From Fibrisoma limi BUZ 3 (GTDB taxonomy: Bacteria > Bacteroidota > Bacteroidia > Cytophagales > Spirosomataceae), in NCBI RefSeq assembly GCF_000296815.2, contig NZ_CAIT01000006.1, positions 1,432,777 to 1,496,776 of the forward strand: 64,000 nt of DNA, given 5' to 3'. Shown piece after piece: positions 1 to 64,000 of this stretch (position 1 is its first letter; each line of letters opens with the position of its first letter). A model generated the notes under the pieces. The model was not told the DNA's origin. It saw only the letters and a program-made list of their open reading frames with translations, and did no database searches. Both the position numbers and the translations under genes were made by a program.

Positions 1-2585
1 TCCTTGCTTACTGGCTTGCGCACGTAGGCGAGGGCATCGCTGTTGATCAGTCGGTTGTCGTCAGAAGCCGAAACAACATGCACCGGGATGTTTTTCAGGG
101 TCTCGTCGCTTTTCATAATCTTGAGCAGATCCCAGCCACTGATGACCGGGAGCCCCATATCGAGAATGATCGCCGACGGCTTGAACTGCCGCGCATACCG
201 CAGTCCTTCGTCGCCCTGCAGCGCAACAATAGTCTTGTATTTATTCTCGCGGGCGAAGTTCTGCACGACCCCGGCAAATAGCGGATCATCCTCAATAATA
301 AGCATCACTTTGTCGTCGGGCGACAGGGTGTAGCGATCGTCGGACAACGCTATTTGTTCAACCAGTTTTATTGGCGTAATTGGTTCCAGCACCGGATCTT
401 CGCTGCTTACAACCGGCGCAGTGGTCTGTACAGGCGCATCGACCGGCAGGTAGATCGTAAACGTACTCCCCTTCCCTACCTCACTGGTCAGGCCCATTTC
501 GCCACCGAGCCGCCGAACCAGTTCCTTACTGATCGATAATCCCAACCCCGTACCGCCGTATTTGCGACTGGTAGAGCCATCGGCCTGTTGAAACGCTTCA
601 AAAATAATCTGCTGCTTCTCTGGCGGAATCCCAATGCCGGTGTCCGTTACCGAAATGGCCAGCACCTGCTTGGCATTACTGAGCGATTCCGAACCGAATA
701 GCTGGTGCGCCGGGGCCGTAGCAAACGACAAGGTTATGGACCCGTCGCGGGGGGTGAACTTAAATGCGTTGGACAACAGGTTCCGGATCACCTGTTCCAG
801 CCGCTGCTTATCCGTCCGGATGGCTGACGGCACCGACGGTTCCGTCTGTTTTACAAACTGAACGCCTTTTTCTTCGGCCACTACGCTGAACATCTGACTC
901 AGGTCGCGGATGATCGACTGTACCGGCACTTCTTCAATATTGATGTCAATCTTACCGGCTTCGATCTTCGACAGATCCAGAATATCGTTGATCAGCTCAA
1001 GCAGGTTTGTGCCCGATTTGTAGATGGTGTTGGCGTATTCAGTCTGTTTATCCGTGAGGTTACCGTTTTTGTTTTCCGACAGGAGTTTTGCCAGAATCAG
1101 GACGCTGTTAAGTGGAGTACGTAGTTCGTGCGACATGTTCGCCAGAAACTCCGACTTGTATTTGCCGGTCACCTCCAGTTCTTTAGCTTTCATGGAGAGG
1201 GCTTTGCGGGCAACCTCAACGGCTTCGTTCCGCTCCTCGAGTTCGGCATTGATCTGGCGCAGTTCTTCTTCCTGCACTTTCAGTTCTTCTTCTGATGACT
1301 GCAGGATGCTGGCCTGGCGGGTAAGCTCTTCGTTCGACTGGCGGAGTTCTTCCTGCTGATTTTCCAGTTCCTCTTTCTGATCCTGAACCTGTTTGAGCAG
1401 GTGCATCACGCGTCGGCGGTCGTCGGCAGCATTCACCGCTACGGCAATGTTGTTAGCGACCGCCCGCAGAAGTGCCAGTTGCTCGTCACTCATTGGACTA
1501 AACGACGCCAGTTCCAGCACGCCTTTCAGTTCCTTATTATACCAGAGAGGCATAAAAACCAGTTGCTTCGGCAGGCCCTGACCGGTTCCTGACTCAACCG
1601 ACCAGAACTCCGTCGGTACGTCGTTAACAACCAGGAGGTTCCGACCGTCGGCAGCCCGCCCGATCAATCCTTCCCGCAACTGGTACTGCTGTGGAGCACT
1701 CGCCGGCAAAGCCACGGATGCATTAAGCTGGAGCTGATGTTGCCCTTCGTTGTAACAGTAAAATGCTCCGGCGGGTAGATCCAGGTAGTCGATAATCGCG
1801 TTTAAAATCTGTTGCGTCAACGAGTCTATTTCATTGATACCCTGCAACGTATCATTGATAGACGAAATCCCCATAAGCAGCCAGTTCTTCTCGGTTGTGG
1901 CCTGGTTGAGTTCTTCAAGCTGCTTATAATTCTGGTAGAGCGATGTTTCGGCCCGGCGACGGCTTTTGAATTCCTTGAGAATAAAATAGATTAACGTAAC
2001 TACAATCAGCAGGATCAGTAAAATACTGGCAATCAGCCCTATACTGGCTCTTCCAATGGCCTCGGCGTTGTCGCGCTCCCGGTGGGCAAGCAGCGCCTTT
2101 TCAATGCGTAAAATTTCGTCGATCTCGATCCGGATACGATCCATCCGAACCTTTTCCTGGGTCATGATCGCGCTGATGGTTGCCGGGGTATATCCACTGG
2201 CATCTTCGCCCAGGCCTTTCCAGAACTGAAGCAGGTCTTCAATGTGCAGTTCCGCCTGTTCTATGCGCCGTTGCTGATCTGAATTGTCGTTGGTGAGTTC
2301 TTTAAGGGCGATGATGGCCGGTTCGATTTTAAGCAAGCCCACATTATAGGGCTCCAGAAACTTTCTGTCGTTCGTAGGCCGGAACCCACGCCGACCAGTC
2401 TCCATGTCGACAAGCAGTTTCTGAATGTTCTCCGCCTGGTTCAACACCTGGTACGTATGTCGTACACGTTCGGCTTCAGCAGATTGATTTTGGAATGTTT
2501 GCAACGCCAGTACCCCCATCAGAATGACCAGGAAAATGGCAATCGAAAAACCAAGGTACAGGCGGTTTAACAAAGAAAGTTTCAT
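1..2585 (-). CDS. Hybrid sensor histidine kinase / response regulator (C-terminus outside window)
   Basis: The frame is open from an ATG at 2585 to the window edge, about 861 codons, so the 3' end is missing. In order I see a first membrane helix (about residues 9-27), a periplasmic CHASE3-like segment, a second helix (about 180-202), a GAF-like domain (about 235-380), a Glu/Gln-rich coiled coil (about 390-480), HisKA with the H-box around His486 (SHELRTP), HATPase with GTGLGL near 675, and a receiver with the phospho-acceptor in ILDMGLP (about Asp809). The receiver's conserved Lys-Pro (RKPVSK) is the last thing visible. This is a membrane kinase with an attached receiver, typical of phosphorelay scaffolds; further receiver or HPt domains may follow beyond the edge. 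The signal sensed is unknown. The neighbouring export operon is transcribed divergently, but its own kinase is encoded inside it. Confidence 0.93.
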   Translation of the reverse strand, partial: MKLSLLNRLYLGFSIAIFLVILMGVLALQTFQNQSAEAERVRHTYQVLNQAENIQKLLVDMETGRRGFRPTNDRKFLEPYNVGLLKIEPAIIALKELTNDNSDQQRRIEQAELHIEDLLQFWKGLGEDASGYTPATISAIMTQEKVRMDRIRIEIDEILRIEKALLAHRERDNAEAIGRASIGLIASILLILLIVVTLIYFILKEFKSRRRAETSLYQNYKQLEELNQATTEKNWLLMGISSINDTLQGINEIDSLTQQILNAIIDYLDLPAGAFYCYNEGQHQLQLNASVALPASAPQQYQLREGLIGRAADGRNLLVVNDVPTEFWSVESGTGQGLPKQLVFMPLWYNKELKGVLELASFSPMSDEQLALLRAVANNIAVAVNAADDRRRVMHLLKQVQDQKEELENQQEELRQSNEELTRQASILQSSEEELKVQEEELRQINAELEERNEAVEVARKALSMKAKELEVTGKYKSEFLANMSHELRTPLNSVLILAKLLSENKNGNLTDKQTEYANTIYKSGTNLLELINDILDLSKIEAGKIDINIEEVPVQSIIRDLSQMFSVVAEEKGVQFVKQTEPSVPSAIRTDKQRLEQVIRNLLSNAFKFTPRDGSITLSFATAPAHQLFGSESLSNAKQVLAISVTDTGIGIPPEKQQIIFEAFQQADGSTSRKYGGTGLGLSISKELVRRLGGEMGLTSEVGKGSTFTIYLPVDAPVQTTAPVVSSEDPVLEPITPIKLVEQIALSDDRYTLSPDDKVMLIIEDDPLFAGVVQNFARENKYKTIVALQGDEGLRYARQFKPSAIILDMGLPVISGWDLLKIMKSDETLKNIPVHVVSASDDNRLINSDALAYVRKPVSK

Positions 2586-3140
2586 TAAAGGAAAGTTACA
2601 GCAAATAAGGTTACAATATTAACATACGATTACGTTTAGCTCATTTACTTCAGGCAGTTATTATATAAAACCGCCTTCAGACCTGCATTCATGTATCAGT
2701 AAGCCGGACTTGCATCACTAATTGTTCGTACGTAGCTTTGAACGTATCAGATTTATATTGGTAATCTTCCTATAGACGAATAGATTGCCATTAGTAACGC
2801 ATCTCTTTGTTTAAAACTGTCTTTTTTAGATTTCAAGACAACCTGTTTCGTTACAGACCAATATATGAAATAATTATCAAAGTAAAGTACATTATAAGTT
2901 TCCTAAATTATCCATTTGTATCATATCAATCTTTGACCTATTCCCTTAATTCTGGCTCCTGATTACGCCCTTCCGCCGGGACAATCCATCAACATCCGGG
3001 CCCTTTACGATCAGCTCGCTTTCAACAGTACTATTCTGGCAGCCGCACTCCCAACACGAAAATCAGGCTACCATACATGCCGGGTCTCTACCTGTTTACC
3101 CGCTAAAACAGGGGTAACGTCCGTGCGATTTTAGACAACC
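2586..3140. other. AT-rich intergenic region with a possible gene remnant
   Basis: About 550 bases between divergent genes. The first 350 bases are AT-rich and should hold the kinase promoter; no clear TAnnTTTG element was found. From about 2956 to 3131 the GC content rises and one plus frame reads like protein (APDYALPPGQS... ending at a TAG), with no start codon. This could be the eroded end of an old gene, but I cannot name it. Confidence 0.35.
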
Positions 3141-3156
3141 TGTGCGATTTCGCACA
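3141..3156. promoter_or_regulatory. Palindromic upstream activator site candidate
   Basis: A perfect inverted repeat: TGTGCGA, two T residues, TCGCACA. A further half-site (GTGCGA) lies at 3123-3128 on the same face about two helical turns upstream. It is about 54 bases upstream of a -24/-12 promoter candidate, a normal place for an enhancer-binding protein. The operon's own NtrC-type regulator (9909-11279) is the obvious candidate ligand. The binding is inferred; the palindrome is seen. Confidence 0.6.
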
Positions 3157-3209
3157 CTTTTTTTAGTCCCTCACCAACCCAACCAACTGATTACCAATTC
3201 TGTACCTAT

Positions 3210-3224
3210 TGGCACATCATTTGG
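3210..3224 (+). promoter_or_regulatory. Sigma-54 type (-24/-12) promoter candidate
   Basis: The sequence TGGCAC-N5-TTGG matches the sigma-54 consensus TGGCAC-N5-TTGC except for the last base. Transcription would begin near 3235, which argues for translation from the ATG at 3251 rather than from an upstream TTG (3209) or the ATG at 3233. The operon encodes a sigma-54-dependent activator, which fits. Confidence 0.6.
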
Positions 3225-3250
3225 CTTCTTATATGCAAACGAATCGACTA

Positions 3251-4507
3251 ATGGATAGAGAGCTTGCGCCGGAAATCACCCGTCAGAAACGAACCAAAAG
3301 TATCGTCATCGTCACGCTGGGCATCGTCGGTGTGGTAGCGGTGCTGGCCTTACTCCGAACTTACCTCAGCACCTCCGTCGAAGCCTCAAAAATCCGGACG
3401 ACCGTTGCCCAGATCGGCCCCGTCGAAAATACGCTGAATGCGACTGGGGAAGTGATTCCGGCATTCGAGCAGGTGATCGTAAGCCCAATTCAGGCCAGTG
3501 TGCAACGGGTGCTTCTGACGCCAGGTACCCGCGTCAAACCAGGTCAGCCGATCATGGAACTTGACAAGTCGTTATCCCTCATCGAACTCGAACGCCTGAA
3601 AGACAAACTTGCCCTGAAGCGCAACGGCATCGAGCAGCTTCGCCTGCGGCTCAACAAGGAATTTTACGACGCCGACATAAAAGACAAAATTAAATCGCTC
3701 AACATCAACCGGCTCCGGGCCAACGTAGAGGATACCCGCCGACTCCTGAAAGCAGGCGGCAGCACGCAGGAAGACGTAACAAAAGCCGAAAACGAACTCC
3801 GTATCGCTGAACTTGAAAAGAAACAGCTGGAAAACGACCTGACCTACAGCCGTCAGTCGATGGGAGCCAGCCTGAAAGAGTCGGAACTACAGGCACAGAT
3901 TGAAGCCAAAAACCTCCAGGAACTGGAACAGAAACTTCGGCAGGCCGATATCCTTGCCGACCGGCCGGGGGTGCTCACGTGGGTCAACGACCGCATTGGT
4001 GCGGCCGTCAATACGGGTGATCTGCTGGCTAAGCTTGCCGATCTCGGCAGCTTCCGGATCGATGGTTCCTGCTCTGATATGTACGCCGATCAGGTCAAAG
4101 TGGGCCTCCCGGTCATTGTAAAAATCAACGAAACCAGCCTGCGGGGTACGATTACCCAGGTGAAGCCATCGGTCCAGAATAACGTAGTGCAGTTTGCCAT
4201 TCAACTCGACGACAACCGCCATACGTCGCTCCGTCCCAACATGAAAGTAGAAGTTTTTATTGTCACTACCCGGGTTGGGAAAGCCGTGCGGGTGGCCAAC
4301 GGGCCAGCCTTCAAGGGCAAACGTCGGCAGTACGTGTATGTGCTGAACAAGGGCGTGGCCGAACGCCGGGACGTCGAGATTGGCCTGACGAACTTCGACT
4401 GGGTCGAAATCAGGAGCGGTATCCAGCCAGGCGAGCAGGTGATCATAACGGACCTCAGCCAGTACGAAAACTCCGAAACGCTGACGATTACACCGACCGA
4501 CCGATGA
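3251..4507 (+). CDS. HlyD/MacA-family periplasmic adaptor (membrane fusion protein)
   Basis: About 418 residues from the chosen ATG. It links an inner-membrane ABC permease to an outer-membrane channel. A short cytoplasmic basic start (RQKRTKS) precedes one membrane helix (IVIVTLGIVGVVAVLALL), followed by a lipoyl-like half (GTRVKPGQPIMELDKS), a long alpha-helical hairpin rich in Glu, Lys and Leu, the second lipoyl half (DRPGVLTWVNDRIGAAV) and beta-barrel segments with KVEVFIVTTRVG. First gene of the export operon; it overlaps the next gene by four bases (ATGA), which implies coupled translation. The start was placed downstream of the predicted sigma-54 transcription start. An antimicrobial, lipid or peptide could be the cargo; nothing in the sequence decides. 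Confidence 0.9.
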   Translation: MDRELAPEITRQKRTKSIVIVTLGIVGVVAVLALLRTYLSTSVEASKIRTTVAQIGPVENTLNATGEVIPAFEQVIVSPIQASVQRVLLTPGTRVKPGQPIMELDKSLSLIELERLKDKLALKRNGIEQLRLRLNKEFYDADIKDKIKSLNINRLRANVEDTRRLLKAGGSTQEDVTKAENELRIAELEKKQLENDLTYSRQSMGASLKESELQAQIEAKNLQELEQKLRQADILADRPGVLTWVNDRIGAAVNTGDLLAKLADLGSFRIDGSCSDMYADQVKVGLPVIVKINETSLRGTITQVKPSVQNNVVQFAIQLDDNRHTSLRPNMKVEVFIVTTRVGKAVRVANGPAFKGKRRQYVYVLNKGVAERRDVEIGLTNFDWVEIRSGIQPGEQVIITDLSQYENSETLTITPTDR

Positions 4508-6009
4508 AACCATTTTTCTCACCCTTCCTGATAGTGGATAAACTAATTAAATTCCTGCTGGAACGAACCAGACTGGCTAGACTGCTGCCGCTGTTCTGCA
4601 TCACTACGCACATAACCGTCGCTCAGACTCAGCGCCTGACACTGGAGGATGTCGTATCAATCGCGCAGGCTCAGTCGGTGGCCGCCAAACAGGCTGTGAC
4701 TACCCAGCGCACCAATTACTGGAAATACCGCTCTTTTCTGGCCGACTACAAACCCCAGTTGAGTCTTGATGGTACGTTGCCCGGCTTTACGCGTTCGTTT
4801 GTTGAGGTTATCCAGCCCGACGGTACCATTGCCTACCAGCCGGTATCGCTCAATAACTCGGCCCTGAACCTGTCGCTGAGCCAGAACATCGCCATGACCG
4901 GCGGCAGCATCTTCATCCAGAAGGAGATCAAACGGTTTGATAATTTCCTCGAAAACCAGACGTTGTACAACGGTGTTCCATTCAGCATTGGTCTCATTCA
5001 ACCCCTGTTTCGCTTCAACCCCATGCGGTGGGAGCGCCGGATTGAGCCGCTGAAGTATCAGGAAAGCAATCAGCAACTGATCGAATCACGCGAAGAGGTC
5101 TCGCTTAATGCGACAATGTTTTACTTCGACCTGCTTGTGGCTCAGGTTAATCTCCAGATTGCGGAGAAGAACCTGATGAACAATGATACGCTGTACAAAA
5201 TTGCCCGGAAAAAACTGGAACTGGGACGCATTTCCCAGAATGACCTGCTTCAACTGGAATTGAGCGTACTGACCGCCCGCAAAGACCTGGCGTCGGCAGA
5301 GCAGACGGCGGAGGTTGCCTCGCTAAAACTGAAAACGTATATCGGCTATCGCAACGACAGCCGCGTGGAACTGGCTCTTCCTAACCAGATTATCCCGTTT
5401 ACCGTCGACATCCGCCGGGCCATCGACGAAGCCTTTGCCAACCGGGCCGCATCCATCGGCTTCCGGCGCCGACTCCTGGAAGCTGAACGCGAGGTCGATA
5501 AGGCCCGTAAAGAAAACGGCCTGAATGCCTCGATGCAGGCGTCGTTTGGTCTGTCGAACCGGGGCGCCCGGATTGGCGATGTGTACGTCCGGCCGCAGGA
5601 CAGCGAGATATTGGAAGTACGTTTTTCGGTCCCCATCATGACCTGGGGCCGGGCGCAGGCCCGCACCGAAACGGCGAAAGCCAACCAGCAACTGACACAG
5701 CAGTCGGTCGAGCAGGACAAGCTAACCCTGGAGCAGCAGGTTTTTACGCAGGTTACGCTGCTTCAGATGCTACAGAAACAGGTGAAACTGACCGCCGAAG
5801 CTGACCAGATCGCCCAGAACCGCTACCAGATCGCCCAGAACCGCTTTATTCTCGGCGACCTGAGTGTAACAGACCTGGGCATTGCGACGCAGGAAAAAGA
5901 CCGCGCCCGACGCGACGCCGTGGTTGCCCTTCGTGACTACTGGCAGGCGTATTACACGCTCCGTCTGTTGACCCTGTATAATTTTGAAACAAACCAGAAG
6001 ATTCAATAG
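4504..6009 (+). CDS. TolC-family outer-membrane efflux channel
   Basis: 501 residues, close to the usual TolC-family size. The N-terminus holds a late hydrophobic stretch (LLPLFCITTHITVAQ) that can act as a signal peptide ending near AQ, followed by the typical opening QRLTLEDVVSIAQAQS. Two similar halves follow with long amphipathic helices (for example KKLELGRISQNDLLQLELSV and RYQIAQNRFILGDLSVTDL, the classic repeat motif of the family). It should form the outer-membrane tunnel for the adaptor encoded just upstream. Start overlaps the previous stop; the next gene is separated by a palindromic repeat. Confidence 0.93.
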   Translation: MKPFFSPFLIVDKLIKFLLERTRLARLLPLFCITTHITVAQTQRLTLEDVVSIAQAQSVAAKQAVTTQRTNYWKYRSFLADYKPQLSLDGTLPGFTRSFVEVIQPDGTIAYQPVSLNNSALNLSLSQNIAMTGGSIFIQKEIKRFDNFLENQTLYNGVPFSIGLIQPLFRFNPMRWERRIEPLKYQESNQQLIESREEVSLNATMFYFDLLVAQVNLQIAEKNLMNNDTLYKIARKKLELGRISQNDLLQLELSVLTARKDLASAEQTAEVASLKLKTYIGYRNDSRVELALPNQIIPFTVDIRRAIDEAFANRAASIGFRRRLLEAEREVDKARKENGLNASMQASFGLSNRGARIGDVYVRPQDSEILEVRFSVPIMTWGRAQARTETAKANQQLTQQSVEQDKLTLEQQVFTQVTLLQMLQKQVKLTAEADQIAQNRYQIAQNRFILGDLSVTDLGIATQEKDRARRDAVVALRDYWQAYYTLRLLTLYNFETNQKIQ

Positions 6010-6085
6010 CGAAGGGCCTGGGGCAAGGGGTTAAAATTACCCCAAACCCGACGCCCCAAGCCCTTCGCCCCAAGCCCCAAAAACC
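6009..6085. repeat. G4-rich palindromic repeat at an operon junction
   Basis: Outer arms 6009-6024 and 6053-6068 are complementary at 15 of 16 positions (GCGAAGGGCYTGGGGC). An inner stem pairs GGGGT (6027-6031) with ACCCC (6039-6043). The element contains the core ATTACCCCAAACCC and ends in CCCCAAGCCCC just before the ATG at 6086. It starts at the stop codon of the TolC gene and fills the whole gap. Confidence 0.8.
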
Positions 6086-6850
6086 ATGATCACCCTACAA
6101 AACATCGAGAAAGTGTACCGCACCAGCAGCATCGAAACACTGGCGCTCAACAACATTAACATCAATATTCGCAAAGGCGAGTTCGTGTCGATCATGGGCC
6201 CGTCGGGTTGCGGCAAGAGTACGCTCCTGAACATCATGGGCCTGCTCGACGAACCCTCGAAGGGCAATGTCGCGATTGATGGGCAACTGGTGAAATCGTA
6301 CCGCGATAAGGAACTGGCCGCGCTACGTAACCAGAAGATTGGCTTGATTTTCCAGAGCTTTCACCTTATCAACGACTTGTCGGTGCTGGACAACGTCGAG
6401 ATTCCGCTGTTGTACCGTTCCCGGAACGGAGGTTCAGCCAGTGGGAAATCGCGGCTGGACCATGCGAAAGAAGCCCTGGAAAAAGTTGGTCTGAGCAACC
6501 GCACGAAGCACTTTCCGCGACAGTTATCGGGTGGGCAGAAACAACGCGTTGCCATTGCCCGCGCCATCGTTGGCAACCCCGAAATCATCCTCGCCGACGA
6601 ACCGACCGGTAACCTCGACAGCGTGATGGGCAATGAAATCATGAGTATTCTACAGGGTCTGAACAACGACGGCGCAACGATCATCATGGTAACGCACGAC
6701 GAGTCGATGGCTAAGAAAACAGACCGGCTTATCCGGCTCTTCGACGGCACACAGGTAGGTGACTCGGTGCTAAGAGCCGGGGGCGCAGGGCCTGGGGACA
6801 ATCCCGGTCACTTTACCCACAACCCTACTTCCCAGCTCCTTAACCCCTAA
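6086..6850 (+). CDS. ABC transporter ATP-binding protein, LolD/MacB type
   Basis: 254 residues. Walker A (GPSGCGKST, about 38-46), Q-loop (IFQSFHLI), ABC signature (LSGGQKQR), Walker B with the family-typical ILADEPTGNLDS and the switch His (MVTHDE) are all present, so this is an intact ATPase. It should power the two FtsX-type permeases encoded next, feeding the adaptor and TolC-like channel. The family normally ends near RLIRLFDGTQVGDS; here about 28 extra residues (Gly, Pro and Asn rich) are encoded by a palindromic repeat that starts near 6774 and supplies the stop codon. That tail is unlikely to be part of the fold. Confidence 0.95.
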   Translation: MITLQNIEKVYRTSSIETLALNNININIRKGEFVSIMGPSGCGKSTLLNIMGLLDEPSKGNVAIDGQLVKSYRDKELAALRNQKIGLIFQSFHLINDLSVLDNVEIPLLYRSRNGGSASGKSRLDHAKEALEKVGLSNRTKHFPRQLSGGQKQRVAIARAIVGNPEIILADEPTGNLDSVMGNEIMSILQGLNNDGATIIMVTHDESMAKKTDRLIRLFDGTQVGDSVLRAGGAGPGDNPGHFTHNPTSQLLNP

Positions 6851-6868
6851 GCCCCCAGCCCCCAGCCC
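6774..6868. repeat. G4-rich palindromic repeat overlapping the ABC ATPase 3' end
   Basis: Left arm 6774-6798 (GGGGGC...GGGCCTGGGG) and right arm 6841-6868 (CCCCTAAGCCCCC... ending AGCCCC) are imperfectly complementary. The stop codon TAA at 6848-6850 lies in the right arm, and the ATG of the next gene (6870) follows it directly. Same style as the element at 6009-6085, but degenerate. Confidence 0.65.
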
Positions 6869-6869
6869 C

Positions 6870-8111
6870 ATGCTAACGAACTACATAAAAATTGCCTGGA
6901 AGGTGTTGCTCCGGCATCCGTTCTACACCTTCATTACGCTCTTCGGCATCAGCCTGACACTGACGGTGCTGATGGTGCTGACATCCTTTATCGACCATCT
7001 GGTGGGCAGCCATTACCCCGAAAACAAGCGGGATCGGATACTGTACGTGCAGAAGGTAGCTCTCCGGGACTCGCTCCGGCAATCGCAGACCGTCGGCCCC
7101 ATGAGTTATGAGTTTACCCAACGCTACATTTCGTCATTGAAAACACCCGAGAAAGTAGCGGTCGCTACCCTGTTCGATTTTGCCAATGCCTACGTCAATG
7201 GCAAGCGGATCGAACTAAAGCTAAAACACACAAACGCGGAATTCTGGGAGGTAACTGATTTCGACTTTCTCGAAGGGAAGCCGTATAACCAGGATAACCT
7301 GGCAAATGGCGACAACGTAGTCGTCATCACGGATGAACTGAAGCGGCAATACTTTGACAACAGCGATGAGTCCGTGGTGGGTAAACCCATCGAGATCGAC
7401 AACCGGACATTCCGGGTGATTGGGGTGGTGCGCGGTGCGCCGGTAACACGGCCTATGACGGCCAGTGATGTGTATCTTCCCGTTACGGCCAGCAACCGCG
7501 ACGGCAAAAGCAAAGGCTTTATGGGGAGCTACGCAGCGTTGATCCTGGCTCGCCAGAAGTCGGATATGTCGGCTATAAAATCCGAATATGACCAGGCCAT
7601 CAGCCGCATTCCTCTGCCCGGCGATTCAAACGGTTTTCGCTTTGCCATACTCGAGACCAGCGCCGATACGTACCTGGAAGCCTGGCTGCATACGTTCTTT
7701 CAACGCCCGGCCAGCAGCATTTTCTACTCTGTTGTCGCGCTGTTTATGCTACTGTTTATGAGCCTGCCGGCCATCAACTTGGTCAACCTCAACGTAAGCC
7801 GTATCATGGAGCGGGCTTCCGAGATTGGTATTCGGAAAGCTTTCGGGGCTCCCGCCAAAACCTTGGTCTGGCAGTTCATCATTGAAAATTTGTTCATTAC
7901 GTTCATTGGTGGCACCATTGCGCTGGTATTTTCGGCGATCATCATCAGCCTGATCAACAACAGCGGCTGGATTGCCAAAGCCGACCTGACCCTCAATCTA
8001 TCGGTCTTTGCCATCAGCATACTGGTGTGCCTCGTCTTCGGGTTTCTGTCGGGGGTGGCTCCGGCGATGCGTATGGCGAAACTCAATATTGCAGACGCGT
8101 TAAAATCTTAA
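6870..8111 (+). CDS. FtsX/MacB-type ABC permease (first of two)
   Basis: 413 residues with the usual layout: a membrane helix at about 19-40 (FYTFITLFGISLTLTVLMVLT), a large periplasmic MacB-like domain (about 45-275) and three C-terminal helices (FYSVVALFMLLFMSL; LFITFIGGTIALVFSAIII; LSVFAISILVCLVFGFLSG). The FtsX signature after the second helix reads IMERASEIGIRKAFGA. It should pair with the second permease as a heterodimer around the ATPase. Lies 19 bases after the ATPase stop, within a palindromic repeat. Confidence 0.93.
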   Translation: MLTNYIKIAWKVLLRHPFYTFITLFGISLTLTVLMVLTSFIDHLVGSHYPENKRDRILYVQKVALRDSLRQSQTVGPMSYEFTQRYISSLKTPEKVAVATLFDFANAYVNGKRIELKLKHTNAEFWEVTDFDFLEGKPYNQDNLANGDNVVVITDELKRQYFDNSDESVVGKPIEIDNRTFRVIGVVRGAPVTRPMTASDVYLPVTASNRDGKSKGFMGSYAALILARQKSDMSAIKSEYDQAISRIPLPGDSNGFRFAILETSADTYLEAWLHTFFQRPASSIFYSVVALFMLLFMSLPAINLVNLNVSRIMERASEIGIRKAFGAPAKTLVWQFIIENLFITFIGGTIALVFSAIIISLINNSGWIAKADLTLNLSVFAISILVCLVFGFLSGVAPAMRMAKLNIADALKS

Positions 8112-8113
8112 AG

Positions 8114-8206
8114 AGCGAAAGAGTGAATGAATGAAAGAGCGATTCGCTCTCTAACTCCCAGGCTTTCCGCCACTCATTCACTCTTTCGCTCATTCACTCT
8201 TTCGCT
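8114..8206. repeat. Palindromic repeat of a second family
   Basis: The 17-base arm AGCGAAAGAGTGAATGA at 8114-8130 has perfect reverse complements at 8174-8190 and again at 8190-8206. An inner short palindrome (GAGCGATTCGCTC, 8137-8149) is present. The element fills the gap between the two permease genes and keeps one frame open, so an upstream in-frame ATG at 8127 would add 30 repeat-derived residues to the next protein. Confidence 0.8.
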
Positions 8207-8216
8207 TTTTACAACC

Positions 8217-9410
8217 ATGCTACCTCATTTATTCAAATTAATGTGGAACAAGAAGCGGACCCACATGCTCCTGATTGTGGAGATTCTGGCTTCGTTTCTG
8301 GTCCTCTTCGGCGTAACCAGCCTCATTATTTTCAACCTGCGCAACTACCAGGAGCCGATTGGCTTTGACTATCAAAATGTCTGGACGCTGAACTTCAACG
8401 CCCGCGATCAGCCGGACTCAACCGTTGGGGATGTCATGCAGCGGGTTAAAGAACGCATTCTGACGTATCCGCAGGTAGAGTCGGCTACGTTGTTTGGCAG
8501 CAATGCCCCGTATTCCATGAACATGTCCAATGGTAACGTATCGCACGGCAATGCCAGCATACTGTCGAACCATTACCGCTCGGACCTTGACATGACCAAA
8601 ACGCTGAACGTACCGGTGCTGGAAGGGCGCTGGTTCAATAAATCCGACGAGTCGGCCGATGTCCGGACGATGGTCATCAATACACCGCTTAAAGAAGCGC
8701 TGTTTGGGGATGAATCTCCGCTCGGCAAGCAGATCACGTTCGGCGGCCCCGGCGATAAGCACAAGAAAGAAGATTACTTCACGGTTATCGGCGTTATCGG
8801 CAATTTCAAAACGCAGGGCGAGTACATGACCAATGCACCGGGACTGTTTCAGCTCAACAAAGGCGAAGCCCGGGCGTACAACCGGACAGTTCTGTTGAAG
8901 GTTAAACCCGGCACCGACGCTTCCTTTGAAGCCCGGCTAACCAAAGACCTCGGTATGCTGACGAAGGACTGGACCCTTGAAGTGTCGTACATGGAAAACC
9001 AGCGACAGTCAACGCACAACATCACGCTCGTACCGGTCACCATCTTCCTGATCATTAGTGGTTTCCTGCTCATCAACGTAGCACTCGGCCTGTTCGGCGT
9101 CCTGAACGTCAGCATTACCAAACGCCGGTCGGAGATTGGTTTACGGCGGGCTTTAGGCGCTACCGGCAACGGTATTTCGAAGCAGTTCGTCGGCGAAATC
9201 TGGGTACTGGCTACGTTTGGCCTGCTGATCGGCCTGCTGTTTGCCGTGCAGTTTCCGCTCATGAACGTGTTTGACCTTGAATCGGGTGTGTACGTAACCG
9301 CCATCGTTGTATCCATCGTAGTCATCTACCTGATTGTTACCCTCTGTGCCCTCTTCCCCAGCCGCCAGGCCGCCGAAGTCCAGCCGGCTATCGCCCTGCA
9401 TGAGGAGTAG
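8217..9410 (+). CDS. FtsX/MacB-type ABC permease (second of two)
   Basis: 397 residues from the ATG at 8217, which opens with the family-typical MLPHLFKLMWNKKRTHMLL. An in-frame ATG at 8127 was rejected because the extra residues come from the palindromic repeat. One N-terminal helix (LLIVEILASFLVLFGVTSLII), a periplasmic domain of about 230 residues, then three helices with the signature ITKRRSEIGLRRALGA. Partner of the preceding permease. This protein ends at VQPAIALHEE, a normal end for the family. Downstream is the inverted-repeat unit holding the four-helix-bundle gene. Confidence 0.92.
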   Translation: MLPHLFKLMWNKKRTHMLLIVEILASFLVLFGVTSLIIFNLRNYQEPIGFDYQNVWTLNFNARDQPDSTVGDVMQRVKERILTYPQVESATLFGSNAPYSMNMSNGNVSHGNASILSNHYRSDLDMTKTLNVPVLEGRWFNKSDESADVRTMVINTPLKEALFGDESPLGKQITFGGPGDKHKKEDYFTVIGVIGNFKTQGEYMTNAPGLFQLNKGEARAYNRTVLLKVKPGTDASFEARLTKDLGMLTKDWTLEVSYMENQRQSTHNITLVPVTIFLIISGFLLINVALGLFGVLNVSITKRRSEIGLRRALGATGNGISKQFVGEIWVLATFGLLIGLLFAVQFPLMNVFDLESGVYVTAIVVSIVVIYLIVTLCALFPSRQAAEVQPAIALHEE

Positions 9411-9416
9411 GTTGGT

Positions 9417-9450
9417 ATGGGGCTTGGGGCATGGGGTTTGGGGTAAAAGG
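9417..9450 (+). repeat. Left inverted repeat of the four-helix-bundle unit
   Basis: Begins six bases after the permease stop. Its first 15 bases (ATGGGGCTTGGGGCA, 9417-9431) are the exact reverse complement of 9896-9910 at the other end of the unit; similarity continues through GGGGTTTGGGGTAA with mismatches. GGGGTTTGGGGTAA is the reverse complement of the palindrome-family core. Confidence 0.8.
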
Positions 9451-9480
9451 TTGCGGGCTAAGTGCAAACTGGTAGTTTTG
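9451..9480 (+). promoter_or_regulatory. Bacteroidota-type promoter inside the unit
   Basis: TTG at 9451-9453, a 19-base spacer, then TAGTTTTG at 9473-9480 matches the Bacteroidota sigma-A pattern TTG-N(17-23)-TAnnTTTG. It would start transcription about 20 bases before the ATG at 9508, so the small gene need not rely on the operon promoter. Confidence 0.55.
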
Positions 9481-9507
9481 TTGCTTACACCGTAACATTC
9501 AAGAGTC

Positions 9508-9876
9508 ATGATAAGAGGCTTCCGTTTTGAGAACCTGGAAATTTGGCAGATCGGCATTCAGATAGGCGATGAGTTATTTGACATTGCGGACACCTTAGAA
9601 CAGAAAAAGCTGTATCGTTTTGCAGAGCAACTCCGCGGTGCCGGCTTGAGCATCTCCAATAATATTGCCGAAGGGTCAGGTTCTGTGTCGAAGAAAGAAT
9701 TCAGCCAGTTCTTAAATTTTGCGCGTCGGTCCTGTTACGAATGTGCCAACATCATTATTGTGTTAGAGCGTAGAGGTCATATTGAAGAAGAATTAAAACG
9801 GATACTATTTGGCCGCTTAGACGAGATAAGCCGCAAGATTACCAATTTCCAAAAGTCTCTCCTACCACCAGCTTAA
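9508..9876 (+). CDS. Four-helix bundle protein (S23/IVP family)
   Basis: 122 residues, the usual size for the family first found in intervening sequences of some bacterial 23S rRNA genes. Diagnostic stretches are FENLEIWQ at the start, LRGAGLSISNNIAEGSG in the middle and FLNFARRSCYECANIIIVLER in the third helix. The family forms a small four-helix bundle; diversity-generating-retroelement Avd proteins share the fold. The molecular role is not established. The gene interrupts the export operon between the second permease and the regulator, is flanked by inverted repeats, and has its own promoter candidate. Stop codon overlaps the right repeat. Confidence 0.92.
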   Translation: MIRGFRFENLEIWQIGIQIGDELFDIADTLEQKKLYRFAEQLRGAGLSISNNIAEGSGSVSKKEFSQFLNFARRSCYECANIIIVLERRGHIEEELKRILFGRLDEISRKITNFQKSLLPPA

Positions 9877-9910
9877 CCCCAAGCCCTACGCCCTTTGCCC
9901 CAAGCCCCAT
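9873..9910 (-). repeat. Right inverted repeat of the four-helix-bundle unit
   Basis: Starts at the stop codon of the four-helix-bundle gene and runs into the ATG of the regulator (9909). Bases 9896-9910 are the exact complement of 9417-9431. The remaining part (CCCCAAGCCCT...) pairs imperfectly with the inner half of the left repeat. A transcript covering both could fold into one long stem with the gene in the loop. Confidence 0.8.
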
Positions 9911-11279
9911 GCTCCTCATCATCGACGACGACATAGCGGTTCAAACCTCGCTTTCCCTCCTGTTTCGGAAGGAAGGATTCACGGTGCGCGTTGCCGATGG
10001 ACCGTTTGAAACCCGCGAGGTACTGGCCGACGAGATACCCGAGCTAATCCTGCTGGACATGAACTTCTCCGTCGATACGTCCGGCAACGATGGCCTGCGG
10101 CTGCTGCGCGAGATTCGGGAGCGCGTTCCTAACGTACCGGTTATTTTGATTACGGGTTGGGGCAGCATCGAACTCGCCGTCGAAGGCATGAGGGCCGGTG
10201 CCAAAGATTTTATTACGAAGCCCTGGCAAAACGACCACCTGTTGCAGTCAGCCCGTACGGCGCTGAACCTGGCCCAGACCAAACCGGCATCGCCCAACCG
10301 CCAAAGGCTCGACCAGCAATATCAGTTTGACCACATCGTCGGCGAAGACCCTAAATTACTGGACATTCTGTCCACCATTGGCCGCGTGGCTGCCACGGAT
10401 GCGCCGGTATTGATTACCGGCGAAAGCGGTACGGGCAAGGAGTTGATTGCCGAAGCCGTTCACCAGAACAGCCGACGGAAACGCCAGCCGTTTGTCAAAG
10501 TCAACCTGGGAGGCATTTCATCGACCCTTTTCGAAAGTGAGCTGTTCGGCCACGTACGCGGTGCTTTCACCGACGCCAAATCGGACCGGATCGGGCGGTT
10601 TGAACTGGCCAACAAGGGTAGCATTTTCCTGGACGAAATCGGGGATCTGGACGCATCGAGCCAGGTCAAGCTCCTGCGGGTGTTGCAGGATCGGACGTTT
10701 GAACCGCTGGGCAGCAGCAAAAGCAAGACCGTCGACGTGCGGGTGATCTGCGCGACCAACCGCAACCTGGAAGATATGGTGGCGAAAGGGACGTTTCGGG
10801 AAGATTTGTTTTACCGTATCAACCTCATTACGGTTAAACTACCGGCCCTGCGCGAACGCCCGAACGATATCCCAACCCTGGTGCAGTTCTTTGTCAACAA
10901 CCTGAAAACGATCTACGGTCGCCCCGACCTGCGCGTCAGTCCGGCGGCCCTGAACTGGCTCAAAAATTTGTCGCTGCCCGGCAACATCCGCCAGTTGAAA
11001 AACATCGTCGAGCGGGCCGTTCTGCTGTCGATCAATGATGAATTAGCTATTGCTGATTTTGAGAAACACCTAACCCCAGGCCCCACGCCCTCGGCCCCAA
11101 GCTCACTGCCTCCCGTAGGAACCATGACACTGGAGGAAATGGAATACCAGATGATTCGCCGGGCGATGGAGTTCCACCAAAACCGTGTCTCAAAGGTTGC
11201 CCGGGCGCTCGGCATCACGCGTTTTGCCCTTTACCGGCGATTAGAGAAATTTGGCATTCCGTACACTACTGACGAATGA
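9909..11279 (+). CDS. NtrC-family sigma-54-dependent response regulator
   Basis: 456 residues. Receiver domain (1-120) with acidic pocket Asp6-8, phospho-acceptor Asp50 (LLDMN) and Lys104. AAA+ domain with Walker A GESGTGKE (171-178), the sigma-54 contact loop as GAFTDA (218-223, usual form GAFTGA) and Walker B SIFLDEIGD (238-246). A Fis-type helix-turn-helix (about 427-448) closes the protein. A Pro/Ser-rich linker (388-404) between the AAA+ and HTH domains is encoded by a half copy of the G4-rich repeat. Being in the same operon as an export system and a kinase, it most likely controls this operon from the palindrome at 3141-3156. Confidence 0.95.
   Translation: MLLIIDDDIAVQTSLSLLFRKEGFTVRVADGPFETREVLADEIPELILLDMNFSVDTSGNDGLRLLREIRERVPNVPVILITGWGSIELAVEGMRAGAKDFITKPWQNDHLLQSARTALNLAQTKPASPNRQRLDQQYQFDHIVGEDPKLLDILSTIGRVAATDAPVLITGESGTGKELIAEAVHQNSRRKRQPFVKVNLGGISSTLFESELFGHVRGAFTDAKSDRIGRFELANKGSIFLDEIGDLDASSQVKLLRVLQDRTFEPLGSSKSKTVDVRVICATNRNLEDMVAKGTFREDLFYRINLITVKLPALRERPNDIPTLVQFFVNNLKTIYGRPDLRVSPAALNWLKNLSLPGNIRQLKNIVERAVLLSINDELAIADFEKHLTPGPTPSAPSSLPPVGTMTLEEMEYQMIRRAMEFHQNRVSKVARALGITRFALYRRLEKFGIPYTTDE
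11071..11105 (+). repeat. Half copy of the G4-rich repeat inside the regulator gene
   Basis: The stretch CTAACCCCAGGCCCC...GGCCCCAAGCTCA resembles the right arm of the repeats before 6086 and 9909. It lies in frame within the linker-coding region of the NtrC-type gene and is followed, as at the junction copies, by an ACCATG (11122-11127), here internal. The protein remains open through it. Confidence 0.55.
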
Positions 11280-11350
11280 CTTATGGCCATAGATTATCCC
11301 AATTTTCGCAGCTTTTTCTGTATTTGGCGTAACCCGTGGTGTCATCATTT

Positions 11351-12643
11351 ATGAGCTTCCGTACCCGCTTCGCCCTTTATATTCTTGCCGTTCATGCGGT
11401 TATCATCTACCTGACATTTCGACTGCTACAGGACAACAAAGTACTGTTCATTGCGGCCGAGGTGCTGGTCCTTGTATCGACCGTTATCGCGATTCAATTA
11501 TACCGTGAATTCCGCCGACCCTCCGATTTCATCGCGTCAGGTATTGAAGCCATTAAAGACAAAGATTTCACCATCAAGTTCGTATCGACTGGCAACCCCG
11601 AAATCGATCAGTTGATCGACGTGTATAACCTGATGATCGACCAGCTACGGACCGAACGGACGAAACAAATGGAACAGCAGTTTTTCCTCGAAAAGTTGAT
11701 CGATGCCGCTCCCATCGCCATCCTGATTTTCGACTTTGACGACCGTATCGCGACCATCAATCCCCGGGCCAGCCGACTGCTCCAACTCTCGCTGGAGCAA
11801 TTGGAACAGCGCACCCTGGCCGATGTTGACCACCCAATTCTGTCGTCACTAATCGACCTTGAAGACGGCGAAGCGCGCACCATTAAAACCAACGGAATCG
11901 AGACGTACAAAATCCAGAAATCATTCCTCATGGACCGGGGATTCCGGCGCTCGTTTCTGATGATTGAGGAATTGACGGGTGAGATCCTGGACACGGAAAA
12001 GAAAGCCTACGGCAAGGTAATCCGGATGATGGCACACGAGGTCAACAACTCCATCGGGGCGGTAAACTCCATCCTAGACGTAACGCAGTCGACCATGGAC
12101 CGACCCGAGGAAAACGACCTCAGGCACGCCCTGCGGGTAGCCATCGAACGTAACAACCGGCTCAACTACTTCATGCGCCGGTTTGCCGATGTTGTTCGGC
12201 TGCCGCAGCCGCACAAGCAACCTGCCGACCTGAACGAACTGGCCCGGGACGTAACGCAGTTGATGCAACCCCAGGCCGAAGCCAGGGGCGTTACGTTGGC
12301 GTGCCTGCCGTTCCAGGCACCTGTTGTCCGGGCGATTGATACGGGTCAGTTTGAACAGGTGCTGGTCAACGTTATCAAAAACGCCATCGAAGCCAGCCGG
12401 GCAGGTCAGGCGGTTGAGGTGGTGGTTAACGAACACCTGCTTACTGTCCGCGACAATGGCACCCCCATCCCCGACGAGATTGCCGCGAATCTGTTCAACC
12501 CGTTTTTCAGTACGAAGCCCGATGGTCAGGGTATCGGCCTGACTCTGACCCGCGATATTCTAATGAATCACGGATTTACGTTTTCACTAAAAACGAACGC
12601 CGAAGGCTGGACGGAATTCGTGATTATTCATCACCCTGGTTGA
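11351..12643 (+). CDS. NtrB-like sensor histidine kinase
   Basis: 430 residues from the ATG at 11351 (GTG codons at 11336 and 11339 are possible alternatives). Two adjacent hydrophobic segments at the start (FALYILAVHAVIIYLTF; VLFIAAEVLVLVSTVIAIQL) anchor it, followed by a HAMP-like region, a PAS-like domain (LIDAAPIAILIFDFDDRIATIN), the H-box MAHEVNNSIGAV, and a HATPase domain with N-box NVIKNAIEAS, VRDNG and GIGLTLTRDIL. The H-box form HEVNNS is typical of kinases paired with NtrC-type regulators. The gap to the regulator is 71 bases. It should phosphorylate the regulator encoded just upstream. Confidence 0.92.
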   Translation: MSFRTRFALYILAVHAVIIYLTFRLLQDNKVLFIAAEVLVLVSTVIAIQLYREFRRPSDFIASGIEAIKDKDFTIKFVSTGNPEIDQLIDVYNLMIDQLRTERTKQMEQQFFLEKLIDAAPIAILIFDFDDRIATINPRASRLLQLSLEQLEQRTLADVDHPILSSLIDLEDGEARTIKTNGIETYKIQKSFLMDRGFRRSFLMIEELTGEILDTEKKAYGKVIRMMAHEVNNSIGAVNSILDVTQSTMDRPEENDLRHALRVAIERNNRLNYFMRRFADVVRLPQPHKQPADLNELARDVTQLMQPQAEARGVTLACLPFQAPVVRAIDTGQFEQVLVNVIKNAIEASRAGQAVEVVVNEHLLTVRDNGTPIPDEIAANLFNPFFSTKPDGQGIGLTLTRDILMNHGFTFSLKTNAEGWTEFVIIHHPG

Positions 12644-12695
12644 GGCAGGAATATCTACAAAATCGCTAAGTTTAGAACAGCAAACATCTCTTCCC

Positions 12696-13109
12696 ATGAA
12701 AACACTGCCTTCTCTTCTACTCCTGATCGCCTGCCTGACGTTGTCTGGCTACGCATCAGCCCAGGTATCTGCAGACCAACTTCAAAGCCGAACCACGTAC
12801 AGGCGCATCGACAACCCGGCCAAACCATTGGCTAATGACCTTCAGGAATACGCCGGAACGTACAGCTTCCCCAGTGGTGGCCAACTTCAGAAATATACGG
12901 TGACCGTAAAAGACGGCGAACTGTATGGCGAAGCCGACAGCTATGGCAGCAACAAACTCCTGAAGCAGGCCGAGCCCGATACGTATAAATCGACCAGTTC
13001 GTATGGTTCCATTATCGTCTTTAACCGGGATGCTACGTCGAAGGCGGTGACGAGCCTGGTCCTTAAGCTGATGGGCCAGGAAGGCACAGCAACGAAAGAT
13101 AAACCCTGA
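12696..13109 (+). CDS. Small secreted protein, DUF3471-like
   Basis: 137 residues with a clean signal peptide (MKTLPSLLLLIACLTLSGYASAQ). The mature part has LQEYAGTYSFPSGGQLQKYTVTVKDGELYG, which resembles the beta-rich DUF3471 module found after beta-lactamase-like domains, here standing alone. Function unknown. Fifty-two bases after the kinase gene on the same strand, so it may be the last gene of the export operon, although a separate promoter is possible (TAAGTTTA near 12667). Confidence 0.7.
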   Translation: MKTLPSLLLLIACLTLSGYASAQVSADQLQSRTTYRRIDNPAKPLANDLQEYAGTYSFPSGGQLQKYTVTVKDGELYGEADSYGSNKLLKQAEPDTYKSTSSYGSIIVFNRDATSKAVTSLVLKLMGQEGTATKDKP

Positions 13110-13250
13110 CGTACTTTCTCCCTCACCAACAGTCGGTGAGAAAAAATTCATTGATGTATCAATTCCTGTTTCCCTTTCTGCTTTACTAAACGACTCAGAG
13201 AGTAGTCAACCTTTCCCGATCTGTTACGCACCAACTATTACTCATGAAAA

Positions 13251-13278
13251 AGGCGGCCCGGATTGCTCCGGGCCGCCT
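13251..13278 (-). terminator. Intrinsic terminator of the RND operon
   Basis: A perfect 12-bp stem (AGGCGGCCCGGA) with a four-base loop. On the minus strand it is followed by a run of T. Located 22 bases past the RND permease stop. Confidence 0.85.
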
Positions 13279-13299
13279 GTGTATTTATAATCGGCAACC

Positions 13300-16200
13300 T
13301 TACAGTTTTACCTCCATTTCTTCCGGCTTGTGGGAATCACCCGTCGGGCGGCCGTCAGGCTGCGGCAACGGACGCTGCTCCACATCTTTCCGGCGACTCA
13401 AATACGTGTAAATAACCGGAACAACGTAGAGCGTCAGTATCAGCGAGAACAACAGCCCCCCCACGATCACGATACCCAGTGGAATCCGGCTCTTGGCCGC
13501 CGAGCCCAGAGCGAGTGCCAACGGAAGTGCACCAAACGCAGCCACGAGCGTTGTCATCAGGATGGGCCGTAAACGCATGGCCGCCGATTCCAGCGCAGCT
13601 TCCATCTTGTTCTTTCCTTCCAGCCGCTGCTCATTGGCAAATTCTACAATCAGAATACCGTTTTTCGTTACCAGACCGACCAGCATGATGATACCGATCT
13701 GGCTGAAGATGTTCAGCGTCTGCCCAAACAGCCACAACGACAATACGGCACCGGCCAGAGCCAGCGGTACGGTCATCATGATGATGAACGGATCGACAAA
13801 CGAATCGAACTGGGCCGCCAGAATCAGGTACACCAGAATCAGGGCCAGACCAAAGGCAAACAGCGTGTTCGATGAGCTTTCGGCGTAATCGCGCGAAGAA
13901 CCCGACAGCGCCGTCTGGAACGTTTCGTCGAGCGTCCGGGCAGCAATCGCATTCATGGCCGCTACGCCGTCGCCGATGGTTTTACCCGGTGCCAGGCCAG
14001 CCGATACGGTCGCGGACTTAAAGCGGTTGTAGTGGTATACCTGCGGAGGGCTACTCACTTCCTCAAACTTCACCAGGTTATCTAACTGGATTAACTGACC
14101 CGAATTGCTGCGGATGTAGAACGATGCCAGATCAACGGGTTCGTCGCGGTCGGCCCGATCAACCTGACCAATTACCTGATACTGCTTTCCGTTCATCAGG
14201 AAGTAGGCCAGTCGCCGGTTACTGAGCGCCAACTGGAGTGTCTGCGCTACGTCCTGCACCGAAATACCAAGGCTGGTTGCTTTCTCGCGGTCGATGCTGA
14301 TGTTCAGTTCAGGCTTATTGAATTTCAGGTCAACGTCGGAGTTCTGGAAGGTCGGATCTTTCTGTACTTCTTCCAGAAATACCGGCAGTTTCTCCCGCAG
14401 TTTTTCAAAATTCAGGTTCTGAATCACGAACTGCACCGGCAGGCCACCACCCCGGCGTCCTACCTGAATGGTTTCTTCCTGAGTCGCGAACATCCGCGCT
14501 TCGCTGAACCGACGGAGGCCCTTATTCAGGAAATCGACAATTTCCTGCTGCGACCGTTGGCGTTCGGAAGGATCGACCATGTTAACGATGACAAAGCTGG
14601 AGTTAACGGCTCCTGCTCCCGAGAAACCCGGTGCAACAACGCTGAATGTCAGTCGACTTTCGGGCACTGAATCCAGCACGAACTGACTCACCCGATCGGT
14701 TATATTGGCCGTAGCTTCAAAACTGGTTCCTTCGGGGGCCGTAATCGGAATCCGGGTCCGACCGCGGTCTTCGAGCGGAGCCAGTTCTGACTTCAGTGTT
14801 GAGCCCAGCCCGAAGATGATAGCCAGACACCCGACAATCATACCAAACGCCCACCGACGCTTTCGCATGAACCGCTCCAGCGAGTTACGATACGTCCGGT
14901 CGAGCCACTGGAAGAACGGCTCCGTTTTTCGATAGAACCACGAACCCCGGCCATGATCCTTGCTGGTCAGTTTCACACTGAGCACCGGCGTCAGAGTCAG
15001 GGACACGAAGGCCGAAATCAATACGGCTCCGGCCACCACAATCCCGAACTCCCGGAACAGCCGACCAACAAAGCCCTGCAGGAAGATGATCGGCAGGAAT
15101 ACAATCGCCAGCGTAATCGACGTAGCCAGTACGGCGAAGAAGATCTCATTCGAGCCTTCCTTGGCCGCCTGCTTGGTGTCCATGCCCTGCTCGATCTTCT
15201 TGAAGATGTTTTCCGTTACCACGATACCGTCGTCCACCACCAGACCCGTTGCCAGCACGATCCCGAGCAGCGTGAGGACGTTGATACTAAAGTCGGCGAC
15301 GTACATGATGAAGAACGCGCCGATCAGCGATACAGGAATATCGATCAGCGGTCGGAAGGCAATCAGCCAGTCGCGGAAGAACAGGTAAATGACCAGTACT
15401 ACCAGCACAAACGAGATGATGAGCGTTTCGCCCACCTCTTCGATAGCACGCCGGATGAACGTACTCCGGTCTATACCCACCGTCACGATGATATCATCCG
15501 GCAGGTCTTTTTTGAGCTGGTCGAAGCGTTTATAGAACTCGTCGGCAATGGTGACGTAGTTAGCACCCGGCTGTGGCACCAGCACCAGAATCACGCCCTG
15601 CGCCCCGTTTTGCTTCGACTGCGTTTCTTCGTTTTCGGCACCCAGTTCGACCCGACCGATGTCCTTAAATCGGACGATCTGGTCGTTGGTCTGCCGAAGA
15701 ATCAGGTTATTAAAATCATCTTCGGAAAGCAGTCGACCTACGGCTTTCACCGTCAGTTCGGTGCTGTTTCCATACACCTTACCGCCCGGCAGCTCGACGT
15801 TCTGTGCCGTCAACGCGCTCTGAATATCCTGGGTTGTCAGGCGGTAGGCCGACAGTTTGATTGGGTCAATCCAGAGCCGCATGGCCTGGCGTTTGAGGCC
15901 GTAGATGGTGGCCTGGCTAACACCGGGGATGGTCTGGAGTCGTTCCTGCAGTACGTTCTCGGCGTAATCCGACAACTGCGTCGGGTTGCGCGTCGTACTC
16001 TGCACCGTCATGAAAATGATTGGGTCCGAGTTGGCGTCGGCTTTGGTCACCACCGGGGGCGCGTCGATGTCCTGCGGTAACTGCCGCTGCGCCTGCGATA
16101 CCTTATCGCGCACGTCATTGGCAGCCCGCTCCAGGTCCGCACCCAGTTCAAACTCAACCGTGATTGTGCTGGCACCCAGCGCACTGTTCGACGAAATCGT

Positions 16201-16434
16201 CCGAATACCCTCGATACTGTTCAACGACTTCTCGATGGGCTCGGTGATCTGCGACTCCACAATGTCGGGGTTCGCACCGGTGTAGTTTGTCCGCACCGTA
16301 ATGATCGGTGGGTCAATGGCAGGGTATTCCCGAACACCAAGGAACGTAAAGCCGATGATCCCGAACAGCACGATGATGATCGACATCACCATGGCGAGCA
16401 CGGGACGGTTAAGGCTCAATTCGGGGAGACTCAT
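13300..16434 (-). CDS. RND multidrug efflux permease (AcrB/HAE1 family)
   Basis: 1044 residues, full length. Opens with the family-typical MSLPELSLNRPVLAMVMSIIIVLFGIIGF and has the proton-relay helix 4 motif around LATGLVVDDGIVVTENIFKKIE, followed by a second helix group near the C-terminus (GIIMLVGLVTKNGILIVEFANE). Two large periplasmic loops contain the porter and docking domains. It exports hydrophobic compounds in exchange for protons, with the adaptor encoded upstream. No outer-membrane channel gene accompanies this pair, so it probably shares one from elsewhere, possibly the TolC-like protein at 4504-6009. The C-terminal tail is charged and proline-rich. Confidence 0.96.
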   Translation of the reverse strand: MSLPELSLNRPVLAMVMSIIIVLFGIIGFTFLGVREYPAIDPPIITVRTNYTGANPDIVESQITEPIEKSLNSIEGIRTISSNSALGASTITVEFELGADLERAANDVRDKVSQAQRQLPQDIDAPPVVTKADANSDPIIFMTVQSTTRNPTQLSDYAENVLQERLQTIPGVSQATIYGLKRQAMRLWIDPIKLSAYRLTTQDIQSALTAQNVELPGGKVYGNSTELTVKAVGRLLSEDDFNNLILRQTNDQIVRFKDIGRVELGAENEETQSKQNGAQGVILVLVPQPGANYVTIADEFYKRFDQLKKDLPDDIIVTVGIDRSTFIRRAIEEVGETLIISFVLVVLVIYLFFRDWLIAFRPLIDIPVSLIGAFFIMYVADFSINVLTLLGIVLATGLVVDDGIVVTENIFKKIEQGMDTKQAAKEGSNEIFFAVLATSITLAIVFLPIIFLQGFVGRLFREFGIVVAGAVLISAFVSLTLTPVLSVKLTSKDHGRGSWFYRKTEPFFQWLDRTYRNSLERFMRKRRWAFGMIVGCLAIIFGLGSTLKSELAPLEDRGRTRIPITAPEGTSFEATANITDRVSQFVLDSVPESRLTFSVVAPGFSGAGAVNSSFVIVNMVDPSERQRSQQEIVDFLNKGLRRFSEARMFATQEETIQVGRRGGGLPVQFVIQNLNFEKLREKLPVFLEEVQKDPTFQNSDVDLKFNKPELNISIDREKATSLGISVQDVAQTLQLALSNRRLAYFLMNGKQYQVIGQVDRADRDEPVDLASFYIRSNSGQLIQLDNLVKFEEVSSPPQVYHYNRFKSATVSAGLAPGKTIGDGVAAMNAIAARTLDETFQTALSGSSRDYAESSSNTLFAFGLALILVYLILAAQFDSFVDPFIIMMTVPLALAGAVLSLWLFGQTLNIFSQIGIIMLVGLVTKNGILIVEFANEQRLEGKNKMEAALESAAMRLRPILMTTLVAAFGALPLALALGSAAKSRIPLGIVIVGGLLFSLILTLYVVPVIYTYLSRRKDVEQRPLPQPDGRPTGDSHKPEEMEVKL

Positions 16435-16532
16435 ACAATGATTTTTTGGTTACGATTATCGACTAACAGTTTTCCGTTTACAATAATCATATTTAGGTTA
16501 TATAGACGAGTCGGCGCGCACGGGTCCGTACC

Positions 16533-17714
16533 CTACCGGCTTGCTACTTTATTCGTGTTTGCACTGGCACTCGCATTAGCCCCCGTCAGCGTTATTACCC
16601 GCGCTACCTTCACGGGGGCATCCGGCTTCAGGAACAACAGACCGGTGGTAGCCACCGTATCGCCGGCCTGAACACCCGACAGAATCTGAATGGCGCTGGC
16701 CGTCCGTAATCCGGTTTGTACGTCGCGGAACTCAGCTTTGCCGTTCTTGATAACAATAACCTGGCGGGTACGTGTTTGTGGGATAACGGCCTGCGTCGGT
16801 ACGACCAGACTCCGTTCATTCTGGATAACGAGCGTTACCCGGGCAAACGTTCCGGGTCGAAGCCGGGCCGACGTATTATTTACGCGCGCCCGAATACGAA
16901 GGTTGCGGGTCTCCTGCTCGACGCCCGGTTCAATGGCGTAGACGGCACCCTGCCCCGGCTGGTTGGAACCGTCGATGAGAAACGAAACCGCACTTCCTGG
17001 CTGCACAGACGAACTGTACCGCTCGGGAATCGAAAAATCAAGTTTCAAAGAAGAAATCTGTTGCAGCCGGGCAATGAGTGTATTCGGCGTCACAAAGGCC
17101 CCCTGGCTGACGTTACGCAACCCGATCACCCCCGAAAAGGGAGCCCGAATTTCCGTACGCTGCAAATTGGCTTTCACCAGATCGATGTCGGCCCGGGTAC
17201 TCCGCAAATTTGTCGTGACGATATCGTATTCCTGCTGGCTGATACCGCCCCGCTCCAGCAACTGCTTGTTCCGTTCTTCGGTCCGGCGGGCGTTCTCTTC
17301 CTGCGCCCGCAGCTTTTCCAGTTGCGCCCGCAGATCGGCATCAAATAATTTAACCAGCAGCGCTCCTTTGGCTACGGGCTGGCCTTCCTGAATGTTCAAT
17401 TGCGTGATCCGGGCCGAAATTTCGGGGTAAACATCCACCTGTTCATTGGGAAGCAGCGTACCGCTGGACACTACCTCTTCTTTCAAACTTTGCGCAACGA
17501 CGATGAACCCGTTGACAGTTGTCGGGCCGCCACCGCCCCGACCGGCTCCGCCACCACCGCCGGCTGCCGCGGCACCACCGGCTTTATTACCATTGGCTGC
17601 GGTTGTTTCTGCCGGTCTTTCGCCTGAACGGGCACCCGGTCTGAAATACGTATTGTACACAAAAATCCCGCCGACTACTACTACGACGAGGCCGACTGCA
17701 ATCCATCTTTTCAC
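16533..17714 (-). CDS. RND efflux periplasmic adaptor
   Basis: 393 residues, starting with GTG at 17714: an in-frame TGA lies seven codons upstream and there is no earlier ATG, while the following residues form the needed membrane anchor (IAVGLVVVVVGGIFVYN). A Gly/Ala-rich low-complexity linker (about 45-65) follows, then lipoyl and hairpin motifs (LNIQEGQPVAKGALLVKL, LQRTEIRAPFSGVIGLRNVSQGAFV) and beta-barrel domains (PGTFARVTLVI). First gene of a two-gene operon with the permease; the gap is 98 bases. Confidence 0.93.
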   Translation of the reverse strand: MKRWIAVGLVVVVVGGIFVYNTYFRPGARSGERPAETTAANGNKAGGAAAAGGGGGAGRGGGGPTTVNGFIVVAQSLKEEVVSSGTLLPNEQVDVYPEISARITQLNIQEGQPVAKGALLVKLFDADLRAQLEKLRAQEENARRTEERNKQLLERGGISQQEYDIVTTNLRSTRADIDLVKANLQRTEIRAPFSGVIGLRNVSQGAFVTPNTLIARLQQISSLKLDFSIPERYSSSVQPGSAVSFLIDGSNQPGQGAVYAIEPGVEQETRNLRIRARVNNTSARLRPGTFARVTLVIQNERSLVVPTQAVIPQTRTRQVIVIKNGKAEFRDVQTGLRTASAIQILSGVQAGDTVATTGLLFLKPDAPVKVARVITLTGANASASANTNKVASR

Positions 17715-17720
17715 GGTATG

Positions 17721-17732
17721 CGTTTTAAAACG
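17721..17732. promoter_or_regulatory. Palindromic operator candidate between divergent genes
   Basis: CGTTTTAAAACG is a perfect 12-base palindrome seven bases upstream of the adaptor GTG and 55 bases upstream of the divergent DUF1801 gene. It could bind a dimeric regulator. No regulator gene is adjacent, so this is only a candidate. Confidence 0.3.
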
Positions 17733-17787
17733 TCAACTTGTTTTTTAACGGGGTAAAACTGTCTTTTGTTATCGAACAACACGGATT

Positions 17788-18153
17788 ATGACGGTCGACG
17801 ATTACATAGAAAACCAACTTCCTTCCTGTCAGGTGCTGCTTCGTCGGCTGCGTCAGTTGATTCTGAACGCGGCTCCGGGCATTACCGAGAAAATAAGCTG
17901 GAACGTGCCTTTTTATACCTATCGAAATCAATTTGTCTGTTATTTAAACGTTCTGCGTAACGATGAATCTATAGACGTAGCTTTCCTGCGGGGCATGGAA
18001 CTGACCGACGAAACCGGCCGACTCGAGGATCGGGGCCGGAAAACGGTTAAGTCGCTCGTGGTCCGGTTTCTTACCGCTGCCGACGAAGAACTCGTTCTAA
18101 CGTATCTGCACGAAGCCTTACTGCTGAACGAAACGCAACCCCGCAAGGCCTGA
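17788..18153 (+). CDS. DUF1801 domain protein
   Basis: 121 residues. The start (VDDYIENQLPSCQVLLRRLRQLILNAAPGITEKISWNVPFYTY is the diagnostic region) and the ending match the small DUF1801 family, which includes proteins described as iron chaperone-like (YdhG fold). The Trp-Xaa-Val-Pro-Phe segment is the most conserved part. It acts in the cytoplasm; its role here is unknown. It is divergent from the RND operon and 193 bases before the next gene. Confidence 0.8.
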   Translation: MTVDDYIENQLPSCQVLLRRLRQLILNAAPGITEKISWNVPFYTYRNQFVCYLNVLRNDESIDVAFLRGMELTDETGRLEDRGRKTVKSLVVRFLTAADEELVLTYLHEALLLNETQPRKA

Positions 18154-18346
18154 TGGTACGTCTGACCGATAACCATCCAGCTTCAACAAACCGGGTCAGA
18201 CGTGCCGTCAGACCCGTTCGTGCGCAGTACTTACGACACGTAAAAAGCGAACTTAGCACTTTAACCGGATTTATGCGTGTACATACATCGGTAAAAGCAG
18301 CCATTTTCAATCTTTTCCCGTTAAAATCTAAAATTGATACATTACA

Positions 18347-19282
18347 ATGACGGACCGTCGATCTTTTCTGAAACAGGCCACCGGCGCGCTGGCCGGTATG
18401 GCCGCGCTGCCCACGGTTTTTGCCGAACCGACCGCAAAAAAAATGTTCTTCGATATTTCGCTGGCCGAGTGGTCGCTGCACAAATCCATCCGGGCGGGCA
18501 AGCTCACTAACCTCGACTTCCCGGCGGTTGCGAAAAATGAATTCGGCATCAGCATTGTCGAGTACGTCAACCAGTTTTTCATGGACAAAGCCAAAGACAC
18601 GGCCTACCTGAATGACCTTCTGAAACGCTGCAAGGATAACGGGGTTACGAACCACCTCATCATGATCGATGGCGAAGGCGGGCTGGCCGAAACCGATGCG
18701 GCCAAGCGCAACGAAGCCGTCGAGAAACACAAGAAGTGGGTGGAGTGTGCTAAATACCTCGGCTGCAAAACCATTCGGGTCAACTCGTTCGGACGCGGAA
18801 CGGCCGAAGACGTAGCCAAAGCCGCCGTTGAAGGCCTGGGTAAACTGGGCGAATTTGCCAAACCGATGAACATCAATATAATCGTTGAGAACCACGGCGG
18901 GTATTCGTCCAACGGCCAGTGGCTATCGGGGGTGATGAAGCAGGTGAACATGAAAAACGTCGGTACCCTGCCCGACTTCGGTAACTTCTGCATCAAACGC
19001 AGCGACGGCACCGAATGGGGCGGCAAATGCACGGAAGAATACGACCGGTACAAAGGCGTAGCCGAGATGATGCCGTTTGCCAAGGGCGTCAGCGCCAAAA
19101 CCCACGAGTTTGACGCCAATGGCAACTGCATTGAAACGGACTACAACCGCATCCTCAAGATTGTTAAAGACAGCGGCTTCCGGGGCATCGCCGGTATTGA
19201 ATACGAAGGCGAAAAACTGGACGAATACGCCGGCATTAAGAAAACAAAAGAGCTATTGGAACGCGTCGGACCACTGGTATAA
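18347..19282 (+). CDS. Tat-exported sugar phosphate isomerase/epimerase-like TIM-barrel protein
   Basis: 311 residues. The start is a twin-arginine signal ([19 protein letters not shown]), cleaved near TVFAEP, so the folded protein is exported to the periplasm. The rest matches the xylose-isomerase-like (AP endonuclease 2) barrel: metal-site stretches include [22 protein letters not shown] and AGIEYEGE. Members act on sugars or inositols with a divalent metal. It precedes an aldehyde dehydrogenase for a sugar-acid pathway, which suggests carbohydrate catabolism, but the exact substrate cannot be read from the sequence. Confidence 0.88.
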
Positions 19283-19323
19283 CGTACCTTTGACTCAAGC
19301 TCAAGAAACTTTTTAATAACCGT

Positions 19324-20928
19324 ATGCAAGCTACAGAGCGCTCACTGGGGGTTAATTTTATTGGTACCGACGAAGTACCGGGCGACGGGGACGTATTTTA
19401 CGCCTATGCTCCGGCGCAGGACGACCGCCTTTCCGACGAATTTACGAACGTATCGGCCGCACAGGCTGATCTGGCCATTCAAAAAGCGGCCGATGCGTTT
19501 GCGGCCTATTCCAAGCTGACACCAACCGAACGGGCTGGTTTTCTGGAAGCCATCGCTGACGAAATCGAGGCCCTCGGCGACGAGCTGATTGAACGGGCGG
19601 TGCTGGAAAGCGGCCTGCCCAAGGGACGGATCACCGGCGAGCGGGGCCGCACCACGGGCCAGCTCCGGCTGTTTGCCCGGCTCGTTCGCGAAGGATCGTG
19701 GGTCGACGCCCGCATCAATCCCGCCATGCCTGACCGCCAGCCCCTGCCCCGCCCCGACATTCGCCGGATGCTGGTCGCGCTCGGCCCGGTGGTCGTGTTC
19801 GGGGCCAGTAATTTCCCGCTGGCTTTTTCCGTAGGCGGGGGCGATACGGCCTCAGCGCTGGCGGCTGGCTGTCCGGTGATCGTGAAAGCTCACCCATCGC
19901 ACCCCGGTACGTCATCACTGGTAGGCCGCGCGATCGTAACGGCTGCGCAGAAAACCGGTATGCCGGAGGGTGTTTTCTCCCTGCTGCACGCCGATAACGA
20001 GGTAGCGCAGAGTCTGGTGGCTCATCCGGCCGTGAAAGCCGTTGGGTTTACCGGTTCACGAGGGGGCGGCCTGGCCCTGCTCAGGGTAGCACAGTCCCGG
20101 CCGGAACCCATTCCCGTCTACGCCGAGATGAGCGCCGTGAACCCGGTGGTCGTTTTCCCCGGTGCCATCCGCGAAAACTTCGAAAAAGTAGCCAAGGGAC
20201 TGGCGGCCTCCGTTACGCTGGGCGTTGGGCAGTTCTGCACGAATCCGGGGCTGGTGTTTCTGCTTGACTCCCCCCAGACCGAATCGTTTATGGAAACGGT
20301 CGCGCAGGAAGTTCGGGCTACGTCACCGGCGACCATGCTGAACAGCCGCATCCGGCAGGCTTACGAAAAAAGCATTCAGCAACTGCACGTACTGCCCGGC
20401 GTACATCTGGTAGCCGAAGGCGAGGTCCCGGCCGAAGCCAGCCGCACGGAAGGCCGCCCGGCCCTGCTAAGTACGACCGCTCCGTTGTTTCTGAGCAATG
20501 AAGCCCTGGCCGAAGAAGTATTTGGCCCGAGTTCGCTGGTAGTTGTGTGCAATACGGAAGAAGAACTGGCAGACAGCCTGAACTCACTGGAGGGTCAATT
20601 GACCGCTACGTTATACGCGACCGAAGACGAACTACAGCAATCGGCGTTCGACTGGGTAGCGCTTCTCCAGGAAAAAGCAGGCCGGGTGCTGTTTGGTGGG
20701 TATCCAACAGGAGTTGAGGTCTGTGAAGCGATGACCCACGGCGGACCATTCCCCGCCACCACCGACAGCCGCACCACCTCGGTCGGCACGGCGGCTATTC
20801 TACGGTTTGTACGCCCCGTATCGTACCAGAGCTTCCCGGATGCGCTGCTACCCGCTGCCCTGCAGAACGCCAACCCGCTCGGCATCTGGCGAAATGTAGA
20901 TGGGGAAATGACGAAGAGGGAAGTTTAA
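19324..20928 (+). CDS. Aldehyde dehydrogenase, 2,5-dioxovalerate (alpha-ketoglutarate semialdehyde) type
   Basis: 534 residues, longer than ordinary aldehyde dehydrogenases and typical of the NADP-dependent 2,5-dioxovalerate dehydrogenases that finish pentose or uronic-acid oxidation at 2-oxoglutarate. Visible are the cofactor region (VVVFGASNFPLAFSVGGGDTASALAAGCPVIVKAHP), the Gly-rich GFTGSRGGG, the conserved Glu in AEMSAVNP, and the catalytic Cys305 in GVGQFCTNPG. It lies 41 bases after the TIM-barrel gene, probably in one transcript. A perfect terminator hairpin follows. The last 29 bases of conserved coding sequence recur downstream of the next gene. Confidence 0.9.
   Translation: MQATERSLGVNFIGTDEVPGDGDVFYAYAPAQDDRLSDEFTNVSAAQADLAIQKAADAFAAYSKLTPTERAGFLEAIADEIEALGDELIERAVLESGLPKGRITGERGRTTGQLRLFARLVREGSWVDARINPAMPDRQPLPRPDIRRMLVALGPVVVFGASNFPLAFSVGGGDTASALAAGCPVIVKAHPSHPGTSSLVGRAIVTAAQKTGMPEGVFSLLHADNEVAQSLVAHPAVKAVGFTGSRGGGLALLRVAQSRPEPIPVYAEMSAVNPVVVFPGAIRENFEKVAKGLAASVTLGVGQFCTNPGLVFLLDSPQTESFMETVAQEVRATSPATMLNSRIRQAYEKSIQQLHVLPGVHLVAEGEVPAEASRTEGRPALLSTTAPLFLSNEALAEEVFGPSSLVVVCNTEEELADSLNSLEGQLTATLYATEDELQQSAFDWVALLQEKAGRVLFGGYPTGVEVCEAMTHGGPFPATTDSRTTSVGTAAILRFVRPVSYQSFPDALLPAALQNANPLGIWRNVDGEMTKREV
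20884..20912 (+). repeat. Left copy of a 29-base direct repeat (dehydrogenase 3' end)
   Basis: Part of the aldehyde dehydrogenase coding region (residues IWRNVDGEMT). It recurs at 23885-23913 with 27 of 29 bases identical. The two copies enclose the LRR-Roc-COR-TIR gene, as expected for a site-specific insertion or a recombination that regenerated a gene end. Confidence 0.75.
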
Positions 20929-20945
20929 CAAACTGTAGCATGAAC

Positions 20946-20999
20946 AAAACCAAAACTCCCAAAGCTGATGAACTTACAAGCTTTGGGAGTTTTGGTTTT
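20946..20999 (+). terminator. Intrinsic terminator after the dehydrogenase
   Basis: A perfect 21-bp stem (AAAACCAAAACTCCCAAAGC, plus one base) with a 12-base loop, ending in TTTT. It lies 17 bases past the dehydrogenase stop and before the LRR gene, so it belongs to the former. It could also stop transcription in the opposite direction. Confidence 0.85.
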
Positions 21000-21051
21000 A
21001 GGAATAGAAGAACCGAATGAGTAAAGAATCTTAAAAGTCGAACCACACCTT

Positions 21052-23829
21052 ATGGAAGATAGCATGCGCGAAGCGTTAAGGCGTATCAAAAATACTCGTA
21101 GCAAGTTATCTGAGATATTAGACTTGTCCGGACTAAATCTCTCCTCGTTGCCCGAGTCCATCGGCCAGCTTACCCAATTGACCAGGTTATACCTCTATGA
21201 CAATCAGTTGACAATCTTGCCCGAGTCTATCGGCCAGCTTACCCAATTGACCAGGTTATCCCTCCATGACAATCAGTTAGCAGTCTTGCCCGAGTCCATC
21301 AGCCAGCTTACCCAATTGACCAGTTTATCCCTCCATGACAATCAGTTGGCAGTCTTGCCCGAGTCCATCAGCCAGCTTACCCAACTGACGGAGTTAGACC
21401 TCTCCACCAATCAGTTGACAGTCTTGCCCGAGTCTATTGGTCAACTTAATCAACTAACTAGGTTAGACCTCCATACCAATCAGTTGACGGTCTTGCCTGA
21501 GTCCATCGGCCAGCTTACACAACTAACCAGGCTAGACCTCTCCAACAATCAGTTGACGGATTTACCTGAGTCCATCGGCCAACTGACCCAACTGACAGAG
21601 TTAGACCTCCCCAACAATCAGTTGACGGATTTACCTGAGTCCATCGGCCAGCTTACCCAATTGACAGAGTTAGACCTCCGTAACAATGAGTTGACGACCT
21701 TGCCCGAGTCCATTGGTCAGCTTACCCAACTGAGGGAGTTATCCCTCCATACCAATGAGTTGACGGTCTTGCCTAAGTCATTACAACATCTCACCTTATT
21801 AAGGTTGTTAGATTTGCGAGGCAACACAGATCTCGGTATACCGCCGGAAGTAATAGAGGATAGATTTGATTCTGATAGGATCTTAGACTATTATTTTCGA
21901 TTACTGGAGGACCGCCGTCCTTTAAATGAAGCTAAATTAATTTTAGTAGGCCGCGGTGAAGTTGGTAAAACCTCCCTAGTGAATCGGCTGGTTTACAATC
22001 AATTCAACCAGGGAGAAGAAAAAACTGAAGGAATCAGTATCACGAAGTGGGACTTAATGCTGCATGGTCATGAAGCAGTTCGTTTAAATATTTGGGATTT
22101 TGGTGGCCAGGAGATTATGCACGCTACGCACCAGTTTTTTTTAACCCAGCGTAGTTTGTATGTACTGGTTCTTAACGGACGACAGGGTAATGAAGAAGCC
22201 GAGGCCGAATATTGGTTGAAACTGATTGACAGCTTCAGTGATAATTCGCCTGTTGTTGTCGTACTGAACAAGATCAAAGAACATCCTTTCGATGTTAATC
22301 GACGCGGCTTGCAGCAAAAATATCCGCACATTCGTGGTTTTGTAAAAACTGATTGTAAGTATGCTACCGGAATTGATGAATTGAAGAAGGTCATTGAACG
22401 GGAAACCGATCAGTTGGAACACCTGCGGGATGCTTTTCCAGCCAGTTGGTTTCAAATCAAAGACCGGCTGTCCAGCCAATGGAAAAACTACCTGAGTTTC
22501 GACGAATACCGGGCAGAATGCGAAATGTTGGGAGAACAAGACCCAGCGGCTCAGGAATCACTGGCTTTCTACTTACATAGTCTGGGTATTGCCTTAAACT
22601 ACAAAGACGACCCGCGCCTGCAGGATACGCACGTCTTAAACCCGCACTGGGTAACCAACGGTATTTACAAGATTCTAAACTCGGAGCAGGTAGATAAGCA
22701 AAAAGGAGAACTAAGCTTAAACCTTATTGCTCAGATTTTAGACAGAAATGAGTATCCATTTCATATGCACCGCTTCCTGTTGGATCTGATGCGAAAGTTT
22801 GAATTATGCTTTCGCTTTCCGGAAGACGATAACAAATACCTGATTCCTGAACTGTTAGAGAAAAACGAAGCTCAGGAAGCCGAGGAATTTGAACCAAAAT
22901 CCTGCTTAAATTTTCAATACCATTATATAATCATTCCGGAAGGATTATTACCCCGCTTTATCGTCCGAACACATAGTCTGAGCACTGGTTTACCTCGTTG
23001 GCGAACCGGCGTAATTTTAGAATTTGAAAAAAATCGTGCTTTAGTTAAGGCAGATATACAGGATAAGAAAGTTTTGATTTCGGTTGACGGACCGATGCAG
23101 AGCCGTCGTCGGTTACTGGCTATCATCCGTTCTGATTTTGACCGGATTCATGGTGACATCCGTAATTTGCAACCGCAGGAGATGATTCCCGTCCCGGATC
23201 GGCCAGCTTTAGTCATTCCGTATAAAAAGCTACAGGTGCTAGAAGAAAAGAAACTCCTTACGTACACAGAAGTTGAAGGCGACGACATCATTGACATTAA
23301 TGTGAATGACCTCTTAAACGGAGTAGATCTGGAAGGAACCCGTTCAACCAAAAAGAAAATGGAAAGCAAAACTGAAAGCATCCGTATCTTTTACAGCTAT
23401 TCGCATAAAGACGAAACTTTACGAAATGAGCTGGAAACTCACCTCAAACTTTTGCAACGTCAACGCTTGATCGATAGCTGGAACGACCGCGATATTGACG
23501 CTGGCGACGACTGGAAGGCTAAGATTGATGAAAACCTGGAGCGAGCCGACATCATCTTACTCTTGGTAAGCGCTGATTTTATTGCTTCTGACTACTGCTA
23601 CGAGAAAGAAATGGACCGGGCACTGGAACGCCATCAGAACGGGCAGGCGCGTGTTATTCCAATCATTGTCCGCGACGTGAACTGGCGGAGTGCTCCCTTC
23701 TCAACAATTCAGGCCTTACCGAAAGACGGCAAGGCAGTTATGGAATGGACCAGTAAAGATGCGGCTTGGCGAAACGTATCAGAAGGAATAGAAAAGGTTG
23801 TCAAGCAAATGAGAAAAGGACAAAACTAG
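21052..23829 (+). CDS. LRR-Roc-COR-TIR protein (bacterial ROCO protein with C-terminal TIR)
   Basis: 925 residues. Leucine-rich repeats: nine near-identical 23-residue units (LPESIGQLTQLTxLxLxxNQLTx) plus a degenerate tenth, residues 33-262. Roc GTPase: P-loop GRGEVGKTS (300-308), switch II DFGGQE, and NKIK as the base-specificity motif. A COR region follows (about 450-770). The C-terminal TIR domain (about 777-915) has IRIFYSYSHKDE and SADFIASDYCYEKEMD, with Glu851 in the position used by NAD-cleaving TIRs. Bacterial ROCO proteins are ligand-sensing GTPase dimers; TIR effectors often deplete NAD in antiviral defence, so an immune role is a reasonable inference. GC content is visibly lower than in the flanking genes, consistent with transfer. 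Confidence 0.93.
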   Translation: MEDSMREALRRIKNTRSKLSEILDLSGLNLSSLPESIGQLTQLTRLYLYDNQLTILPESIGQLTQLTRLSLHDNQLAVLPESISQLTQLTSLSLHDNQLAVLPESISQLTQLTELDLSTNQLTVLPESIGQLNQLTRLDLHTNQLTVLPESIGQLTQLTRLDLSNNQLTDLPESIGQLTQLTELDLPNNQLTDLPESIGQLTQLTELDLRNNELTTLPESIGQLTQLRELSLHTNELTVLPKSLQHLTLLRLLDLRGNTDLGIPPEVIEDRFDSDRILDYYFRLLEDRRPLNEAKLILVGRGEVGKTSLVNRLVYNQFNQGEEKTEGISITKWDLMLHGHEAVRLNIWDFGGQEIMHATHQFFLTQRSLYVLVLNGRQGNEEAEAEYWLKLIDSFSDNSPVVVVLNKIKEHPFDVNRRGLQQKYPHIRGFVKTDCKYATGIDELKKVIERETDQLEHLRDAFPASWFQIKDRLSSQWKNYLSFDEYRAECEMLGEQDPAAQESLAFYLHSLGIALNYKDDPRLQDTHVLNPHWVTNGIYKILNSEQVDKQKGELSLNLIAQILDRNEYPFHMHRFLLDLMRKFELCFRFPEDDNKYLIPELLEKNEAQEAEEFEPKSCLNFQYHYIIIPEGLLPRFIVRTHSLSTGLPRWRTGVILEFEKNRALVKADIQDKKVLISVDGPMQSRRRLLAIIRSDFDRIHGDIRNLQPQEMIPVPDRPALVIPYKKLQVLEEKKLLTYTEVEGDDIIDINVNDLLNGVDLEGTRSTKKKMESKTESIRIFYSYSHKDETLRNELETHLKLLQRQRLIDSWNDRDIDAGDDWKAKIDENLERADIILLLVSADFIASDYCYEKEMDRALERHQNGQARVIPIIVRDVNWRSAPFSTIQALPKDGKAVMEWTSKDAAWRNVSEGIEKVVKQMRKGQN
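21148..21837 (+). repeat. 69-base tandem repeat encoding leucine-rich repeats
   Basis: Ten consecutive 69-base units, nine highly similar at DNA level (for example CCCGAGTCCATCGGCCAGCT recurs) and one diverged. The near identity in silent positions shows recent expansion by slippage or unequal exchange, so copy number probably differs between strains. Confidence 0.92.
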
Positions 23830-23884
23830 TTTGTTTAAAAAGGAGGATGAATCAAATTCCTTTTCTACGTCAAATTCACCCCAT

Positions 23885-23913
23885 ATCTGGCGGAATGTAG
23901 ATTGGGAAATGAC
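23885..23913 (+). repeat. Right copy of the 29-base direct repeat
   Basis: Fifty-five bases after the LRR gene stop. It differs from 20884-20912 at only two positions and would encode IWRNVDWEMT in the same reading sense, followed by codons unlike the dehydrogenase end. There is no other dehydrogenase-like sequence nearby. Confidence 0.75.
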
Positions 23914-24006
23914 CAATAAAAAAGCTTTGGTCTTGGGTTTTACCCCGCCACTAAAGCTCGGTTAAACATAGAGGAAGGTACAAAAAGTCACTACATAAAA
24001 CTGTCT

Positions 24007-24516
24007 TTATCTGGGTTCTTCGCCAAACTTCTCATCCCGGCCCGACGTATCCGGCTGGCCCGTCAGTGCACCCTTGGCCATTTCGAACAACTGCATCATT
24101 TTACCACCCGGCCGGTCCCAATATTCGCCCGAATGCGTCGTTACCTTGAGCAACGTAATGTTCGGGTCGTCTTTTCCATCCGGGAACCAGGTCTTCAGAA
24201 CATCGTTCCACAACTCCTCAATCTTCTGCCGATCATCAACGACCTCGGCGTTGCCTGAAATCGCTACGTAGGTCTCGTCTCCCGTATCCACAAAACCCAG
24301 ACTCACCCGATCGTTCTGCTGGATTTCACGTACCTTGTTTGAATTCTTGTACGTAAAAAACCACATGGAACCGTCATCATCTACATCGTGCGTCGCCATC
24401 GGCCGGCTATGAAATTCGCCATCCTCGCGCTGCGTCGTCAGCATGGCCGTTCTGATATCCTTGATTTCTTCCTTCAACTTATGAAGCTCCAGGGGCTGCA
24501 ACGTTTGTGTTTGCAT
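24007..24516 (-). CDS. Pyridoxamine 5'-phosphate oxidase-fold general stress protein
   Basis: 169 residues. Matches the general stress protein 26 group of the split-barrel flavin-binding family: LKEEIKDIRTAMLTTQREDGEFHSRPMA, GSMWFFTYKNSNKVREIQQNDRVSLGFV and EELWNDVLKTWFPDGKDDPNITLLKV are the conserved blocks. Members bind FMN or FAD, but most have no known substrate. Cytoplasmic and monocistronic. The next 290 bases upstream to the XRE gene contain its promoter region, with nothing clear seen. Confidence 0.9.
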   Translation of the reverse strand: MQTQTLQPLELHKLKEEIKDIRTAMLTTQREDGEFHSRPMATHDVDDDGSMWFFTYKNSNKVREIQQNDRVSLGFVDTGDETYVAISGNAEVVDDRQKIEELWNDVLKTWFPDGKDDPNITLLKVTTHSGEYWDRPGGKMMQLFEMAKGALTGQPDTSGRDEKFGEEPR

Positions 24517-24809
24517 TCGTGCTGTTGATTGGGTGCACTTCCTTAACTATATATCATTGATGGAGTTTACGAAGTTTAGCCTTCAATTTTGATAATGAGG
24601 CAACGGTCCGCCAATCCGTAGCAACCGGACGGTTCAGAGAGAAGGATACGTTCAACCAGCGATTAGCCAGTAAACCAGGGGTGTTTCTGAACAAGTATTT
24701 TGTTCCGTAACTATGGAATCAGGAAAGGGGAAAGCAGGCTCAAGGCGTCAGCCAGCGGGGCTTTAAGAAACCTCGCCGGCCGGGTCAGGAACCGGTTCGG
24801 GTAGGACGT
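24517..24809. other. Intergenic region with nothing recognised
   Basis: Two minus-strand genes flank about 290 bases. It has no long frame with a protein-like look, no strong hairpin and no match to the palindrome families seen elsewhere in the window. Confidence 0.5.
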
Positions 24810-26027
24810 TTACAGTCGCTCCACCTCAAACCGCAATTCCTCGGCCAGTTGTTTCAAGCGGTCGGTGTTGGGGGCGGGCAGCGGCAGTTGCTGGCTCACG
24901 AAGGCTTTCACCTCCCAGACTTCCAGCACATCTTTCAGGGCAATTTCGCGGCTGGGCACGCTGGCTTTGTCGGCGGTCAGCAGCAGGGTTCCTTTAACCT
25001 TCACCTGGCTGAATACCCGACGGCAACATACCTCCGGGCGGGCTCCCTGAATGAGGAGGACGTAGAGCCGTCCGTCGACAATATCGAACCAGTTGCGAAC
25101 AAACTGCCCCACCAGCAAGGCACCGGGGTAGGCAAAATCGGCATCCGCTTCAAAAGCGCGATACTGGCCTTCGGGCAAAGTCGGCAGGTGCATCATAGGC
25201 AGTTGACCGACAAAATCCGCTTGCTGGAACCGCTGCGTATAATCGCCAAACTGCGACAGCATCACGACCGGAATGTTTGCCTGGGCGTTCTGCGAGCCTG
25301 CACTGGGTCGAGACGTTACGTTCCCGTCGGATACGTTATTGAAACTTAATGAATCCGGCGCAGCATACGCGGGACGGGAAGTTGCCGGACTGGACGCGGG
25401 CGTACCAAAGAGCCGGTCGACGGGCGCATGACCGGGTGCATTGGCCTGCACACGACGAAACGTCATGGGCTGAGACAGCAACCGGATTCCCGTTGTCCGC
25501 CGGGGAGCGGGTGGCGTAAACGGAACGGTAGCGGGGGAAGGCTGCCGGTTTTCTGTCGGCCGGACGGGGGGCGTAATGACCGGAGGCACCAGGGGCGACG
25601 TAGTGCGTTCGGCCGAACGGTTTTCTTCCGGCCCCCGGTAATATTTGTTCAGCAGATTCGACAGCGGCTGCGGCTCAGGGCCCGGAACTGGCTCCGGCTG
25701 CGCGAACATATCGGACAGATCGGGATGGATACCGGCCTGCTCTGTCGATTTTTCGTAGCGGGGCTCCGACGACCGGGCAGGTTGACCGAGGGGGATGCTC
25801 AGGTTGGGCGTCTCGCGAAGTTTCCGTAAATCCTGCCGGGTCAGCAACTCAACCGTCGTGTTAAACGCCTTGGCAATAGCCTGCATGTTCTGCTGGTTCG
25901 GATTGGCGCGGGCTTCTTCGTAAGCCCCTAACAATGAGCGTTTGATGTTTATTTTCCTGGCAAACTGTTCCTGCGTTAACCCGTTGAGTTTGCGCAGGTA
26001 TCGGATATTTTCACTGACGAGCGACAT
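24810..26027 (-). CDS. XRE-family regulator with long Pro-rich linker and S24/LexA-like C-terminal domain
   Basis: 405 residues. The N-terminal helix-turn-helix (about 5-62) reads ENIRYLRKLNGLTQEQFARKINIKRSLLGAYEEARANP. A region of about 180 residues rich in Pro, Ser, Thr and Arg follows, without predicted structure. The C-terminal 140 residues (from MMHLPTLPEGQYRAFEADADF) resemble the LexA/S24 beta-fold (PGALLVGQFVRNWFDIVDGRLYVLL), but I see no Ser-Lys catalytic pair, so it is probably a non-cleaving oligomerisation or sensing domain. Divergent from an aldehyde dehydrogenase gene across 135 AT-rich bases, and may regulate it or itself. Confidence 0.85.
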   Translation of the reverse strand: MSLVSENIRYLRKLNGLTQEQFARKINIKRSLLGAYEEARANPNQQNMQAIAKAFNTTVELLTRQDLRKLRETPNLSIPLGQPARSSEPRYEKSTEQAGIHPDLSDMFAQPEPVPGPEPQPLSNLLNKYYRGPEENRSAERTTSPLVPPVITPPVRPTENRQPSPATVPFTPPAPRRTTGIRLLSQPMTFRRVQANAPGHAPVDRLFGTPASSPATSRPAYAAPDSLSFNNVSDGNVTSRPSAGSQNAQANIPVVMLSQFGDYTQRFQQADFVGQLPMMHLPTLPEGQYRAFEADADFAYPGALLVGQFVRNWFDIVDGRLYVLLIQGARPEVCCRRVFSQVKVKGTLLLTADKASVPSREIALKDVLEVWEVKAFVSQQLPLPAPNTDRLKQLAEELRFEVERL

Positions 26028-26162
26028 CCGGTCGGGGTTAATGTTAAATTTTAGCTAAGATATACGTTTCCGTTTTTAAATGCCAACCGTAACAAATAGA
26101 CCAGTTCAGTTGTATTTTTAATGTATTGATTTGCAGGAAACTCACTCCAGCCTACCGAACCT

Positions 26163-27593
26163 ATGACTACGCTGCTTACGGAAACCAATCTCCGCAATTC
26201 GCTTCAAATTACGTTTGACAAACAGCGACGACACGCTCGCCAGCAGGCCCTGACTAGCGCCGACCAGCGGATCGAGCGCATCCGACGAATTCAGCGCTGG
26301 ATTACCAACCACGAAGCCGATATCCAGAAGGCGATGTACGACGATTTCCGGAAGCCGGCGGCCGAGGTAACCCTGGCGGAACTGTATGCCGTAATCAGCG
26401 AGATCAGGCACACGGTCAAGCACCTGAAGCAGTGGATGAAACCGCAGCGTGTGCCCACGCCCGTTAGTCTGATTGGCACCAAAAGCCACATCCGGCACGA
26501 GCCAAAGGGCAACGTACTGATCCTGGCACCGTGGAATTATCCCTTCTCGCTGGTTGTCCGCCCGCTGGTGTCGGCCATCGCGGCCGGGAACGTCGTGATG
26601 CTGAAACCGTCGGAGATGACACCTCACACGGCCGCGTTGCTCAACCGAATGGTCGGCGACTTGTTTCCTGCCGAGGAAGTGGCTCTGGTTGAAGGTGACG
26701 CCGACGTAGCCCAGGCCCTGCTCGACCTGCCGTTCAACCACATCTTCTTTACGGGGAGCCCGGCCGTTGGGCGGATTGTGATGGCGGCTGCGGCTAAACA
26801 TCTGGCCTCAGTCACGCTCGAACTGGGCGGCAAATCGCCCGCTATCGTCGACGAAACGGCCGACCTCAATCAGGCGGCCGGGCAACTGGCGTGGGGCAAG
26901 TACATCAACAACGGCCAGACCTGCATCGCCCCAGACTACCTGCTCGTACAGGAGTCGGTCAAGGAGCCGTTCATGAACGCCTTCCAACAAGCCGTTGAGG
27001 CCATGTACCGCCCGAACGGACAACCCGTCGAAGCATCGGACAGCTACGCCCGGATCGTTAACCGCAGGCATTTTCAGCGCATCCGCGACCTGCTGGACGA
27101 AGCCATTCAGAAAGGCGCGACCGTTACGGTTGGCGGCCGGATGAACGAAGCCGACAATTTCATCGAGCCTACCGTAGTGGAGGGCGTATCGGATGACATG
27201 CGGATCATGCAGGAAGAGATATTCGGTCCGGTGCTGCCCGTGCTGACGTATGCGAATCTGGACGACGCGCTGCGCGTGGTCAATACCCGTGAAAAACCGC
27301 TGGCCCTGTACATGCACAGCCGCAACCGTCGGAATATTCAGTACGTACTGGACCAGACCTCGGCCGGCGATACGGTCATTAACGATACGATGCTCCAGTT
27401 CGGGAACGTGGAGTTACCGTTCGGGGGAGTCAACAACAGCGGCCTGGGCAAATCAAACGGATTCTTCAGCTTTCAGGAGTTTTCGAACCAGCGGGGCGTT
27501 ATGCAACGCGAGTTCGGAACAACCCGATTCCTGTACCCACCCTACACCGATAAGGTCAGGAAGCTGATCGGCTGGCTGACAAAATACGTGTAG
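26163..27593 (+). CDS. Aldehyde dehydrogenase, class 3-like
   Basis: 476 residues, lacking the longer N-terminal region of class 1/2 enzymes, as in class 3 fatty or aromatic aldehyde dehydrogenases. Motifs: LAPWNYPFSLVVRPLVSAIAAGNVVMLKPSE (cofactor and substrate floor), FTGSPAVGR, the general base Glu in LELGGKSP and the catalytic Cys near residue 254 in NNGQTCIAPDY. It oxidises aldehydes to acids with NAD(P). The gene stands alone, divergent from the XRE regulator, so aldehyde-stress control by that regulator is possible but unproven. Confidence 0.93.
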   Translation: MTTLLTETNLRNSLQITFDKQRRHARQQALTSADQRIERIRRIQRWITNHEADIQKAMYDDFRKPAAEVTLAELYAVISEIRHTVKHLKQWMKPQRVPTPVSLIGTKSHIRHEPKGNVLILAPWNYPFSLVVRPLVSAIAAGNVVMLKPSEMTPHTAALLNRMVGDLFPAEEVALVEGDADVAQALLDLPFNHIFFTGSPAVGRIVMAAAAKHLASVTLELGGKSPAIVDETADLNQAAGQLAWGKYINNGQTCIAPDYLLVQESVKEPFMNAFQQAVEAMYRPNGQPVEASDSYARIVNRRHFQRIRDLLDEAIQKGATVTVGGRMNEADNFIEPTVVEGVSDDMRIMQEEIFGPVLPVLTYANLDDALRVVNTREKPLALYMHSRNRRNIQYVLDQTSAGDTVINDTMLQFGNVELPFGGVNNSGLGKSNGFFSFQEFSNQRGVMQREFGTTRFLYPPYTDKVRKLIGWLTKYV

Positions 27594-27732
27594 TTCACCA
27601 CCATCGGCAGCAGGGGTTGATGAATTGATACGTTAGGTACGTTTGTAACGAGTATACGAACGGAGTATTGACGCTCTGCTCCCGGTGGTCAAGGCCTACT
27701 GGACCTACACACCGGAAGCAAAGCAGCGCCCA

Positions 27733-29898
27733 TCAGTCAATACGTAGTGAAACGCTTTTGCCAGTATAGACGCCCTGCGGTAAATCCACAATGAACAGGG
27801 TGGTGTTTTGCTCGGCATCGACCAGCGTACGGTAGTTTTCGCCTTTGACATTATACAGACCGGTCACCGACAGCACCATCCGGTTCAGCTTTCTGGACGG
27901 GTCGGCAACAGTCAGTTCCTTCAGTCGGCCGCCCTGCATTTTCAGCATGGCCATACCCTGACTGTCCAGACCGACTTTTATACCTTTCTCGATATCGACG
28001 GTTCCTGCTTTATAAAAAGCTACCTGCGTAACTCCCGACTGGCCATGTTTCACCCCCTGTAGTTCACGGGTATTGGCAAGTATCTCGATGGAGCGATTCG
28101 TGCCGGCGGTCTGGGCTAATTGCTCCTCCGACACAGCGGGTACGACAATGTACTGGTAGGAAGCGTCGACCGGTTTGCTGCCGTGGTCGAACCACAACGC
28201 AAACACGTCTTCTTTGACCAGCTCCTTACTGATGTTTTTCTGGTCGGTAATGTCCGACCAGCGGCCCGTTTCGGTCTGATTAGACAGGCCAACGGTGGCC
28301 AGTTGCGGGAAGATATAGCCTACCCTATCGTGGTGAACCCATTTCACTTTATCGAGGGTTCGGCTGCCTTTCGGTACAGGTTGGACCGTACCGTCCCGCA
28401 TCATGCGCACGTCACTCCGCATCAGCACCTGATTGACGGTGGTAACGACCGGCAACGCCTGCTTTGCCGTAATATCGGTGCCCAGACAAACATACTCTTT
28501 GTCAAAAAAGAACCACGCTTTCTTGGCTTCCACCCCATCGTGCGGGCTCTTGAAATCGAAGACAACAGCGCCTAATAAGCCGTCCGTTACCGCACCCACA
28601 AAATCCGTCAATCCTTCTTTCTGAATCTGGTCAGGCGCAGGCAGCTCGGGCTTCTGCATGATGGTTGTCCCCGAAATCTTTTGCCAGTTGTACACCGCCC
28701 AGATGTTGTGGTATTCGTCGCCTTTCAGCATTAAGTAGTTCGTACCGTCGGCGCGGTGGTGGGTCAGTTTACCCGGCCCGTTGTAGGGTTCTTCCATGTT
28801 GCGGTTACGGGTCGAAAACATCCGTACCGTAGTGTAGAAATTCGGGCGCTGGAACACAAAATGCTCGGTTTGCCAGAAGAATTTCGCGAAGGATGACGAC
28901 GGCTTAGCCTCTCCCTTACGCAGCCGGATAATTTCTTCCAGTTCGGCTTTGCGGTAGTCCGTACTGACCAGCACCCGTTCAATTTCGAGTGTGCTCTGCG
29001 GGTGGAAGGTAGCCTTGCCCGAAATACTGCGATTCTTGACGCTGATGTCCTCGTAGACGCCGTACACCATCTGTTTGTAGATACCGTCAAGGTAGTAGTC
29101 AACGAGTTGGTTTATCTTCTCTTTGGCAAAGGCGTATTTGGTACCGGCTACGTAGTACGACCAGTCGCCATAGGCATTGGCGTATTTTCCGTAACCATAA
29201 GACGAGGTGTTGTTGACCCGGTCGACCCGGTGGTGAAAGCTGTAATCGTGCTGTAGCCCCCGTTCGCCGGTCGCGAATTTCATCTCTCCTTCAATGATTT
29301 TAACAATCTTGTCGAACTCCTGATAATCATTCAGGGAGAGCAGGTTTTTGGCCAGAATCCCGGCAATCACGATGCGGTCACCGCTGGGTCGGGCACCCGA
29401 CGCGTTCATGTTGGCCCGGCCAATCATGGGCTGTGCTTTAGTCACAAGTTCCTTTGGCAACTCGTCGCCGATCACCAGCATCAGATTACCCAGGTTCGTG
29501 GGGGTTGTAATCTGATTGTCGTGCCAGTTGTCGCCCACAAAGTCATGCTTAACCCAGAATGCCAGCCCCCTGCTGATTGCGTCTTTTAGTGGCTTGTTTC
29601 GGTAGTATTTCGAGGTCTTGTTTTTGTAGGCTTTAGCCAGATACACCAGATCACGGGTGTGCCCGCCATGCGGAAAGCCAGCCGTTCGGCTCAAATCTTC
29701 GTAGTTGATCCCCCGAAAGCTGCCATCGTCGTTCATCCTGGCCATTATGCTCTCCACCTGGCTGTCGACAATTTTTCCGGCCATCAGGTCAGCCACAATA
29801 CGTTCTTTAATGAGCTTGAGATCGTTCTGGGCAAGGCAGCCGGAGACAAACAGGAGAGCAACCGACAGCGATAAGAGCCAACGATGAATGGATTTCAT
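27733..29898 (-). CDS. Polysaccharide lyase family 8-like lipoprotein
   Basis: 721 residues with a lipoprotein signal (LLSLSVALLFVSGC, lipobox VSGC at about 18-21). The alpha/alpha-toroid part has NWHDNQITTPTNLGNLMLVIGDELP (Asn of the active cleft), FHHRVDRVNNTSSYGYGKY with the candidate catalytic His and Tyr, and the central beta part has NMEEPYNGPG and YNWQKISGTT. These are hallmarks of PL8 lyases (hyaluronate, chondroitin AC, xanthan), which cleave uronic-acid polysaccharides by beta-elimination. It sits apart from the SusCD locus. Substrate cannot be assigned. Terminator-like hairpin lies upstream of its start, not after its end. Confidence 0.88.
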   Translation of the reverse strand: MKSIHRWLLSLSVALLFVSGCLAQNDLKLIKERIVADLMAGKIVDSQVESIMARMNDDGSFRGINYEDLSRTAGFPHGGHTRDLVYLAKAYKNKTSKYYRNKPLKDAISRGLAFWVKHDFVGDNWHDNQITTPTNLGNLMLVIGDELPKELVTKAQPMIGRANMNASGARPSGDRIVIAGILAKNLLSLNDYQEFDKIVKIIEGEMKFATGERGLQHDYSFHHRVDRVNNTSSYGYGKYANAYGDWSYYVAGTKYAFAKEKINQLVDYYLDGIYKQMVYGVYEDISVKNRSISGKATFHPQSTLEIERVLVSTDYRKAELEEIIRLRKGEAKPSSSFAKFFWQTEHFVFQRPNFYTTVRMFSTRNRNMEEPYNGPGKLTHHRADGTNYLMLKGDEYHNIWAVYNWQKISGTTIMQKPELPAPDQIQKEGLTDFVGAVTDGLLGAVVFDFKSPHDGVEAKKAWFFFDKEYVCLGTDITAKQALPVVTTVNQVLMRSDVRMMRDGTVQPVPKGSRTLDKVKWVHHDRVGYIFPQLATVGLSNQTETGRWSDITDQKNISKELVKEDVFALWFDHGSKPVDASYQYIVVPAVSEEQLAQTAGTNRSIEILANTRELQGVKHGQSGVTQVAFYKAGTVDIEKGIKVGLDSQGMAMLKMQGGRLKELTVADPSRKLNRMVLSVTGLYNVKGENYRTLVDAEQNTTLFIVDLPQGVYTGKSVSLRID

Positions 29899-29988
29899 GG
29901 AGAGTAAGGTAAATCTAGGGGTTAGTTACCGGCTAAAGCTGATTTGACGCGTTTTCTATCGGTTGCAGAGAGGTCAATAAAAACAAAA

Positions 29989-30005
29989 AGTGGCCTAAGC
30001 CACCT
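29989..30005 (-). terminator. Intrinsic terminator
   Basis: AGGTGGC-TTA-GCCACT type stem (GTGGC with GCCAC) followed on the minus strand by TTTTTGTTTTT. It lies about 125 bases past the stop of the TIM-barrel gene at 30129 and before the lyase gene, so the two are probably separate transcripts. Confidence 0.65.
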
Positions 30006-30128
30006 TTAGCGGGCCTGAATCCAGACCAACAAGCCGTATACGACTCTCATTCCAGAAAAGGCGTTGAACCACCATCTACCCCGAATGGTATCTGACCAAG
30101 CTCACTCAAGTGTGAGGGGTTGAGGTTT

Positions 30129-31001
30129 TTATACCTTGCTGATCATCCGGTCAAAAACAGCGCGCTGCGCCTTCATAGAGGCTACTTTATCGGGCGGGTT
30201 GGTATGGCATTCCAGCAGGACCCAGCCGGTATAATTCATGTTGACCAGATTGGTCAGTAGTTCGGTATACGGGTAGTCGGTCCGATCGAGTTCACGTACG
30301 TGGCAGGTGGCACCGAACCGGTCTTTGACCAGATTAAAATTATAGGCAAATCCTTTCCCGTTCAGGTCCTGGGGATTGCAGTTCCAGCAGATCGTAGCAT
30401 TCGGATGAGAAGCTATGTCCATAATCCGCTTCGTAATAGGCAGCTCCTGGGTTTCTTCGCCGTGTACTTCCAGCCTGATCTGCTGGCCGAGTTCAGCACC
30501 GTACCGGGCCAGTTCGTTCAGCGATTCGCCGATCTGGGTCAGCGTTTTCTCCACCGGAACTTCCTTATGCAAGGCGTTGGGCTTCACTTTCACGCCCGAC
30601 CCACCTACATCGGCGCTTAACCGGATAAATGCCTTTGTCCGCTCAATAGAGGCTTTAACCCGCTCCTGCTCAATAAAATCGAACTGCTGATTGGTACCGA
30701 AGCCCACCAGTTTAACGGGGCTGTCGGCAAATCGCTGTCTGACCTCCCGGCGTTGGGTCGCCGTCAGTTCAGGCGTTACGTTATGCGCATGATCTACCCG
30801 GAGTTCAACACCCTGCATACCGGTATCCGCACAATTTTTCAGCAGCGTGGGCAGGTCCCAGTCTTTGCCCCATAGGTACGTAACAAGTCCCAGTTTGATG
30901 GCTGACTTCTTCAGGCCTGGTTCAGCAGCAAATGTCGGCCCCGACAGGAAAGAAGCTCCGGTCAGCAGCGCCAGTTCCTTAAGAAATGTGTTCCTATCCA
31001 T
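30129..31001 (-). CDS. Sugar phosphate isomerase/epimerase-like TIM-barrel protein, exported
   Basis: 290 residues from the ATG at 31001, opening MDRNTFLKELALLTGASFLSGPTFAAEP, which is a signal peptide. A longer in-frame start at 31118 was rejected because it would translate through the upstream gene's terminator. The barrel has LGLVTYLWGKDWDLPTLLKNC, GVELRVDHAHNV, IRLEVHGEET (metal-site residues) and WVLLECHTNPP at the end. It resembles periplasmic isomerase-fold proteins found beside lyases and oxidoreductases in Bacteroidota; substrate unknown. Not close to the Tat-exported paralogue at 18347 beyond the fold. Confidence 0.85.
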   Translation of the reverse strand: MDRNTFLKELALLTGASFLSGPTFAAEPGLKKSAIKLGLVTYLWGKDWDLPTLLKNCADTGMQGVELRVDHAHNVTPELTATQRREVRQRFADSPVKLVGFGTNQQFDFIEQERVKASIERTKAFIRLSADVGGSGVKVKPNALHKEVPVEKTLTQIGESLNELARYGAELGQQIRLEVHGEETQELPITKRIMDIASHPNATICWNCNPQDLNGKGFAYNFNLVKDRFGATCHVRELDRTDYPYTELLTNLVNMNYTGWVLLECHTNPPDKVASMKAQRAVFDRMISKV

Positions 31002-31070
31002 AGCAACCATAGTGAGCAGACTGGGGAAGTGACGATGGCCGAAACCCTGAACACGTAGCGGCTTTACGTA

Positions 31071-31090
31071 AAAAGCCCCCTGGCGGGGTT
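31071..31090 (-). terminator. Short terminator hairpin after the DUF6624 gene
   Basis: CCCC-GCCA-GGGG followed by CTTTTTACG on the minus strand, 35 bases past the DUF6624 stop. It separates that gene from the TIM-barrel gene and supports the shorter start of the latter. Confidence 0.55.
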
Positions 31091-31124
31091 TACTACCTAT
31101 CGGGTAAAGCAACGCCAACGGTAG

Positions 31125-31736
31125 CTACGTAGAAAGCCACCCAACTTTTCGGCGCCACGTATCGTACTCATTCTGCGCTACCTGCCTCTCGGCTGCCGTT
31201 CGTTGTTTTTCCTGCTCGACCCGCATCTGAGCGGTTAGTTCCGTTAATCGCTCCTCGATGGTGTTCAGCCCCAATTGCTGACGACGTTGGTTCACCTGAT
31301 CGATCGAAGCGTCGAGCGCGTAAGGAACAAGCTGGCCCTGGTCATCGTCCACAAACTGAGTTCCGTACGACTGCGGGCGATTCTCGAACATAGCAATCCG
31401 GTCTGACAGAAAAGCTACGTTGACTGGGTCAATAGTCCCGGCTTTTTCGTGCTCTTTCATCAACGCCAGACAGCTTTTCATGAATGCAGGCAAGCTGATC
31501 GCATGCTGAACAATCAACCAGGCCGCCTGACTGGCCTCCTCGCCAACTTGCTCCTGTGTCGGCCAGCCAATTTCAGCGATTATCTCCTGAAGTCGTCGGG
31601 CGTTTTCGAGGTGGACTTTTTCCATCTCTGGATTATAGCCCCCGAACAAGTCGCCTTCGTCAATAAGCCGCTGTCTAACGTCAAGGTCGTGCTTACGGCA
31701 CGCGATTAACGTTTGGGCAATGTCAGGATACAGCAT
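31125..31736 (-). CDS. DUF6624 family protein
   Basis: 203 residues from the ATG at 31736. The conserved blocks of this uncharacterised family are easy to see: DVRQRLIDEG, IIAEIGWPTQEQVGEEASQAAWLIVQHA, FLSDRIAMFENRPQSYGTQF and VNQRRQQLGLNTIEERL. No signal peptide, so cytoplasmic. Mostly found scattered in Bacteroidota; function unknown. Flanked by minus-strand genes with no tight coupling. Confidence 0.85.
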   Translation of the reverse strand: MLYPDIAQTLIACRKHDLDVRQRLIDEGDLFGGYNPEMEKVHLENARRLQEIIAEIGWPTQEQVGEEASQAAWLIVQHAISLPAFMKSCLALMKEHEKAGTIDPVNVAFLSDRIAMFENRPQSYGTQFVDDDQGQLVPYALDASIDQVNQRRQQLGLNTIEERLTELTAQMRVEQEKQRTAAERQVAQNEYDTWRRKVGWLST

Positions 31737-31875
31737 CAAACCAGAAGTGAATAGATACGTTGACAGCGGAACGGCCTGACTACACGTGGAATTGGTCGCC
31801 GTGATTTAGCTCTTTATGACCGGTTCAACAAATGCCCCTGAGTGTTGATACCCTGGCCAGCAATACCTCCTGCTT

Positions 31876-32928
31876 TTACACATTTAGCGGGTTGGGTTGA
31901 GAACACTCCTTCACGACGGGCTTACTGTCGCAGATAAGCGCCCCCGCACTGAGCGGCAACAATGCACTTTCGAATCCAGAAGCCTGCGTGTTAGCAGTTG
32001 GTCTACCGCAGTCAGTGGACCTACTTAACTGATGATCCTTTCTCGAATCGACTACTGATGATGTATGCTCGCAACGATAACAAAGGCTTGCTGATTGGAT
32101 TACTAGGGCCACCGGAACAAGTGAAGTGGGTCTGACAAAATTTCTAAGCACCAGAAATAAGCCAACTAAAACTGCAGGTATACTTAAGATCTGGCCCATG
32201 TTGAAGCTCATACTATCTTCGAAACCAACCTGATTTTCTTTGAAGAATTCCCAGACGAACCTTAATCCAAATACCCAGACTAAAGATATGCCTAACATCA
32301 TCCCCGGTACTGATCGCTTTCGATATGTTTTCCAGTACCAGAACAGTAAAGCGAATACGATCAGGTACGATAAAGATTCGTACAACTGGGTTGGATGGCG
32401 GGGTACTTGGCTAAATTCATGGTCACGAACAAATATAAACGCCCAGGGTACGTCAGTAGGCTTACCAAAAATCTCGGAGTTCATCAGGTTGCCAAACCTG
32501 ATGAATGCTCCGGCAAGGGTAGCTGGAATACAAACGCGGTCAATGAGCCATAAAAACGTTTGACCAGTTGTCTTGCTGGATGCTCGTTGCGAATAAATCC
32601 ATAACCCAATAATTACACCAAGTACACCTCCATGACTGGCAAGGCCAGCAAAAGGAGGAGTTATTATGTGTAATGGGTTTTGGAGAAACATGCCAGGCTC
32701 GTAAAAAAGAAAATGCCCTAACCTTGCCCCTAATAGGGTTGAAATCACCAATGTCATCAACAACGGATCAAGATCAGCTTGTGGTTTTTTTTCTATTCGA
32801 AATATGTAGGTCATTATCTGGACGCCAATAAGAAAGCCCATTGCGAACAATAGACCATACCAGCGTACCGGCCAGGAACCAATGTGAAAAATTTCTGGAC
32901 TAACATCCCAAACAATATATAGACTCAT
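31876..32928 (-). CDS. lgt: Prolipoprotein diacylglyceryl transferase, AT-rich and with an odd C-terminal tail
   Basis: 350 residues; the family is usually 260-300. It transfers diacylglycerol from phosphatidylglycerol to the lipobox Cys of prolipoproteins in the inner membrane. Catalytic and signature regions are intact: VRWYGLLFAMGFLIG, ASHGGVLGV, RFGNLMNSEIFGKPTDVPWAFIF, PRHPTQLYESL, and about seven membrane helices. From about residue 265 on (after VLRNFVRPTS) roughly 85 residues with no family resemblance follow, containing several Cys and Ser. The core-coding DNA is clearly AT-richer than the neighbours, while the tail is not. This suggests an acquired or extra copy whose original stop was lost by a local rearrangement. 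Confidence 0.9.
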   Translation of the reverse strand: MSLYIVWDVSPEIFHIGSWPVRWYGLLFAMGFLIGVQIMTYIFRIEKKPQADLDPLLMTLVISTLLGARLGHFLFYEPGMFLQNPLHIITPPFAGLASHGGVLGVIIGLWIYSQRASSKTTGQTFLWLIDRVCIPATLAGAFIRFGNLMNSEIFGKPTDVPWAFIFVRDHEFSQVPRHPTQLYESLSYLIVFALLFWYWKTYRKRSVPGMMLGISLVWVFGLRFVWEFFKENQVGFEDSMSFNMGQILSIPAVLVGLFLVLRNFVRPTSLVPVALVIQSASLCYRCEHTSSVVDSRKDHQLSRSTDCGRPTANTQASGFESALLPLSAGALICDSKPVVKECSQPNPLNV

Positions 32929-33421
32929 CGCTCTTGCTTGACTACTATTTTGTTGTGCGTTATCTATGCTGAATGCAAATCCCGTAGCCTACCAAACCGG
33001 GGCGGTTGGTACAGTCTGTCGAAGTTCCCCCTCCTTTCGTTCCCATTTTATTGGTCACCTAACCCCCAGGGGTTGATGGTAGGTAAGCAAGATAAAACAA
33101 ACGAACGTACTCGATACCTTTACACACTTGACCTTGGTGTACCGCTTAACTACAAATAACTGATAGTCAAGCAACAAAGAACAAATTAATAGTTCTTCTG
33201 AGTTTGTTCACCCGCGAACTCGGTGGCGGTTGGGCTGTCCGCTTTACAAGTAGACAGGCCTAAATGCAACACTAGTTATTTGGCTCTCCCAACCCATATA
33301 GATAGGCTTCTCCGGCACCTAAAGTAACCAGATCTCTACTTCAGTTCCAACGTACTTGTTTCGTTTTTAGGGAACGCTAGTTTACCAGCTATGTAAACTG
33401 TTTAGTGGGCTATAAAACAAA
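32929..33421. other. Intergenic region upstream of lgt, nothing recognised
   Basis: About 490 bases between divergent directions. Short frames exist but none has a start context or protein-like composition. AT-rich near lgt. A 9-base inverted pair (CAAATAACT near 33152, AGTTATTTG near 33273) is too weak to interpret. Confidence 0.45.
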
Positions 33422-33442
33422 TCGGGCCGTTGATCGGCCCGA
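33422..33442 (-). terminator. Intrinsic terminator
   Basis: TCGGGCCG stem with CGGCCCGA and a short loop, followed on the minus strand by TTTGTTTTAT. It lies six bases past the stop of the small secreted protein gene at 33448. Confidence 0.75.
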
Positions 33443-33447
33443 CACAG

Positions 33448-33834
33448 TTACTTAAAATTGTACTCTATTCGCTTCACGTCGTACTTACCGGTCCGCTCGA
33501 ATCGGGACACGATTTCAGATTGCTTTTCTTCGGCCTCCTTTGCATCCGTATACGTTTTTAACTCGCTCATACAACCGCTGCCGGATGCGCAGACCTTGTT
33601 GACGTGACCGGCAAACAGCGCGGTTAATCGCTTCAGGTCACCTTCTCCGCCGGTCGTACTGTACAGATCCGTGTACAGCAGTTGCAGTCGTCTGGACGGT
33701 TGGCCCTTTGCGGGCTGCTCCATGGCACAACCAAAATAATAGTACGTCTGCCTGCGCCCGGCGTCCGGTGCCGTGGACAGGATAAAACTTGAACAGAGCA
33801 GGCCCACAACAAACAGGCTTAGTATCTTTTTCAT
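33448..33834 (-). CDS. Small secreted protein of unknown function
   Basis: 128 residues from the ATG at 33834. Signal peptide MKKILSLFVVGLLCSSFILSTA. The mature part has Cys in YYYFGCAMEQ, VCASGSGCMSEL, which may form disulphides, and a charged C-terminus (KTYTDAKEAEEKQSEIVSRFER). No family recognised. Single gene with its own terminator. Confidence 0.65.
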   Translation of the reverse strand: MKKILSLFVVGLLCSSFILSTAPDAGRRQTYYYFGCAMEQPAKGQPSRRLQLLYTDLYSTTGGEGDLKRLTALFAGHVNKVCASGSGCMSELKTYTDAKEAEEKQSEIVSRFERTGKYDVKRIEYNFK

Positions 33835-34116
33835 AGTCAATCTGTATCGAAGGTAGGTAGTTCTAAAACGGTTTTATTGGCTGGTATACGTTCCGGCACT
33901 GGCCAACGTTACCGGATCGTACAGAAATAATCGTACCAAACTCGCCGGACCGGAGTAACCTCCTGAGCCTTTCTACTCTCAGCTTCGCAGCCGGTCCGGC
34001 TAATCCTATTCAGGTCAACTATTTACAAATCTTTATGCCTTACGTACACTTTTTCGGCGAAAAATTGTTCAGTCAGAATAGAAACCCACGTTAACTAGTT
34101 AAGATTACCCGATTTC

Positions 34117-34710
34117 ATGTCTGTTGCACCCCCTACTTTTCCAGATGATGACCATGACTTATGGCAGCGATTTCGGGATGGGGACACGACTGCACTTGGC
34201 CAATTAGCCAAGAAATACTACCGGACCTTGTTCAACTACGCCACCAGGTTTACCAAGGATACCGCGTTGATTGAAGATGCCATCCAGGACGTTTTTCTAA
34301 AGCTGTGGACACAGCGCGAACACCTGAGCGATACCTTCTTCGTCAAATTTTACCTGCTGAAAACGCTACGTCATCACCTCATCAAACTCCACCAGCGCTC
34401 CCAGCCCATCAGCGAAAGTCTGAGCAGTTGGCTCGACGTGGGCGAAGACAGCAACGCTGAAACGCAGATCATCCGGGAAGAAAACTGGCATATGCTGACA
34501 AGTCAGTTGAAAACGAAAGTGGCCGATTTATCGAAACGGCAGCAGGAAGCGCTTTACCTCCGGTACTACGAAAACTTCACCTACGAGCAGATTGCCCAGA
34601 CAATGGGGATCAACGCACAATCGGTGGCCAATCTGCTTCAGAACTCCCTCAAACGGCTTCGCGAGCACTGGACCTACCTGCTCCTTTTGGTTCATGCGCT
34701 GTTTTTCTGA
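34117..34710 (+). CDS. ECF sigma factor, FecI/PUL type
   Basis: 197 residues. Region 2 reads LFNYATRFTKDTALIEDAIQDVFLKLW and region 4 is LSKRQQEALYLRYYENFTYEQIAQTMGINAQSVANLL, both standard for Bacteroidota ECF sigma factors that serve utilization loci. It should be held at the membrane by the FecR-like protein encoded 100 bases downstream and released on a signal passed by the STN domain of the SusC-like receptor. It then directs transcription of the SusCD genes. Short unusual C-terminus (LLLLVHALFF). Confidence 0.93.
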   Translation: MSVAPPTFPDDDHDLWQRFRDGDTTALGQLAKKYYRTLFNYATRFTKDTALIEDAIQDVFLKLWTQREHLSDTFFVKFYLLKTLRHHLIKLHQRSQPISESLSSWLDVGEDSNAETQIIREENWHMLTSQLKTKVADLSKRQQEALYLRYYENFTYEQIAQTMGINAQSVANLLQNSLKRLREHWTYLLLLVHALFF

Positions 34711-34809
34711 CTGTTACGGTCACCCCAAAAATTTTTCTCAAAAAAACTAAGTATACCGCTCAGGAAACCGGATAATCCATTGTAACAGGGCACATAACTG
34801 CCTTTTTCG

Positions 34810-35934
34810 ATGAAAGATTATCAATTCTTCGAGTTTGAGGACTTCCTGGAAGACGTAGCCTTCCGACGGTGGGTGTTTCATCCCTTGCCGCAGGACGAGG
34901 GCTTCTGGCAGCAGTGGCTGGCCGATCACCCCGAAAAAGCGGCTGTTGTAAATCAGGCCCGGCAGCAACTACTCGACATCAAGGGCAACCTGCCCCAGCT
35001 TTCTGACGAACACATTGACCAGAAAGTAGCGCAGCTTGTCCGGCAGGCCCAGCTCGAACAGACCGCCGACATTCGCCCTCTCCCGGTTGTTCGGCAACTT
35101 GCTCCAACCTGGTACTACCTGGCCGCATCCGTAGCGTTGCTCCTGGGTCTCTTCTGGGTATACCGGTATCAGGCACAGCCTTCGTCCAGCACGCCGACTA
35201 CGTATGCCCATCTGGTTGAAGAGGCTTCCCAGCCGCTGGTCGAGGTGACTAACGACGGCCGCTCGCCCAGAAGAATAGCGCTCGCCGACGGCAGCATTGC
35301 GGTTCTGTACGCCAACAGCCGCCTGAGCTTTCCGAAGCAGTTTTCCGATTCCACCCGCGAGGTGTACCTGACGGGTCAGGCTTTTTTTCAGGTCAGAAAG
35401 AACCCGGCCCGACCGTTTCTGGTGTATGCCAACGAACTGGTAACCAAAGTACTGGGCACCAGCTTTTTCGTCAGGGCCTACGAGCAGGATCAGCACGTTC
35501 GGGTATCCGTCCGGACAGGCAAGGTGTCTGTGTTTGCGCGGGCCGACAAGCAGGCTACCACAAAAATCCACACGCGGGAATTGGGTGGTATCATCCTGAC
35601 GCCTAATCAACAGGCTACGCTCATGCGGTCGGAGCAGCGCCTGGTTCGTTCGCTGGTAGCCGAACCCCAGCGCGTGGATGCCCCAGCGATCCAGAAAACG
35701 TCGCTTGTGTTCCGCCAGACGCCCATTGCCGAGGTCTTTGCGGCCCTGGAGCGGGCCTACGGCGTGGACATTGTGTTCGACGAGGCCCTGATGGCTCATT
35801 GCACGCTGACGGCCCGGTTCGACAACGAATCCCTGTACAAGAAACTGGAATGGATTTGCGCCGGTACGGAATCCAGCTACGAAGAGGTAGACGGCCAGAT
35901 CATAATTACAAGCCGGGGGTGCAGTTCACAATGA
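34810..35934 (+). CDS. FecR-family anti-sigma factor
   Basis: 374 residues. N-terminal sigma-binding domain, membrane helix at about 99-118 (TWYYLAASVALLLGLFWVY), periplasmic FecR domain (RRIALADGSIAVLYANSRLSFP, REVYLTGQAFFQVRKNPARPF, VTKVLGTSFFVRAY) and C-terminal DUF4974 (FRQTPIAEVFAALERAYGVDIVF). It passes the signal from the receptor's STN domain to the ECF sigma factor. No promoter between the two genes was seen, so they are probably cotranscribed. Confidence 0.94.
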   Translation: MKDYQFFEFEDFLEDVAFRRWVFHPLPQDEGFWQQWLADHPEKAAVVNQARQQLLDIKGNLPQLSDEHIDQKVAQLVRQAQLEQTADIRPLPVVRQLAPTWYYLAASVALLLGLFWVYRYQAQPSSSTPTTYAHLVEEASQPLVEVTNDGRSPRRIALADGSIAVLYANSRLSFPKQFSDSTREVYLTGQAFFQVRKNPARPFLVYANELVTKVLGTSFFVRAYEQDQHVRVSVRTGKVSVFARADKQATTKIHTRELGGIILTPNQQATLMRSEQRLVRSLVAEPQRVDAPAIQKTSLVFRQTPIAEVFAALERAYGVDIVFDEALMAHCTLTARFDNESLYKKLEWICAGTESSYEEVDGQIIITSRGCSSQ

Positions 35935-36173
35935 CCCGTTTTCGGTTTACTGCTATGAACCAACGGCTTACCCCCTTTTAGTACAACTGAAACTATACAC
36001 CAAATACCCGAAATCGCCTATGACATAAACCATCTTCGCCAACACAAAGAAGTCGCCGGTGCGCCAACACCGACGACCTCACACATTCCGTACGATGTCG
36101 CCAAACATCGGCCCCACGGGGCACACGGAGCTTTTTGCCAATTCCCAAGAACTAACAATAAGCGTCAAAAAAT
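35935..36173. promoter_or_regulatory. Probable control region of the SusC gene
   Basis: About 240 bases before the receptor gene, where an ECF-dependent promoter would be expected. Two small hairpins are visible (TCGCCGGTG/CACCGACGA near 36050-36075; GCCCC-AC-GGGGC at 36111-36122). I could not recognise the sigma consensus. Confidence 0.35.
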
Positions 36174-39100
36174 ATGAAAAACCCACGACAGTTGCGTGAG
36201 CAAATCGTCAGAATCATGCAAATTAGTCTATTTCAGGTCGTGCTGGCGGTTGCCTTTGCGGGCGTTACGCTGGCTCACGACGGACGAGGCCAGGAATTAC
36301 TCAACCGACGAATTAACCTGACGTGCTCGAACCAGAGCGTTGAGAGCGTGCTGGAACAAATTGAGAAAACGGCGCAGGTTCGCTTCCTATACAGTTCGGA
36401 ACTGATCCGGGCCGACCGGCGCGTCAGTCTGTCTCTCCAGAACCAACCGCTGGCTGCGGTGCTCGACAAACTGCTGAAGCCGCTCCAGATCAACTACGAA
36501 GTATCGAGCGAACAGATCATCCTGAAACGTGCTGTCGCTACAGCCCCAACCCGTTCGGAAGCCACAGGCCCAAACGCCGAACGGGCCGTTCTTCCCATCA
36601 CCGGAAAAGTCACCAGTGATGCAGGCGAAGAGCTGCCCGGCGTGAGCGTGGTTATCAAAGGCACCTCCACCGGAACGGTGACCGACGCCAGCGGAAACTT
36701 TACGCTGAATGTGCCGGACAACAACGCGGTGCTGGTTTTCAGCTTCGTGGGTTTTCAGAGTAAGGAAGTGCCGGTAAACAACCAGACAACGCTCAACGTA
36801 ACACTGGCCACCGACGTACGGGCCCTGTCGGAAGTCGTCGTGGTTGGTTACGGTACGCAGCGTCGGCAGGAACTGACCACGGCCGTTACGTCCGTGAACA
36901 GCAAGTCCATCGAACGTCAGCCGGTATCAGGTTTCGATCAGGCGCTGCAAGGCCAGGCTCCCGGTATTCAGGTAACCTCGCCGACGGGTGCGCCGGGTGC
37001 CGGTATCAACGTGCGGATTCGGGGGAACAACTCGGTTAGCCTGACCAACTCGCCCCTGTACGTAATTGACGGGGTGCCGGTACTGCCAACCTACGACCGC
37101 GAACTTGGCGTGGGTAACCAGCGCCCGAACCCGCTCAATACGTTGAATCCCAATGATATAGAATCCATCGACGTCCTGAAAGATGGTGCCGCAGCCGCCA
37201 TCTATGGCCTGCGGGCCTCCAACGGGGTGGTTGTCATTACGACCAAACGGGGCAAAACCGGCAAAGCACAGGTCAACTTCAACGCGTACTACGGTATTCA
37301 GCAACTGCGCCGGAAAATCCCGCTGCTGAACTCACGCCAGTTTGCCGAGTACTTCAACGATGCCCAGGCAGCCGCCGGAAACCCACCGGCTTTCACGAAC
37401 CTGGATTCACTGCCGTACAACACCGACTGGCAGGATGCGGTCTATCGCCAGGCGGCTATCCGGAACTACCAGATCAGCCTGAGTGGCGGCACCGACAAGA
37501 CGAAGTACTACGTATCGGGCGGCTACTTCAAACAGGATGGTATCGCCCTCAACTCGGGGTTCGACCGGTACAGTTTCAAGCTGAACCTGGACCAGCAGAT
37601 GAGCACCCGCTTCCGCATGGGAACCAGCCTGAACCTGAGCCGTACCAACACGAACGGTAGCGTACGAAGCGAACTCGGCGCCGGTAACTCCGGTACGGTG
37701 CTTGGCGCCCTGGCGCAGATTCCAACCATTCCGATCCGGAACGCCGACGGAAACTACAGCATCAACCCGTTCCAGCAGTTCGACAACCCGGTTGGCAACC
37801 TGCTCGAAACCCGCAACAACGCGGTCATCTACCAGGTGATCGGCAATGCCTACGGTGAGTTCGACATTCTGAAGAACCTGACGTTCAAAAGCTCGCTGGG
37901 TCTGGACTTCCGTTCTCAGATCGAAAATGAGTTTATTACGCGCAACTACCCTGGCACGCAGAACGCCAGCCCGGCCACCCGGGGCAGCGCCCGGACGGGT
38001 ACGAACCAGCAGATTATCTGGCTGTGGGAAAACACGCTGACCTACGACGCTAACCTGGGCGACCGCCACAACCTGACCCTGCTGGCCGGCCAGTCGGTGC
38101 AGTCGTCGGATCGGTTTACGTCCGGCGCATCGGTCACGGGCTTCCCGTCGAACGCTGTGCCGTATCTGTCGGCAGGTACGCAGTTTACCCGGCCGTCGAG
38201 CTACCAGGATCAATGGGGCCTGTTCAGCTTGTTTGCGCGGGCCATTTACAACTACGATGAGCGCTACCTAGCCACGTTGAGCCTGCGGGCCGACGGATCG
38301 AGCCGGTTTGCGCCGGGCAACCGCTTTGGCTATTTCCCGGCTATCTCACTGGGCTGGCGTGCATCGCGCGAAGCCTTCTTCCCGAAAGACATTGCGCTGA
38401 ACGACCTGAAAATCCGGGCCAGTTTTGGGGCAAATGGCAACCAGGAAATTGGCGCATACGACCGGTTCAGTACGTACGGTTCGGGCTACAACTACGCCGG
38501 AACCAGCGGTATTGCGGGTGGGATTGCGCCCGACCGGATTGGCAACACCAACCTGAGCTGGGAAACGACGTACCAATACAACGCCGGGGTAGACGCCGGA
38601 TTTTTCAAGGATCGGCTGACGCTCACCCTCGATGCGTACATCAAGCAGACCAGGAACCTGCTGACCAGCGTACCACTGCCGTATAACGCCGGGGCGCTGA
38701 ATCCGCAAACGGTGCAGAACATCGGTACGGTGCAGAACAAAGGGCTTGAGATCGGCCTGAATAGCACGAACATTCAGAACGAAAACAGTGGGTTTACCTG
38801 GTCGAGCAATTTTAACTTTACGCTGAACCGCAACAAAGTGGTCGACATCGGTACGCTTCGGAATGAGCAGGGCCAGGAGGTAGACCGGGTCATCATTGGC
38901 AACTATACCGTGACGCAGAAAGGCGCTCCGCTGGGGGCATTCTATGGCTACGTCGTGCAGGGCATCTTCCAGTCGGCGGACGAGATTGCGCAGGCGGCAA
39001 CCCAGCCGGGCCAGCCTAAACCGGGCGATATTCGCTTCGTCGACCTGAACAACGACGGCCGGATTGACGCCAACGACCGGACGATCATCGGCAACCCGAA

Positions 39101-39602
39101 TCCCAAGTTCATCGCGGGCTTCACCAACAACCTGTCGTACAAAGGGTTCGAGCTGAGCATCTTCTTCCAGGGTAGCTACGGCAACGACATCTACAACCAG
39201 AACCGGCAAACGATCGAAGGTATGTCGGACCCGCTCAACCAGACCACGGCCGTGCTGAATCGCTGGACGCCCACAAACACGAATACGACGGTGCCGCGGG
39301 CGGTACGCTACGACCCCAACCAGAACAACCGGTTCTCGACCCGGTTCGTGGAAGATGGTACGTACACGCGCCTGAAAAACCTGACCATCGCCTACAATCT
39401 GCCCAACACGTTCCTGCAGCGGGCTAAAATCAGTGGCGTTCGGGTGTACCTGACCGGTCAGAATCTGCTCACGTTTACCAACTACAGTGGCTACGATCCG
39501 GAGGTGAGCGCCGACCCGTTCTCATCGGTTGGCTTTGGTCGGGACTACGGGGTATACCCGCAGGCTCGTACGTACACGGCTGGTCTTAACGTCACTTTTT
39601 AA
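36174..39602 (+). CDS. SusC/RagA TonB-dependent receptor with STN signalling domain
   Basis: 1142 residues. After a signal region comes an STN domain (about 48-118: NLTCSNQSVESVLEQIEKTAQVRFLYSS), the carboxypeptidase-like module (about 137-222: ITGKVTSDAGEELPGVSVVIKGTSTGTVTDASGNF), a plug (GYGTQRRQELTTAVTSV, RIRGNNSVS, LYVIDGVP) and the 22-stranded barrel ending in TYTAGLNVTF. It imports oligosaccharides across the outer membrane using TonB. The STN domain indicates that it also signals to the FecR protein encoded upstream. It forms a lidded complex with the SusD lipoprotein encoded next. Confidence 0.95.
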   Translation: MKNPRQLREQIVRIMQISLFQVVLAVAFAGVTLAHDGRGQELLNRRINLTCSNQSVESVLEQIEKTAQVRFLYSSELIRADRRVSLSLQNQPLAAVLDKLLKPLQINYEVSSEQIILKRAVATAPTRSEATGPNAERAVLPITGKVTSDAGEELPGVSVVIKGTSTGTVTDASGNFTLNVPDNNAVLVFSFVGFQSKEVPVNNQTTLNVTLATDVRALSEVVVVGYGTQRRQELTTAVTSVNSKSIERQPVSGFDQALQGQAPGIQVTSPTGAPGAGINVRIRGNNSVSLTNSPLYVIDGVPVLPTYDRELGVGNQRPNPLNTLNPNDIESIDVLKDGAAAAIYGLRASNGVVVITTKRGKTGKAQVNFNAYYGIQQLRRKIPLLNSRQFAEYFNDAQAAAGNPPAFTNLDSLPYNTDWQDAVYRQAAIRNYQISLSGGTDKTKYYVSGGYFKQDGIALNSGFDRYSFKLNLDQQMSTRFRMGTSLNLSRTNTNGSVRSELGAGNSGTVLGALAQIPTIPIRNADGNYSINPFQQFDNPVGNLLETRNNAVIYQVIGNAYGEFDILKNLTFKSSLGLDFRSQIENEFITRNYPGTQNASPATRGSARTGTNQQIIWLWENTLTYDANLGDRHNLTLLAGQSVQSSDRFTSGASVTGFPSNAVPYLSAGTQFTRPSSYQDQWGLFSLFARAIYNYDERYLATLSLRADGSSRFAPGNRFGYFPAISLGWRASREAFFPKDIALNDLKIRASFGANGNQEIGAYDRFSTYGSGYNYAGTSGIAGGIAPDRIGNTNLSWETTYQYNAGVDAGFFKDRLTLTLDAYIKQTRNLLTSVPLPYNAGALNPQTVQNIGTVQNKGLEIGLNSTNIQNENSGFTWSSNFNFTLNRNKVVDIGTLRNEQGQEVDRVIIGNYTVTQKGAPLGAFYGYVVQGIFQSADEIAQAATQPGQPKPGDIRFVDLNNDGRIDANDRTIIGNPNPKFIAGFTNNLSYKGFELSIFFQGSYGNDIYNQNRQTIEGMSDPLNQTTAVLNRWTPTNTNTTVPRAVRYDPNQNNRFSTRFVEDGTYTRLKNLTIAYNLPNTFLQRAKISGVRVYLTGQNLLTFTNYSGYDPEVSADPFSSVGFGRDYGVYPQARTYTAGLNVTF

Positions 39603-39612
39603 CTGAAGCTTC

Positions 39613-41076
39613 ATGAAACGCCTTATCATAGTTTTTTCATCTTTATTGTTCCTGGCGGGCTGCGAAGTGCTGGACAAACAGCCCTTGCCCAGCATTACAC
39701 CGGAGAACTTCTTTGCCAACGCCGACGATGCCGAAGCCGGTTTGACGGCGGCCTACGACGCCCTGCAACAGACGGGTCTGTATGGCCAGGATCTGAACGT
39801 AGTGGGCGAAATGCCGTCGGATAACGTAACGAGCACCAACGGCGACGTAAACGCCCTCGAACGCCTGATCTGGACACCCCAGACCGGCCAGATGAACAAT
39901 ACGTTTCAGCAGTCGTATATCGGTATCAACCGGGCCAACGCCGTCCTGAAATACGTACCCGGTATTGCGATGAACGAAACCCGCCGGAACCAGATTCTGG
40001 GCGAAGCGCGGTTCCTGCGGGCGCTGCATTATTTCAACCTGGTCCGGATGTACGGCGGTGTTCCCCTGAGGCTGGAACCGACCGAATCGGGCGATCCGGG
40101 CGCGGTAGCCCTGGCTCGTTCGACGGCCGAGCAGGTGTACGCGCAGATCAACACGGATTTGCAGCAGGCCGAACAACTGACGGCTACTACGTTTGGCAGC
40201 GTCAGCGCCAACCGGACGCGCATCATCAAAACGGCCGTGAACGCCCTGCAGGCGCGGGTACTGCTGACGCAGCGCCAGTGGGCAGATGCCGCTACGGCCG
40301 CCAACAAGGTGATCTCGAGTGGCCTGTACCAGTTGTCGCCGAGCTTCAACGCGCTGTTCCCGCCGGACAACAACCCCGAATCGATTGTTGAAGTGCAGTT
40401 TGCCGGCAACGCCGATGGTGGGTTCATTCTGCCTGACCTGCTGCTGCCCTCGCCCCCGGCTACGTATTCGTTTCCAAAGTTCAACATCCCGACACCGGAG
40501 CTGATTCAGTATGCCGATACGCTGAATGACCTGCGCTGGAAGTTCACGGGCGAAGTCACACAGGCCGGTCGCAACCACGCCAGCTTTGTGATGGCCCGGT
40601 CGGGCAACGCCAACGACAACGGCCCGTTCGTGTACAAGTGGCGGAGCAACCCGAACGCCTTCAACAGCCCCGACAACTACTACGTTCTGCGGCTGGCCGA
40701 TGTCATGCTGATGTTCGCCGAAGCGTCGAACGAGCAAAATGGTCCGAACCAGGAGGCTTTGACGCGACTGAATGCGGTACGTACCCGGGCGGGCTTACCG
40801 GCCCTGACCCTGGCCAACCTGAGCACGAAGCAGGCTTTCCGCGACGAAGTGGATCGCCAACGACGGCTGGAACTGGCCTTTGAAGGCGAACGCTGGTTCG
40901 ATCTGCTACGCTACGCCCGGCAAACACAGGCCGATGCGGGCGCAACCCACCGGGTGACGGCGCTGGATATTATTCAGCAGGTACGGGGCTCGCGGGATGT
41001 GAACTATCTGCTGTTCCCGATTCCACAAAGTGAGATCAACAACAACCCGTTGATTCAGCAGAATCCGGGATATTAA
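39613..41076 (+). CDS. SusD/RagB-family lipoprotein
   Basis: 487 residues. Lipobox LFLAGC with Cys17; mature start EVLDKQPLPSITPENFFANADDAEAGLTAAY is diagnostic. TPR-like helices (FLRALHYFNLVRMYGGVPLRL) and the conserved C-terminal end (LLFPIPQSEINNNPLIQQNPGY) are present. It binds the glycan at the cell surface and closes over the SusC barrel. Eleven bases after the SusC stop, so cotranscribed. Confidence 0.96.
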   Translation: MKRLIIVFSSLLFLAGCEVLDKQPLPSITPENFFANADDAEAGLTAAYDALQQTGLYGQDLNVVGEMPSDNVTSTNGDVNALERLIWTPQTGQMNNTFQQSYIGINRANAVLKYVPGIAMNETRRNQILGEARFLRALHYFNLVRMYGGVPLRLEPTESGDPGAVALARSTAEQVYAQINTDLQQAEQLTATTFGSVSANRTRIIKTAVNALQARVLLTQRQWADAATAANKVISSGLYQLSPSFNALFPPDNNPESIVEVQFAGNADGGFILPDLLLPSPPATYSFPKFNIPTPELIQYADTLNDLRWKFTGEVTQAGRNHASFVMARSGNANDNGPFVYKWRSNPNAFNSPDNYYVLRLADVMLMFAEASNEQNGPNQEALTRLNAVRTRAGLPALTLANLSTKQAFRDEVDRQRRLELAFEGERWFDLLRYARQTQADAGATHRVTALDIIQQVRGSRDVNYLLFPIPQSEINNNPLIQQNPGY

Positions 41077-41090
41077 GCAGCTTACCGTTC

Positions 41091-41166
41091 GAGGTTTACG
41101 TTTAAGGTTTGAGGGTAGCACCTGGACAAGTGCGCCGGGTAACGTCAAACCTTAAGCGTAAACCTT
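41091..41166. repeat. Palindromic repeat of a third family
   Basis: Arms 41091-41112 and 41145-41166 are complementary at 20 of 22 positions (GAGGTTTACGTTTAAGGTTT and complement). It fills the SusD-GH30 gap and creates an in-frame TTG just before the GH30 ATG. It may also act as a partial terminator, but has no T-run. Confidence 0.75.
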
Positions 41167-41188
41167 GATCGTCAACTCTCTTTCAATT

Positions 41189-42619
41189 ATGCTCACTACC
41201 TTCACTAAACATAGCGTTACGCTGGGACTGGCTGCCCTGCTGGGGCTCGGAACCGGCTGTCAGCGATCCACCGTCAGCCAACGTTCGTCAGCGAAAGGCG
41301 TCGAGGTCTGGCTGACCAACCCCGACGGCTCAGCACTCTTCGTGAAACAACCGGGTACACTCACCTTCGACAAGGCGACCAGCCAGCATCCGACCATTAC
41401 TATCGATCCGTCAAAAACGTACCAGACCATTGATGGCTTCGGTTACACGCTGACCGGCGGCAGCGCCATGCTCATCGACCAGATGGAGCTGAAGGCCAAA
41501 GCTGCGTTACTGAAGGAACTGTTTTCGACCGAAGGCAATGGCATTGGGGTTAGTTACCTGCGGGTCAGCATCGGCGCGTCGGACCTCGACGACCGGGTGT
41601 TTTCGTACGACGACCTCCCCGACGGCCAGACCGATGTGAAGCTGGAAAAGTTTTCACTCGAGCCGGATCGCAAGCACCTGATTCCAGTTTTGAAGCAGAT
41701 TCTGGCGATTAACCCAACCATCAAAATTCTGGGTTCGCCCTGGTCGCCCCCAACCTGGATGAAGACGAACAACAACTCGAAGGGCGGCAGCCTGAAACCG
41801 GAATATTTCGATACGTACGCGCAGTATTTTGTGAAGTACATTCAGGGCATGAAAGCCGAGGGCATCCCGATTGATGCCATCACGATTCAGAACGAGCCGC
41901 TGCATCCGGGCAACAATCCCAGCCTGCTCATGCTGCCCGAAGATCAGGCTACGTTCATCAAAAAAAGCCTGGGTCCGGCGTTTCAACAGGCGAATATTGA
42001 CACCAAGATCGTCCTGTACGACCACAACGCCGACCGCCCTGACTACCCCATCACGATTCTGAACGATCCGGAAGCCAGGAAATACGTCGACGGTTCAGCC
42101 TTTCACCTGTATGCAGGACCGATCGAAGCCCTGAGCAAGGTACACGACGCGTACCCGGACAAGCATCTGTACTTCACCGAGCAGTGGATTGGCGCCCCCG
42201 GCAACCTGAAAGGCGATCTGGCGTGGCACGTGAAGACGCTGATCATTGGCGCTACCCGCAACTGGGCGCGTACTGTGCTGGAGTGGAACTTGGCGGCCGA
42301 TCCAAACCAGAAACCGCATACGGAGGGCGGCTGTACGCAGTGCCTGGGCGCCATTACCATCGACGGCAACACCGTTACGCGCAATCCGGCTTACTACAAC
42401 GTAGCCGTGGCGTCTAAATTCGTGCGGCCCGGTTCCGTTCGGATTGCATCCAATACGTCCGAAATGCTGCCTAATGTTGCCTTCAAAACCCCGGACGGAG
42501 GTACCGCGCTGATTGTGTTCAACAACGGCAACGCTTCGCAGACGTTTACCATTCAGTATCAGGGAAAAACAGCCACCGCTACGTTGCCCCAAGGCTCGGT
42601 GGGTACGTATGTCTGGTAA
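41189..42619 (+). CDS. Glycoside hydrolase family 30 lipoprotein
   Basis: 476 residues from the ATG at 41189; lipobox GLGTGC. Conserved blocks: IDGFGYTLTGGSAML near the start, ILGSPWSPPTWMKTN, the acid/base Glu in TIQNEPLHPGNNPS and the nucleophile Glu in LYFTEQWIG. GH30 enzymes with this layout include glucosylceramidases and beta-1,6-glucanases; the retaining mechanism uses both Glu residues. C-terminal beta-domain ends LPQGSVGTYVW. As part of the SusCD locus it probably cuts the imported or surface-bound glucan. Start chosen because the upstream TTG is inside a palindromic repeat. Confidence 0.92.
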   Translation: MLTTFTKHSVTLGLAALLGLGTGCQRSTVSQRSSAKGVEVWLTNPDGSALFVKQPGTLTFDKATSQHPTITIDPSKTYQTIDGFGYTLTGGSAMLIDQMELKAKAALLKELFSTEGNGIGVSYLRVSIGASDLDDRVFSYDDLPDGQTDVKLEKFSLEPDRKHLIPVLKQILAINPTIKILGSPWSPPTWMKTNNNSKGGSLKPEYFDTYAQYFVKYIQGMKAEGIPIDAITIQNEPLHPGNNPSLLMLPEDQATFIKKSLGPAFQQANIDTKIVLYDHNADRPDYPITILNDPEARKYVDGSAFHLYAGPIEALSKVHDAYPDKHLYFTEQWIGAPGNLKGDLAWHVKTLIIGATRNWARTVLEWNLAADPNQKPHTEGGCTQCLGAITIDGNTVTRNPAYYNVAVASKFVRPGSVRIASNTSEMLPNVAFKTPDGGTALIVFNNGNASQTFTIQYQGKTATATLPQGSVGTYVW

Positions 42620-42733
42620 GCGGGTCGACGAAAACCCGGCGATTCACTATTTTCGCAGGTCATTCGAACGAATGATTCGTGCAGCATTCGGTTCCTTACA
42701 CCGGCTGCTGTTTTCCTGAAACGTAACCCGCTT

Positions 42734-44929
42734 ATGATTCGGCTTTTTTCGCTGTTCCTGACCCTTTCCTGCTTCTCTATCCTAACCGCCATGAGCGCCC
42801 CCGGTGATCGGCACATCGCCATCGAAACCCGCCGAACCGCGCTGGTCATCCGGGTCGACAAAGACCAGAACCCGACCATCGTTCACCTGGGCCAGCGGCT
42901 CACGCGACCGGATGAATACGCCCGCATTCCGGGCAACAGCAAACGCGGGGAGGATTATACCGGTCTGTATAATTCAGTCTATACCCCGGCCGGGAGCCGC
43001 AACCTGCTGGAGCCCGCCATTCAGGTCACCCACGCCGACGGCAACCCGTCGCTGGATCTCCGCTACGTCCGGCACGAGAGCAAATCGGCCGGTGACGGTG
43101 TGGTGCTAACCACAGTATATCTGAAAGACCCGCAGTATCCGTTTGACGTGACCCTGTATTACAAAACATATCAGGACGACGACGTCATTGAACAGTGGAG
43201 CACGATCCGGCACACGGAGAAAAAGAACGTAACCCTGCACAAATACGCGTCGGCCAACCTTTACATCCCCGCTCAAAACTACTACCTGACGCACTTCCAC
43301 GGCGACTGGGCCCGGGAAATGAACCCATCGGAAGTACCGCTGACCGAAGGCCTTAAGGTGCTGGATACGAAGCTAGGGACCCGCGCTGATCTGTTCCAGC
43401 CGCCCTCGTTTCTTGTGGCTCTGAACCAGCCCGCCCAGGAAGATCAGGGCGAAGTGCTGGCCGGTACGCTGGCCTGGTCGGGAAATTACCAGATCGCGTT
43501 TGAGGTGGACCCGCTGCATAACCTCCGCCTGATGGCTGGTATCAACCCGTATGCATCGGCCTACACCCTGGCCCCCGGTAAAGAATTTACAACCCCGGCG
43601 TTCCTGTTTACGTACTCCGCCACGGGCAAAGGCACGGCCAGCCGCAGCCTGCACCGCTGGGCCCGCAAATTTCGGATTCCGCAGGGGCAGGGCAACCGCC
43701 TGACGCTCCTGAACAACTGGGAAGCGACGTACTTCGACTTCAACGAGGAAAAACTGACCGCGCTGTTTAAAGACGGCAGGAAGCTGGGCGTTGACCTGTT
43801 TCTGCTCGATGACGGCTGGTTCGGCAACAAGTATCCGCGTAACGACGACCGCGCCGGGCTGGGCGACTGGCAGGAGAACGTCAAAAAGCTGCCGCATGGC
43901 CTTGGCTATCTGGTCAACCAAGCCGAAAGCACCGGAATCAAATTCGGAATCTGGCTGGAGCCGGAGATGGTCAGCCCGAAAAGTGAGCTGTACGAAAAAC
44001 ATCCGGACTGGGTACTCAAACTCCCCAACCGTCAGGAGTATTACTTCCGGAATCAACTGGTCCTCGACCTCAGCAACCCCAAGGTTCAGGATTTTGTATA
44101 CGGCATCGTGGACGATATGATGACGAAGAATCCGACCCTAGGCTATATCAAATGGGACTGCAACGCCGTCATTTATAACGCCTTTTCGGCTACTAATCCC
44201 AACCCCTCGCATCTGTATGTTGAGTACGTGCAGGGGCTGTATACCGTGCTGGATCGGCTGCGGGTCAAATATCCGAAACTGCCGATGATGTTGTGCTCCG
44301 GTGGTGGTGGTCGGGTCGACTACGGGGCGCTGCGGTACTTTACCGAGTTCTGGCCCAGCGACAACACCGACGGCCTGGAGCGCATCTTCATCCAGTGGAA
44401 TTACTCGAATTTCTTCCCCGCTATTGCCACCTGCAACCACGTCACGGACTGGGGCAAGCAACCCATCAAGTTCCGCACCGACGTAGCGATGATGGGAAAA
44501 CTCGGGTACGACATCGTGGTCAGCAAGCTGGACGAGAAAGAGTTACAATTCAGCCAGGAAGCGCTGAAAACGTACGAGCGCGTCAAAGAGGTGATCTGGC
44601 AGGGCGATCTCTACCGACTGGCCTCGCCCTATTCCGGCGACGTAGCATCACTGATGTACGTAAGTGAGGCACGGGACCGGGCGATCTGGTTCACCTACCT
44701 GACAAGCAGTCGCTACCGGGCGGGCAGCCAGGCCCCCATCCGCCTGAAGGGCCTCGATCCGGCTAAGAACTACACCATCCGTGAGTTGAACGTCTATCCC
44801 GGCACGAAATCATTCATCAATGACACTTCAACCACTTTTTCGGGCAACTACCTGATGACAGTCGGCTTCAACCCGAACGCAGACGCCAACCGGACGAGTG
44901 TGGTCCTGGAGGTGACCGAAGCCAAGTAA
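42734..44929 (+). CDS. Glycoside hydrolase family 36 alpha-galactosidase
   Basis: 731 residues with a signal peptide (LFSLFLTLSCFSILTAMSA). The (beta/alpha)8 barrel shows FLLDDGWFGNKYPRNDDRAGLGDWQ, FGIWLEPEMVSP, the nucleophile Asp in YIKWDCN and the acid/base Asp in WPSDNTDGLERI, so both catalytic residues are present. It removes terminal alpha-galactose, usually after larger cuts by other enzymes. Last gene of the utilization locus, 115 bases after GH30. In combination this suggests a galactose-decorated glucan or a glycolipid-type substrate, though this cannot be settled from sequence. Confidence 0.95.
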   Translation: MIRLFSLFLTLSCFSILTAMSAPGDRHIAIETRRTALVIRVDKDQNPTIVHLGQRLTRPDEYARIPGNSKRGEDYTGLYNSVYTPAGSRNLLEPAIQVTHADGNPSLDLRYVRHESKSAGDGVVLTTVYLKDPQYPFDVTLYYKTYQDDDVIEQWSTIRHTEKKNVTLHKYASANLYIPAQNYYLTHFHGDWAREMNPSEVPLTEGLKVLDTKLGTRADLFQPPSFLVALNQPAQEDQGEVLAGTLAWSGNYQIAFEVDPLHNLRLMAGINPYASAYTLAPGKEFTTPAFLFTYSATGKGTASRSLHRWARKFRIPQGQGNRLTLLNNWEATYFDFNEEKLTALFKDGRKLGVDLFLLDDGWFGNKYPRNDDRAGLGDWQENVKKLPHGLGYLVNQAESTGIKFGIWLEPEMVSPKSELYEKHPDWVLKLPNRQEYYFRNQLVLDLSNPKVQDFVYGIVDDMMTKNPTLGYIKWDCNAVIYNAFSATNPNPSHLYVEYVQGLYTVLDRLRVKYPKLPMMLCSGGGGRVDYGALRYFTEFWPSDNTDGLERIFIQWNYSNFFPAIATCNHVTDWGKQPIKFRTDVAMMGKLGYDIVVSKLDEKELQFSQEALKTYERVKEVIWQGDLYRLASPYSGDVASLMYVSEARDRAIWFTYLTSSRYRAGSQAPIRLKGLDPAKNYTIRELNVYPGTKSFINDTSTTFSGNYLMTVGFNPNADANRTSVVLEVTEAK

Positions 44930-44938
44930 AATTAACGT

Positions 44939-44986
44939 ATTACCCCAAACCCCTGAAGCGGTCGGCCGTTGCCGGGGTTTGGGGTA
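44939..44986. repeat. Palindrome with the G4-family core between convergent genes
   Basis: Perfect 13-base arms TACCCCAAACCCC (44941-44953) and GGGGTTTGGGGTA (44974-44986) with an inner GTCGGCCGTTGCC loop. It shares TTACCCCAAACCCCTGAAG with the element at 47476. Placed between the ends of two convergent genes, it may serve as a bidirectional terminator. Confidence 0.8.
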
Positions 44987-44995
44987 GTTCAAAAC

Positions 44996-46855
44996 TCACG
45001 GCTTTGGTTGATACCGCAGCCGGGCCACTTTACCATCCATCGTCGTGACCAGCACCTCGCCCTTGCCCAGCGGCCAGACTCGATTCAGCATGGCGTTCGA
45101 GAGTTTGTGCGCCCAGGCTACCTGCTTCGCCTGCCGGTCTACGGCGTAAAGTACCCCATCGTCAGTGGGTACGTAGATGAAGCCGTCGCGCTCGGTAATG
45201 GGCGACGGGCTGATCTCGTAGCCGTAGTTGCAATTGACAAACCACTCGGGTTGCGCACTATCCGAACGCGTCGACATGGCCCAGAGCGTGTCGTTCATGC
45301 ACTTGACGTAGAACAACGACTGGTCGGGCGAGAGGCCGCTGGCTTCAAAGCCTTTGTGCTGGTTCGACTTCCAGATTTCCTTACCGGTTTTGGCATCAAT
45401 GGCCGTTACGGTCCGGTCGGGGGTCTGGATAAGGATACGGCCATTCGTGAGCACCGGCACCGTAGCCGCCGGAGAGTAGTTGCGGCTTTTACCGTTTGTC
45501 CACGTCCAGACAGGCAGACCGTTTTTCTTGTTCAAAGCGTACAAAGTCGATCCCCAGGACCCAAAATACACCGTTCGTTTGTCAGCCACCGGCACCGACT
45601 CCACGAAGCCGTTTACGCTGGTAAATGACCAACGTTCAGCGCCGTTTTTGAGCGATAGCGCCCGGAATTTGCCCTCCGAACTGCCGATATACACCACCTT
45701 ACCGTCGATGAGTGGGCAGGCCACGATGGGCTTACCCGTTTCAACTTTCCAAAGCAGACTACCCGTACGTTTGTCCAGACAGTAAATAACACCGTCTGTC
45801 GATGCGACCACAACGCGATCTTTTTGAATGGCAGGTGTTGAATACACTTTACCGTTCGTCGCGAACCGCCACCGTACGTTGCCATCGGCTACCGACAGGG
45901 CCACGATCTGCCCGTTGGTATTTGGGTAAATGGCCAGGTCCCCATCAACCACTACGCCCGCGCCGACGTCGCTGCTGTCCTGCTTTTCCCAGACGGCCCT
46001 GACGGTACTGTATTGCTGGTTTACTGCGTACGACGGGCGTTCATAGTGCTGTTTGCTTTTACTGAACTGGTGATTCTCCAGCACGATCGTTCGCCAGGGG
46101 ACCGCCGTCTGACCGAGGGTCTCCCCTACCGTTGGCGTCCGCACGGCGAAGTACATGCTGTCGTTCCGCATCGTGACGATGTTGTAAGCACCGACCGACT
46201 CCTTCGCCCGGAGATTGGAACGGCCCATCGTGCCCGGTATTCCTTCAAAATCCAGTTCTTTGTTGGCGTGACCGTGCCCGCAAAGAGCCGCCTGTACGTT
46301 TGTCTTTTTCAGCTCATCGATCAGCAGATACCAGTTCGCCAGGGCCGGGTCGAGCGGGTAATGATTCATAAAGATTACCGGCCGGTCGGTACCTTTCAGC
46401 TTCTCGGCCTCCGCCCGTAGCCATAGTACGTCTTCCCGAGCCGCCAGGCCCGGCGACATCCGCATGTTCGGGCCACTGCCGCAGCCAATGAAGCGGTATT
46501 TACCAACGTCAAACGAAAAGCGCTCAGCACCGAAGATTTTACGAAAACTATTGCAGCCGTTCTCCGACCATTTCGTATCGTGATTGCCGGGAAAGATGTA
46601 CCATTTCTTAGTCAAACCGTCGATGATGCGTCTGGCCGTCATAAACTCTTCTTCCGTGCCAAAATCCGTAACGTCGCCGGTAAATACAACAAAGTCAATG
46701 TCGGATTGGGCATTAATGTCGTTGACCGTTCGTTGCAGGTCTTCGGCGGCCGTTTCGGGCGCTCCTACGTGGGTATCTGTCACAAAAGCGAAGCGAATGG
46801 GCTGCGCCCAGGCGCTCACCGACACACTCAGTAATAAGGCAATCAGTCGAATCAT
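44996..46855 (-). CDS. Calcineurin-like phosphoesterase fused to a PQQ-like beta-propeller
   Basis: 619 residues with a signal peptide (LIALLLSVSVSAWAQ). Residues about 20-250 form a metallophosphoesterase with DTHVG, GDVTD, PGNHD, NHYP and GHGHANKE, the five metal-site motifs. Residues about 300-619 are seven or so short blades of the PQQ/WD-like type (GQIVALSVADGNVRWRF, YCLDKRTGSLLWKVETG, TVTAIDAKTGKEIWKS). The first part should hydrolyse phosphate esters or polymers in the periplasm; the second may bind substrate or partner. Convergent with the GH36 gene, separated by a palindrome. Confidence 0.9.
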   Translation of the reverse strand: MIRLIALLLSVSVSAWAQPIRFAFVTDTHVGAPETAAEDLQRTVNDINAQSDIDFVVFTGDVTDFGTEEEFMTARRIIDGLTKKWYIFPGNHDTKWSENGCNSFRKIFGAERFSFDVGKYRFIGCGSGPNMRMSPGLAAREDVLWLRAEAEKLKGTDRPVIFMNHYPLDPALANWYLLIDELKKTNVQAALCGHGHANKELDFEGIPGTMGRSNLRAKESVGAYNIVTMRNDSMYFAVRTPTVGETLGQTAVPWRTIVLENHQFSKSKQHYERPSYAVNQQYSTVRAVWEKQDSSDVGAGVVVDGDLAIYPNTNGQIVALSVADGNVRWRFATNGKVYSTPAIQKDRVVVASTDGVIYCLDKRTGSLLWKVETGKPIVACPLIDGKVVYIGSSEGKFRALSLKNGAERWSFTSVNGFVESVPVADKRTVYFGSWGSTLYALNKKNGLPVWTWTNGKSRNYSPAATVPVLTNGRILIQTPDRTVTAIDAKTGKEIWKSNQHKGFEASGLSPDQSLFYVKCMNDTLWAMSTRSDSAQPEWFVNCNYGYEISPSPITERDGFIYVPTDDGVLYAVDRQAKQVAWAHKLSNAMLNRVWPLGKGEVLVTTMDGKVARLRYQPKP

Positions 46856-46865
46856 TATGTTTTTG

Positions 46866-46951
46866 TTTTACCGCAAAGACGCAGAGGAATCGCAAAGTGC
46901 GCTAATATACGTTGTGCTCTTGGCGTTTTTCTTTGCGTCTTTGCGGTAAAA
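46866..46951. repeat. Palindromic repeat of a fourth family
   Basis: Arms 46866-46886 and 46931-46951 match at 20 of 21 positions (TTTTACCGCAAAGACGCARA). The type CCGCAAAGACGCAAAG is a common intergenic sequence in many bacteria. It sits between the phosphoesterase gene start and five bases from the stop codon of the short FecR-like gene. Confidence 0.75.
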
Positions 46952-46955
46952 AGAG

Positions 46956-47357
46956 TTAAATCTTTTTACTTGGCCTTACCCTCAACTTTTGCCCTGATCG
47001 ATTCACGCTGTTCAGCATCTTGCCTTTTTCGGGTTGCGTGACCCGGCGTTCTGCTTTGTTGAGTTCGTGGATGACAAGGTTCCAGCCAAGCCAGATGAAA
47101 TAGCTCAATAAGCCTACGGCAACCAGCCCCCGGTAGAAACGCATGGGTAACCGCCGAATCGTGGTTTCGAGCGTAGTCTGCGGTTCCAGCCGATGCCAGT
47201 TCTTGGTCAGCAGTGCCCGCTTTTCAGTCTCCGAGAGTGTCGGCTCAACTGGTACATTCAGGGCGTTGTACCAGGCCTCAACCTGCGCCCGTTCCTCGTC
47301 GGTGGCCTGACCATTGTGGTAGTTGGTCAGCAGCGCCAGTAGCGTTTCCTTGTCCAT
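46956..47357 (-). pseudogene. Truncated FecR-like anti-sigma remnant
   Basis: 133 residues: the N-terminal part (MDKETLLALLTNYHNGQATDEERAQVEAW) matches the sigma-binding domain of Bacteroidota FecR proteins and a membrane helix follows (YRGLVAVGLLSYFIWLGWNLVI). After it only about 35 basic residues remain, while the periplasmic FecR and DUF4974 domains (about 220 residues) are absent. The stop lies five bases before a palindromic repeat, which suggests that the repeat or a deletion cut the gene. No sigma factor gene is adjacent. It could still be a short functional anti-sigma, so the pseudogene call is moderate. Confidence 0.55.
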
Positions 47358-47475
47358 TACGTGATGGGGTCAGGCAGGACTCTCCTAACGACCTTCCCAT
47401 AGCCTGACGGACAAGTCTGAAAATACCCTAATGGACTGTTGTTACGAATTTGTTAAGGCTACATCAAACTAAAAT

Positions 47476-47565
47476 ATTACCCCAAACCTCTGAAGGGGCT
47501 TAGCGCTGCTATCTCCAGAATCCTGGCCTGAGCGGAGCTAAGCCCCTTCAGGGGTTTGGGGTAAT
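47476..47565. repeat. Large palindrome of the G4-rich family
   Basis: Arms 47476-47504 and 47537-47565 are complementary at 28 of 29 positions and include ATTACCCCAAACCYCTGAAG. The loop is about 32 bases. Located 23 bases past the LytTR gene stop, it is the longest copy in the window. Confidence 0.85.
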
Positions 47566-47588
47566 TATACAATTTACGGGCTGGTGCT

Positions 47589-48338
47589 TTACAGCGGTCG
47601 CCCCGACAGCCGGAGCGCGTCGAACAGTAGCGGAGCGTACTGATCACTGACTGGAATGGCCGTTCCGCCCACGACGACCTGCTGCTTGCGAATGACCTCA
47701 ATCCGGTTGCAGTCGACAATGAACGAGCGATGGATGCGCATGAACCGGGGTGCGGGCAATCGCTCCTCCATCGCTTTAAGCGTCATGCGGGTCAGGATCG
47801 GGCGAACCTGACTGGTGGTGTAAATCTTGACGTAGTCTTTCAGCCCCTCAACGTAGCGAACCGTGTCGACCTGCACCCTTACCAGCGAATAATCGGCGTT
47901 CACGAAAAAATCGTCAGAGGAGGGCGCAGCCGATGTACTAACCGGAGCCGGGGTTTCGGGCTGATTCAGGGCCTGCCGGGCTTTCTGAACCGCCTGGATA
48001 AACCGCGTAAACGCAACGGGCTTGAGCAGATAATCCAGTACGTTCAGGTCGTAACCGGTCAGGGCATATTGCTCGTAGGCCGTAACCAGAATGACCAGCG
48101 GCCGGTGCGTTAGCCCCTCCAGCAGTTGGGTACCGGTCAGCCCCGGCATCTGTACGTCGAGGAACATCAGATCAACCGGCGTTCCGGTATCAGCTTCCTG
48201 CTGGAGTGTTTCGAGCGCGTCGAAGGCATCGTCGCAGGTACGGACCAGTTCCAGCCCGGGCACTTTCCGGATGTTGTCGGCCAGCAGGGCCAGAGCCAGG
48301 GGTTCGTCATCAACGGCAATGCAGCGAATGGGTTTCAT
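47589..48338 (-). CDS. LytTR-family response regulator
   Basis: 249 residues. Receiver domain (about 4-120): acidic residues in CIAVDDEPLALAL, phospho-acceptor Asp in LMFLDVQMPGLTG, and LLKPVAFTRF. C-terminal LytTR DNA-binding domain (about 145-249): FFVNADYSLVRVQVDTVRYVEGLKDYVKIY and RFMRIHRSFIVDCNRIEVI. It works with the kinase encoded seven bases upstream. Its targets are unknown; LytTR systems in Bacteroidota control surface and envelope functions. Confidence 0.95.
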   Translation of the reverse strand: MKPIRCIAVDDEPLALALLADNIRKVPGLELVRTCDDAFDALETLQQEADTGTPVDLMFLDVQMPGLTGTQLLEGLTHRPLVILVTAYEQYALTGYDLNVLDYLLKPVAFTRFIQAVQKARQALNQPETPAPVSTSAAPSSDDFFVNADYSLVRVQVDTVRYVEGLKDYVKIYTTSQVRPILTRMTLKAMEERLPAPRFMRIHRSFIVDCNRIEVIRKQQVVVGGTAIPVSDQYAPLLFDALRLSGRPL

Positions 48339-48344
48339 GGAGAC

Positions 48345-49475
48345 TCAGCGTAATTTAAGCAGTAGGGAGACTTCATACCAGCCACCGGCCCGGCTGGTTT
48401 CGAGGTAATGGTCGGGGTACAGTAATTTCAATCGGCGCTGTACATTTTTCAGGCCAATCCCCGACCCGACCAGTGTTCCACCCGTGGGCGCTTCGGCCAC
48501 TGCCGACGACCGTCGGGAGCGATTTTGCCGCGTAGGAGTGGTTGCAACGAGTTCGGGGAAATCAGCAACCGGCGAATCGGCCACCTTGTTCCGGACGTTG
48601 AACCACAGCATCGTGCCCATCATCCGCAGCCGGATTTCGACCACGGCGGGAGAACCGGCTGCGTGGATGTGCCGCCCCGTCCCGTGTTTGAATGCATTTT
48701 CGACGAACGGAATCAACAGCATCGGTTCAATCCCCATGGCCGGATTTAGCCCTTCGACCTGGTACTGCACCTGTACTTTATGCCCCAGCCGGAGCTTTTC
48801 GAGGTTGATAAAATCTTCGAGGTAACTGACTTCACGCTCGATGGGTACCCGTTCTCCGTCGGCGTCGTAGAGCATGTACCGCATCAGCCCCGCCAGTTGA
48901 ATCGTGACGGGCTCAACGGATTCGGGCCGTAGCCGCGCCAGCGACACGATGCTGTTCAGGATGTTGAACAAAAAATGCGGGCTGATCTGCGACCGCAGAA
49001 ACGCCAGTTCCGACTTCAGCCGCTCGTTTTCCTGCTCTTTCTGATCCTGCTGCCGCCGGTGATAATCGTTCAGCACTTTGTAGGTCGTACTGATTGACAG
49101 CACGAACATAGCCGGGATGATCGACGCCAGCATCATCCGGTAATGAATCTGCATAAGTCCATACCGGAGCAGTTGAAACCCAAACGAAAGGCCGACCATC
49201 AGCACCAGACAGCCAACCACAACGAGCAGGTAATCCCGCATGCCACGCTTGTCGAGGATGCGGGGAATGAACACGTACACGTTGAGGTAAAACAGCCCGA
49301 CCGTCAGGAGATTAAACAGGACCGGATAAGCCGGAGAGTAGACCGGTAATTTCGTGATTGGCTCAGGGGGTCGATTACCCACAAAAAAAGGCAGGACGAC
49401 GAAGGCCACCCAGAACAGCAGGAGCAGCAGCCGTCGGCCCGTGCGGGGCAACCGGAATGAGTGCGGAACAGTCAT
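48345..49475 (-). CDS. LytS-like sensor histidine kinase
   Basis: 376 residues. Several membrane helices in the first 160 residues (LLLLLFWVAFVVLPFFVG; YPVLFNLLTVGLFYLNVYVFI; YLLVVVGCLVLMVGLSFG; ASIIPAMFVLSISTTY), a coiled-coil link, then the His_kinase domain with FLRSQISPHFLFNILNSI, whose His is the phospho-site, and a HATPase-like end (IPFVENAFKHG, GIGLKNVQRRLKLLYP). First gene of the pair with the LytTR regulator. Signal unknown. Confidence 0.95.
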   Translation of the reverse strand: MTVPHSFRLPRTGRRLLLLLFWVAFVVLPFFVGNRPPEPITKLPVYSPAYPVLFNLLTVGLFYLNVYVFIPRILDKRGMRDYLLVVVGCLVLMVGLSFGFQLLRYGLMQIHYRMMLASIIPAMFVLSISTTYKVLNDYHRRQQDQKEQENERLKSELAFLRSQISPHFLFNILNSIVSLARLRPESVEPVTIQLAGLMRYMLYDADGERVPIEREVSYLEDFINLEKLRLGHKVQVQYQVEGLNPAMGIEPMLLIPFVENAFKHGTGRHIHAAGSPAVVEIRLRMMGTMLWFNVRNKVADSPVADFPELVATTPTRQNRSRRSSAVAEAPTGGTLVGSGIGLKNVQRRLKLLYPDHYLETSRAGGWYEVSLLLKLR

Positions 49476-49638
49476 ACTCTAATCTAACGCTTCCAGAGCA
49501 GGTTACTGCCGTTGATTTAGCAAAAGAGCGACTAAACGCCCGAATGTGTCGATGAGCCGGGCCGCCCAGGCGATTTCCCGGGTTTAGCTTCCGTGCCTTA
49601 GGGCCGAATGCTTACCGTCTGCTCCAAGCCGTGGTGTA

Positions 49639-49657
49639 GTCAGGTTCTAAACCTGAC
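49639..49657. repeat. Small hairpin after the S41 peptidase
   Basis: GTCAGGTT-CTA-AACCTGAC, perfect 8-bp stem with three-base loop, 25 bases past the peptidase stop. No T-run, so it is not a convincing terminator; possibly another short repeat. Confidence 0.4.
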
Positions 49658-49681
49658 CGCGCAAAACTGGCGTTGTAAACA

Positions 49682-51217
49682 TCACCGCAAACTGGTTTCC
49701 CGCTCGATCAGCAACAGGGCTTTTTCCAGGTCCAGGTCCTGATGGTGGGCGATGGCGTCCGGCGTGTATTCAACCGGAAAATCGGGCATGACGCCGTGGC
49801 CATCGACCGGATTTCGCGAGGGGGTAACCAGCCGCATCCACGGAAACTGAAGCACAATGTTGGAGTTGGGCAAGGTAAGTTTCTGGTTTGTTCCTCCTCC
49901 GCAGCCCAATTCCGTGCCGCCCGTTTCGCGACCGATGAACACCGTACGCGGGCGGGCCACCCGCAACGCAGCCGCAAAGTTAGCCCCGTTCGAGAACGTA
50001 CCGCCATCAATCAGGACGTACAGCTTACCCCGGAACCGGTCGTGCCGGGCTACGCGCTGGTAGCCCGTAATGCGGCCGACTTCTTTCCGAAAGTCGAAGT
50101 AATACCACTGGCCGATCCGGCGACTGGGACCAAACGTAGCGAAGTAGCTCCGGGTCAGGTCGGAGTCGAAGTGATCGTCGAAACGGTTTTTGCCGGGATT
50201 CGGTACCTTGGCAATTACGCGCTGAAGAAACACATACGACGTATCGGCCAGGTACGACAGCAGGTTATTGATGATCCGTACGTCACCGCCGTGGTTCCGC
50301 CGAACGTCAAGAATCAGGTTTTTAATGTTCTTGCGGGTCAGCGTCCGGAACGCTTCGCGATAATATTCCTCGTCGTTGTATTCCAGCGCGTTGACCGTCA
50401 ATACAGCCGATAGCGAATCGTTAAGCAACTGCAGGTTCAGATAACTCCGTTTATGGGCCTCTTCTTTTTCGCGGGCCAGTGCTTTTTCTTCCTCGTCGGT
50501 AAGTTTACGCGCTGGTTCGTCCGGTTTTTTGGGTTCTTCGGACTTAGGCTTTGCCGCAACGGTCAGCGTCCGGCGTGTACCGTCGGGGGCCAGCACACTA
50601 AGCGTATACGGCCCCGGCCAGCGGTAAACCCACCAGCAAACATCCTCAAAGAAGTCGTACTCGTTCAGGAAGAACTCTTTCCAGGTCTGGTTATGGCCGT
50701 CGCCGTTCCACGTATTCAATCCGGTTTTGATGATCTCGGCAATGGGAACGCTATTGATTGCCAGCAATTGTGAGCCGACAGCCAGCGTCGAATCCGTCGA
50801 CGTATTGGCCACAATCCAGGCACGGCCTTTGCGCACGAACACATCAAACGGCAGATGAACCAGCCGGGGGCGGCTGCTGGCCGATTTATAGTCTTCGCTG
50901 TGTTCCAGTTGGGTATGCCCACAGCGGATGCGGCAAATGAGCGGGTACAGCCGGTTGATGAACTCCTGCTCGGTCAGCGGCTGATTAAGCGACGCCAGCG
51001 TTTGGTTGAACGCTGCGTTCATGGAGTCCCTGGGCGTGTACCAGTACAGGCTCGGATGCAGTTCTTCCAGCGCGGACCGCATAAGCCTGAAATCTTCCCG
51101 CAAATCCTTGACCGAAATTTTCCGGTTTGGATTGTACCCTTTCAGGAATTGAGCAGCCAGTTGGTTACTGGTCAGCAGGAATACAAGGAGATAGACGTAT
51201 CGCTTCACAACAAACAC
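49682..51217 (-). CDS. S41-family serine peptidase-like protein
   Basis: 511 residues, starting with GTG at 51217 or 51208 (no ATG nearby); a signal peptide follows (YVYLLVFLLTSNQLAAQ). The S41 core shows NLILDVRRNHGGDVRIINNLLSYL and the nucleophile Ser in DGGTFSNGANFAAALR, with ETGGTELGCGGGTNQKLTLPNSNI after it. N-terminal region resembles the tricorn-core-like domain. It lies in the periplasm or is secreted; substrate unknown. A Lys/Glu-rich insert (KPKSEEPKKPDEPARKLTDE) interrupts the region around 240-265. Upstream by 42 bases is the sterol desaturase-family gene. Confidence 0.88.
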   Translation of the reverse strand: MFVVKRYVYLLVFLLTSNQLAAQFLKGYNPNRKISVKDLREDFRLMRSALEELHPSLYWYTPRDSMNAAFNQTLASLNQPLTEQEFINRLYPLICRIRCGHTQLEHSEDYKSASSRPRLVHLPFDVFVRKGRAWIVANTSTDSTLAVGSQLLAINSVPIAEIIKTGLNTWNGDGHNQTWKEFFLNEYDFFEDVCWWVYRWPGPYTLSVLAPDGTRRTLTVAAKPKSEEPKKPDEPARKLTDEEEKALAREKEEAHKRSYLNLQLLNDSLSAVLTVNALEYNDEEYYREAFRTLTRKNIKNLILDVRRNHGGDVRIINNLLSYLADTSYVFLQRVIAKVPNPGKNRFDDHFDSDLTRSYFATFGPSRRIGQWYYFDFRKEVGRITGYQRVARHDRFRGKLYVLIDGGTFSNGANFAAALRVARPRTVFIGRETGGTELGCGGGTNQKLTLPNSNIVLQFPWMRLVTPSRNPVDGHGVMPDFPVEYTPDAIAHHQDLDLEKALLLIERETSLR

Positions 51218-51259
51218 CTGTGCCGACCGAACACCCGGCCGGTTTTATATCCCGGCAAC

Positions 51260-52120
51260 TCAGGCTGCCGGTACGTTAACGTTCTCTTTTTGCTGCGGCT
51301 CCCCTACCGGTGGCCGATATGTCTGGAACGGAATCTTTAGTAACCCGCCGATATGTGAATGTTCATGTGGTTCGGGGTGCGTATCGATGCCGTATCTGAT
51401 GGCTGAGCCGGGCATTTCGTGGTACGTACCGAACAGCCGGTCCCAATATGGAAAAATATTGCCGTAGTTGGTATTCGTTACCGGCAGCACGTAGTGGTGG
51501 TGCACATGGTGCATGTTCGGCGTTACGATCACCAGGCCGAGCACCCGATCAAGCCAGCGCGGCAGTTCAATATTCGCGTGGTTAAACTGTGACAAAACTA
51601 CCGACAGCGACTGGTACAGAAACACCAGCCACATGGGAGCCCCCGTCACGAATACGGCCAGGGTCGTGAACACGAACCGGATCACGCTCTCGCCAGGGTG
51701 GTGGCGGTTGGCCGTGGTCGTGTCCACGTACGTATCGGTATGGTGAATCAGGTGGAAACGCCACAGGAACCTGACCTTGTGCTCCGTCCAGTGCGGCAAC
51801 CAGGCCCCAATCAGGTCCAGCACCAGCAGGCCCACGATCGCTTCGGCCCACAGCGGCAGTTGCGCCCATTGCAGCAGACCGACACCGTTCCGCACGGTCC
51901 AGTCGCTGGTCTGGAGCAGGATAAACGCCAGCACAAAGTTGACGACGATGGTTGTCAGCGTAAAGAAAATGTTGATGCCGGCGTGGTGCCACTTTTTGTA
52001 ACGGAAGCGAAACAAGGGGACGGCGCTTTCGATGAGCCAGAAAATCGTAATCCCCCCCACCAGAATCAGGCTCCGGTGCGACGACGGAATGTGCTCAAAG
52101 TAATTAACCAAACGCTCCAT
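51260..52120 (-). CDS. Sterol desaturase / fatty acid hydroxylase family protein
   Basis: 286 residues. Membrane di-iron enzyme family with His clusters HWTEHKVRFLWRFHLIHHTD, NHANIELP and PNMHHVHHH, and several helices (IPSSHRSLILVGGITIFWLI, FTLTTIVVNFVLAFILL, AIVGLLVLDLIGAWL). Members hydroxylate or desaturate lipids with O2. Same direction as the peptidase gene, possibly one transcript with it. Confidence 0.93.
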   Translation of the reverse strand: MERLVNYFEHIPSSHRSLILVGGITIFWLIESAVPLFRFRYKKWHHAGINIFFTLTTIVVNFVLAFILLQTSDWTVRNGVGLLQWAQLPLWAEAIVGLLVLDLIGAWLPHWTEHKVRFLWRFHLIHHTDTYVDTTTANRHHPGESVIRFVFTTLAVFVTGAPMWLVFLYQSLSVVLSQFNHANIELPRWLDRVLGLVIVTPNMHHVHHHYVLPVTNTNYGNIFPYWDRLFGTYHEMPGSAIRYGIDTHPEPHEHSHIGGLLKIPFQTYRPPVGEPQQKENVNVPAA

Positions 52121-52330
52121 GCTCTTCTTTGAAACAGACTATTTGTTCTTATACTATTACAAATATAACGTCTTGTGTCAAAAGGTGATTATATGGGTTC
52201 ACCGATTATTGAATTGTCTTCTGGCTGAGATCAGAAGGTTGGTATCTGTTTCTTTCGTAGGTTGTGATAAAGCGCTCAGAGCCGAATGCCCGGTTATTCT
52301 GGAATGACAGGAACTAGTTCCAAAGGGTTG

Positions 52331-52786
52331 CTACCGACTTTCGCCATTCTGCCGCTGCCAGACCAGGCAGGCTGAATCCGGCCCCTGTCGCCGAACAAAG
52401 CTAAAATACATGGAATTTAGCTCCCGACCTCCGCAGTTGGTCACCACCTTGACAATAATTTTCGGCGAGTCTTTCAGGATTGAGTCCGGTACAACAACCG
52501 TTTCGGTCCCGACCAGTATCTTCTCCGGGAGGGCTGCCAGGTTGCTGTTCATCGACGTATCCGGCTGGGTAAAAACCGACCAGGTAAACTGACTGGGGTC
52601 CGGCACAGAGGTTTCGCCGGACGCAACCAACGTTAGGCCGCGGTTAGGGTCGTAACAGCTATTTTGCGCCGAAACCTGCTCGACCGGAACACACGTGGGG
52701 AGTTCATCATCGAGCGTGCAACCTGCTAAACCCGCCCAGATCAATAGGATATAGAAAAAACCACACCGATGCCTGAACCTGTACAT
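52331..52786 (-). CDS. Small lipoprotein of unknown function
   Basis: 151 residues from the ATG at 52786, chosen because a lipoprotein signal follows at once (CGFFYILLIWAGLAGC, lipobox LAGC). The mature part has six further Cys-containing positions (for example LPTCVPVEQVSAQNSCYD, VTNCGG) and a beta-rich look. An earlier in-frame ATG at 52831 would put 15 residues before the signal. No family recognised. Confidence 0.6.
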   Translation of the reverse strand: MYRFRHRCGFFYILLIWAGLAGCTLDDELPTCVPVEQVSAQNSCYDPNRGLTLVASGETSVPDPSQFTWSVFTQPDTSMNSNLAALPEKILVGTETVVVPDSILKDSPKIIVKVVTNCGGRELNSMYFSFVRRQGPDSACLVWQRQNGESR

Positions 52787-52926
52787 ACCCGTTGAGTCAG
52801 TGATGATTTCCAAGAAACTAAATAAGCGCAACAGTTACCCGGATTGATCTACAAAATCTATCATACAACCTCTCAAAGTAGGAAAGGTAGATATGCGCTG
52901 GTTCCTCCGGTTCCAGAAGACTCCTC

Positions 52927-53319
52927 TCAATCGCACCCACATAGGCAGTACATCCGGGCACGACCGGGTTCGAGTGTATGCGTCGTTGTAGACCCGTTCA
53001 CCGTGTAGCGCAGGGTCAGGGTACGCCGGTTCGGCGACAACTCCCCCCGTACGTTGGTGGGAATGTCAATAAATCCCGCGCCGTTGAAGGTATAGTAGCT
53101 CGCTTTGACGGTGAAGGTCTGGTTCCGGTCAATACGCAGCGTAGGCATCAGGATATACGAACAGCACATTCCATTCAGCCGGTAGCCATTTTGGTAAGGC
53201 GCTAACTCGACACAACCCTCCGACCACGTATCGGCCGGTAAAACCTCAGTACGTGACGAACAGCCGACGATAAAAGCACAATAGACGATCAGCAGCAGGG
53301 CAACGGGTTTCGGTTTCAT
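52927..53319 (-). CDS. Small Cys-rich lipoprotein of unknown function
   Basis: 130 residues from the ATG at 53319, which opens a lipoprotein signal (VALLLIVYCAFIVGC). The mature protein has SEGCVELAP, GMCCSYILMP and a C-terminal CLCGC, so disulphides or metal binding are possible. It has beta-sandwich-like alternation (RGELSPNRRTLTLRYTVNG). Not recognised. A longer frame starts at 53436 but places 39 residues before the signal. Confidence 0.6.
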   Translation of the reverse strand: MKPKPVALLLIVYCAFIVGCSSRTEVLPADTWSEGCVELAPYQNGYRLNGMCCSYILMPTLRIDRNQTFTVKASYYTFNGAGFIDIPTNVRGELSPNRRTLTLRYTVNGSTTTHTLEPGRARMYCLCGCD

Positions 53320-53845
53320 GGCTACATTTGGAATAACGCCATGACCCATGAAGCGGACCAACCGTTGGAATGTGCAGCCGGTACGTTTCACCGGGGCAGC
53401 AGTCAAGGTCAGAACGAACCTTATATTGTAACTCAATTAATCCGCGCTCCACGATTTCCCGTTGCGGGCTACCAGCGTATGATTCTCAGGCGCTGACTTC
53501 CATCAGCAGCGTCGTATTGAGCCGTTTCACTCAGTACGTGCGGTAGGTATTTGTCCAGGTAGTCTGGCACAAAGAGATAATAGTAAAACAGCTACTCCGA
53601 AGGCAATCAGGCGGTGGGAGCTCCGCAAGTTGGCATTCGCAAGAATTGTCGCTTATAACCGCGATTCTTTAGTACAGGTTTCGCGGATTACTAACTATCT
53701 CTCCAGTCAGGGAAGCCGTTGCCAATTGAAAAATGGGGCAATCTGCCTTTAGACGTAGGCTATCAGACGCTAAATTGGATAAGAGCGGATCAACTCAAAA
53801 CGCCTACCATCCAGCGTCTGATAGCCCAGGTCGTATACAAAGCCG
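53320..53845. other. Intergenic region containing a 14-bp inverted repeat
   Basis: About 525 bases with no supported gene. Bases 53758-53771 (GGCTATCAGACGCT) and 53813-53826 are perfect reverse complements with a 41-base loop. The hairpin ends 20 bases before the stop of the epimerase gene (minus strand), where it might stop transcription, but there is no T-run. Confidence 0.45.
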
Positions 53846-54967
53846 CTACGTAGTCAGCAGGTTTGGCACAGCAAGTCTCGGTGTTGCCGATTGGTTACCT
53901 GGTAAGCCGGATAGACGGGCGTAATTCGCCCGCAGGTAAAACAGGGCATCACGCACAGCCTCAGCGGGTAGTTTTGGTGAAAAACCCAGCTCATGTCGCG
54001 CCTGACTGATGTCAAAATCCTGCGGAACCCCATACAGCATCGACACCAGACTCGTACGTAACAGCGGAGCTTTACCAGTGAAACGGCTACTCTGCTCCAT
54101 CAGAAACGCCATCGTGTACAGTAACGCTTTAGGAACTTTAGGCGGCATTTTCAGCCCCAATTCAGGAAACAACCCCTTCGTTAACGCAGTCGTTTCGCGT
54201 AACGTCATACTTTTCTCATTAGCCAGAATATAGCGCCGACCGCTGATACCCCGCTGGGCGGCTGCATAGCAACCAGCCGCTACGTCTTTCACATCCACCC
54301 AGTTAATGGTGAACGATGTCTCGATCGGAACCTGCCTGTCGTAAACGGCTTTCAGGATGTTATAGGACTCATTCAATGCAAACGCTTCGCCACCGATCAT
54401 GGCCGACGGTAGCACACTTACCATCGCTAGCCCGTACTGCTTAGCCAGTTCAAACGCCAGTTGCTCCGCATCGTTTTTCGATTTGTAATACACATTGCGT
54501 CGGTCAGGGTTGAACCCGTAGCTTTCGCTGGTGGGCAGGGTCGTGTAGTTCAACGCGGCAATGGAACTGACATAAACTACTTTTTTAACGCCCTTTTCCG
54601 CTGCCGCTTCGAAGATGTTCCGGGTGCCCTGCATGTTTACCTCGTAAATTTCCTTTTCTTCGTCTTTGGCCCACAGCTTGAAAGCCGCCCCGACGGCGTA
54701 AAGCGTATCGACACCCTCCATAGCCCGTAGTAGTGACGCTTTATCGGTAATGTCAGCGGCTACAACTTCGCAGTTGAGCCCGGCGAAAGGGGCGCGGTTA
54801 CGTGTATTCCGGACGGAAGCCCGAACACGCTCTCCGTGTGCCAGCAGATGCCGAACCAGATTGTTGCCGAGGTGTCCATTGGCCCCCGTGACGAGTGATA
54901 GTCGTGTACTTTGCGGTGTGCCGCCCAGCGGAGTGCCGCCCAGCGTCGAAGTGTGTTGTGCGTTCAT
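53846..54967 (-). CDS. NAD-dependent epimerase/dehydratase (dihydroflavonol reductase-like)
   Basis: 373 residues. Rossmann motif TGANGHLGNNLVRHLL near residue 27, ADITDKASLLRAMEGVDTLYAVGAA, and the catalytic YYKSKNDAEQ (Tyr-Xaa3-Lys). Substrate-side regions (NWVDVKDVAAGCYAAA, GRRYILANEKSMT) are of the dihydroflavonol-4-reductase type. The first 20 residues before the Rossmann core are Gly/Thr/Pro rich with a repeat (GGTPLGGTP), unusual for the family. Cytoplasmic. Upstream on the same strand is a Crp/Fnr regulator gene. Confidence 0.9.
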   Translation of the reverse strand: MNAQHTSTLGGTPLGGTPQSTRLSLVTGANGHLGNNLVRHLLAHGERVRASVRNTRNRAPFAGLNCEVVAADITDKASLLRAMEGVDTLYAVGAAFKLWAKDEEKEIYEVNMQGTRNIFEAAAEKGVKKVVYVSSIAALNYTTLPTSESYGFNPDRRNVYYKSKNDAEQLAFELAKQYGLAMVSVLPSAMIGGEAFALNESYNILKAVYDRQVPIETSFTINWVDVKDVAAGCYAAAQRGISGRRYILANEKSMTLRETTALTKGLFPELGLKMPPKVPKALLYTMAFLMEQSSRFTGKAPLLRTSLVSMLYGVPQDFDISQARHELGFSPKLPAEAVRDALFYLRANYARLSGLPGNQSATPRLAVPNLLTT

Positions 54968-55036
54968 TGTGCGTATCGTTTTGTTTGATGACGCTACAAA
55001 ACTCCCAACAGCTCAGCTCACTTCTCTTGACATAGG

Positions 55037-55615
55037 TTAGGAAATGATCTGTCGGCGAATGCGACTGAGCGATTCTGGCTTGATACCAATGAACGATGCG
55101 ATGTATTGCAGGGGTACGTTCTGAATAATGTCGGGGTGCTCGTGCAAAAGTTTCAGATACCGCTGCTCAGCGGTCAGGCTTTTCAACTCTTTAATACGTT
55201 GCTCGTTGTAAGCCACCGACTGCTCGAAGATAATTCGCCCGAATTCGGTTAACCGGGGGCTGAGCGCATAAAGCTGATGCAGGCTGTCCCGGGTGATGGC
55301 CAGCAGGTCAGCATGGGTCAGGCATTCGACACAGTCTTCCGACGGCACCTGCCGGATGAAACTGCTGAACGCTGTAATAAACCCGGGCGGGCAATTCAGG
55401 TGGCTGGTCATCTCCTCGCCGTCTTCCAGCGCAAAAACACGCACATAGCCCTGATTGATAAAATAGAGACACCGGGGTATCTGCCCAACCTCGACAAGTC
55501 GGCTCTGTTTTTCGCCCGAAATAGGCTTAAATGATGTCCGAACGAGGTCTTTATCTGACTCGGTCAGCGACACCAATCTGTTCATTACGTCCAGTAACTT
55601 GTCATGCGTCTGCAT
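55037..55615 (-). CDS. Crp/Fnr-family regulator
   Basis: 192 residues from the ATG at 55615 (a TTG at 55627 is possible). The cyclic-nucleotide-binding-like domain covers about 25-120 (LVEVGQIPRCLYFINQGYVRVFA), the C-terminal part has LTAEQRYLKLLHEHPDIIQNVPLQYIASFIGIKPESLSRIRRQI, where the recognition helix is IKPESLSRIRR. Conserved in Bacteroidota, where most members have no known ligand. The epimerase gene follows 70 bases downstream and may be controlled by it. Confidence 0.88.
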   Translation of the reverse strand: MQTHDKLLDVMNRLVSLTESDKDLVRTSFKPISGEKQSRLVEVGQIPRCLYFINQGYVRVFALEDGEEMTSHLNCPPGFITAFSSFIRQVPSEDCVECLTHADLLAITRDSLHQLYALSPRLTEFGRIIFEQSVAYNEQRIKELKSLTAEQRYLKLLHEHPDIIQNVPLQYIASFIGIKPESLSRIRRQIIS

Positions 55616-55734
55616 CGATTGCTCCAAACCTGCGTTTGTGGGGAAAGATACTACATACGGCTACTTTTCCCAATTAAGGTGCCACTGGTACGTATCCAAA
55701 GCTTACGTAACTTAGCCACATTATTACGTTCACC

Positions 55735-56205
55735 ATGCCCCGTTTCTCCTTTGAACAGCCCATCCGACAGCTCGATAAACGACAGGGTGGCTACTACCAC
55801 CTTGTTGTTGCTGCCGACGTTGTCAATCAATTCGAGAAGCAGCGGGCAACCCGGCTGATCTGCGTGATTGACCAGCTTGTGTCATTTCCCTGCGGACTGA
55901 ACCACCTCGGCGATGGTAATTTTTACATCATCATTGCGACGCAGCAGCTAAAGAAAACAGGTAAAAAGCTGGGCGATACGGTGGTTTTTGAGATTTTCGA
56001 AGACCCAAATCCATTGGGCATCGATATGCCCGAGGTGCTACAGGTGCTGCTTGACCAGGACGACGACGCAAAACAGACGTTTGATACGTTGACGGACGGC
56101 AAGAAACGAAGCCTGATTTATTCCATAAAAGGCGTTAGGGACATCGACAAACAAGTGCAGAAGATCATGAGCTTTCTCAACGACCAGAAGACGAAAAAGC
56201 GTTGA
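55735..56205 (+). CDS. DUF1905 / YdeI-OmdA-like protein
   Basis: 156 residues. The first half (MPRFSFEQPIRQLDKRQGGYYHLVVAADVV...) is a DUF1905-type beta-barrel and the C-terminus matches the YdeI/OmpD-associated ending (DGKKRSLIYSIKGVRDIDKQVQKIMSFL). Proteins of this kind have been linked to bacteriocin or peptide resistance, without a clear mechanism. Cytoplasmic, single gene, convergent with aconitase. Confidence 0.75.
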   Translation: MPRFSFEQPIRQLDKRQGGYYHLVVAADVVNQFEKQRATRLICVIDQLVSFPCGLNHLGDGNFYIIIATQQLKKTGKKLGDTVVFEIFEDPNPLGIDMPEVLQVLLDQDDDAKQTFDTLTDGKKRSLIYSIKGVRDIDKQVQKIMSFLNDQKTKKR

Positions 56206-56257
56206 CGTACTCAGCCGCCGGTCAGGATTCACGACGGAAAATCCAGTCCCAAAAACA

Positions 56258-56287
56258 AAACCCGGCCACCTTTCGGCGACCGGGTTT
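56258..56287. terminator. Bidirectional terminator between convergent genes
   Basis: Stem AAACCCGG with CCGGGTTT and an inner GCC/GGC pair. On both strands it is followed by A/T-rich bases, and it lies between the ends of the YdeI-like and aconitase genes. Confidence 0.7.
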
Positions 56288-56326
56288 CATTATGTATCGG
56301 CCAGACAGACTAGCCGTTCACCCTAC

Positions 56327-58594
56327 TTACGCATTTGTCTTCTGGCGGATCAGGTTCAATGCGGCACCCGCCTTGAACCACTCAATCTGGCCTTCGTTGT
56401 AGGTATGGTTCGCCAGGAACTCATCCGTTGTCCCGTCGGCATGATGCAGCACAATCTCCAGCGGGCGACCCGGCGCAAACTCGGTCAGGCCTTCGATGTC
56501 GATCGTATCGTCTTCCTGAATCTTATCGTAGTCAGCCGGGTTAGCAAACGTCAGCGCCAGCATACCCTGCTTCTTCAGGTTGGTTTCGTGAATACGGGCG
56601 AATGACCGTACCAGAATGGCCCGAACGCCCAGGAAGCGCGGCTCCATCGCTGCGTGCTCGCGGGATGAACCTTCGCCGTAGTTTTCGTCGCCAACCACCA
56701 CCGAACCGATACCTGCGGCTTTATAAGCCCGCTGCACGGCCGGTACTTCGCCGTATTCGCCGGTCAATTGATTCTTCACGCTGTTGGTTTTCTCGTTGAA
56801 GTAGTTCACCGCACCAATCAGCATGTTGTTCGAGATGTTATCGAGGTGACCGCGGTATTTCAGCCACGGACCCGCCATCGAGATGTGGTCGGTCGTACAC
56901 TTACCTTTCGCCTTGATCAGCAGTTTCAGGCCTTTCAGGTCGGTACCTTCCCAGGCTGGGAACGGCTCCAGCAGTTGCAGACGGTCGGAGGTTGGGCTTA
57001 CAAGTACCTGTACACCACTACCATCTTCGGCCGGAGCCTGGTAGCCGGCATCTTCCACGGCGTAGCCTTTCACCGGTTGTTCGATACCCTGCGGTTCGTC
57101 GAGCTTCACCTGCTCCCCGTTTTCGTTGGTCAGCGTATCGGTCATCGGGTTGAACGTCAGGTCACCGGCAATGGCAAAGGCCGTCACGATTTCGGGCGAG
57201 GCCACGAACGCGTGCGTGCTGGCGTTTCCGTCGTTCCGCTTGGCGAAGTTCCGGTTGAACGATGTGATGATCGAGTTTTTCCGGCTGGGATCGTCCATAT
57301 GACGCGCCCACTGCCCGATGCAGGGGCCGCAGGCGTTAGCCAGCACAACCCCACCCATGTTTTCGAACGTATTCAGCAGGCCATCGCGCTCCGCCGTGAA
57401 CCGTACCAGTTCAGAACCGGGCGTTACGGTGAACTCCGACTTCACTTTCAGGTTTTTGCTCACCGCCTGCTCCGCTACGGATGCCGAACGGGTCAGGTCT
57501 TCGTACGATGAGTTCGTGCAGGAGCCGATCAGACCGACCTCCAGCTTTTCGGGCCAGCCATTTTCTTTCACCGCTTTGGCGAAGTTCGACAGCGGCCACG
57601 CCAGGTCCGGCGTGAACGGCCCGTTGATGTGCGGCTCCAGTTCGCTCAGGTTGATTTCGATCAGTTGATCGTAGTACGTAGCCGGATCAGCATATACTTC
57701 ATCATCCGAGCGCAGGTGCTGCTTCACGGCTTCGGCCGCATCGGCGATGTCTGCCCGGTTCGTCGCCCGCAGGTAAGCGGCCATCCGCTCGTCGTAGGCG
57801 AAGATGGACGTTGTTGCGCCGATTTCAGCGCCCATGTTGCAGATTGTACCCTTACCAGTAGCTGACAAGCTTTCGGCACCCTCGCCGAAGTATTCCACGA
57901 TCGCGCCCGTTCCGCCTTTTACGGTCAGGATACCGGCCACGCGCAGGATCACGTCTTTGGCCGACGCCCAGCCGCTGAGCTTACCGGTCAGTTTCACCCC
58001 GATCAGTTTCGGCATTTTCAACTCCCACGGCAGGCCCGCCATGACGTCGCAGGCGTCAGCTCCGCCGACACCAATCGCGATCATGCTCAGACCACCGGCG
58101 TTCGGTGTGTGAGAGTCTGTCCCGATCATCATTCCGCCCGGAAAGGCGTAATTCTCAATCACAACCTGGTGGATAATGCCGGCACCGGGCTTCCAGAAAC
58201 CAATACCGTATTTATTCGAAACAGAGGCCAGAAAATCGTAGACCTCCCGGTTTTTATTCTTGGCCGTATCCAGATCCTGCTCGGCACCAACTTCCGCCTG
58301 AATCAGGTGGTCGCAGTGCACCGTTGAGGGAACGGCTACTTTCGGCCGGCCGGCCTGCATGAATTGCAGCAGGGCCATCTGAGCCGTGGCGTCCTGCATC
58401 GCTACGCGGTCGGGAGCAAAGTCAACGTATGCTTTACCCCGCTCATACGCCCGGGAGGGCGTACCGGCTGACAGGTGAGCATATAAAATCTTTTCCGACA
58501 AGGTCAGCGGGCGTCCCACTACCTGCCGGGCTGCTTCAACGCGTTCGCCGAGGTTGGCGTATACGCGCTGAATCATGTCAAAGTCAAAAGCCAT
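56327..58594 (-). CDS. Aconitate hydratase
   Basis: 755 residues, the size of the mitochondrial-type enzyme. It converts citrate to isocitrate in the tricarboxylic acid cycle using a [4Fe-4S] cluster. Cluster ligands are visible: the Cys of [13 protein letters not shown] and both Cys of [23 protein letters not shown] and [17 protein letters not shown] carry active-site His, Ser and Arg residues. Single gene with divergent promoter shared with the CHRD protein. Confidence 0.97.
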
Positions 58595-58678
58595 AGCAAA
58601 TAGAAATAACAGGTTACTAAAAAGAAGACTCTATCTGAATAACCAACGAATCGGCAGAATGGATTCATGGTTCGGGGC

Positions 58679-58686
58679 CAAAATTA
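58679..58686 (-). promoter_or_regulatory. Promoter -7 element for aconitase
   Basis: TAATTTTG on the minus strand matches TAnnTTTG and lies about 85 bases upstream of the aconitase start. The wider 11 bases (CCAAAATTAGG on the plus strand) are the exact reverse complement of those around the divergent gene's -7 element. The -33 element is not clear. Confidence 0.4.
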
Positions 58687-58747
58687 GGAGATTATCTATC
58701 GTTTTGGAAATATTACCTAGGTTAGTCTTTCATTTCGCCAAATCGCC

Positions 58748-58755
58748 TAATTTTG
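58748..58755 (+). promoter_or_regulatory. Promoter -7 element for the CHRD gene
   Basis: TAATTTTG, matching TAnnTTTG, about 40 bases before the ATG at 58796. This position makes the upstream ATG at 58766 unlikely as the start, since transcription would begin near 58762. Confidence 0.45.
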
Positions 58756-58795
58756 GCGGACAAGTATGCTAACACTGATAAAAAATAGCAGAAAT

Positions 58796-59248
58796 ATGAA
58801 CAAAACACTACTAAGGTCAATGGTGGCCCTGATGGCCGTAACCGTAACGCTTACATCGTGCAAGGACGAGGAGAACCCACTGGTAGGTGGCCAGGCAACG
58901 CGCCTGACTGCCCGGCTCGACGGGTTCAGTGAAAAACCTACGTCTAACACCTCTACCGCTACCGGTACGTTCAATGGCATTCTGAACGAAGTGACGGGCG
59001 TACTGAACTACACCGTGACGTACCAGGGCCTGACGCCAACCCAGGGGCACCTGCACCGGATTAACAATGCCAATGGCACGGGACCTGTCGACATTCCGTT
59101 CCCCAGCCTGACCTCGCCGATTATTGCCTCAACCACGGCGCTATCGCAGGATCAGATCTCCGCCATGAAGGCCGGACAGTACTACGCAAATCTGCACACA
59201 TCCCGCTTTCCGGGTGGTGAGATTCGGGGCGATATCAAGCTCCAGTAA
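58796..59248 (+). CDS. CHRD-domain lipoprotein
   Basis: 150 residues from the ATG at 58796 with a lipoprotein signal (LLRSMVALMAVTVTLTSC). The mature part is a single CHRD domain: LTARLDGFSEKPTSNTSTATGTFNG, TYQGLTPTQGHLHRI and the closing SRFPGGEIRGDIKLQ. The domain was first seen in chordin; its bacterial role is unknown. A strong terminator follows. Confidence 0.9.
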   Translation: MNKTLLRSMVALMAVTVTLTSCKDEENPLVGGQATRLTARLDGFSEKPTSNTSTATGTFNGILNEVTGVLNYTVTYQGLTPTQGHLHRINNANGTGPVDIPFPSLTSPIIASTTALSQDQISAMKAGQYYANLHTSRFPGGEIRGDIKLQ

Positions 59249-59278
59249 CCGATTCAACCGGTTGCGAATAATTTCGAT

Positions 59279-59308
59279 AAAGATCCGGCCAGCAGGACCG
59301 GATCTTTA
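59279..59308 (+). terminator. Intrinsic terminator after the CHRD gene
   Basis: AAAGATCCGG stem with CCGGATCTTT and TATTTTTG after it, 30 bases past the stop. Confidence 0.85.
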
Positions 59309-59513
59309 TTTTTGTGTAATCAACACCCAGTCGGCCTATTTTTTTTCGAGGTTCATCAGATCGGCAAAACGCAGGCATTCGGGCTGATTTGACGTGATTT
59401 ACCCCTAAAATATCGCGGTTTTTAGCAACTTTTTCCGAACGTTGCCTTGTAACAATTTGTTACCTTACTGCTACCAATCCTCAACTTTCGTTGCGTAATC
59501 CAATCATTGGCGA

Positions 59514-59547
59514 TTTGCATTTGTCAATGGTTTTGCGCCTATCTTTG
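59514..59547 (+). promoter_or_regulatory. Bacteroidota-type promoter of topA
   Basis: TTTG at 59514-59517 and TATCTTTG at 59540-59547 with a 22-base spacer, matching the TTG/TAnnTTTG pattern. Transcription would start near 59554. This places the translational start at the ATG 59611 and excludes the in-frame TTG at 59491. Confidence 0.55.
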
Positions 59548-59610
59548 GCCCGACCCGGCGCGATTGTGGAGGATAGGCTGTGTGGTTCTTATCAACCTGA
59601 ACACCATTTT

Positions 59611-62289
59611 ATGTCAAAAAACTTAGTCATAGTGGAGTCGCCGGCGAAGGCGAAAACCATTGAAGGCTATCTGGGTAAAGACTTTACGGTCAAGTCCAGT
59701 TTCGGGCACGTGCGCGATCTGCCGAAAGATGGGCTGGCCGTGGACGTAACGAATGGCTTTCAACCGTCGTACGAGGTTTCACCCGACAAACGCAAACTCG
59801 TCAGCGAACTAAAATCATTAGCCAGGTCGGCCGAAGAGGTTTGGCTGGCCACGGACGACGACCGCGAAGGGGAAGCCATCTCGTGGCACCTGAAAGAAGC
59901 CCTTGGCCTGCGCGAAAACACCAAACGGATCGTTTTTCGCGAGATTACCAAGAATGCCATTCTGAACGCGATTCAGTCGCCCCGGACCATCGACATTGAT
60001 CTGGTGAACGCCCAGCAGGCCCGGCGCGTCCTCGACCGGCTGGTGGGTTATGAACTGTCGCCGGTTCTCTGGCGGAAGATCAAAGGCGGCAGCCAGGGTT
60101 TGTCGGCCGGCCGGGTGCAATCCGTCGCCCTGCGGCTGGTCGTGGAGCGCGAACGCGAAATCGACAAACACCAGTCCAAATCGTCGTTTAAGGTTACGGC
60201 CCAGTTCATTGTCGACGGCAACAAGGTCCTGAACGCCGAACTGCCGAAGAATTTTGCGACGCCCGGCGAAGCCCGCACGTTCCTGCAAGCCTGCATCGGG
60301 GCTACGTTTACGATTAAAAATCTCGAAACTAAACCCGCCAAGAAATCACCCGCTCCGCCCTTTACGACCTCTACCCTACAGCAGGAAGCCTCCCGCAAAC
60401 TGAGCTTCGCGGTTGACCGGACGATGCGGCTGGCGCAGGCCCTCTACGAAGCCGGTAAGATTTCGTACATGCGGACCGACTCGACTAACCTCTCGCAGGA
60501 AGCGATTGGAAAGGCAAAAGCGGAAATCGAAACCGAGTTCGGTCCCAAATACGTGCAGACCCGGCAGTTCAAGACGAAGAATGAGTCGGCGCAGGAAGCC
60601 CACGAAGCCATCCGCCCGACTAATTTTAACGACCGTAATGCCGGTGCCAACAAAGACGAAAAGCGGCTGTACGAACTGATCTGGAAGCGGGCCATTGCCT
60701 CACAGATGGCCGACGCCCAACTGGAACGTACTACCGTAACAATCGGGATTCGGTTTGCCGGTGGGCAGACAACGACCGTTCAGGCCAGTCTGGATGATAG
60801 CCCTTTTGTTGAAACAACAAACGACAAATCACAAACCACAAACTTTCCGAATGAGCTTGTTGCGCAGGGGGAGGTGATTAAGTTCGACGGTTTCCTGCGT
60901 GTCTACCTTGAATCGAAAGACGACGAGGACGACGAAGACGCCAGGGGGATGCTGCCTCCGCTGACGATCGGGCAGGCGCTGAACCTGGGCCAGATGAAAG
61001 CTACGGAGAAATTTACCCGTCCGCAGCCACGCTACGCCGAAGCCTCGCTGGTAAAGAAACTCGAAGAAATGGGCATCGGCCGGCCATCGACCTACGCACC
61101 GACCATTTCGACGATCATCAACCGGGGGTACGTTATCAAAGAAGACCGGCCCGGTCAGGAGCGGACGTACAAGGAGTTTACGCTGCAACAGAACCAGATT
61201 CGCGAAACGAGCGGCAAAGAAACCTTCGGTTCCGAAAAAGCGAAGCTCTTCCCGACTAATACGGGTATCGTTGTAAACGATTTCCTGGTCGAATACTTCC
61301 CTGACATCGTGGATTACAAGTTCACGGCGACGGTCGAGAAAGATTTTGATGAAATCGCCAGCGGTCGGCGTAACTGGCAGAACATGCTGCAAAGCTTCTA
61401 CGGCGATTTCCACAAGAACGTCGAGGAAATTCAGGGATCGTCGGTGGTATCGTTCAAGACCGGTGCCCGCGAACTCGGCACTGACCCACGTACGGGCAAG
61501 AAAGTATCGGCCCGGCTGGGTAAGTTTGGTGCTTACGTGCAGATTGGCGAAGCAACGGACGATGAAAAGCCGCAGTATGCTAACCTGCGTAATGGCCAGT
61601 TGATCGAAACCATTACGCTGGACGAAGCCCTGAGTCTGTTTGCTCTGCCACGCGAAGTTGGTTTCTTTGAAGACAAACCGATGGTAATCGGTATCGGCAA
61701 ATTCGGACCGTACGTCAAGCACGATGACAAATACGTATCACTGACCCAGTTCGATGATCCGTATACCGTCACGCCGGAGCGGGCCATTGAGCTTATCCAG
61801 CAGAAGCGGGCTGAGTCGGCAACCGATACGTTAGGTGAGTTTGAAGGCAAACCCGTAACGACTGGTAAGGGACGCTTTGGGCCGTATGTCAAGTTCGAAG
61901 ACAAGTACATTTCGATTCCGAAAAACGAATCGCTGGCGGGTCTGACGCTCGACCGGGCCATCGAACTGATTCAGCAGAAGCGGCAGGCTGAGAGCAATAA
62001 ATACATCAAGGAGTTTCCGGAGCGGCCGGAGATCAAAGTGGTCAATGGCATGTATGGACCGTATCTGGCCGTCGGCAAGCGCAACGTCCGAATCCCGAAA
62101 GAGACCGATCCGGCTTCCCTGACACTGGAAGACTGCCTGAAGCTGGCGGGTCTTGACAACGAAGGCGAAGACAAAGCGCCGGCGAAAAAGACGGCAACGA
62201 AAGCCAAAGCGACAACGAAGAAAGCAACGGCTACCCGTACTACTACGGCTAAAAAGGCAACGACGACCACATCGGCCAAAAAGAAGTAG
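59611..62289 (+). CDS. topA: DNA topoisomerase I
   Basis: 892 residues from the ATG at 59611. TOPRIM domain (SKNLVIVESPAKAKTIEGYLG, ATDDDREGEAISWHL), the DNA gate with active Tyr in GKISYMRTDSTN, and GRPSTYAPTISTIINRGY confirm a type IA enzyme that relaxes negative supercoils. After about residue 600 there are three or more topoisomerase C-terminal repeats (IGKFGPYVKHDDKYVSL, GKGRFGPYVKFEDKYISI, NGMYGPYLAVGKRNVRI) and no Cys zinc fingers. The last 40 residues are a Lys/Ala/Thr-rich tail like that of histone-type proteins, likely for DNA contact. Confidence 0.97.
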   Translation: MSKNLVIVESPAKAKTIEGYLGKDFTVKSSFGHVRDLPKDGLAVDVTNGFQPSYEVSPDKRKLVSELKSLARSAEEVWLATDDDREGEAISWHLKEALGLRENTKRIVFREITKNAILNAIQSPRTIDIDLVNAQQARRVLDRLVGYELSPVLWRKIKGGSQGLSAGRVQSVALRLVVEREREIDKHQSKSSFKVTAQFIVDGNKVLNAELPKNFATPGEARTFLQACIGATFTIKNLETKPAKKSPAPPFTTSTLQQEASRKLSFAVDRTMRLAQALYEAGKISYMRTDSTNLSQEAIGKAKAEIETEFGPKYVQTRQFKTKNESAQEAHEAIRPTNFNDRNAGANKDEKRLYELIWKRAIASQMADAQLERTTVTIGIRFAGGQTTTVQASLDDSPFVETTNDKSQTTNFPNELVAQGEVIKFDGFLRVYLESKDDEDDEDARGMLPPLTIGQALNLGQMKATEKFTRPQPRYAEASLVKKLEEMGIGRPSTYAPTISTIINRGYVIKEDRPGQERTYKEFTLQQNQIRETSGKETFGSEKAKLFPTNTGIVVNDFLVEYFPDIVDYKFTATVEKDFDEIASGRRNWQNMLQSFYGDFHKNVEEIQGSSVVSFKTGARELGTDPRTGKKVSARLGKFGAYVQIGEATDDEKPQYANLRNGQLIETITLDEALSLFALPREVGFFEDKPMVIGIGKFGPYVKHDDKYVSLTQFDDPYTVTPERAIELIQQKRAESATDTLGEFEGKPVTTGKGRFGPYVKFEDKYISIPKNESLAGLTLDRAIELIQQKRQAESNKYIKEFPERPEIKVVNGMYGPYLAVGKRNVRIPKETDPASLTLEDCLKLAGLDNEGEDKAPAKKTATKAKATTKKATATRTTTAKKATTTTSAKKK

Positions 62290-62305
62290 TCCGGTTCTCA
62301 TAGAC

Positions 62306-62349
62306 AAACCAAAAGCGCCGATCAATCTGCTGATCGGCGCTTTTGGTTT
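62306..62349. terminator. Bidirectional terminator between topA and SDR gene
   Basis: Perfect 19-bp stem AAACCAAAAGCGCCGATCA with a six-base loop, flanked by T-runs in both directions, between convergent genes. Confidence 0.9.
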
Positions 62350-62367
62350 TAATGGCTTTCGCCTGAG

Positions 62368-63225
62368 CTAGGCTGCCACCTCGCTGTCGAATCCGGTCGC
62401 CACCGTTACGTGCTTCCAGGTTTCCAGGTCGTCCTGCATGGCCTTAATCTTAACATAAGCCAGATCATAGGCATCCTGACCCAGGAACAGGTGAAGGGGT
62501 GGATTGGGCTCAGCCGCCAGTTGAATCAGGGCTGCCACTGCTTTCTCCGGATCGCCGGGCTGATTCCCGTTAATCTCAAACTGATGGGCCTGTTGCGTGG
62601 CCCGCACCGATTCGTAGGCGTTGATGGGGTTAGCAGGTACCGCCAGCGAGCCAGTCGTCAGAAACTCGGTCCGGAAGTAACCCGGCTCAACCACCGTGAC
62701 GTTAACCCCGAATGGCTTAACCTCAGCCGCCAGCGACTCCGACAAACCCTCGACGGCGAACTTGGTTGCGCAATAGATTCCAAAGCCTGGGAAGCTGCCA
62801 AAGAAGCCACCAATGGACGCAATGTTAATGATGTGTCCGGCCTGCTGACTGCGCAACTGAGGCATTACGCTCCGGATAACGTTCAGCGTACCGAACACAT
62901 TGATGTCAAAATTCTCGCGGGCTTCCTGATCGGTTAGCTCTTCGATACTGCCAGCCATGCCATATCCCGCATTATTCACTACCACATCGATCCGACCAAA
63001 GTGCTGAACGGTAGCCTGGATGGCCTCCCTAACACTGGCTTCGGTTTTCAGATCGACCTGTAAGGGCAGAAGCTGCGCGCTATCGGCCGGAACGGCCCGG
63101 CGCAGGTCATCTGCATTCCGCGACGTAGCGGCTACGCGGTAGCCCTTGTCAATTAACTGCTTAACTAGTGAAAGGCCGAGGCCTTTGGAAGCGCCCGTAA
63201 CGAACCAGACTTTTTGCGTGCTCAT
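62368..63225 (-). CDS. Short-chain dehydrogenase/reductase (first of tandem pair)
   Basis: 285 residues. Classical SDR: TGASKGLGLSLVKQL (NADP-binding), NNAGYG, and the catalytic Ser/Tyr/Lys in NIASIGGFFGSFPGFGIYCATKFAVEG. C-terminal region like oxidoreductases acting on small carbonyl compounds. The following minus-strand gene upstream (63243 on) is a clear paralogue, separated by 17 bases, so the pair arose by tandem duplication. Confidence 0.95.
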   Translation of the reverse strand: MSTQKVWFVTGASKGLGLSLVKQLIDKGYRVAATSRNADDLRRAVPADSAQLLPLQVDLKTEASVREAIQATVQHFGRIDVVVNNAGYGMAGSIEELTDQEARENFDINVFGTLNVIRSVMPQLRSQQAGHIINIASIGGFFGSFPGFGIYCATKFAVEGLSESLAAEVKPFGVNVTVVEPGYFRTEFLTTGSLAVPANPINAYESVRATQQAHQFEINGNQPGDPEKAVAALIQLAAEPNPPLHLFLGQDAYDLAYVKIKAMQDDLETWKHVTVATGFDSEVAA

Positions 63226-63242
63226 GATAATAGTTTTTTTAG

Positions 63243-64000
63243 TTAGATGAGAGATGATTGTTGGTCAAAATCTGTTGATTTGGCTAGTTCTTCCTGGGCT
63301 TGAAACACCTGGCTGAGTTCATCAACCTTACGCATTGCGCGCCGGTATGCGTCGCTGCCCAGCAGCAGATACAAAGGTGGGTTCGCTTCACTGGCCACCT
63401 GCATCAGGGTAGCCGCTGCTTTTTCAGGATCTCCGGCCTGGCTACCGTTCATTTTCAAATACTTGTCATGCGATTGACGAACGGTTTCGTAGGCATCGAT
63501 GGGTTTCTGGGCTATGACCAGGGATTCCGGCGACAGGAAGCTGGTACGGAAGGCCCCCGGTGCCACCACGGTGACCTTAATCCCGAAGGCCTTAACATCA
63601 TCGGCCAACACCTCCGACAGACCAACCATCGCGAATTTGGTCGCGGCATAAATGGCCCATCCTGTGTTGGCTGAAAGGCCGGCAATGGAAGAAATATTGA
63701 TGATATGCCCGGACCGTTGAGTGCGTAGATAAGGCAGCACGTTCCGGATGACGTTCAACGTACCAAAGACGTTTACGTCGAAGCTATCCCGGGTTTCGCG
63801 GTCGGTAAGCTCTTCGATGCTGCCGCCAATGCCGTATCCCGCGTTGTTGACCACCACGTCAATCCGTCCGAACATGTTGTGAGCAGCCTGAATTGCCTGG
63901 GATACGCTTTGCTCATTGGTTAAGTCAACCTGAAGGGGCAAAAAATCTGGCGTGTTTGTACCGACCGCCTGTATTAGTTCCTCCTTGTGTCGCGATGTAG
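63243..64000 (-). CDS. Short-chain dehydrogenase/reductase, N-terminus outside window
   Basis: Partial: the frame stays open from the stop at 63243 to the window end (about 252 codons), passing TSRHKEELIQAVG where the family's second strand lies, so the NAD-binding first 30-40 residues are missing beyond the edge. NNAGYG, NISSIAGLSANTGWAIYAATKFAMVG carry the catalytic Ser, Tyr and Lys. Sequence blocks run in parallel with the first copy (PLQVDL, SIEELTDxE, FGTLNVIRxVxPxLRxQxxGHIINI). An internal ATG at 63941 is not the real start. Confidence 0.93.
   Translation of the reverse strand, partial: TSRHKEELIQAVGTNTPDFLPLQVDLTNEQSVSQAIQAAHNMFGRIDVVVNNAGYGIGGSIEELTDRETRDSFDVNVFGTLNVIRNVLPYLRTQRSGHIINISSIAGLSANTGWAIYAATKFAMVGLSEVLADDVKAFGIKVTVVAPGAFRTSFLSPESLVIAQKPIDAYETVRQSHDKYLKMNGSQAGDPEKAAATLMQVASEANPPLYLLLGSDAYRRAMRKVDELSQVFQAQEELAKSTDFDQQSSLI

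Follow-up and report, generated by a model that had tools for sequence, protein, structure and literature searches.

A 494-base unit at positions 9417–9910 of the window, by which we mean the whole 64,000-nucleotide stretch of Fibrisoma limi BUZ 3 DNA under analysis, consists of a left arm, a promoter-like site, a four-helix-bundle (fhb) gene and a right arm. What is such a gene doing between inverted repeats in the spacer of a transport operon, and do gene and repeats belong together? The comparisons described below suggest that the unit is probably one copy of a widespread element, in which an fhb gene is enclosed by a pair of inverted arms, each made up of some four to five heptads specific to the clade, and which moves and is accompanied by gene-less satellites.

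The unit and its neighbours

The unit occupies the gap between a permease gene ending at 9410 and a regulator gene starting at 9909, and its right end shares the first two bases of the regulator ATG. A preliminary description, made from the sequence alone, had the unit fill this gap, with perfect 15-base inverted ends that match imperfectly further in, a TTG-N19-TAGTTTTG promoter inside and a gene of the S23/IVP family, and all of these features are borne out. Segment 9417–9431 (ATGGGGCTTGGGGCA) is a perfect inverted repeat of 9896–9910, and the extended ends pair at 76–81% over 27–34 bases. The arms are better described as heptads, and the right arm overlaps both the fhb stop codon and the regulator ATG. 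The features of the unit and its surroundings are as follows.

6009–6068, no strand: gene-less palindrome of the same heptad type as the unit, in the TolC–ATPase spacer of the same operon
6836–6870, no strand: C-rich heptad arm of the same type as the unit, between ATPase and first permease
8109–8211, no strand: gene-less palindrome, situated between the two permeases, of a different type (GAGCGAAAGAGTGAATGA)
8127–9410, plus strand: second permease, the upstream neighbour, which we take to be MacB-like; annotated start inside the palindrome
9417–9446, plus strand: left arm, with the perfect 15-base end 9417–9431 and four heptads GGGGCTT, GGGGCAT, GGGGTTT, GGGGTAA (9419–9446)
9451–9480, plus strand: putative promoter-like site, presumably of the Bacteroidota type; TTG at 9451–9453, 19 bases, TAGTTTTG at 9473–9480
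9508–9876, plus strand: four-helix-bundle (fhb; S23/IVP) gene of 122 amino acids, assigned from profile matches, predicted helices and PDB relatives
9874–9910, minus strand: right arm, with five heptads GGGGCTT, GGGGCAA, AGGGCGT, AGGGCTT, GGGGTTA (9908–9874) and the perfect end 9896–9910
9909–11279, plus strand: response regulator, the downstream neighbour, presumably of the NtrC type

The inverted-repeat score, defined as the best local match, in inverted orientation, of one 250-base flank to the other, is 15 for the window fhb gene. This is the top value of 364 open reading frames (ORFs) of at least 100 amino acids in 464 kb, as called by a purpose-made finder, and it is reached by nine of 4000 random intervals of the unit's size. 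In the sister species the counterpart fhb gene scores highest of 344 ORFs in 400 kb. A score of at least 12 is attained by 11 of the 364 and 13 of the 344 ORFs, fhb genes included. A transcript of the unit would fold better than its own shuffles (z = −4.2). The promoter-related motif TANNTTTG lies within 150 bases upstream of 17 of the 94 family fhb genes listed versus 8.6 in shuffles, an enrichment of only twofold.

Palindromes occupy several spacers between the genes of this one apparent operon. The nearest gene-less relative of the unit in the window is 6009–6068, where 27 bases are 93% complementary to the left arm. In two relatives the spacer between ATPase and first permease holds an fhb gene of the window clade. 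The type of the palindrome at 8109–8211 is the arm type of two other fhb genes of the window genome (L003 and L004). Palindrome sequence makes up the initial 30 codons of the ORF of the second permease (8127–8216), and the true start is probably 8217, because the match in the sister genome begins at query residue 30. The unit had also been described as sharing repeats with gene-less palindromes of the window. This is right for 6009–6068, which has the same heptad type, and less so for the TTACCCCAAACCCC palindromes at 44.9 and 47.5 kb, which share 14 bases and look like another family. The latter two (44939–44986 and 47476–47565) appear to belong to a more conserved family, CCCCAAACCCCTGAAGGGGC/CCCCAAACCCCTGAAGGGGCTTAGCGCTGCT, with the C-rich arm first; the CCCCAAACCCCTGAAGGGGCTTAGCGCTGCT family has four strong copies in 464 kb as well as the shorter one at 44.9 kb. 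Elsewhere in the window, a tandem array at 21079–21848 has a repeat unit of 69 bases, equal to 23 codons if it is read in frame.

The fhb protein

The fhb ORF matches PF05635 with 92 bits (cut-off 33.8) and TIGR02436 with 83.8 bits (cut-off 24), and PF05635 is the only family found in a Pfam scan of the product. A single-sequence structure model predicts four helices with a mean pLDDT of 79.6. PDB entry 2GSC is found as a relative by sequence, and 2GSC and 2RLD are the best matches by fold with a TM-score of about 0.5; each of these entries holds five chains, A–E. The Xanthomonas relative is described as a pentameric ring in the part of PMC4990558 that deals with it, where S23/IVP proteins are also said to have no known function. 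For 18 of 23 pairs, those with unsaturated dS, dN/dS is 0.02–0.20, from which we conclude that the protein is kept under strong constraint. To our knowledge no catalytic site or enzyme activity has been assigned to it, a point against the mobile-element reading. Averaged over fhb proteins, the net charge is only +1.8, which gives no strong hint of nucleic-acid binding.

Of 296 Bacteroidota genomes searched, 235 have an fhb gene, and such genes also occur on cyanobacterial plasmids; 50,697 phage records give no match at E 1e-3. The window genome has three further fhb genes, which also have arms, of different sequences. In several genera pairs of fhb genes lie about 2.7 kb apart (G018:C1, G037:C12, G052:C1, G073:C22, G077:C138, G117:C158), perhaps as one conserved locus with two filled spacers.

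Inverted arms with a seven-base period

Inverted arms with a score of at least 12 flank 76 of the 94 family fhb loci listed, versus 6.0% for cross-paired flanks, and phylum-wide they flank 17 of 30 fhb loci versus 6.7%. The 94 loci are among the best-scoring matches of a longer list, from which L045, L053 and L062, three of a set of 38 family loci, were left out as having no usable ORF by the finder employed, and one more as having a short flank. The 18 family loci and 13 phylum loci without arms at score 12 speak against the mobile-element reading. Identity within arms is 0.58 at a lag of seven bases and 0.56 at a lag of 14, compared with 0.31–0.33 in shuffles; of 66 arms, 43 have 7 as their best lag and 15 have 8. 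Strongly periodic flanks number 105 of 188 for fhb genes, 36 of 726 for other ORFs and one for shuffled fhb flanks, with a median periodic run of 37 bases, or about five units. The period is mostly 7 or 8, the sequence varies by clade (TCGGCTN, TTAGCTN, GCTNTAN, GAGTTTAT, GAGTATT and others), and the G-rich arm is the one upstream of the gene in 74 of 80 loci.

The arm pair of one locus matches each other no better than it matches the arms of an ortholog, which again counts against the mobile-element reading. Concerted evolution between the arms of a locus is accordingly not supported (18.2 within versus 19.5 across loci, where some of the across-locus values are raised by coding flanks that the loci share in opposite orientation).

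GxxExxY/PF13366 nuclease-like genes (L069–L098) likewise lie between inverted repeats, of the ACCACAGAG, CGCAGAG and ACAGGATTT types; the palindrome at 46866–46951 of the window, of the CGCAAAGACGC type, resembles the arms of some of them. Their repeats reach a score of at least 12 in 19 of 30 loci versus 12% for cross-paired flanks, and five of 60 flanks have a strong period. We kept these genes apart from the fhb units because a strong heptad period is rare among them; they are possibly a second class of such elements.

Gene and heptads are inherited together

From named genomes we listed the best 80 wide relatives of the window fhb gene, of which 79 were usable (L416 has a short flank). Their sources are Bacteroidota and metagenome bins titled, for example, Desulfobacterales, Nitrospirae, Ignavibacteria and Kiritimatiellaeota. 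Three tandem units of the form RGNGYNN adjoin 75 of these best 79 relatives, versus two of the 92 other family fhb genes listed. The triples stand upstream in the sense direction in 62 cases and in the antisense direction in nine, whereas far windows of the same loci have them in 22 of 420, on either strand. Grouped by flank homology, the best 79 relatives have the motif in 25 of 26 groups. It is also found at each of the 30 listed loci without Bacteroidota in their titles, all of them in metagenome bins, one unclassified, so that contigs may be mislabelled; one of the bins (L378) has a single-contig chromosome.

Two results of this comparison stand against the mobile-element reading. Inverted arms with a score of at least 12 are present in 53 of the best 79 relatives and in 26% of cross-paired flanks, a background that is expected if all of them share one heptad. 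Beside the operon copies a strict RGNGYNN triple is found in only six of 12 (two damaged, misplaced windows). Across different-locus pairs of the family, arm similarity increases with protein similarity (permutation P = 0.0055), in a weak correlation (rho 0.12, reached by about ten of 2000 permutations) that involves few independent clades. Overall, the comparison of loci shows gene and arms to be inherited together across sites, genera and, by the labels of the bins, phyla.

Gene-less copies

In the window genome we counted 40 occurrences of the motif GGGGCNTGGGGC, compared with three of its reversed control. We read 30 of the 40 matches by hand; they amount to 24 sites, one with the fhb gene, and 14 of the other 23 are palindromes of the type. 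A second motif, GAGTTTATGAGTTTATGAG, is found at a distance of over 1.5 kb from the nearest fhb gene in six of 12 genomes with the cognate fhb clade versus two of 210 without it, and the association persists within genera (P = 3e-4). The cut-off for the cognate clade (at least 62% identity to the query) was chosen after a gap in the match list had been seen, and some of the GAGTTTATGAGTTTATGAG copies are tracts and not palindromes. For the one type tested, in 222 genomes, these counts show that gene-less copies go with the cognate fhb gene, judged by motif matches.

Turnover at the same spacer

The best 30 orthologous spacers, from 83 genomes with the permease, hold an fhb gene in six cases, a gene-less palindrome in 17 and neither at that strength in seven, at a palindrome score threshold of 28 (L154 and L157 are identical). 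Of the gene-less spacers 18 of 24 are more palindromic than all 200 shuffles, and their palindromes fall into several unrelated types (TGAATAATGAATGA, CAGAGTTAAGCAGAG, AACAACGAACAACC and others), some common to several genomes. In 13 gaps that could be aligned between the two species of the genus, at least one genome has a palindrome; by eye, four of them have palindromes of differing sequence in both, and others have the same type in both or a palindrome in one genome only. The unit had been suggested to be an element with gene-less relatives, and at this site it behaves so. Neither of two patterns named as fatal to that suggestion, a spacer with no empty site among relatives and other fhb genes without repeats, was found, as the spacers vary and most other fhb genes have arms of other types.

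The window fhb clade is present in 12 of 222 family genomes (E 1e-25). Ten of the copies lie between the second permease and the regulator and two between the ATPase and the first permease; a thirteenth copy, in G125, is damaged. Between the window genome and its sister the second permease is 90% and the NtrC protein 95% identical, and the fhb protein 68%. In the sister species the fhb gene of this spacer is in inverted orientation and its arms are different (TTGCAGGG type); it groups with a copy of another genus that has the same TTGCAGGG-type arms. A tree uniting the two fhb genes is rejected (AU p = 0.0007), in a test that was run after an earlier result had suggested the outcome. The tree of the 13 copies, several branches of which are weak, requires at least three changes of orientation and at least two of spacer. 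Against 74 wide relatives (L355, L357 and L359, operon copies already counted, and two rows outside the length range being omitted) the 13 copies form one clade with support 98/89, which points to a single arrival in the operon, after which copies passed from genome to genome, each time into the same operon. Two old operon copies with differential loss could mimic such a replacement, less simply. The genome comparison thus shows fhb lineage, orientation, arm type and presence to vary at this site among relatives, and it suggests that the unit moves between spacers and between genomes. Elsewhere in the window genome L003 and L004, close fhb relatives with the same arm type, lie 1.4 kb apart, which looks like a local hop.

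The chief rival to a moving element is a regulator of mRNAs with heptad hairpins. The fhb protein would bind these hairpins, the gene-less palindromes would be control sites in spacers, the arms of the gene itself would be autoregulatory and nothing would move by itself. The strong constraint on the protein and the presence of palindromes in the spacers of one apparent operon agree with this, and a ring fold family would suit the binding of multiple RNA repeats. Nevertheless, one spacer has several unrelated palindrome types among relatives, and both the fhb lineage and the arms differ in the sister species, neither of which resembles a conserved control site; the wide spread of gene and arms is left unexplained as well. 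The turnover at the same spacer argues against regulation as the only role of fhb, and we regard this explanation as unlikely.

Comparison with known elements

The intervening sequences of 23S rRNA share with the unit the protein family, complementary ends and a sporadic distribution, according to the relevant part of PMC4990558. They differ in that the unit lies in a protein-operon spacer, has heptad arms and has a constrained ORF, whereas the ORF of the rRNA element described in that part is decaying (PMC4990558). The unit is not one of them, and the tie drawn in the preliminary description does not extend beyond the protein family: there is no Rfam match at the loci of 20 relatives, and positions 2500–13000 of the window gave only a miRNA match far below the cut-off. 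The rRNA sites suggest another explanation, in which fhb genes home into the loops of pre-existing host hairpins, as rRNA intervening sequences replace tetraloops; the known sites are helices 9, 25 and 45, as listed in PMC4990558 where it treats them. An fhb gene and gene-less palindromes do alternate at one site, as such homing would have it, but arm type tracks the fhb clade across loci, genera and, by labels, phyla, and we consider palindromes as the mere target improbable.

In RAYT–REPIN systems a gene stands between inverted repeats, the cognate repeat is lineage-specific and gene-less palindromes are scattered in intergenic spacers. The fhb gene similarly has inverted cognate repeats, and gene-less palindromes occur together with a cognate fhb gene in the genome (for one type, not all palindromes). 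The proteins are different, fhb being a four-helix bundle and RAYT an HUH enzyme, and the fhb arms are degenerate tandem heptads that vary widely between clades, while REPs are conserved. The unit is not itself a RAYT–REPIN, since the Pfam scan finds PF05635 only and no Y1/HUH protein. Our best reading is that it would work most like one, by analogy, with an unrelated protein. The fhb protein may recognise its own heptads and promote their spread; if so, the gene-less palindromes would be its satellites, as REPINs are of RAYTs.

An insertion sequence or MITE was rejected, as the Pfam scan found no transposase gene in the unit. Alternatively, a different enzyme, such as a Y1/HUH transposase, might move the arms, with fhb as cargo. 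The lack of a known catalytic site in fhb would fit, and PF01797 has two matches in the window genome, each close to the 23-bit cut-off. These matches are weak (24.4 and 22.7 bits), and an HUH transposase was not retained as the engine; the arms, moreover, are specific to the fhb clade and not to a transposase. We hold this to be still less probable than homing into hairpins. A diversity-generating retroelement was likewise rejected: Avd of these elements has a suggested homology to the fhb family in the part of PMC10053308 concerned, but no reverse transcriptase adjoins the unit, the neighbours of which are transport operon genes and a response regulator.

Heptad repeats and a possible heptad code

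Heptanucleotide repeats of the kind that we take to be the STRR class are degenerate seven-base tandem units, as are the fhb arms. Passages of PMC4692102 describe the Xanthomonas GGGAATC and Nostoc GGGGAYT repeats as seven-base tandem units, many of them intergenic, report that Xanthomonas heptads pair as inverted repeats in 70 and 75 cases, and state that the functional role of heptad repeats ‘remains to be elucidated’. In the P6b region of the Nostoc trnL intron, one heptad class is described, in the part of the literature concerned, as having repeatedly replaced another. For Beggiatoaceae the repeat is TAACTGA, and the corresponding part of PMC4679880 speculates that a repeat-binding protein might be the mobile element. 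The crystallised fhb protein, XCC0516, is that of Xanthomonas campestris (presumably strain ATCC 33913), the species with GGGAATC arrays; its genome has 186 patterns of this repeat (PMC4692102). That heptad tracts are ordinary microsatellites near fhb genes by accident, through slippage or chance, deserves next to no credence: heptads are a common bacterial repeat length (PMC4679880, in the passage on repeats), but inverted pairing, fixed polarity, clade specificity and the controls all stand against it.

The terms ‘four helix’ and ‘S23’ are absent from PMC4692102, as are ‘four-helix’ and ‘S23’ from PMC4679880, and the passages on Xanthomonas, Nostoc and Beggiatoaceae heptads draw no link to fhb genes. 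We recognised no literature that ties fhb genes to heptad arms, in a search whose coverage excludes most subscription journals. The parts were already known; for their pairing we saw no precedent in the literature searched. By lineage, this pairing offers S23/IVP proteins and heptad repeats a candidate partner each. Should mobility prove true, the units would be a class of selfish elements of about 0.5 kb, without a recognisable transposase, that rewrite operon spacers.

It is possible, although we would not call it probable, that fhb reads a heptad code. A pentameric ring would bind about five heptads of the G-rich strand, one seven-base unit per subunit, each lineage having its own word; the roughly five heptads per arm would then match the five subunits. 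The bound form, a DNA hairpin on the lagging strand or an RNA, would be the intermediate for insertion into another spacer. The protein would make and spread the orphan heptad hairpins of cyanobacteria, Xanthomonas and Beggiatoaceae, and the element, not the repeat alone, would be mobile.

Twelve of 18 records of complete plasmids with an fhb gene were read, 11 cyanobacterial and one from Riemerella. Inverted arms with a score of at least 12 flank the gene in 11 of the 12 (ten of 11 cyanobacterial, one of one Riemerella; a raw count in which L435 and L436 are homologous). The arms are mostly of period 7, for example GGGAACA, AGGGTGT and CAGGAGT, with GGGAACA arms at two Nostoc plasmid fhb genes. 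They are similar in kind to the repeats described above for Nostoc, Xanthomonas and Beggiatoaceae. Several of the plasmid genes lie in tight operon spacers, twice between CRISPR-cas genes: of the armed fhb genes L443 and L446, both on cyanobacterial plasmids, the first lies between cas6 and cas4, the second between cas10 and a cmr3-family gene.
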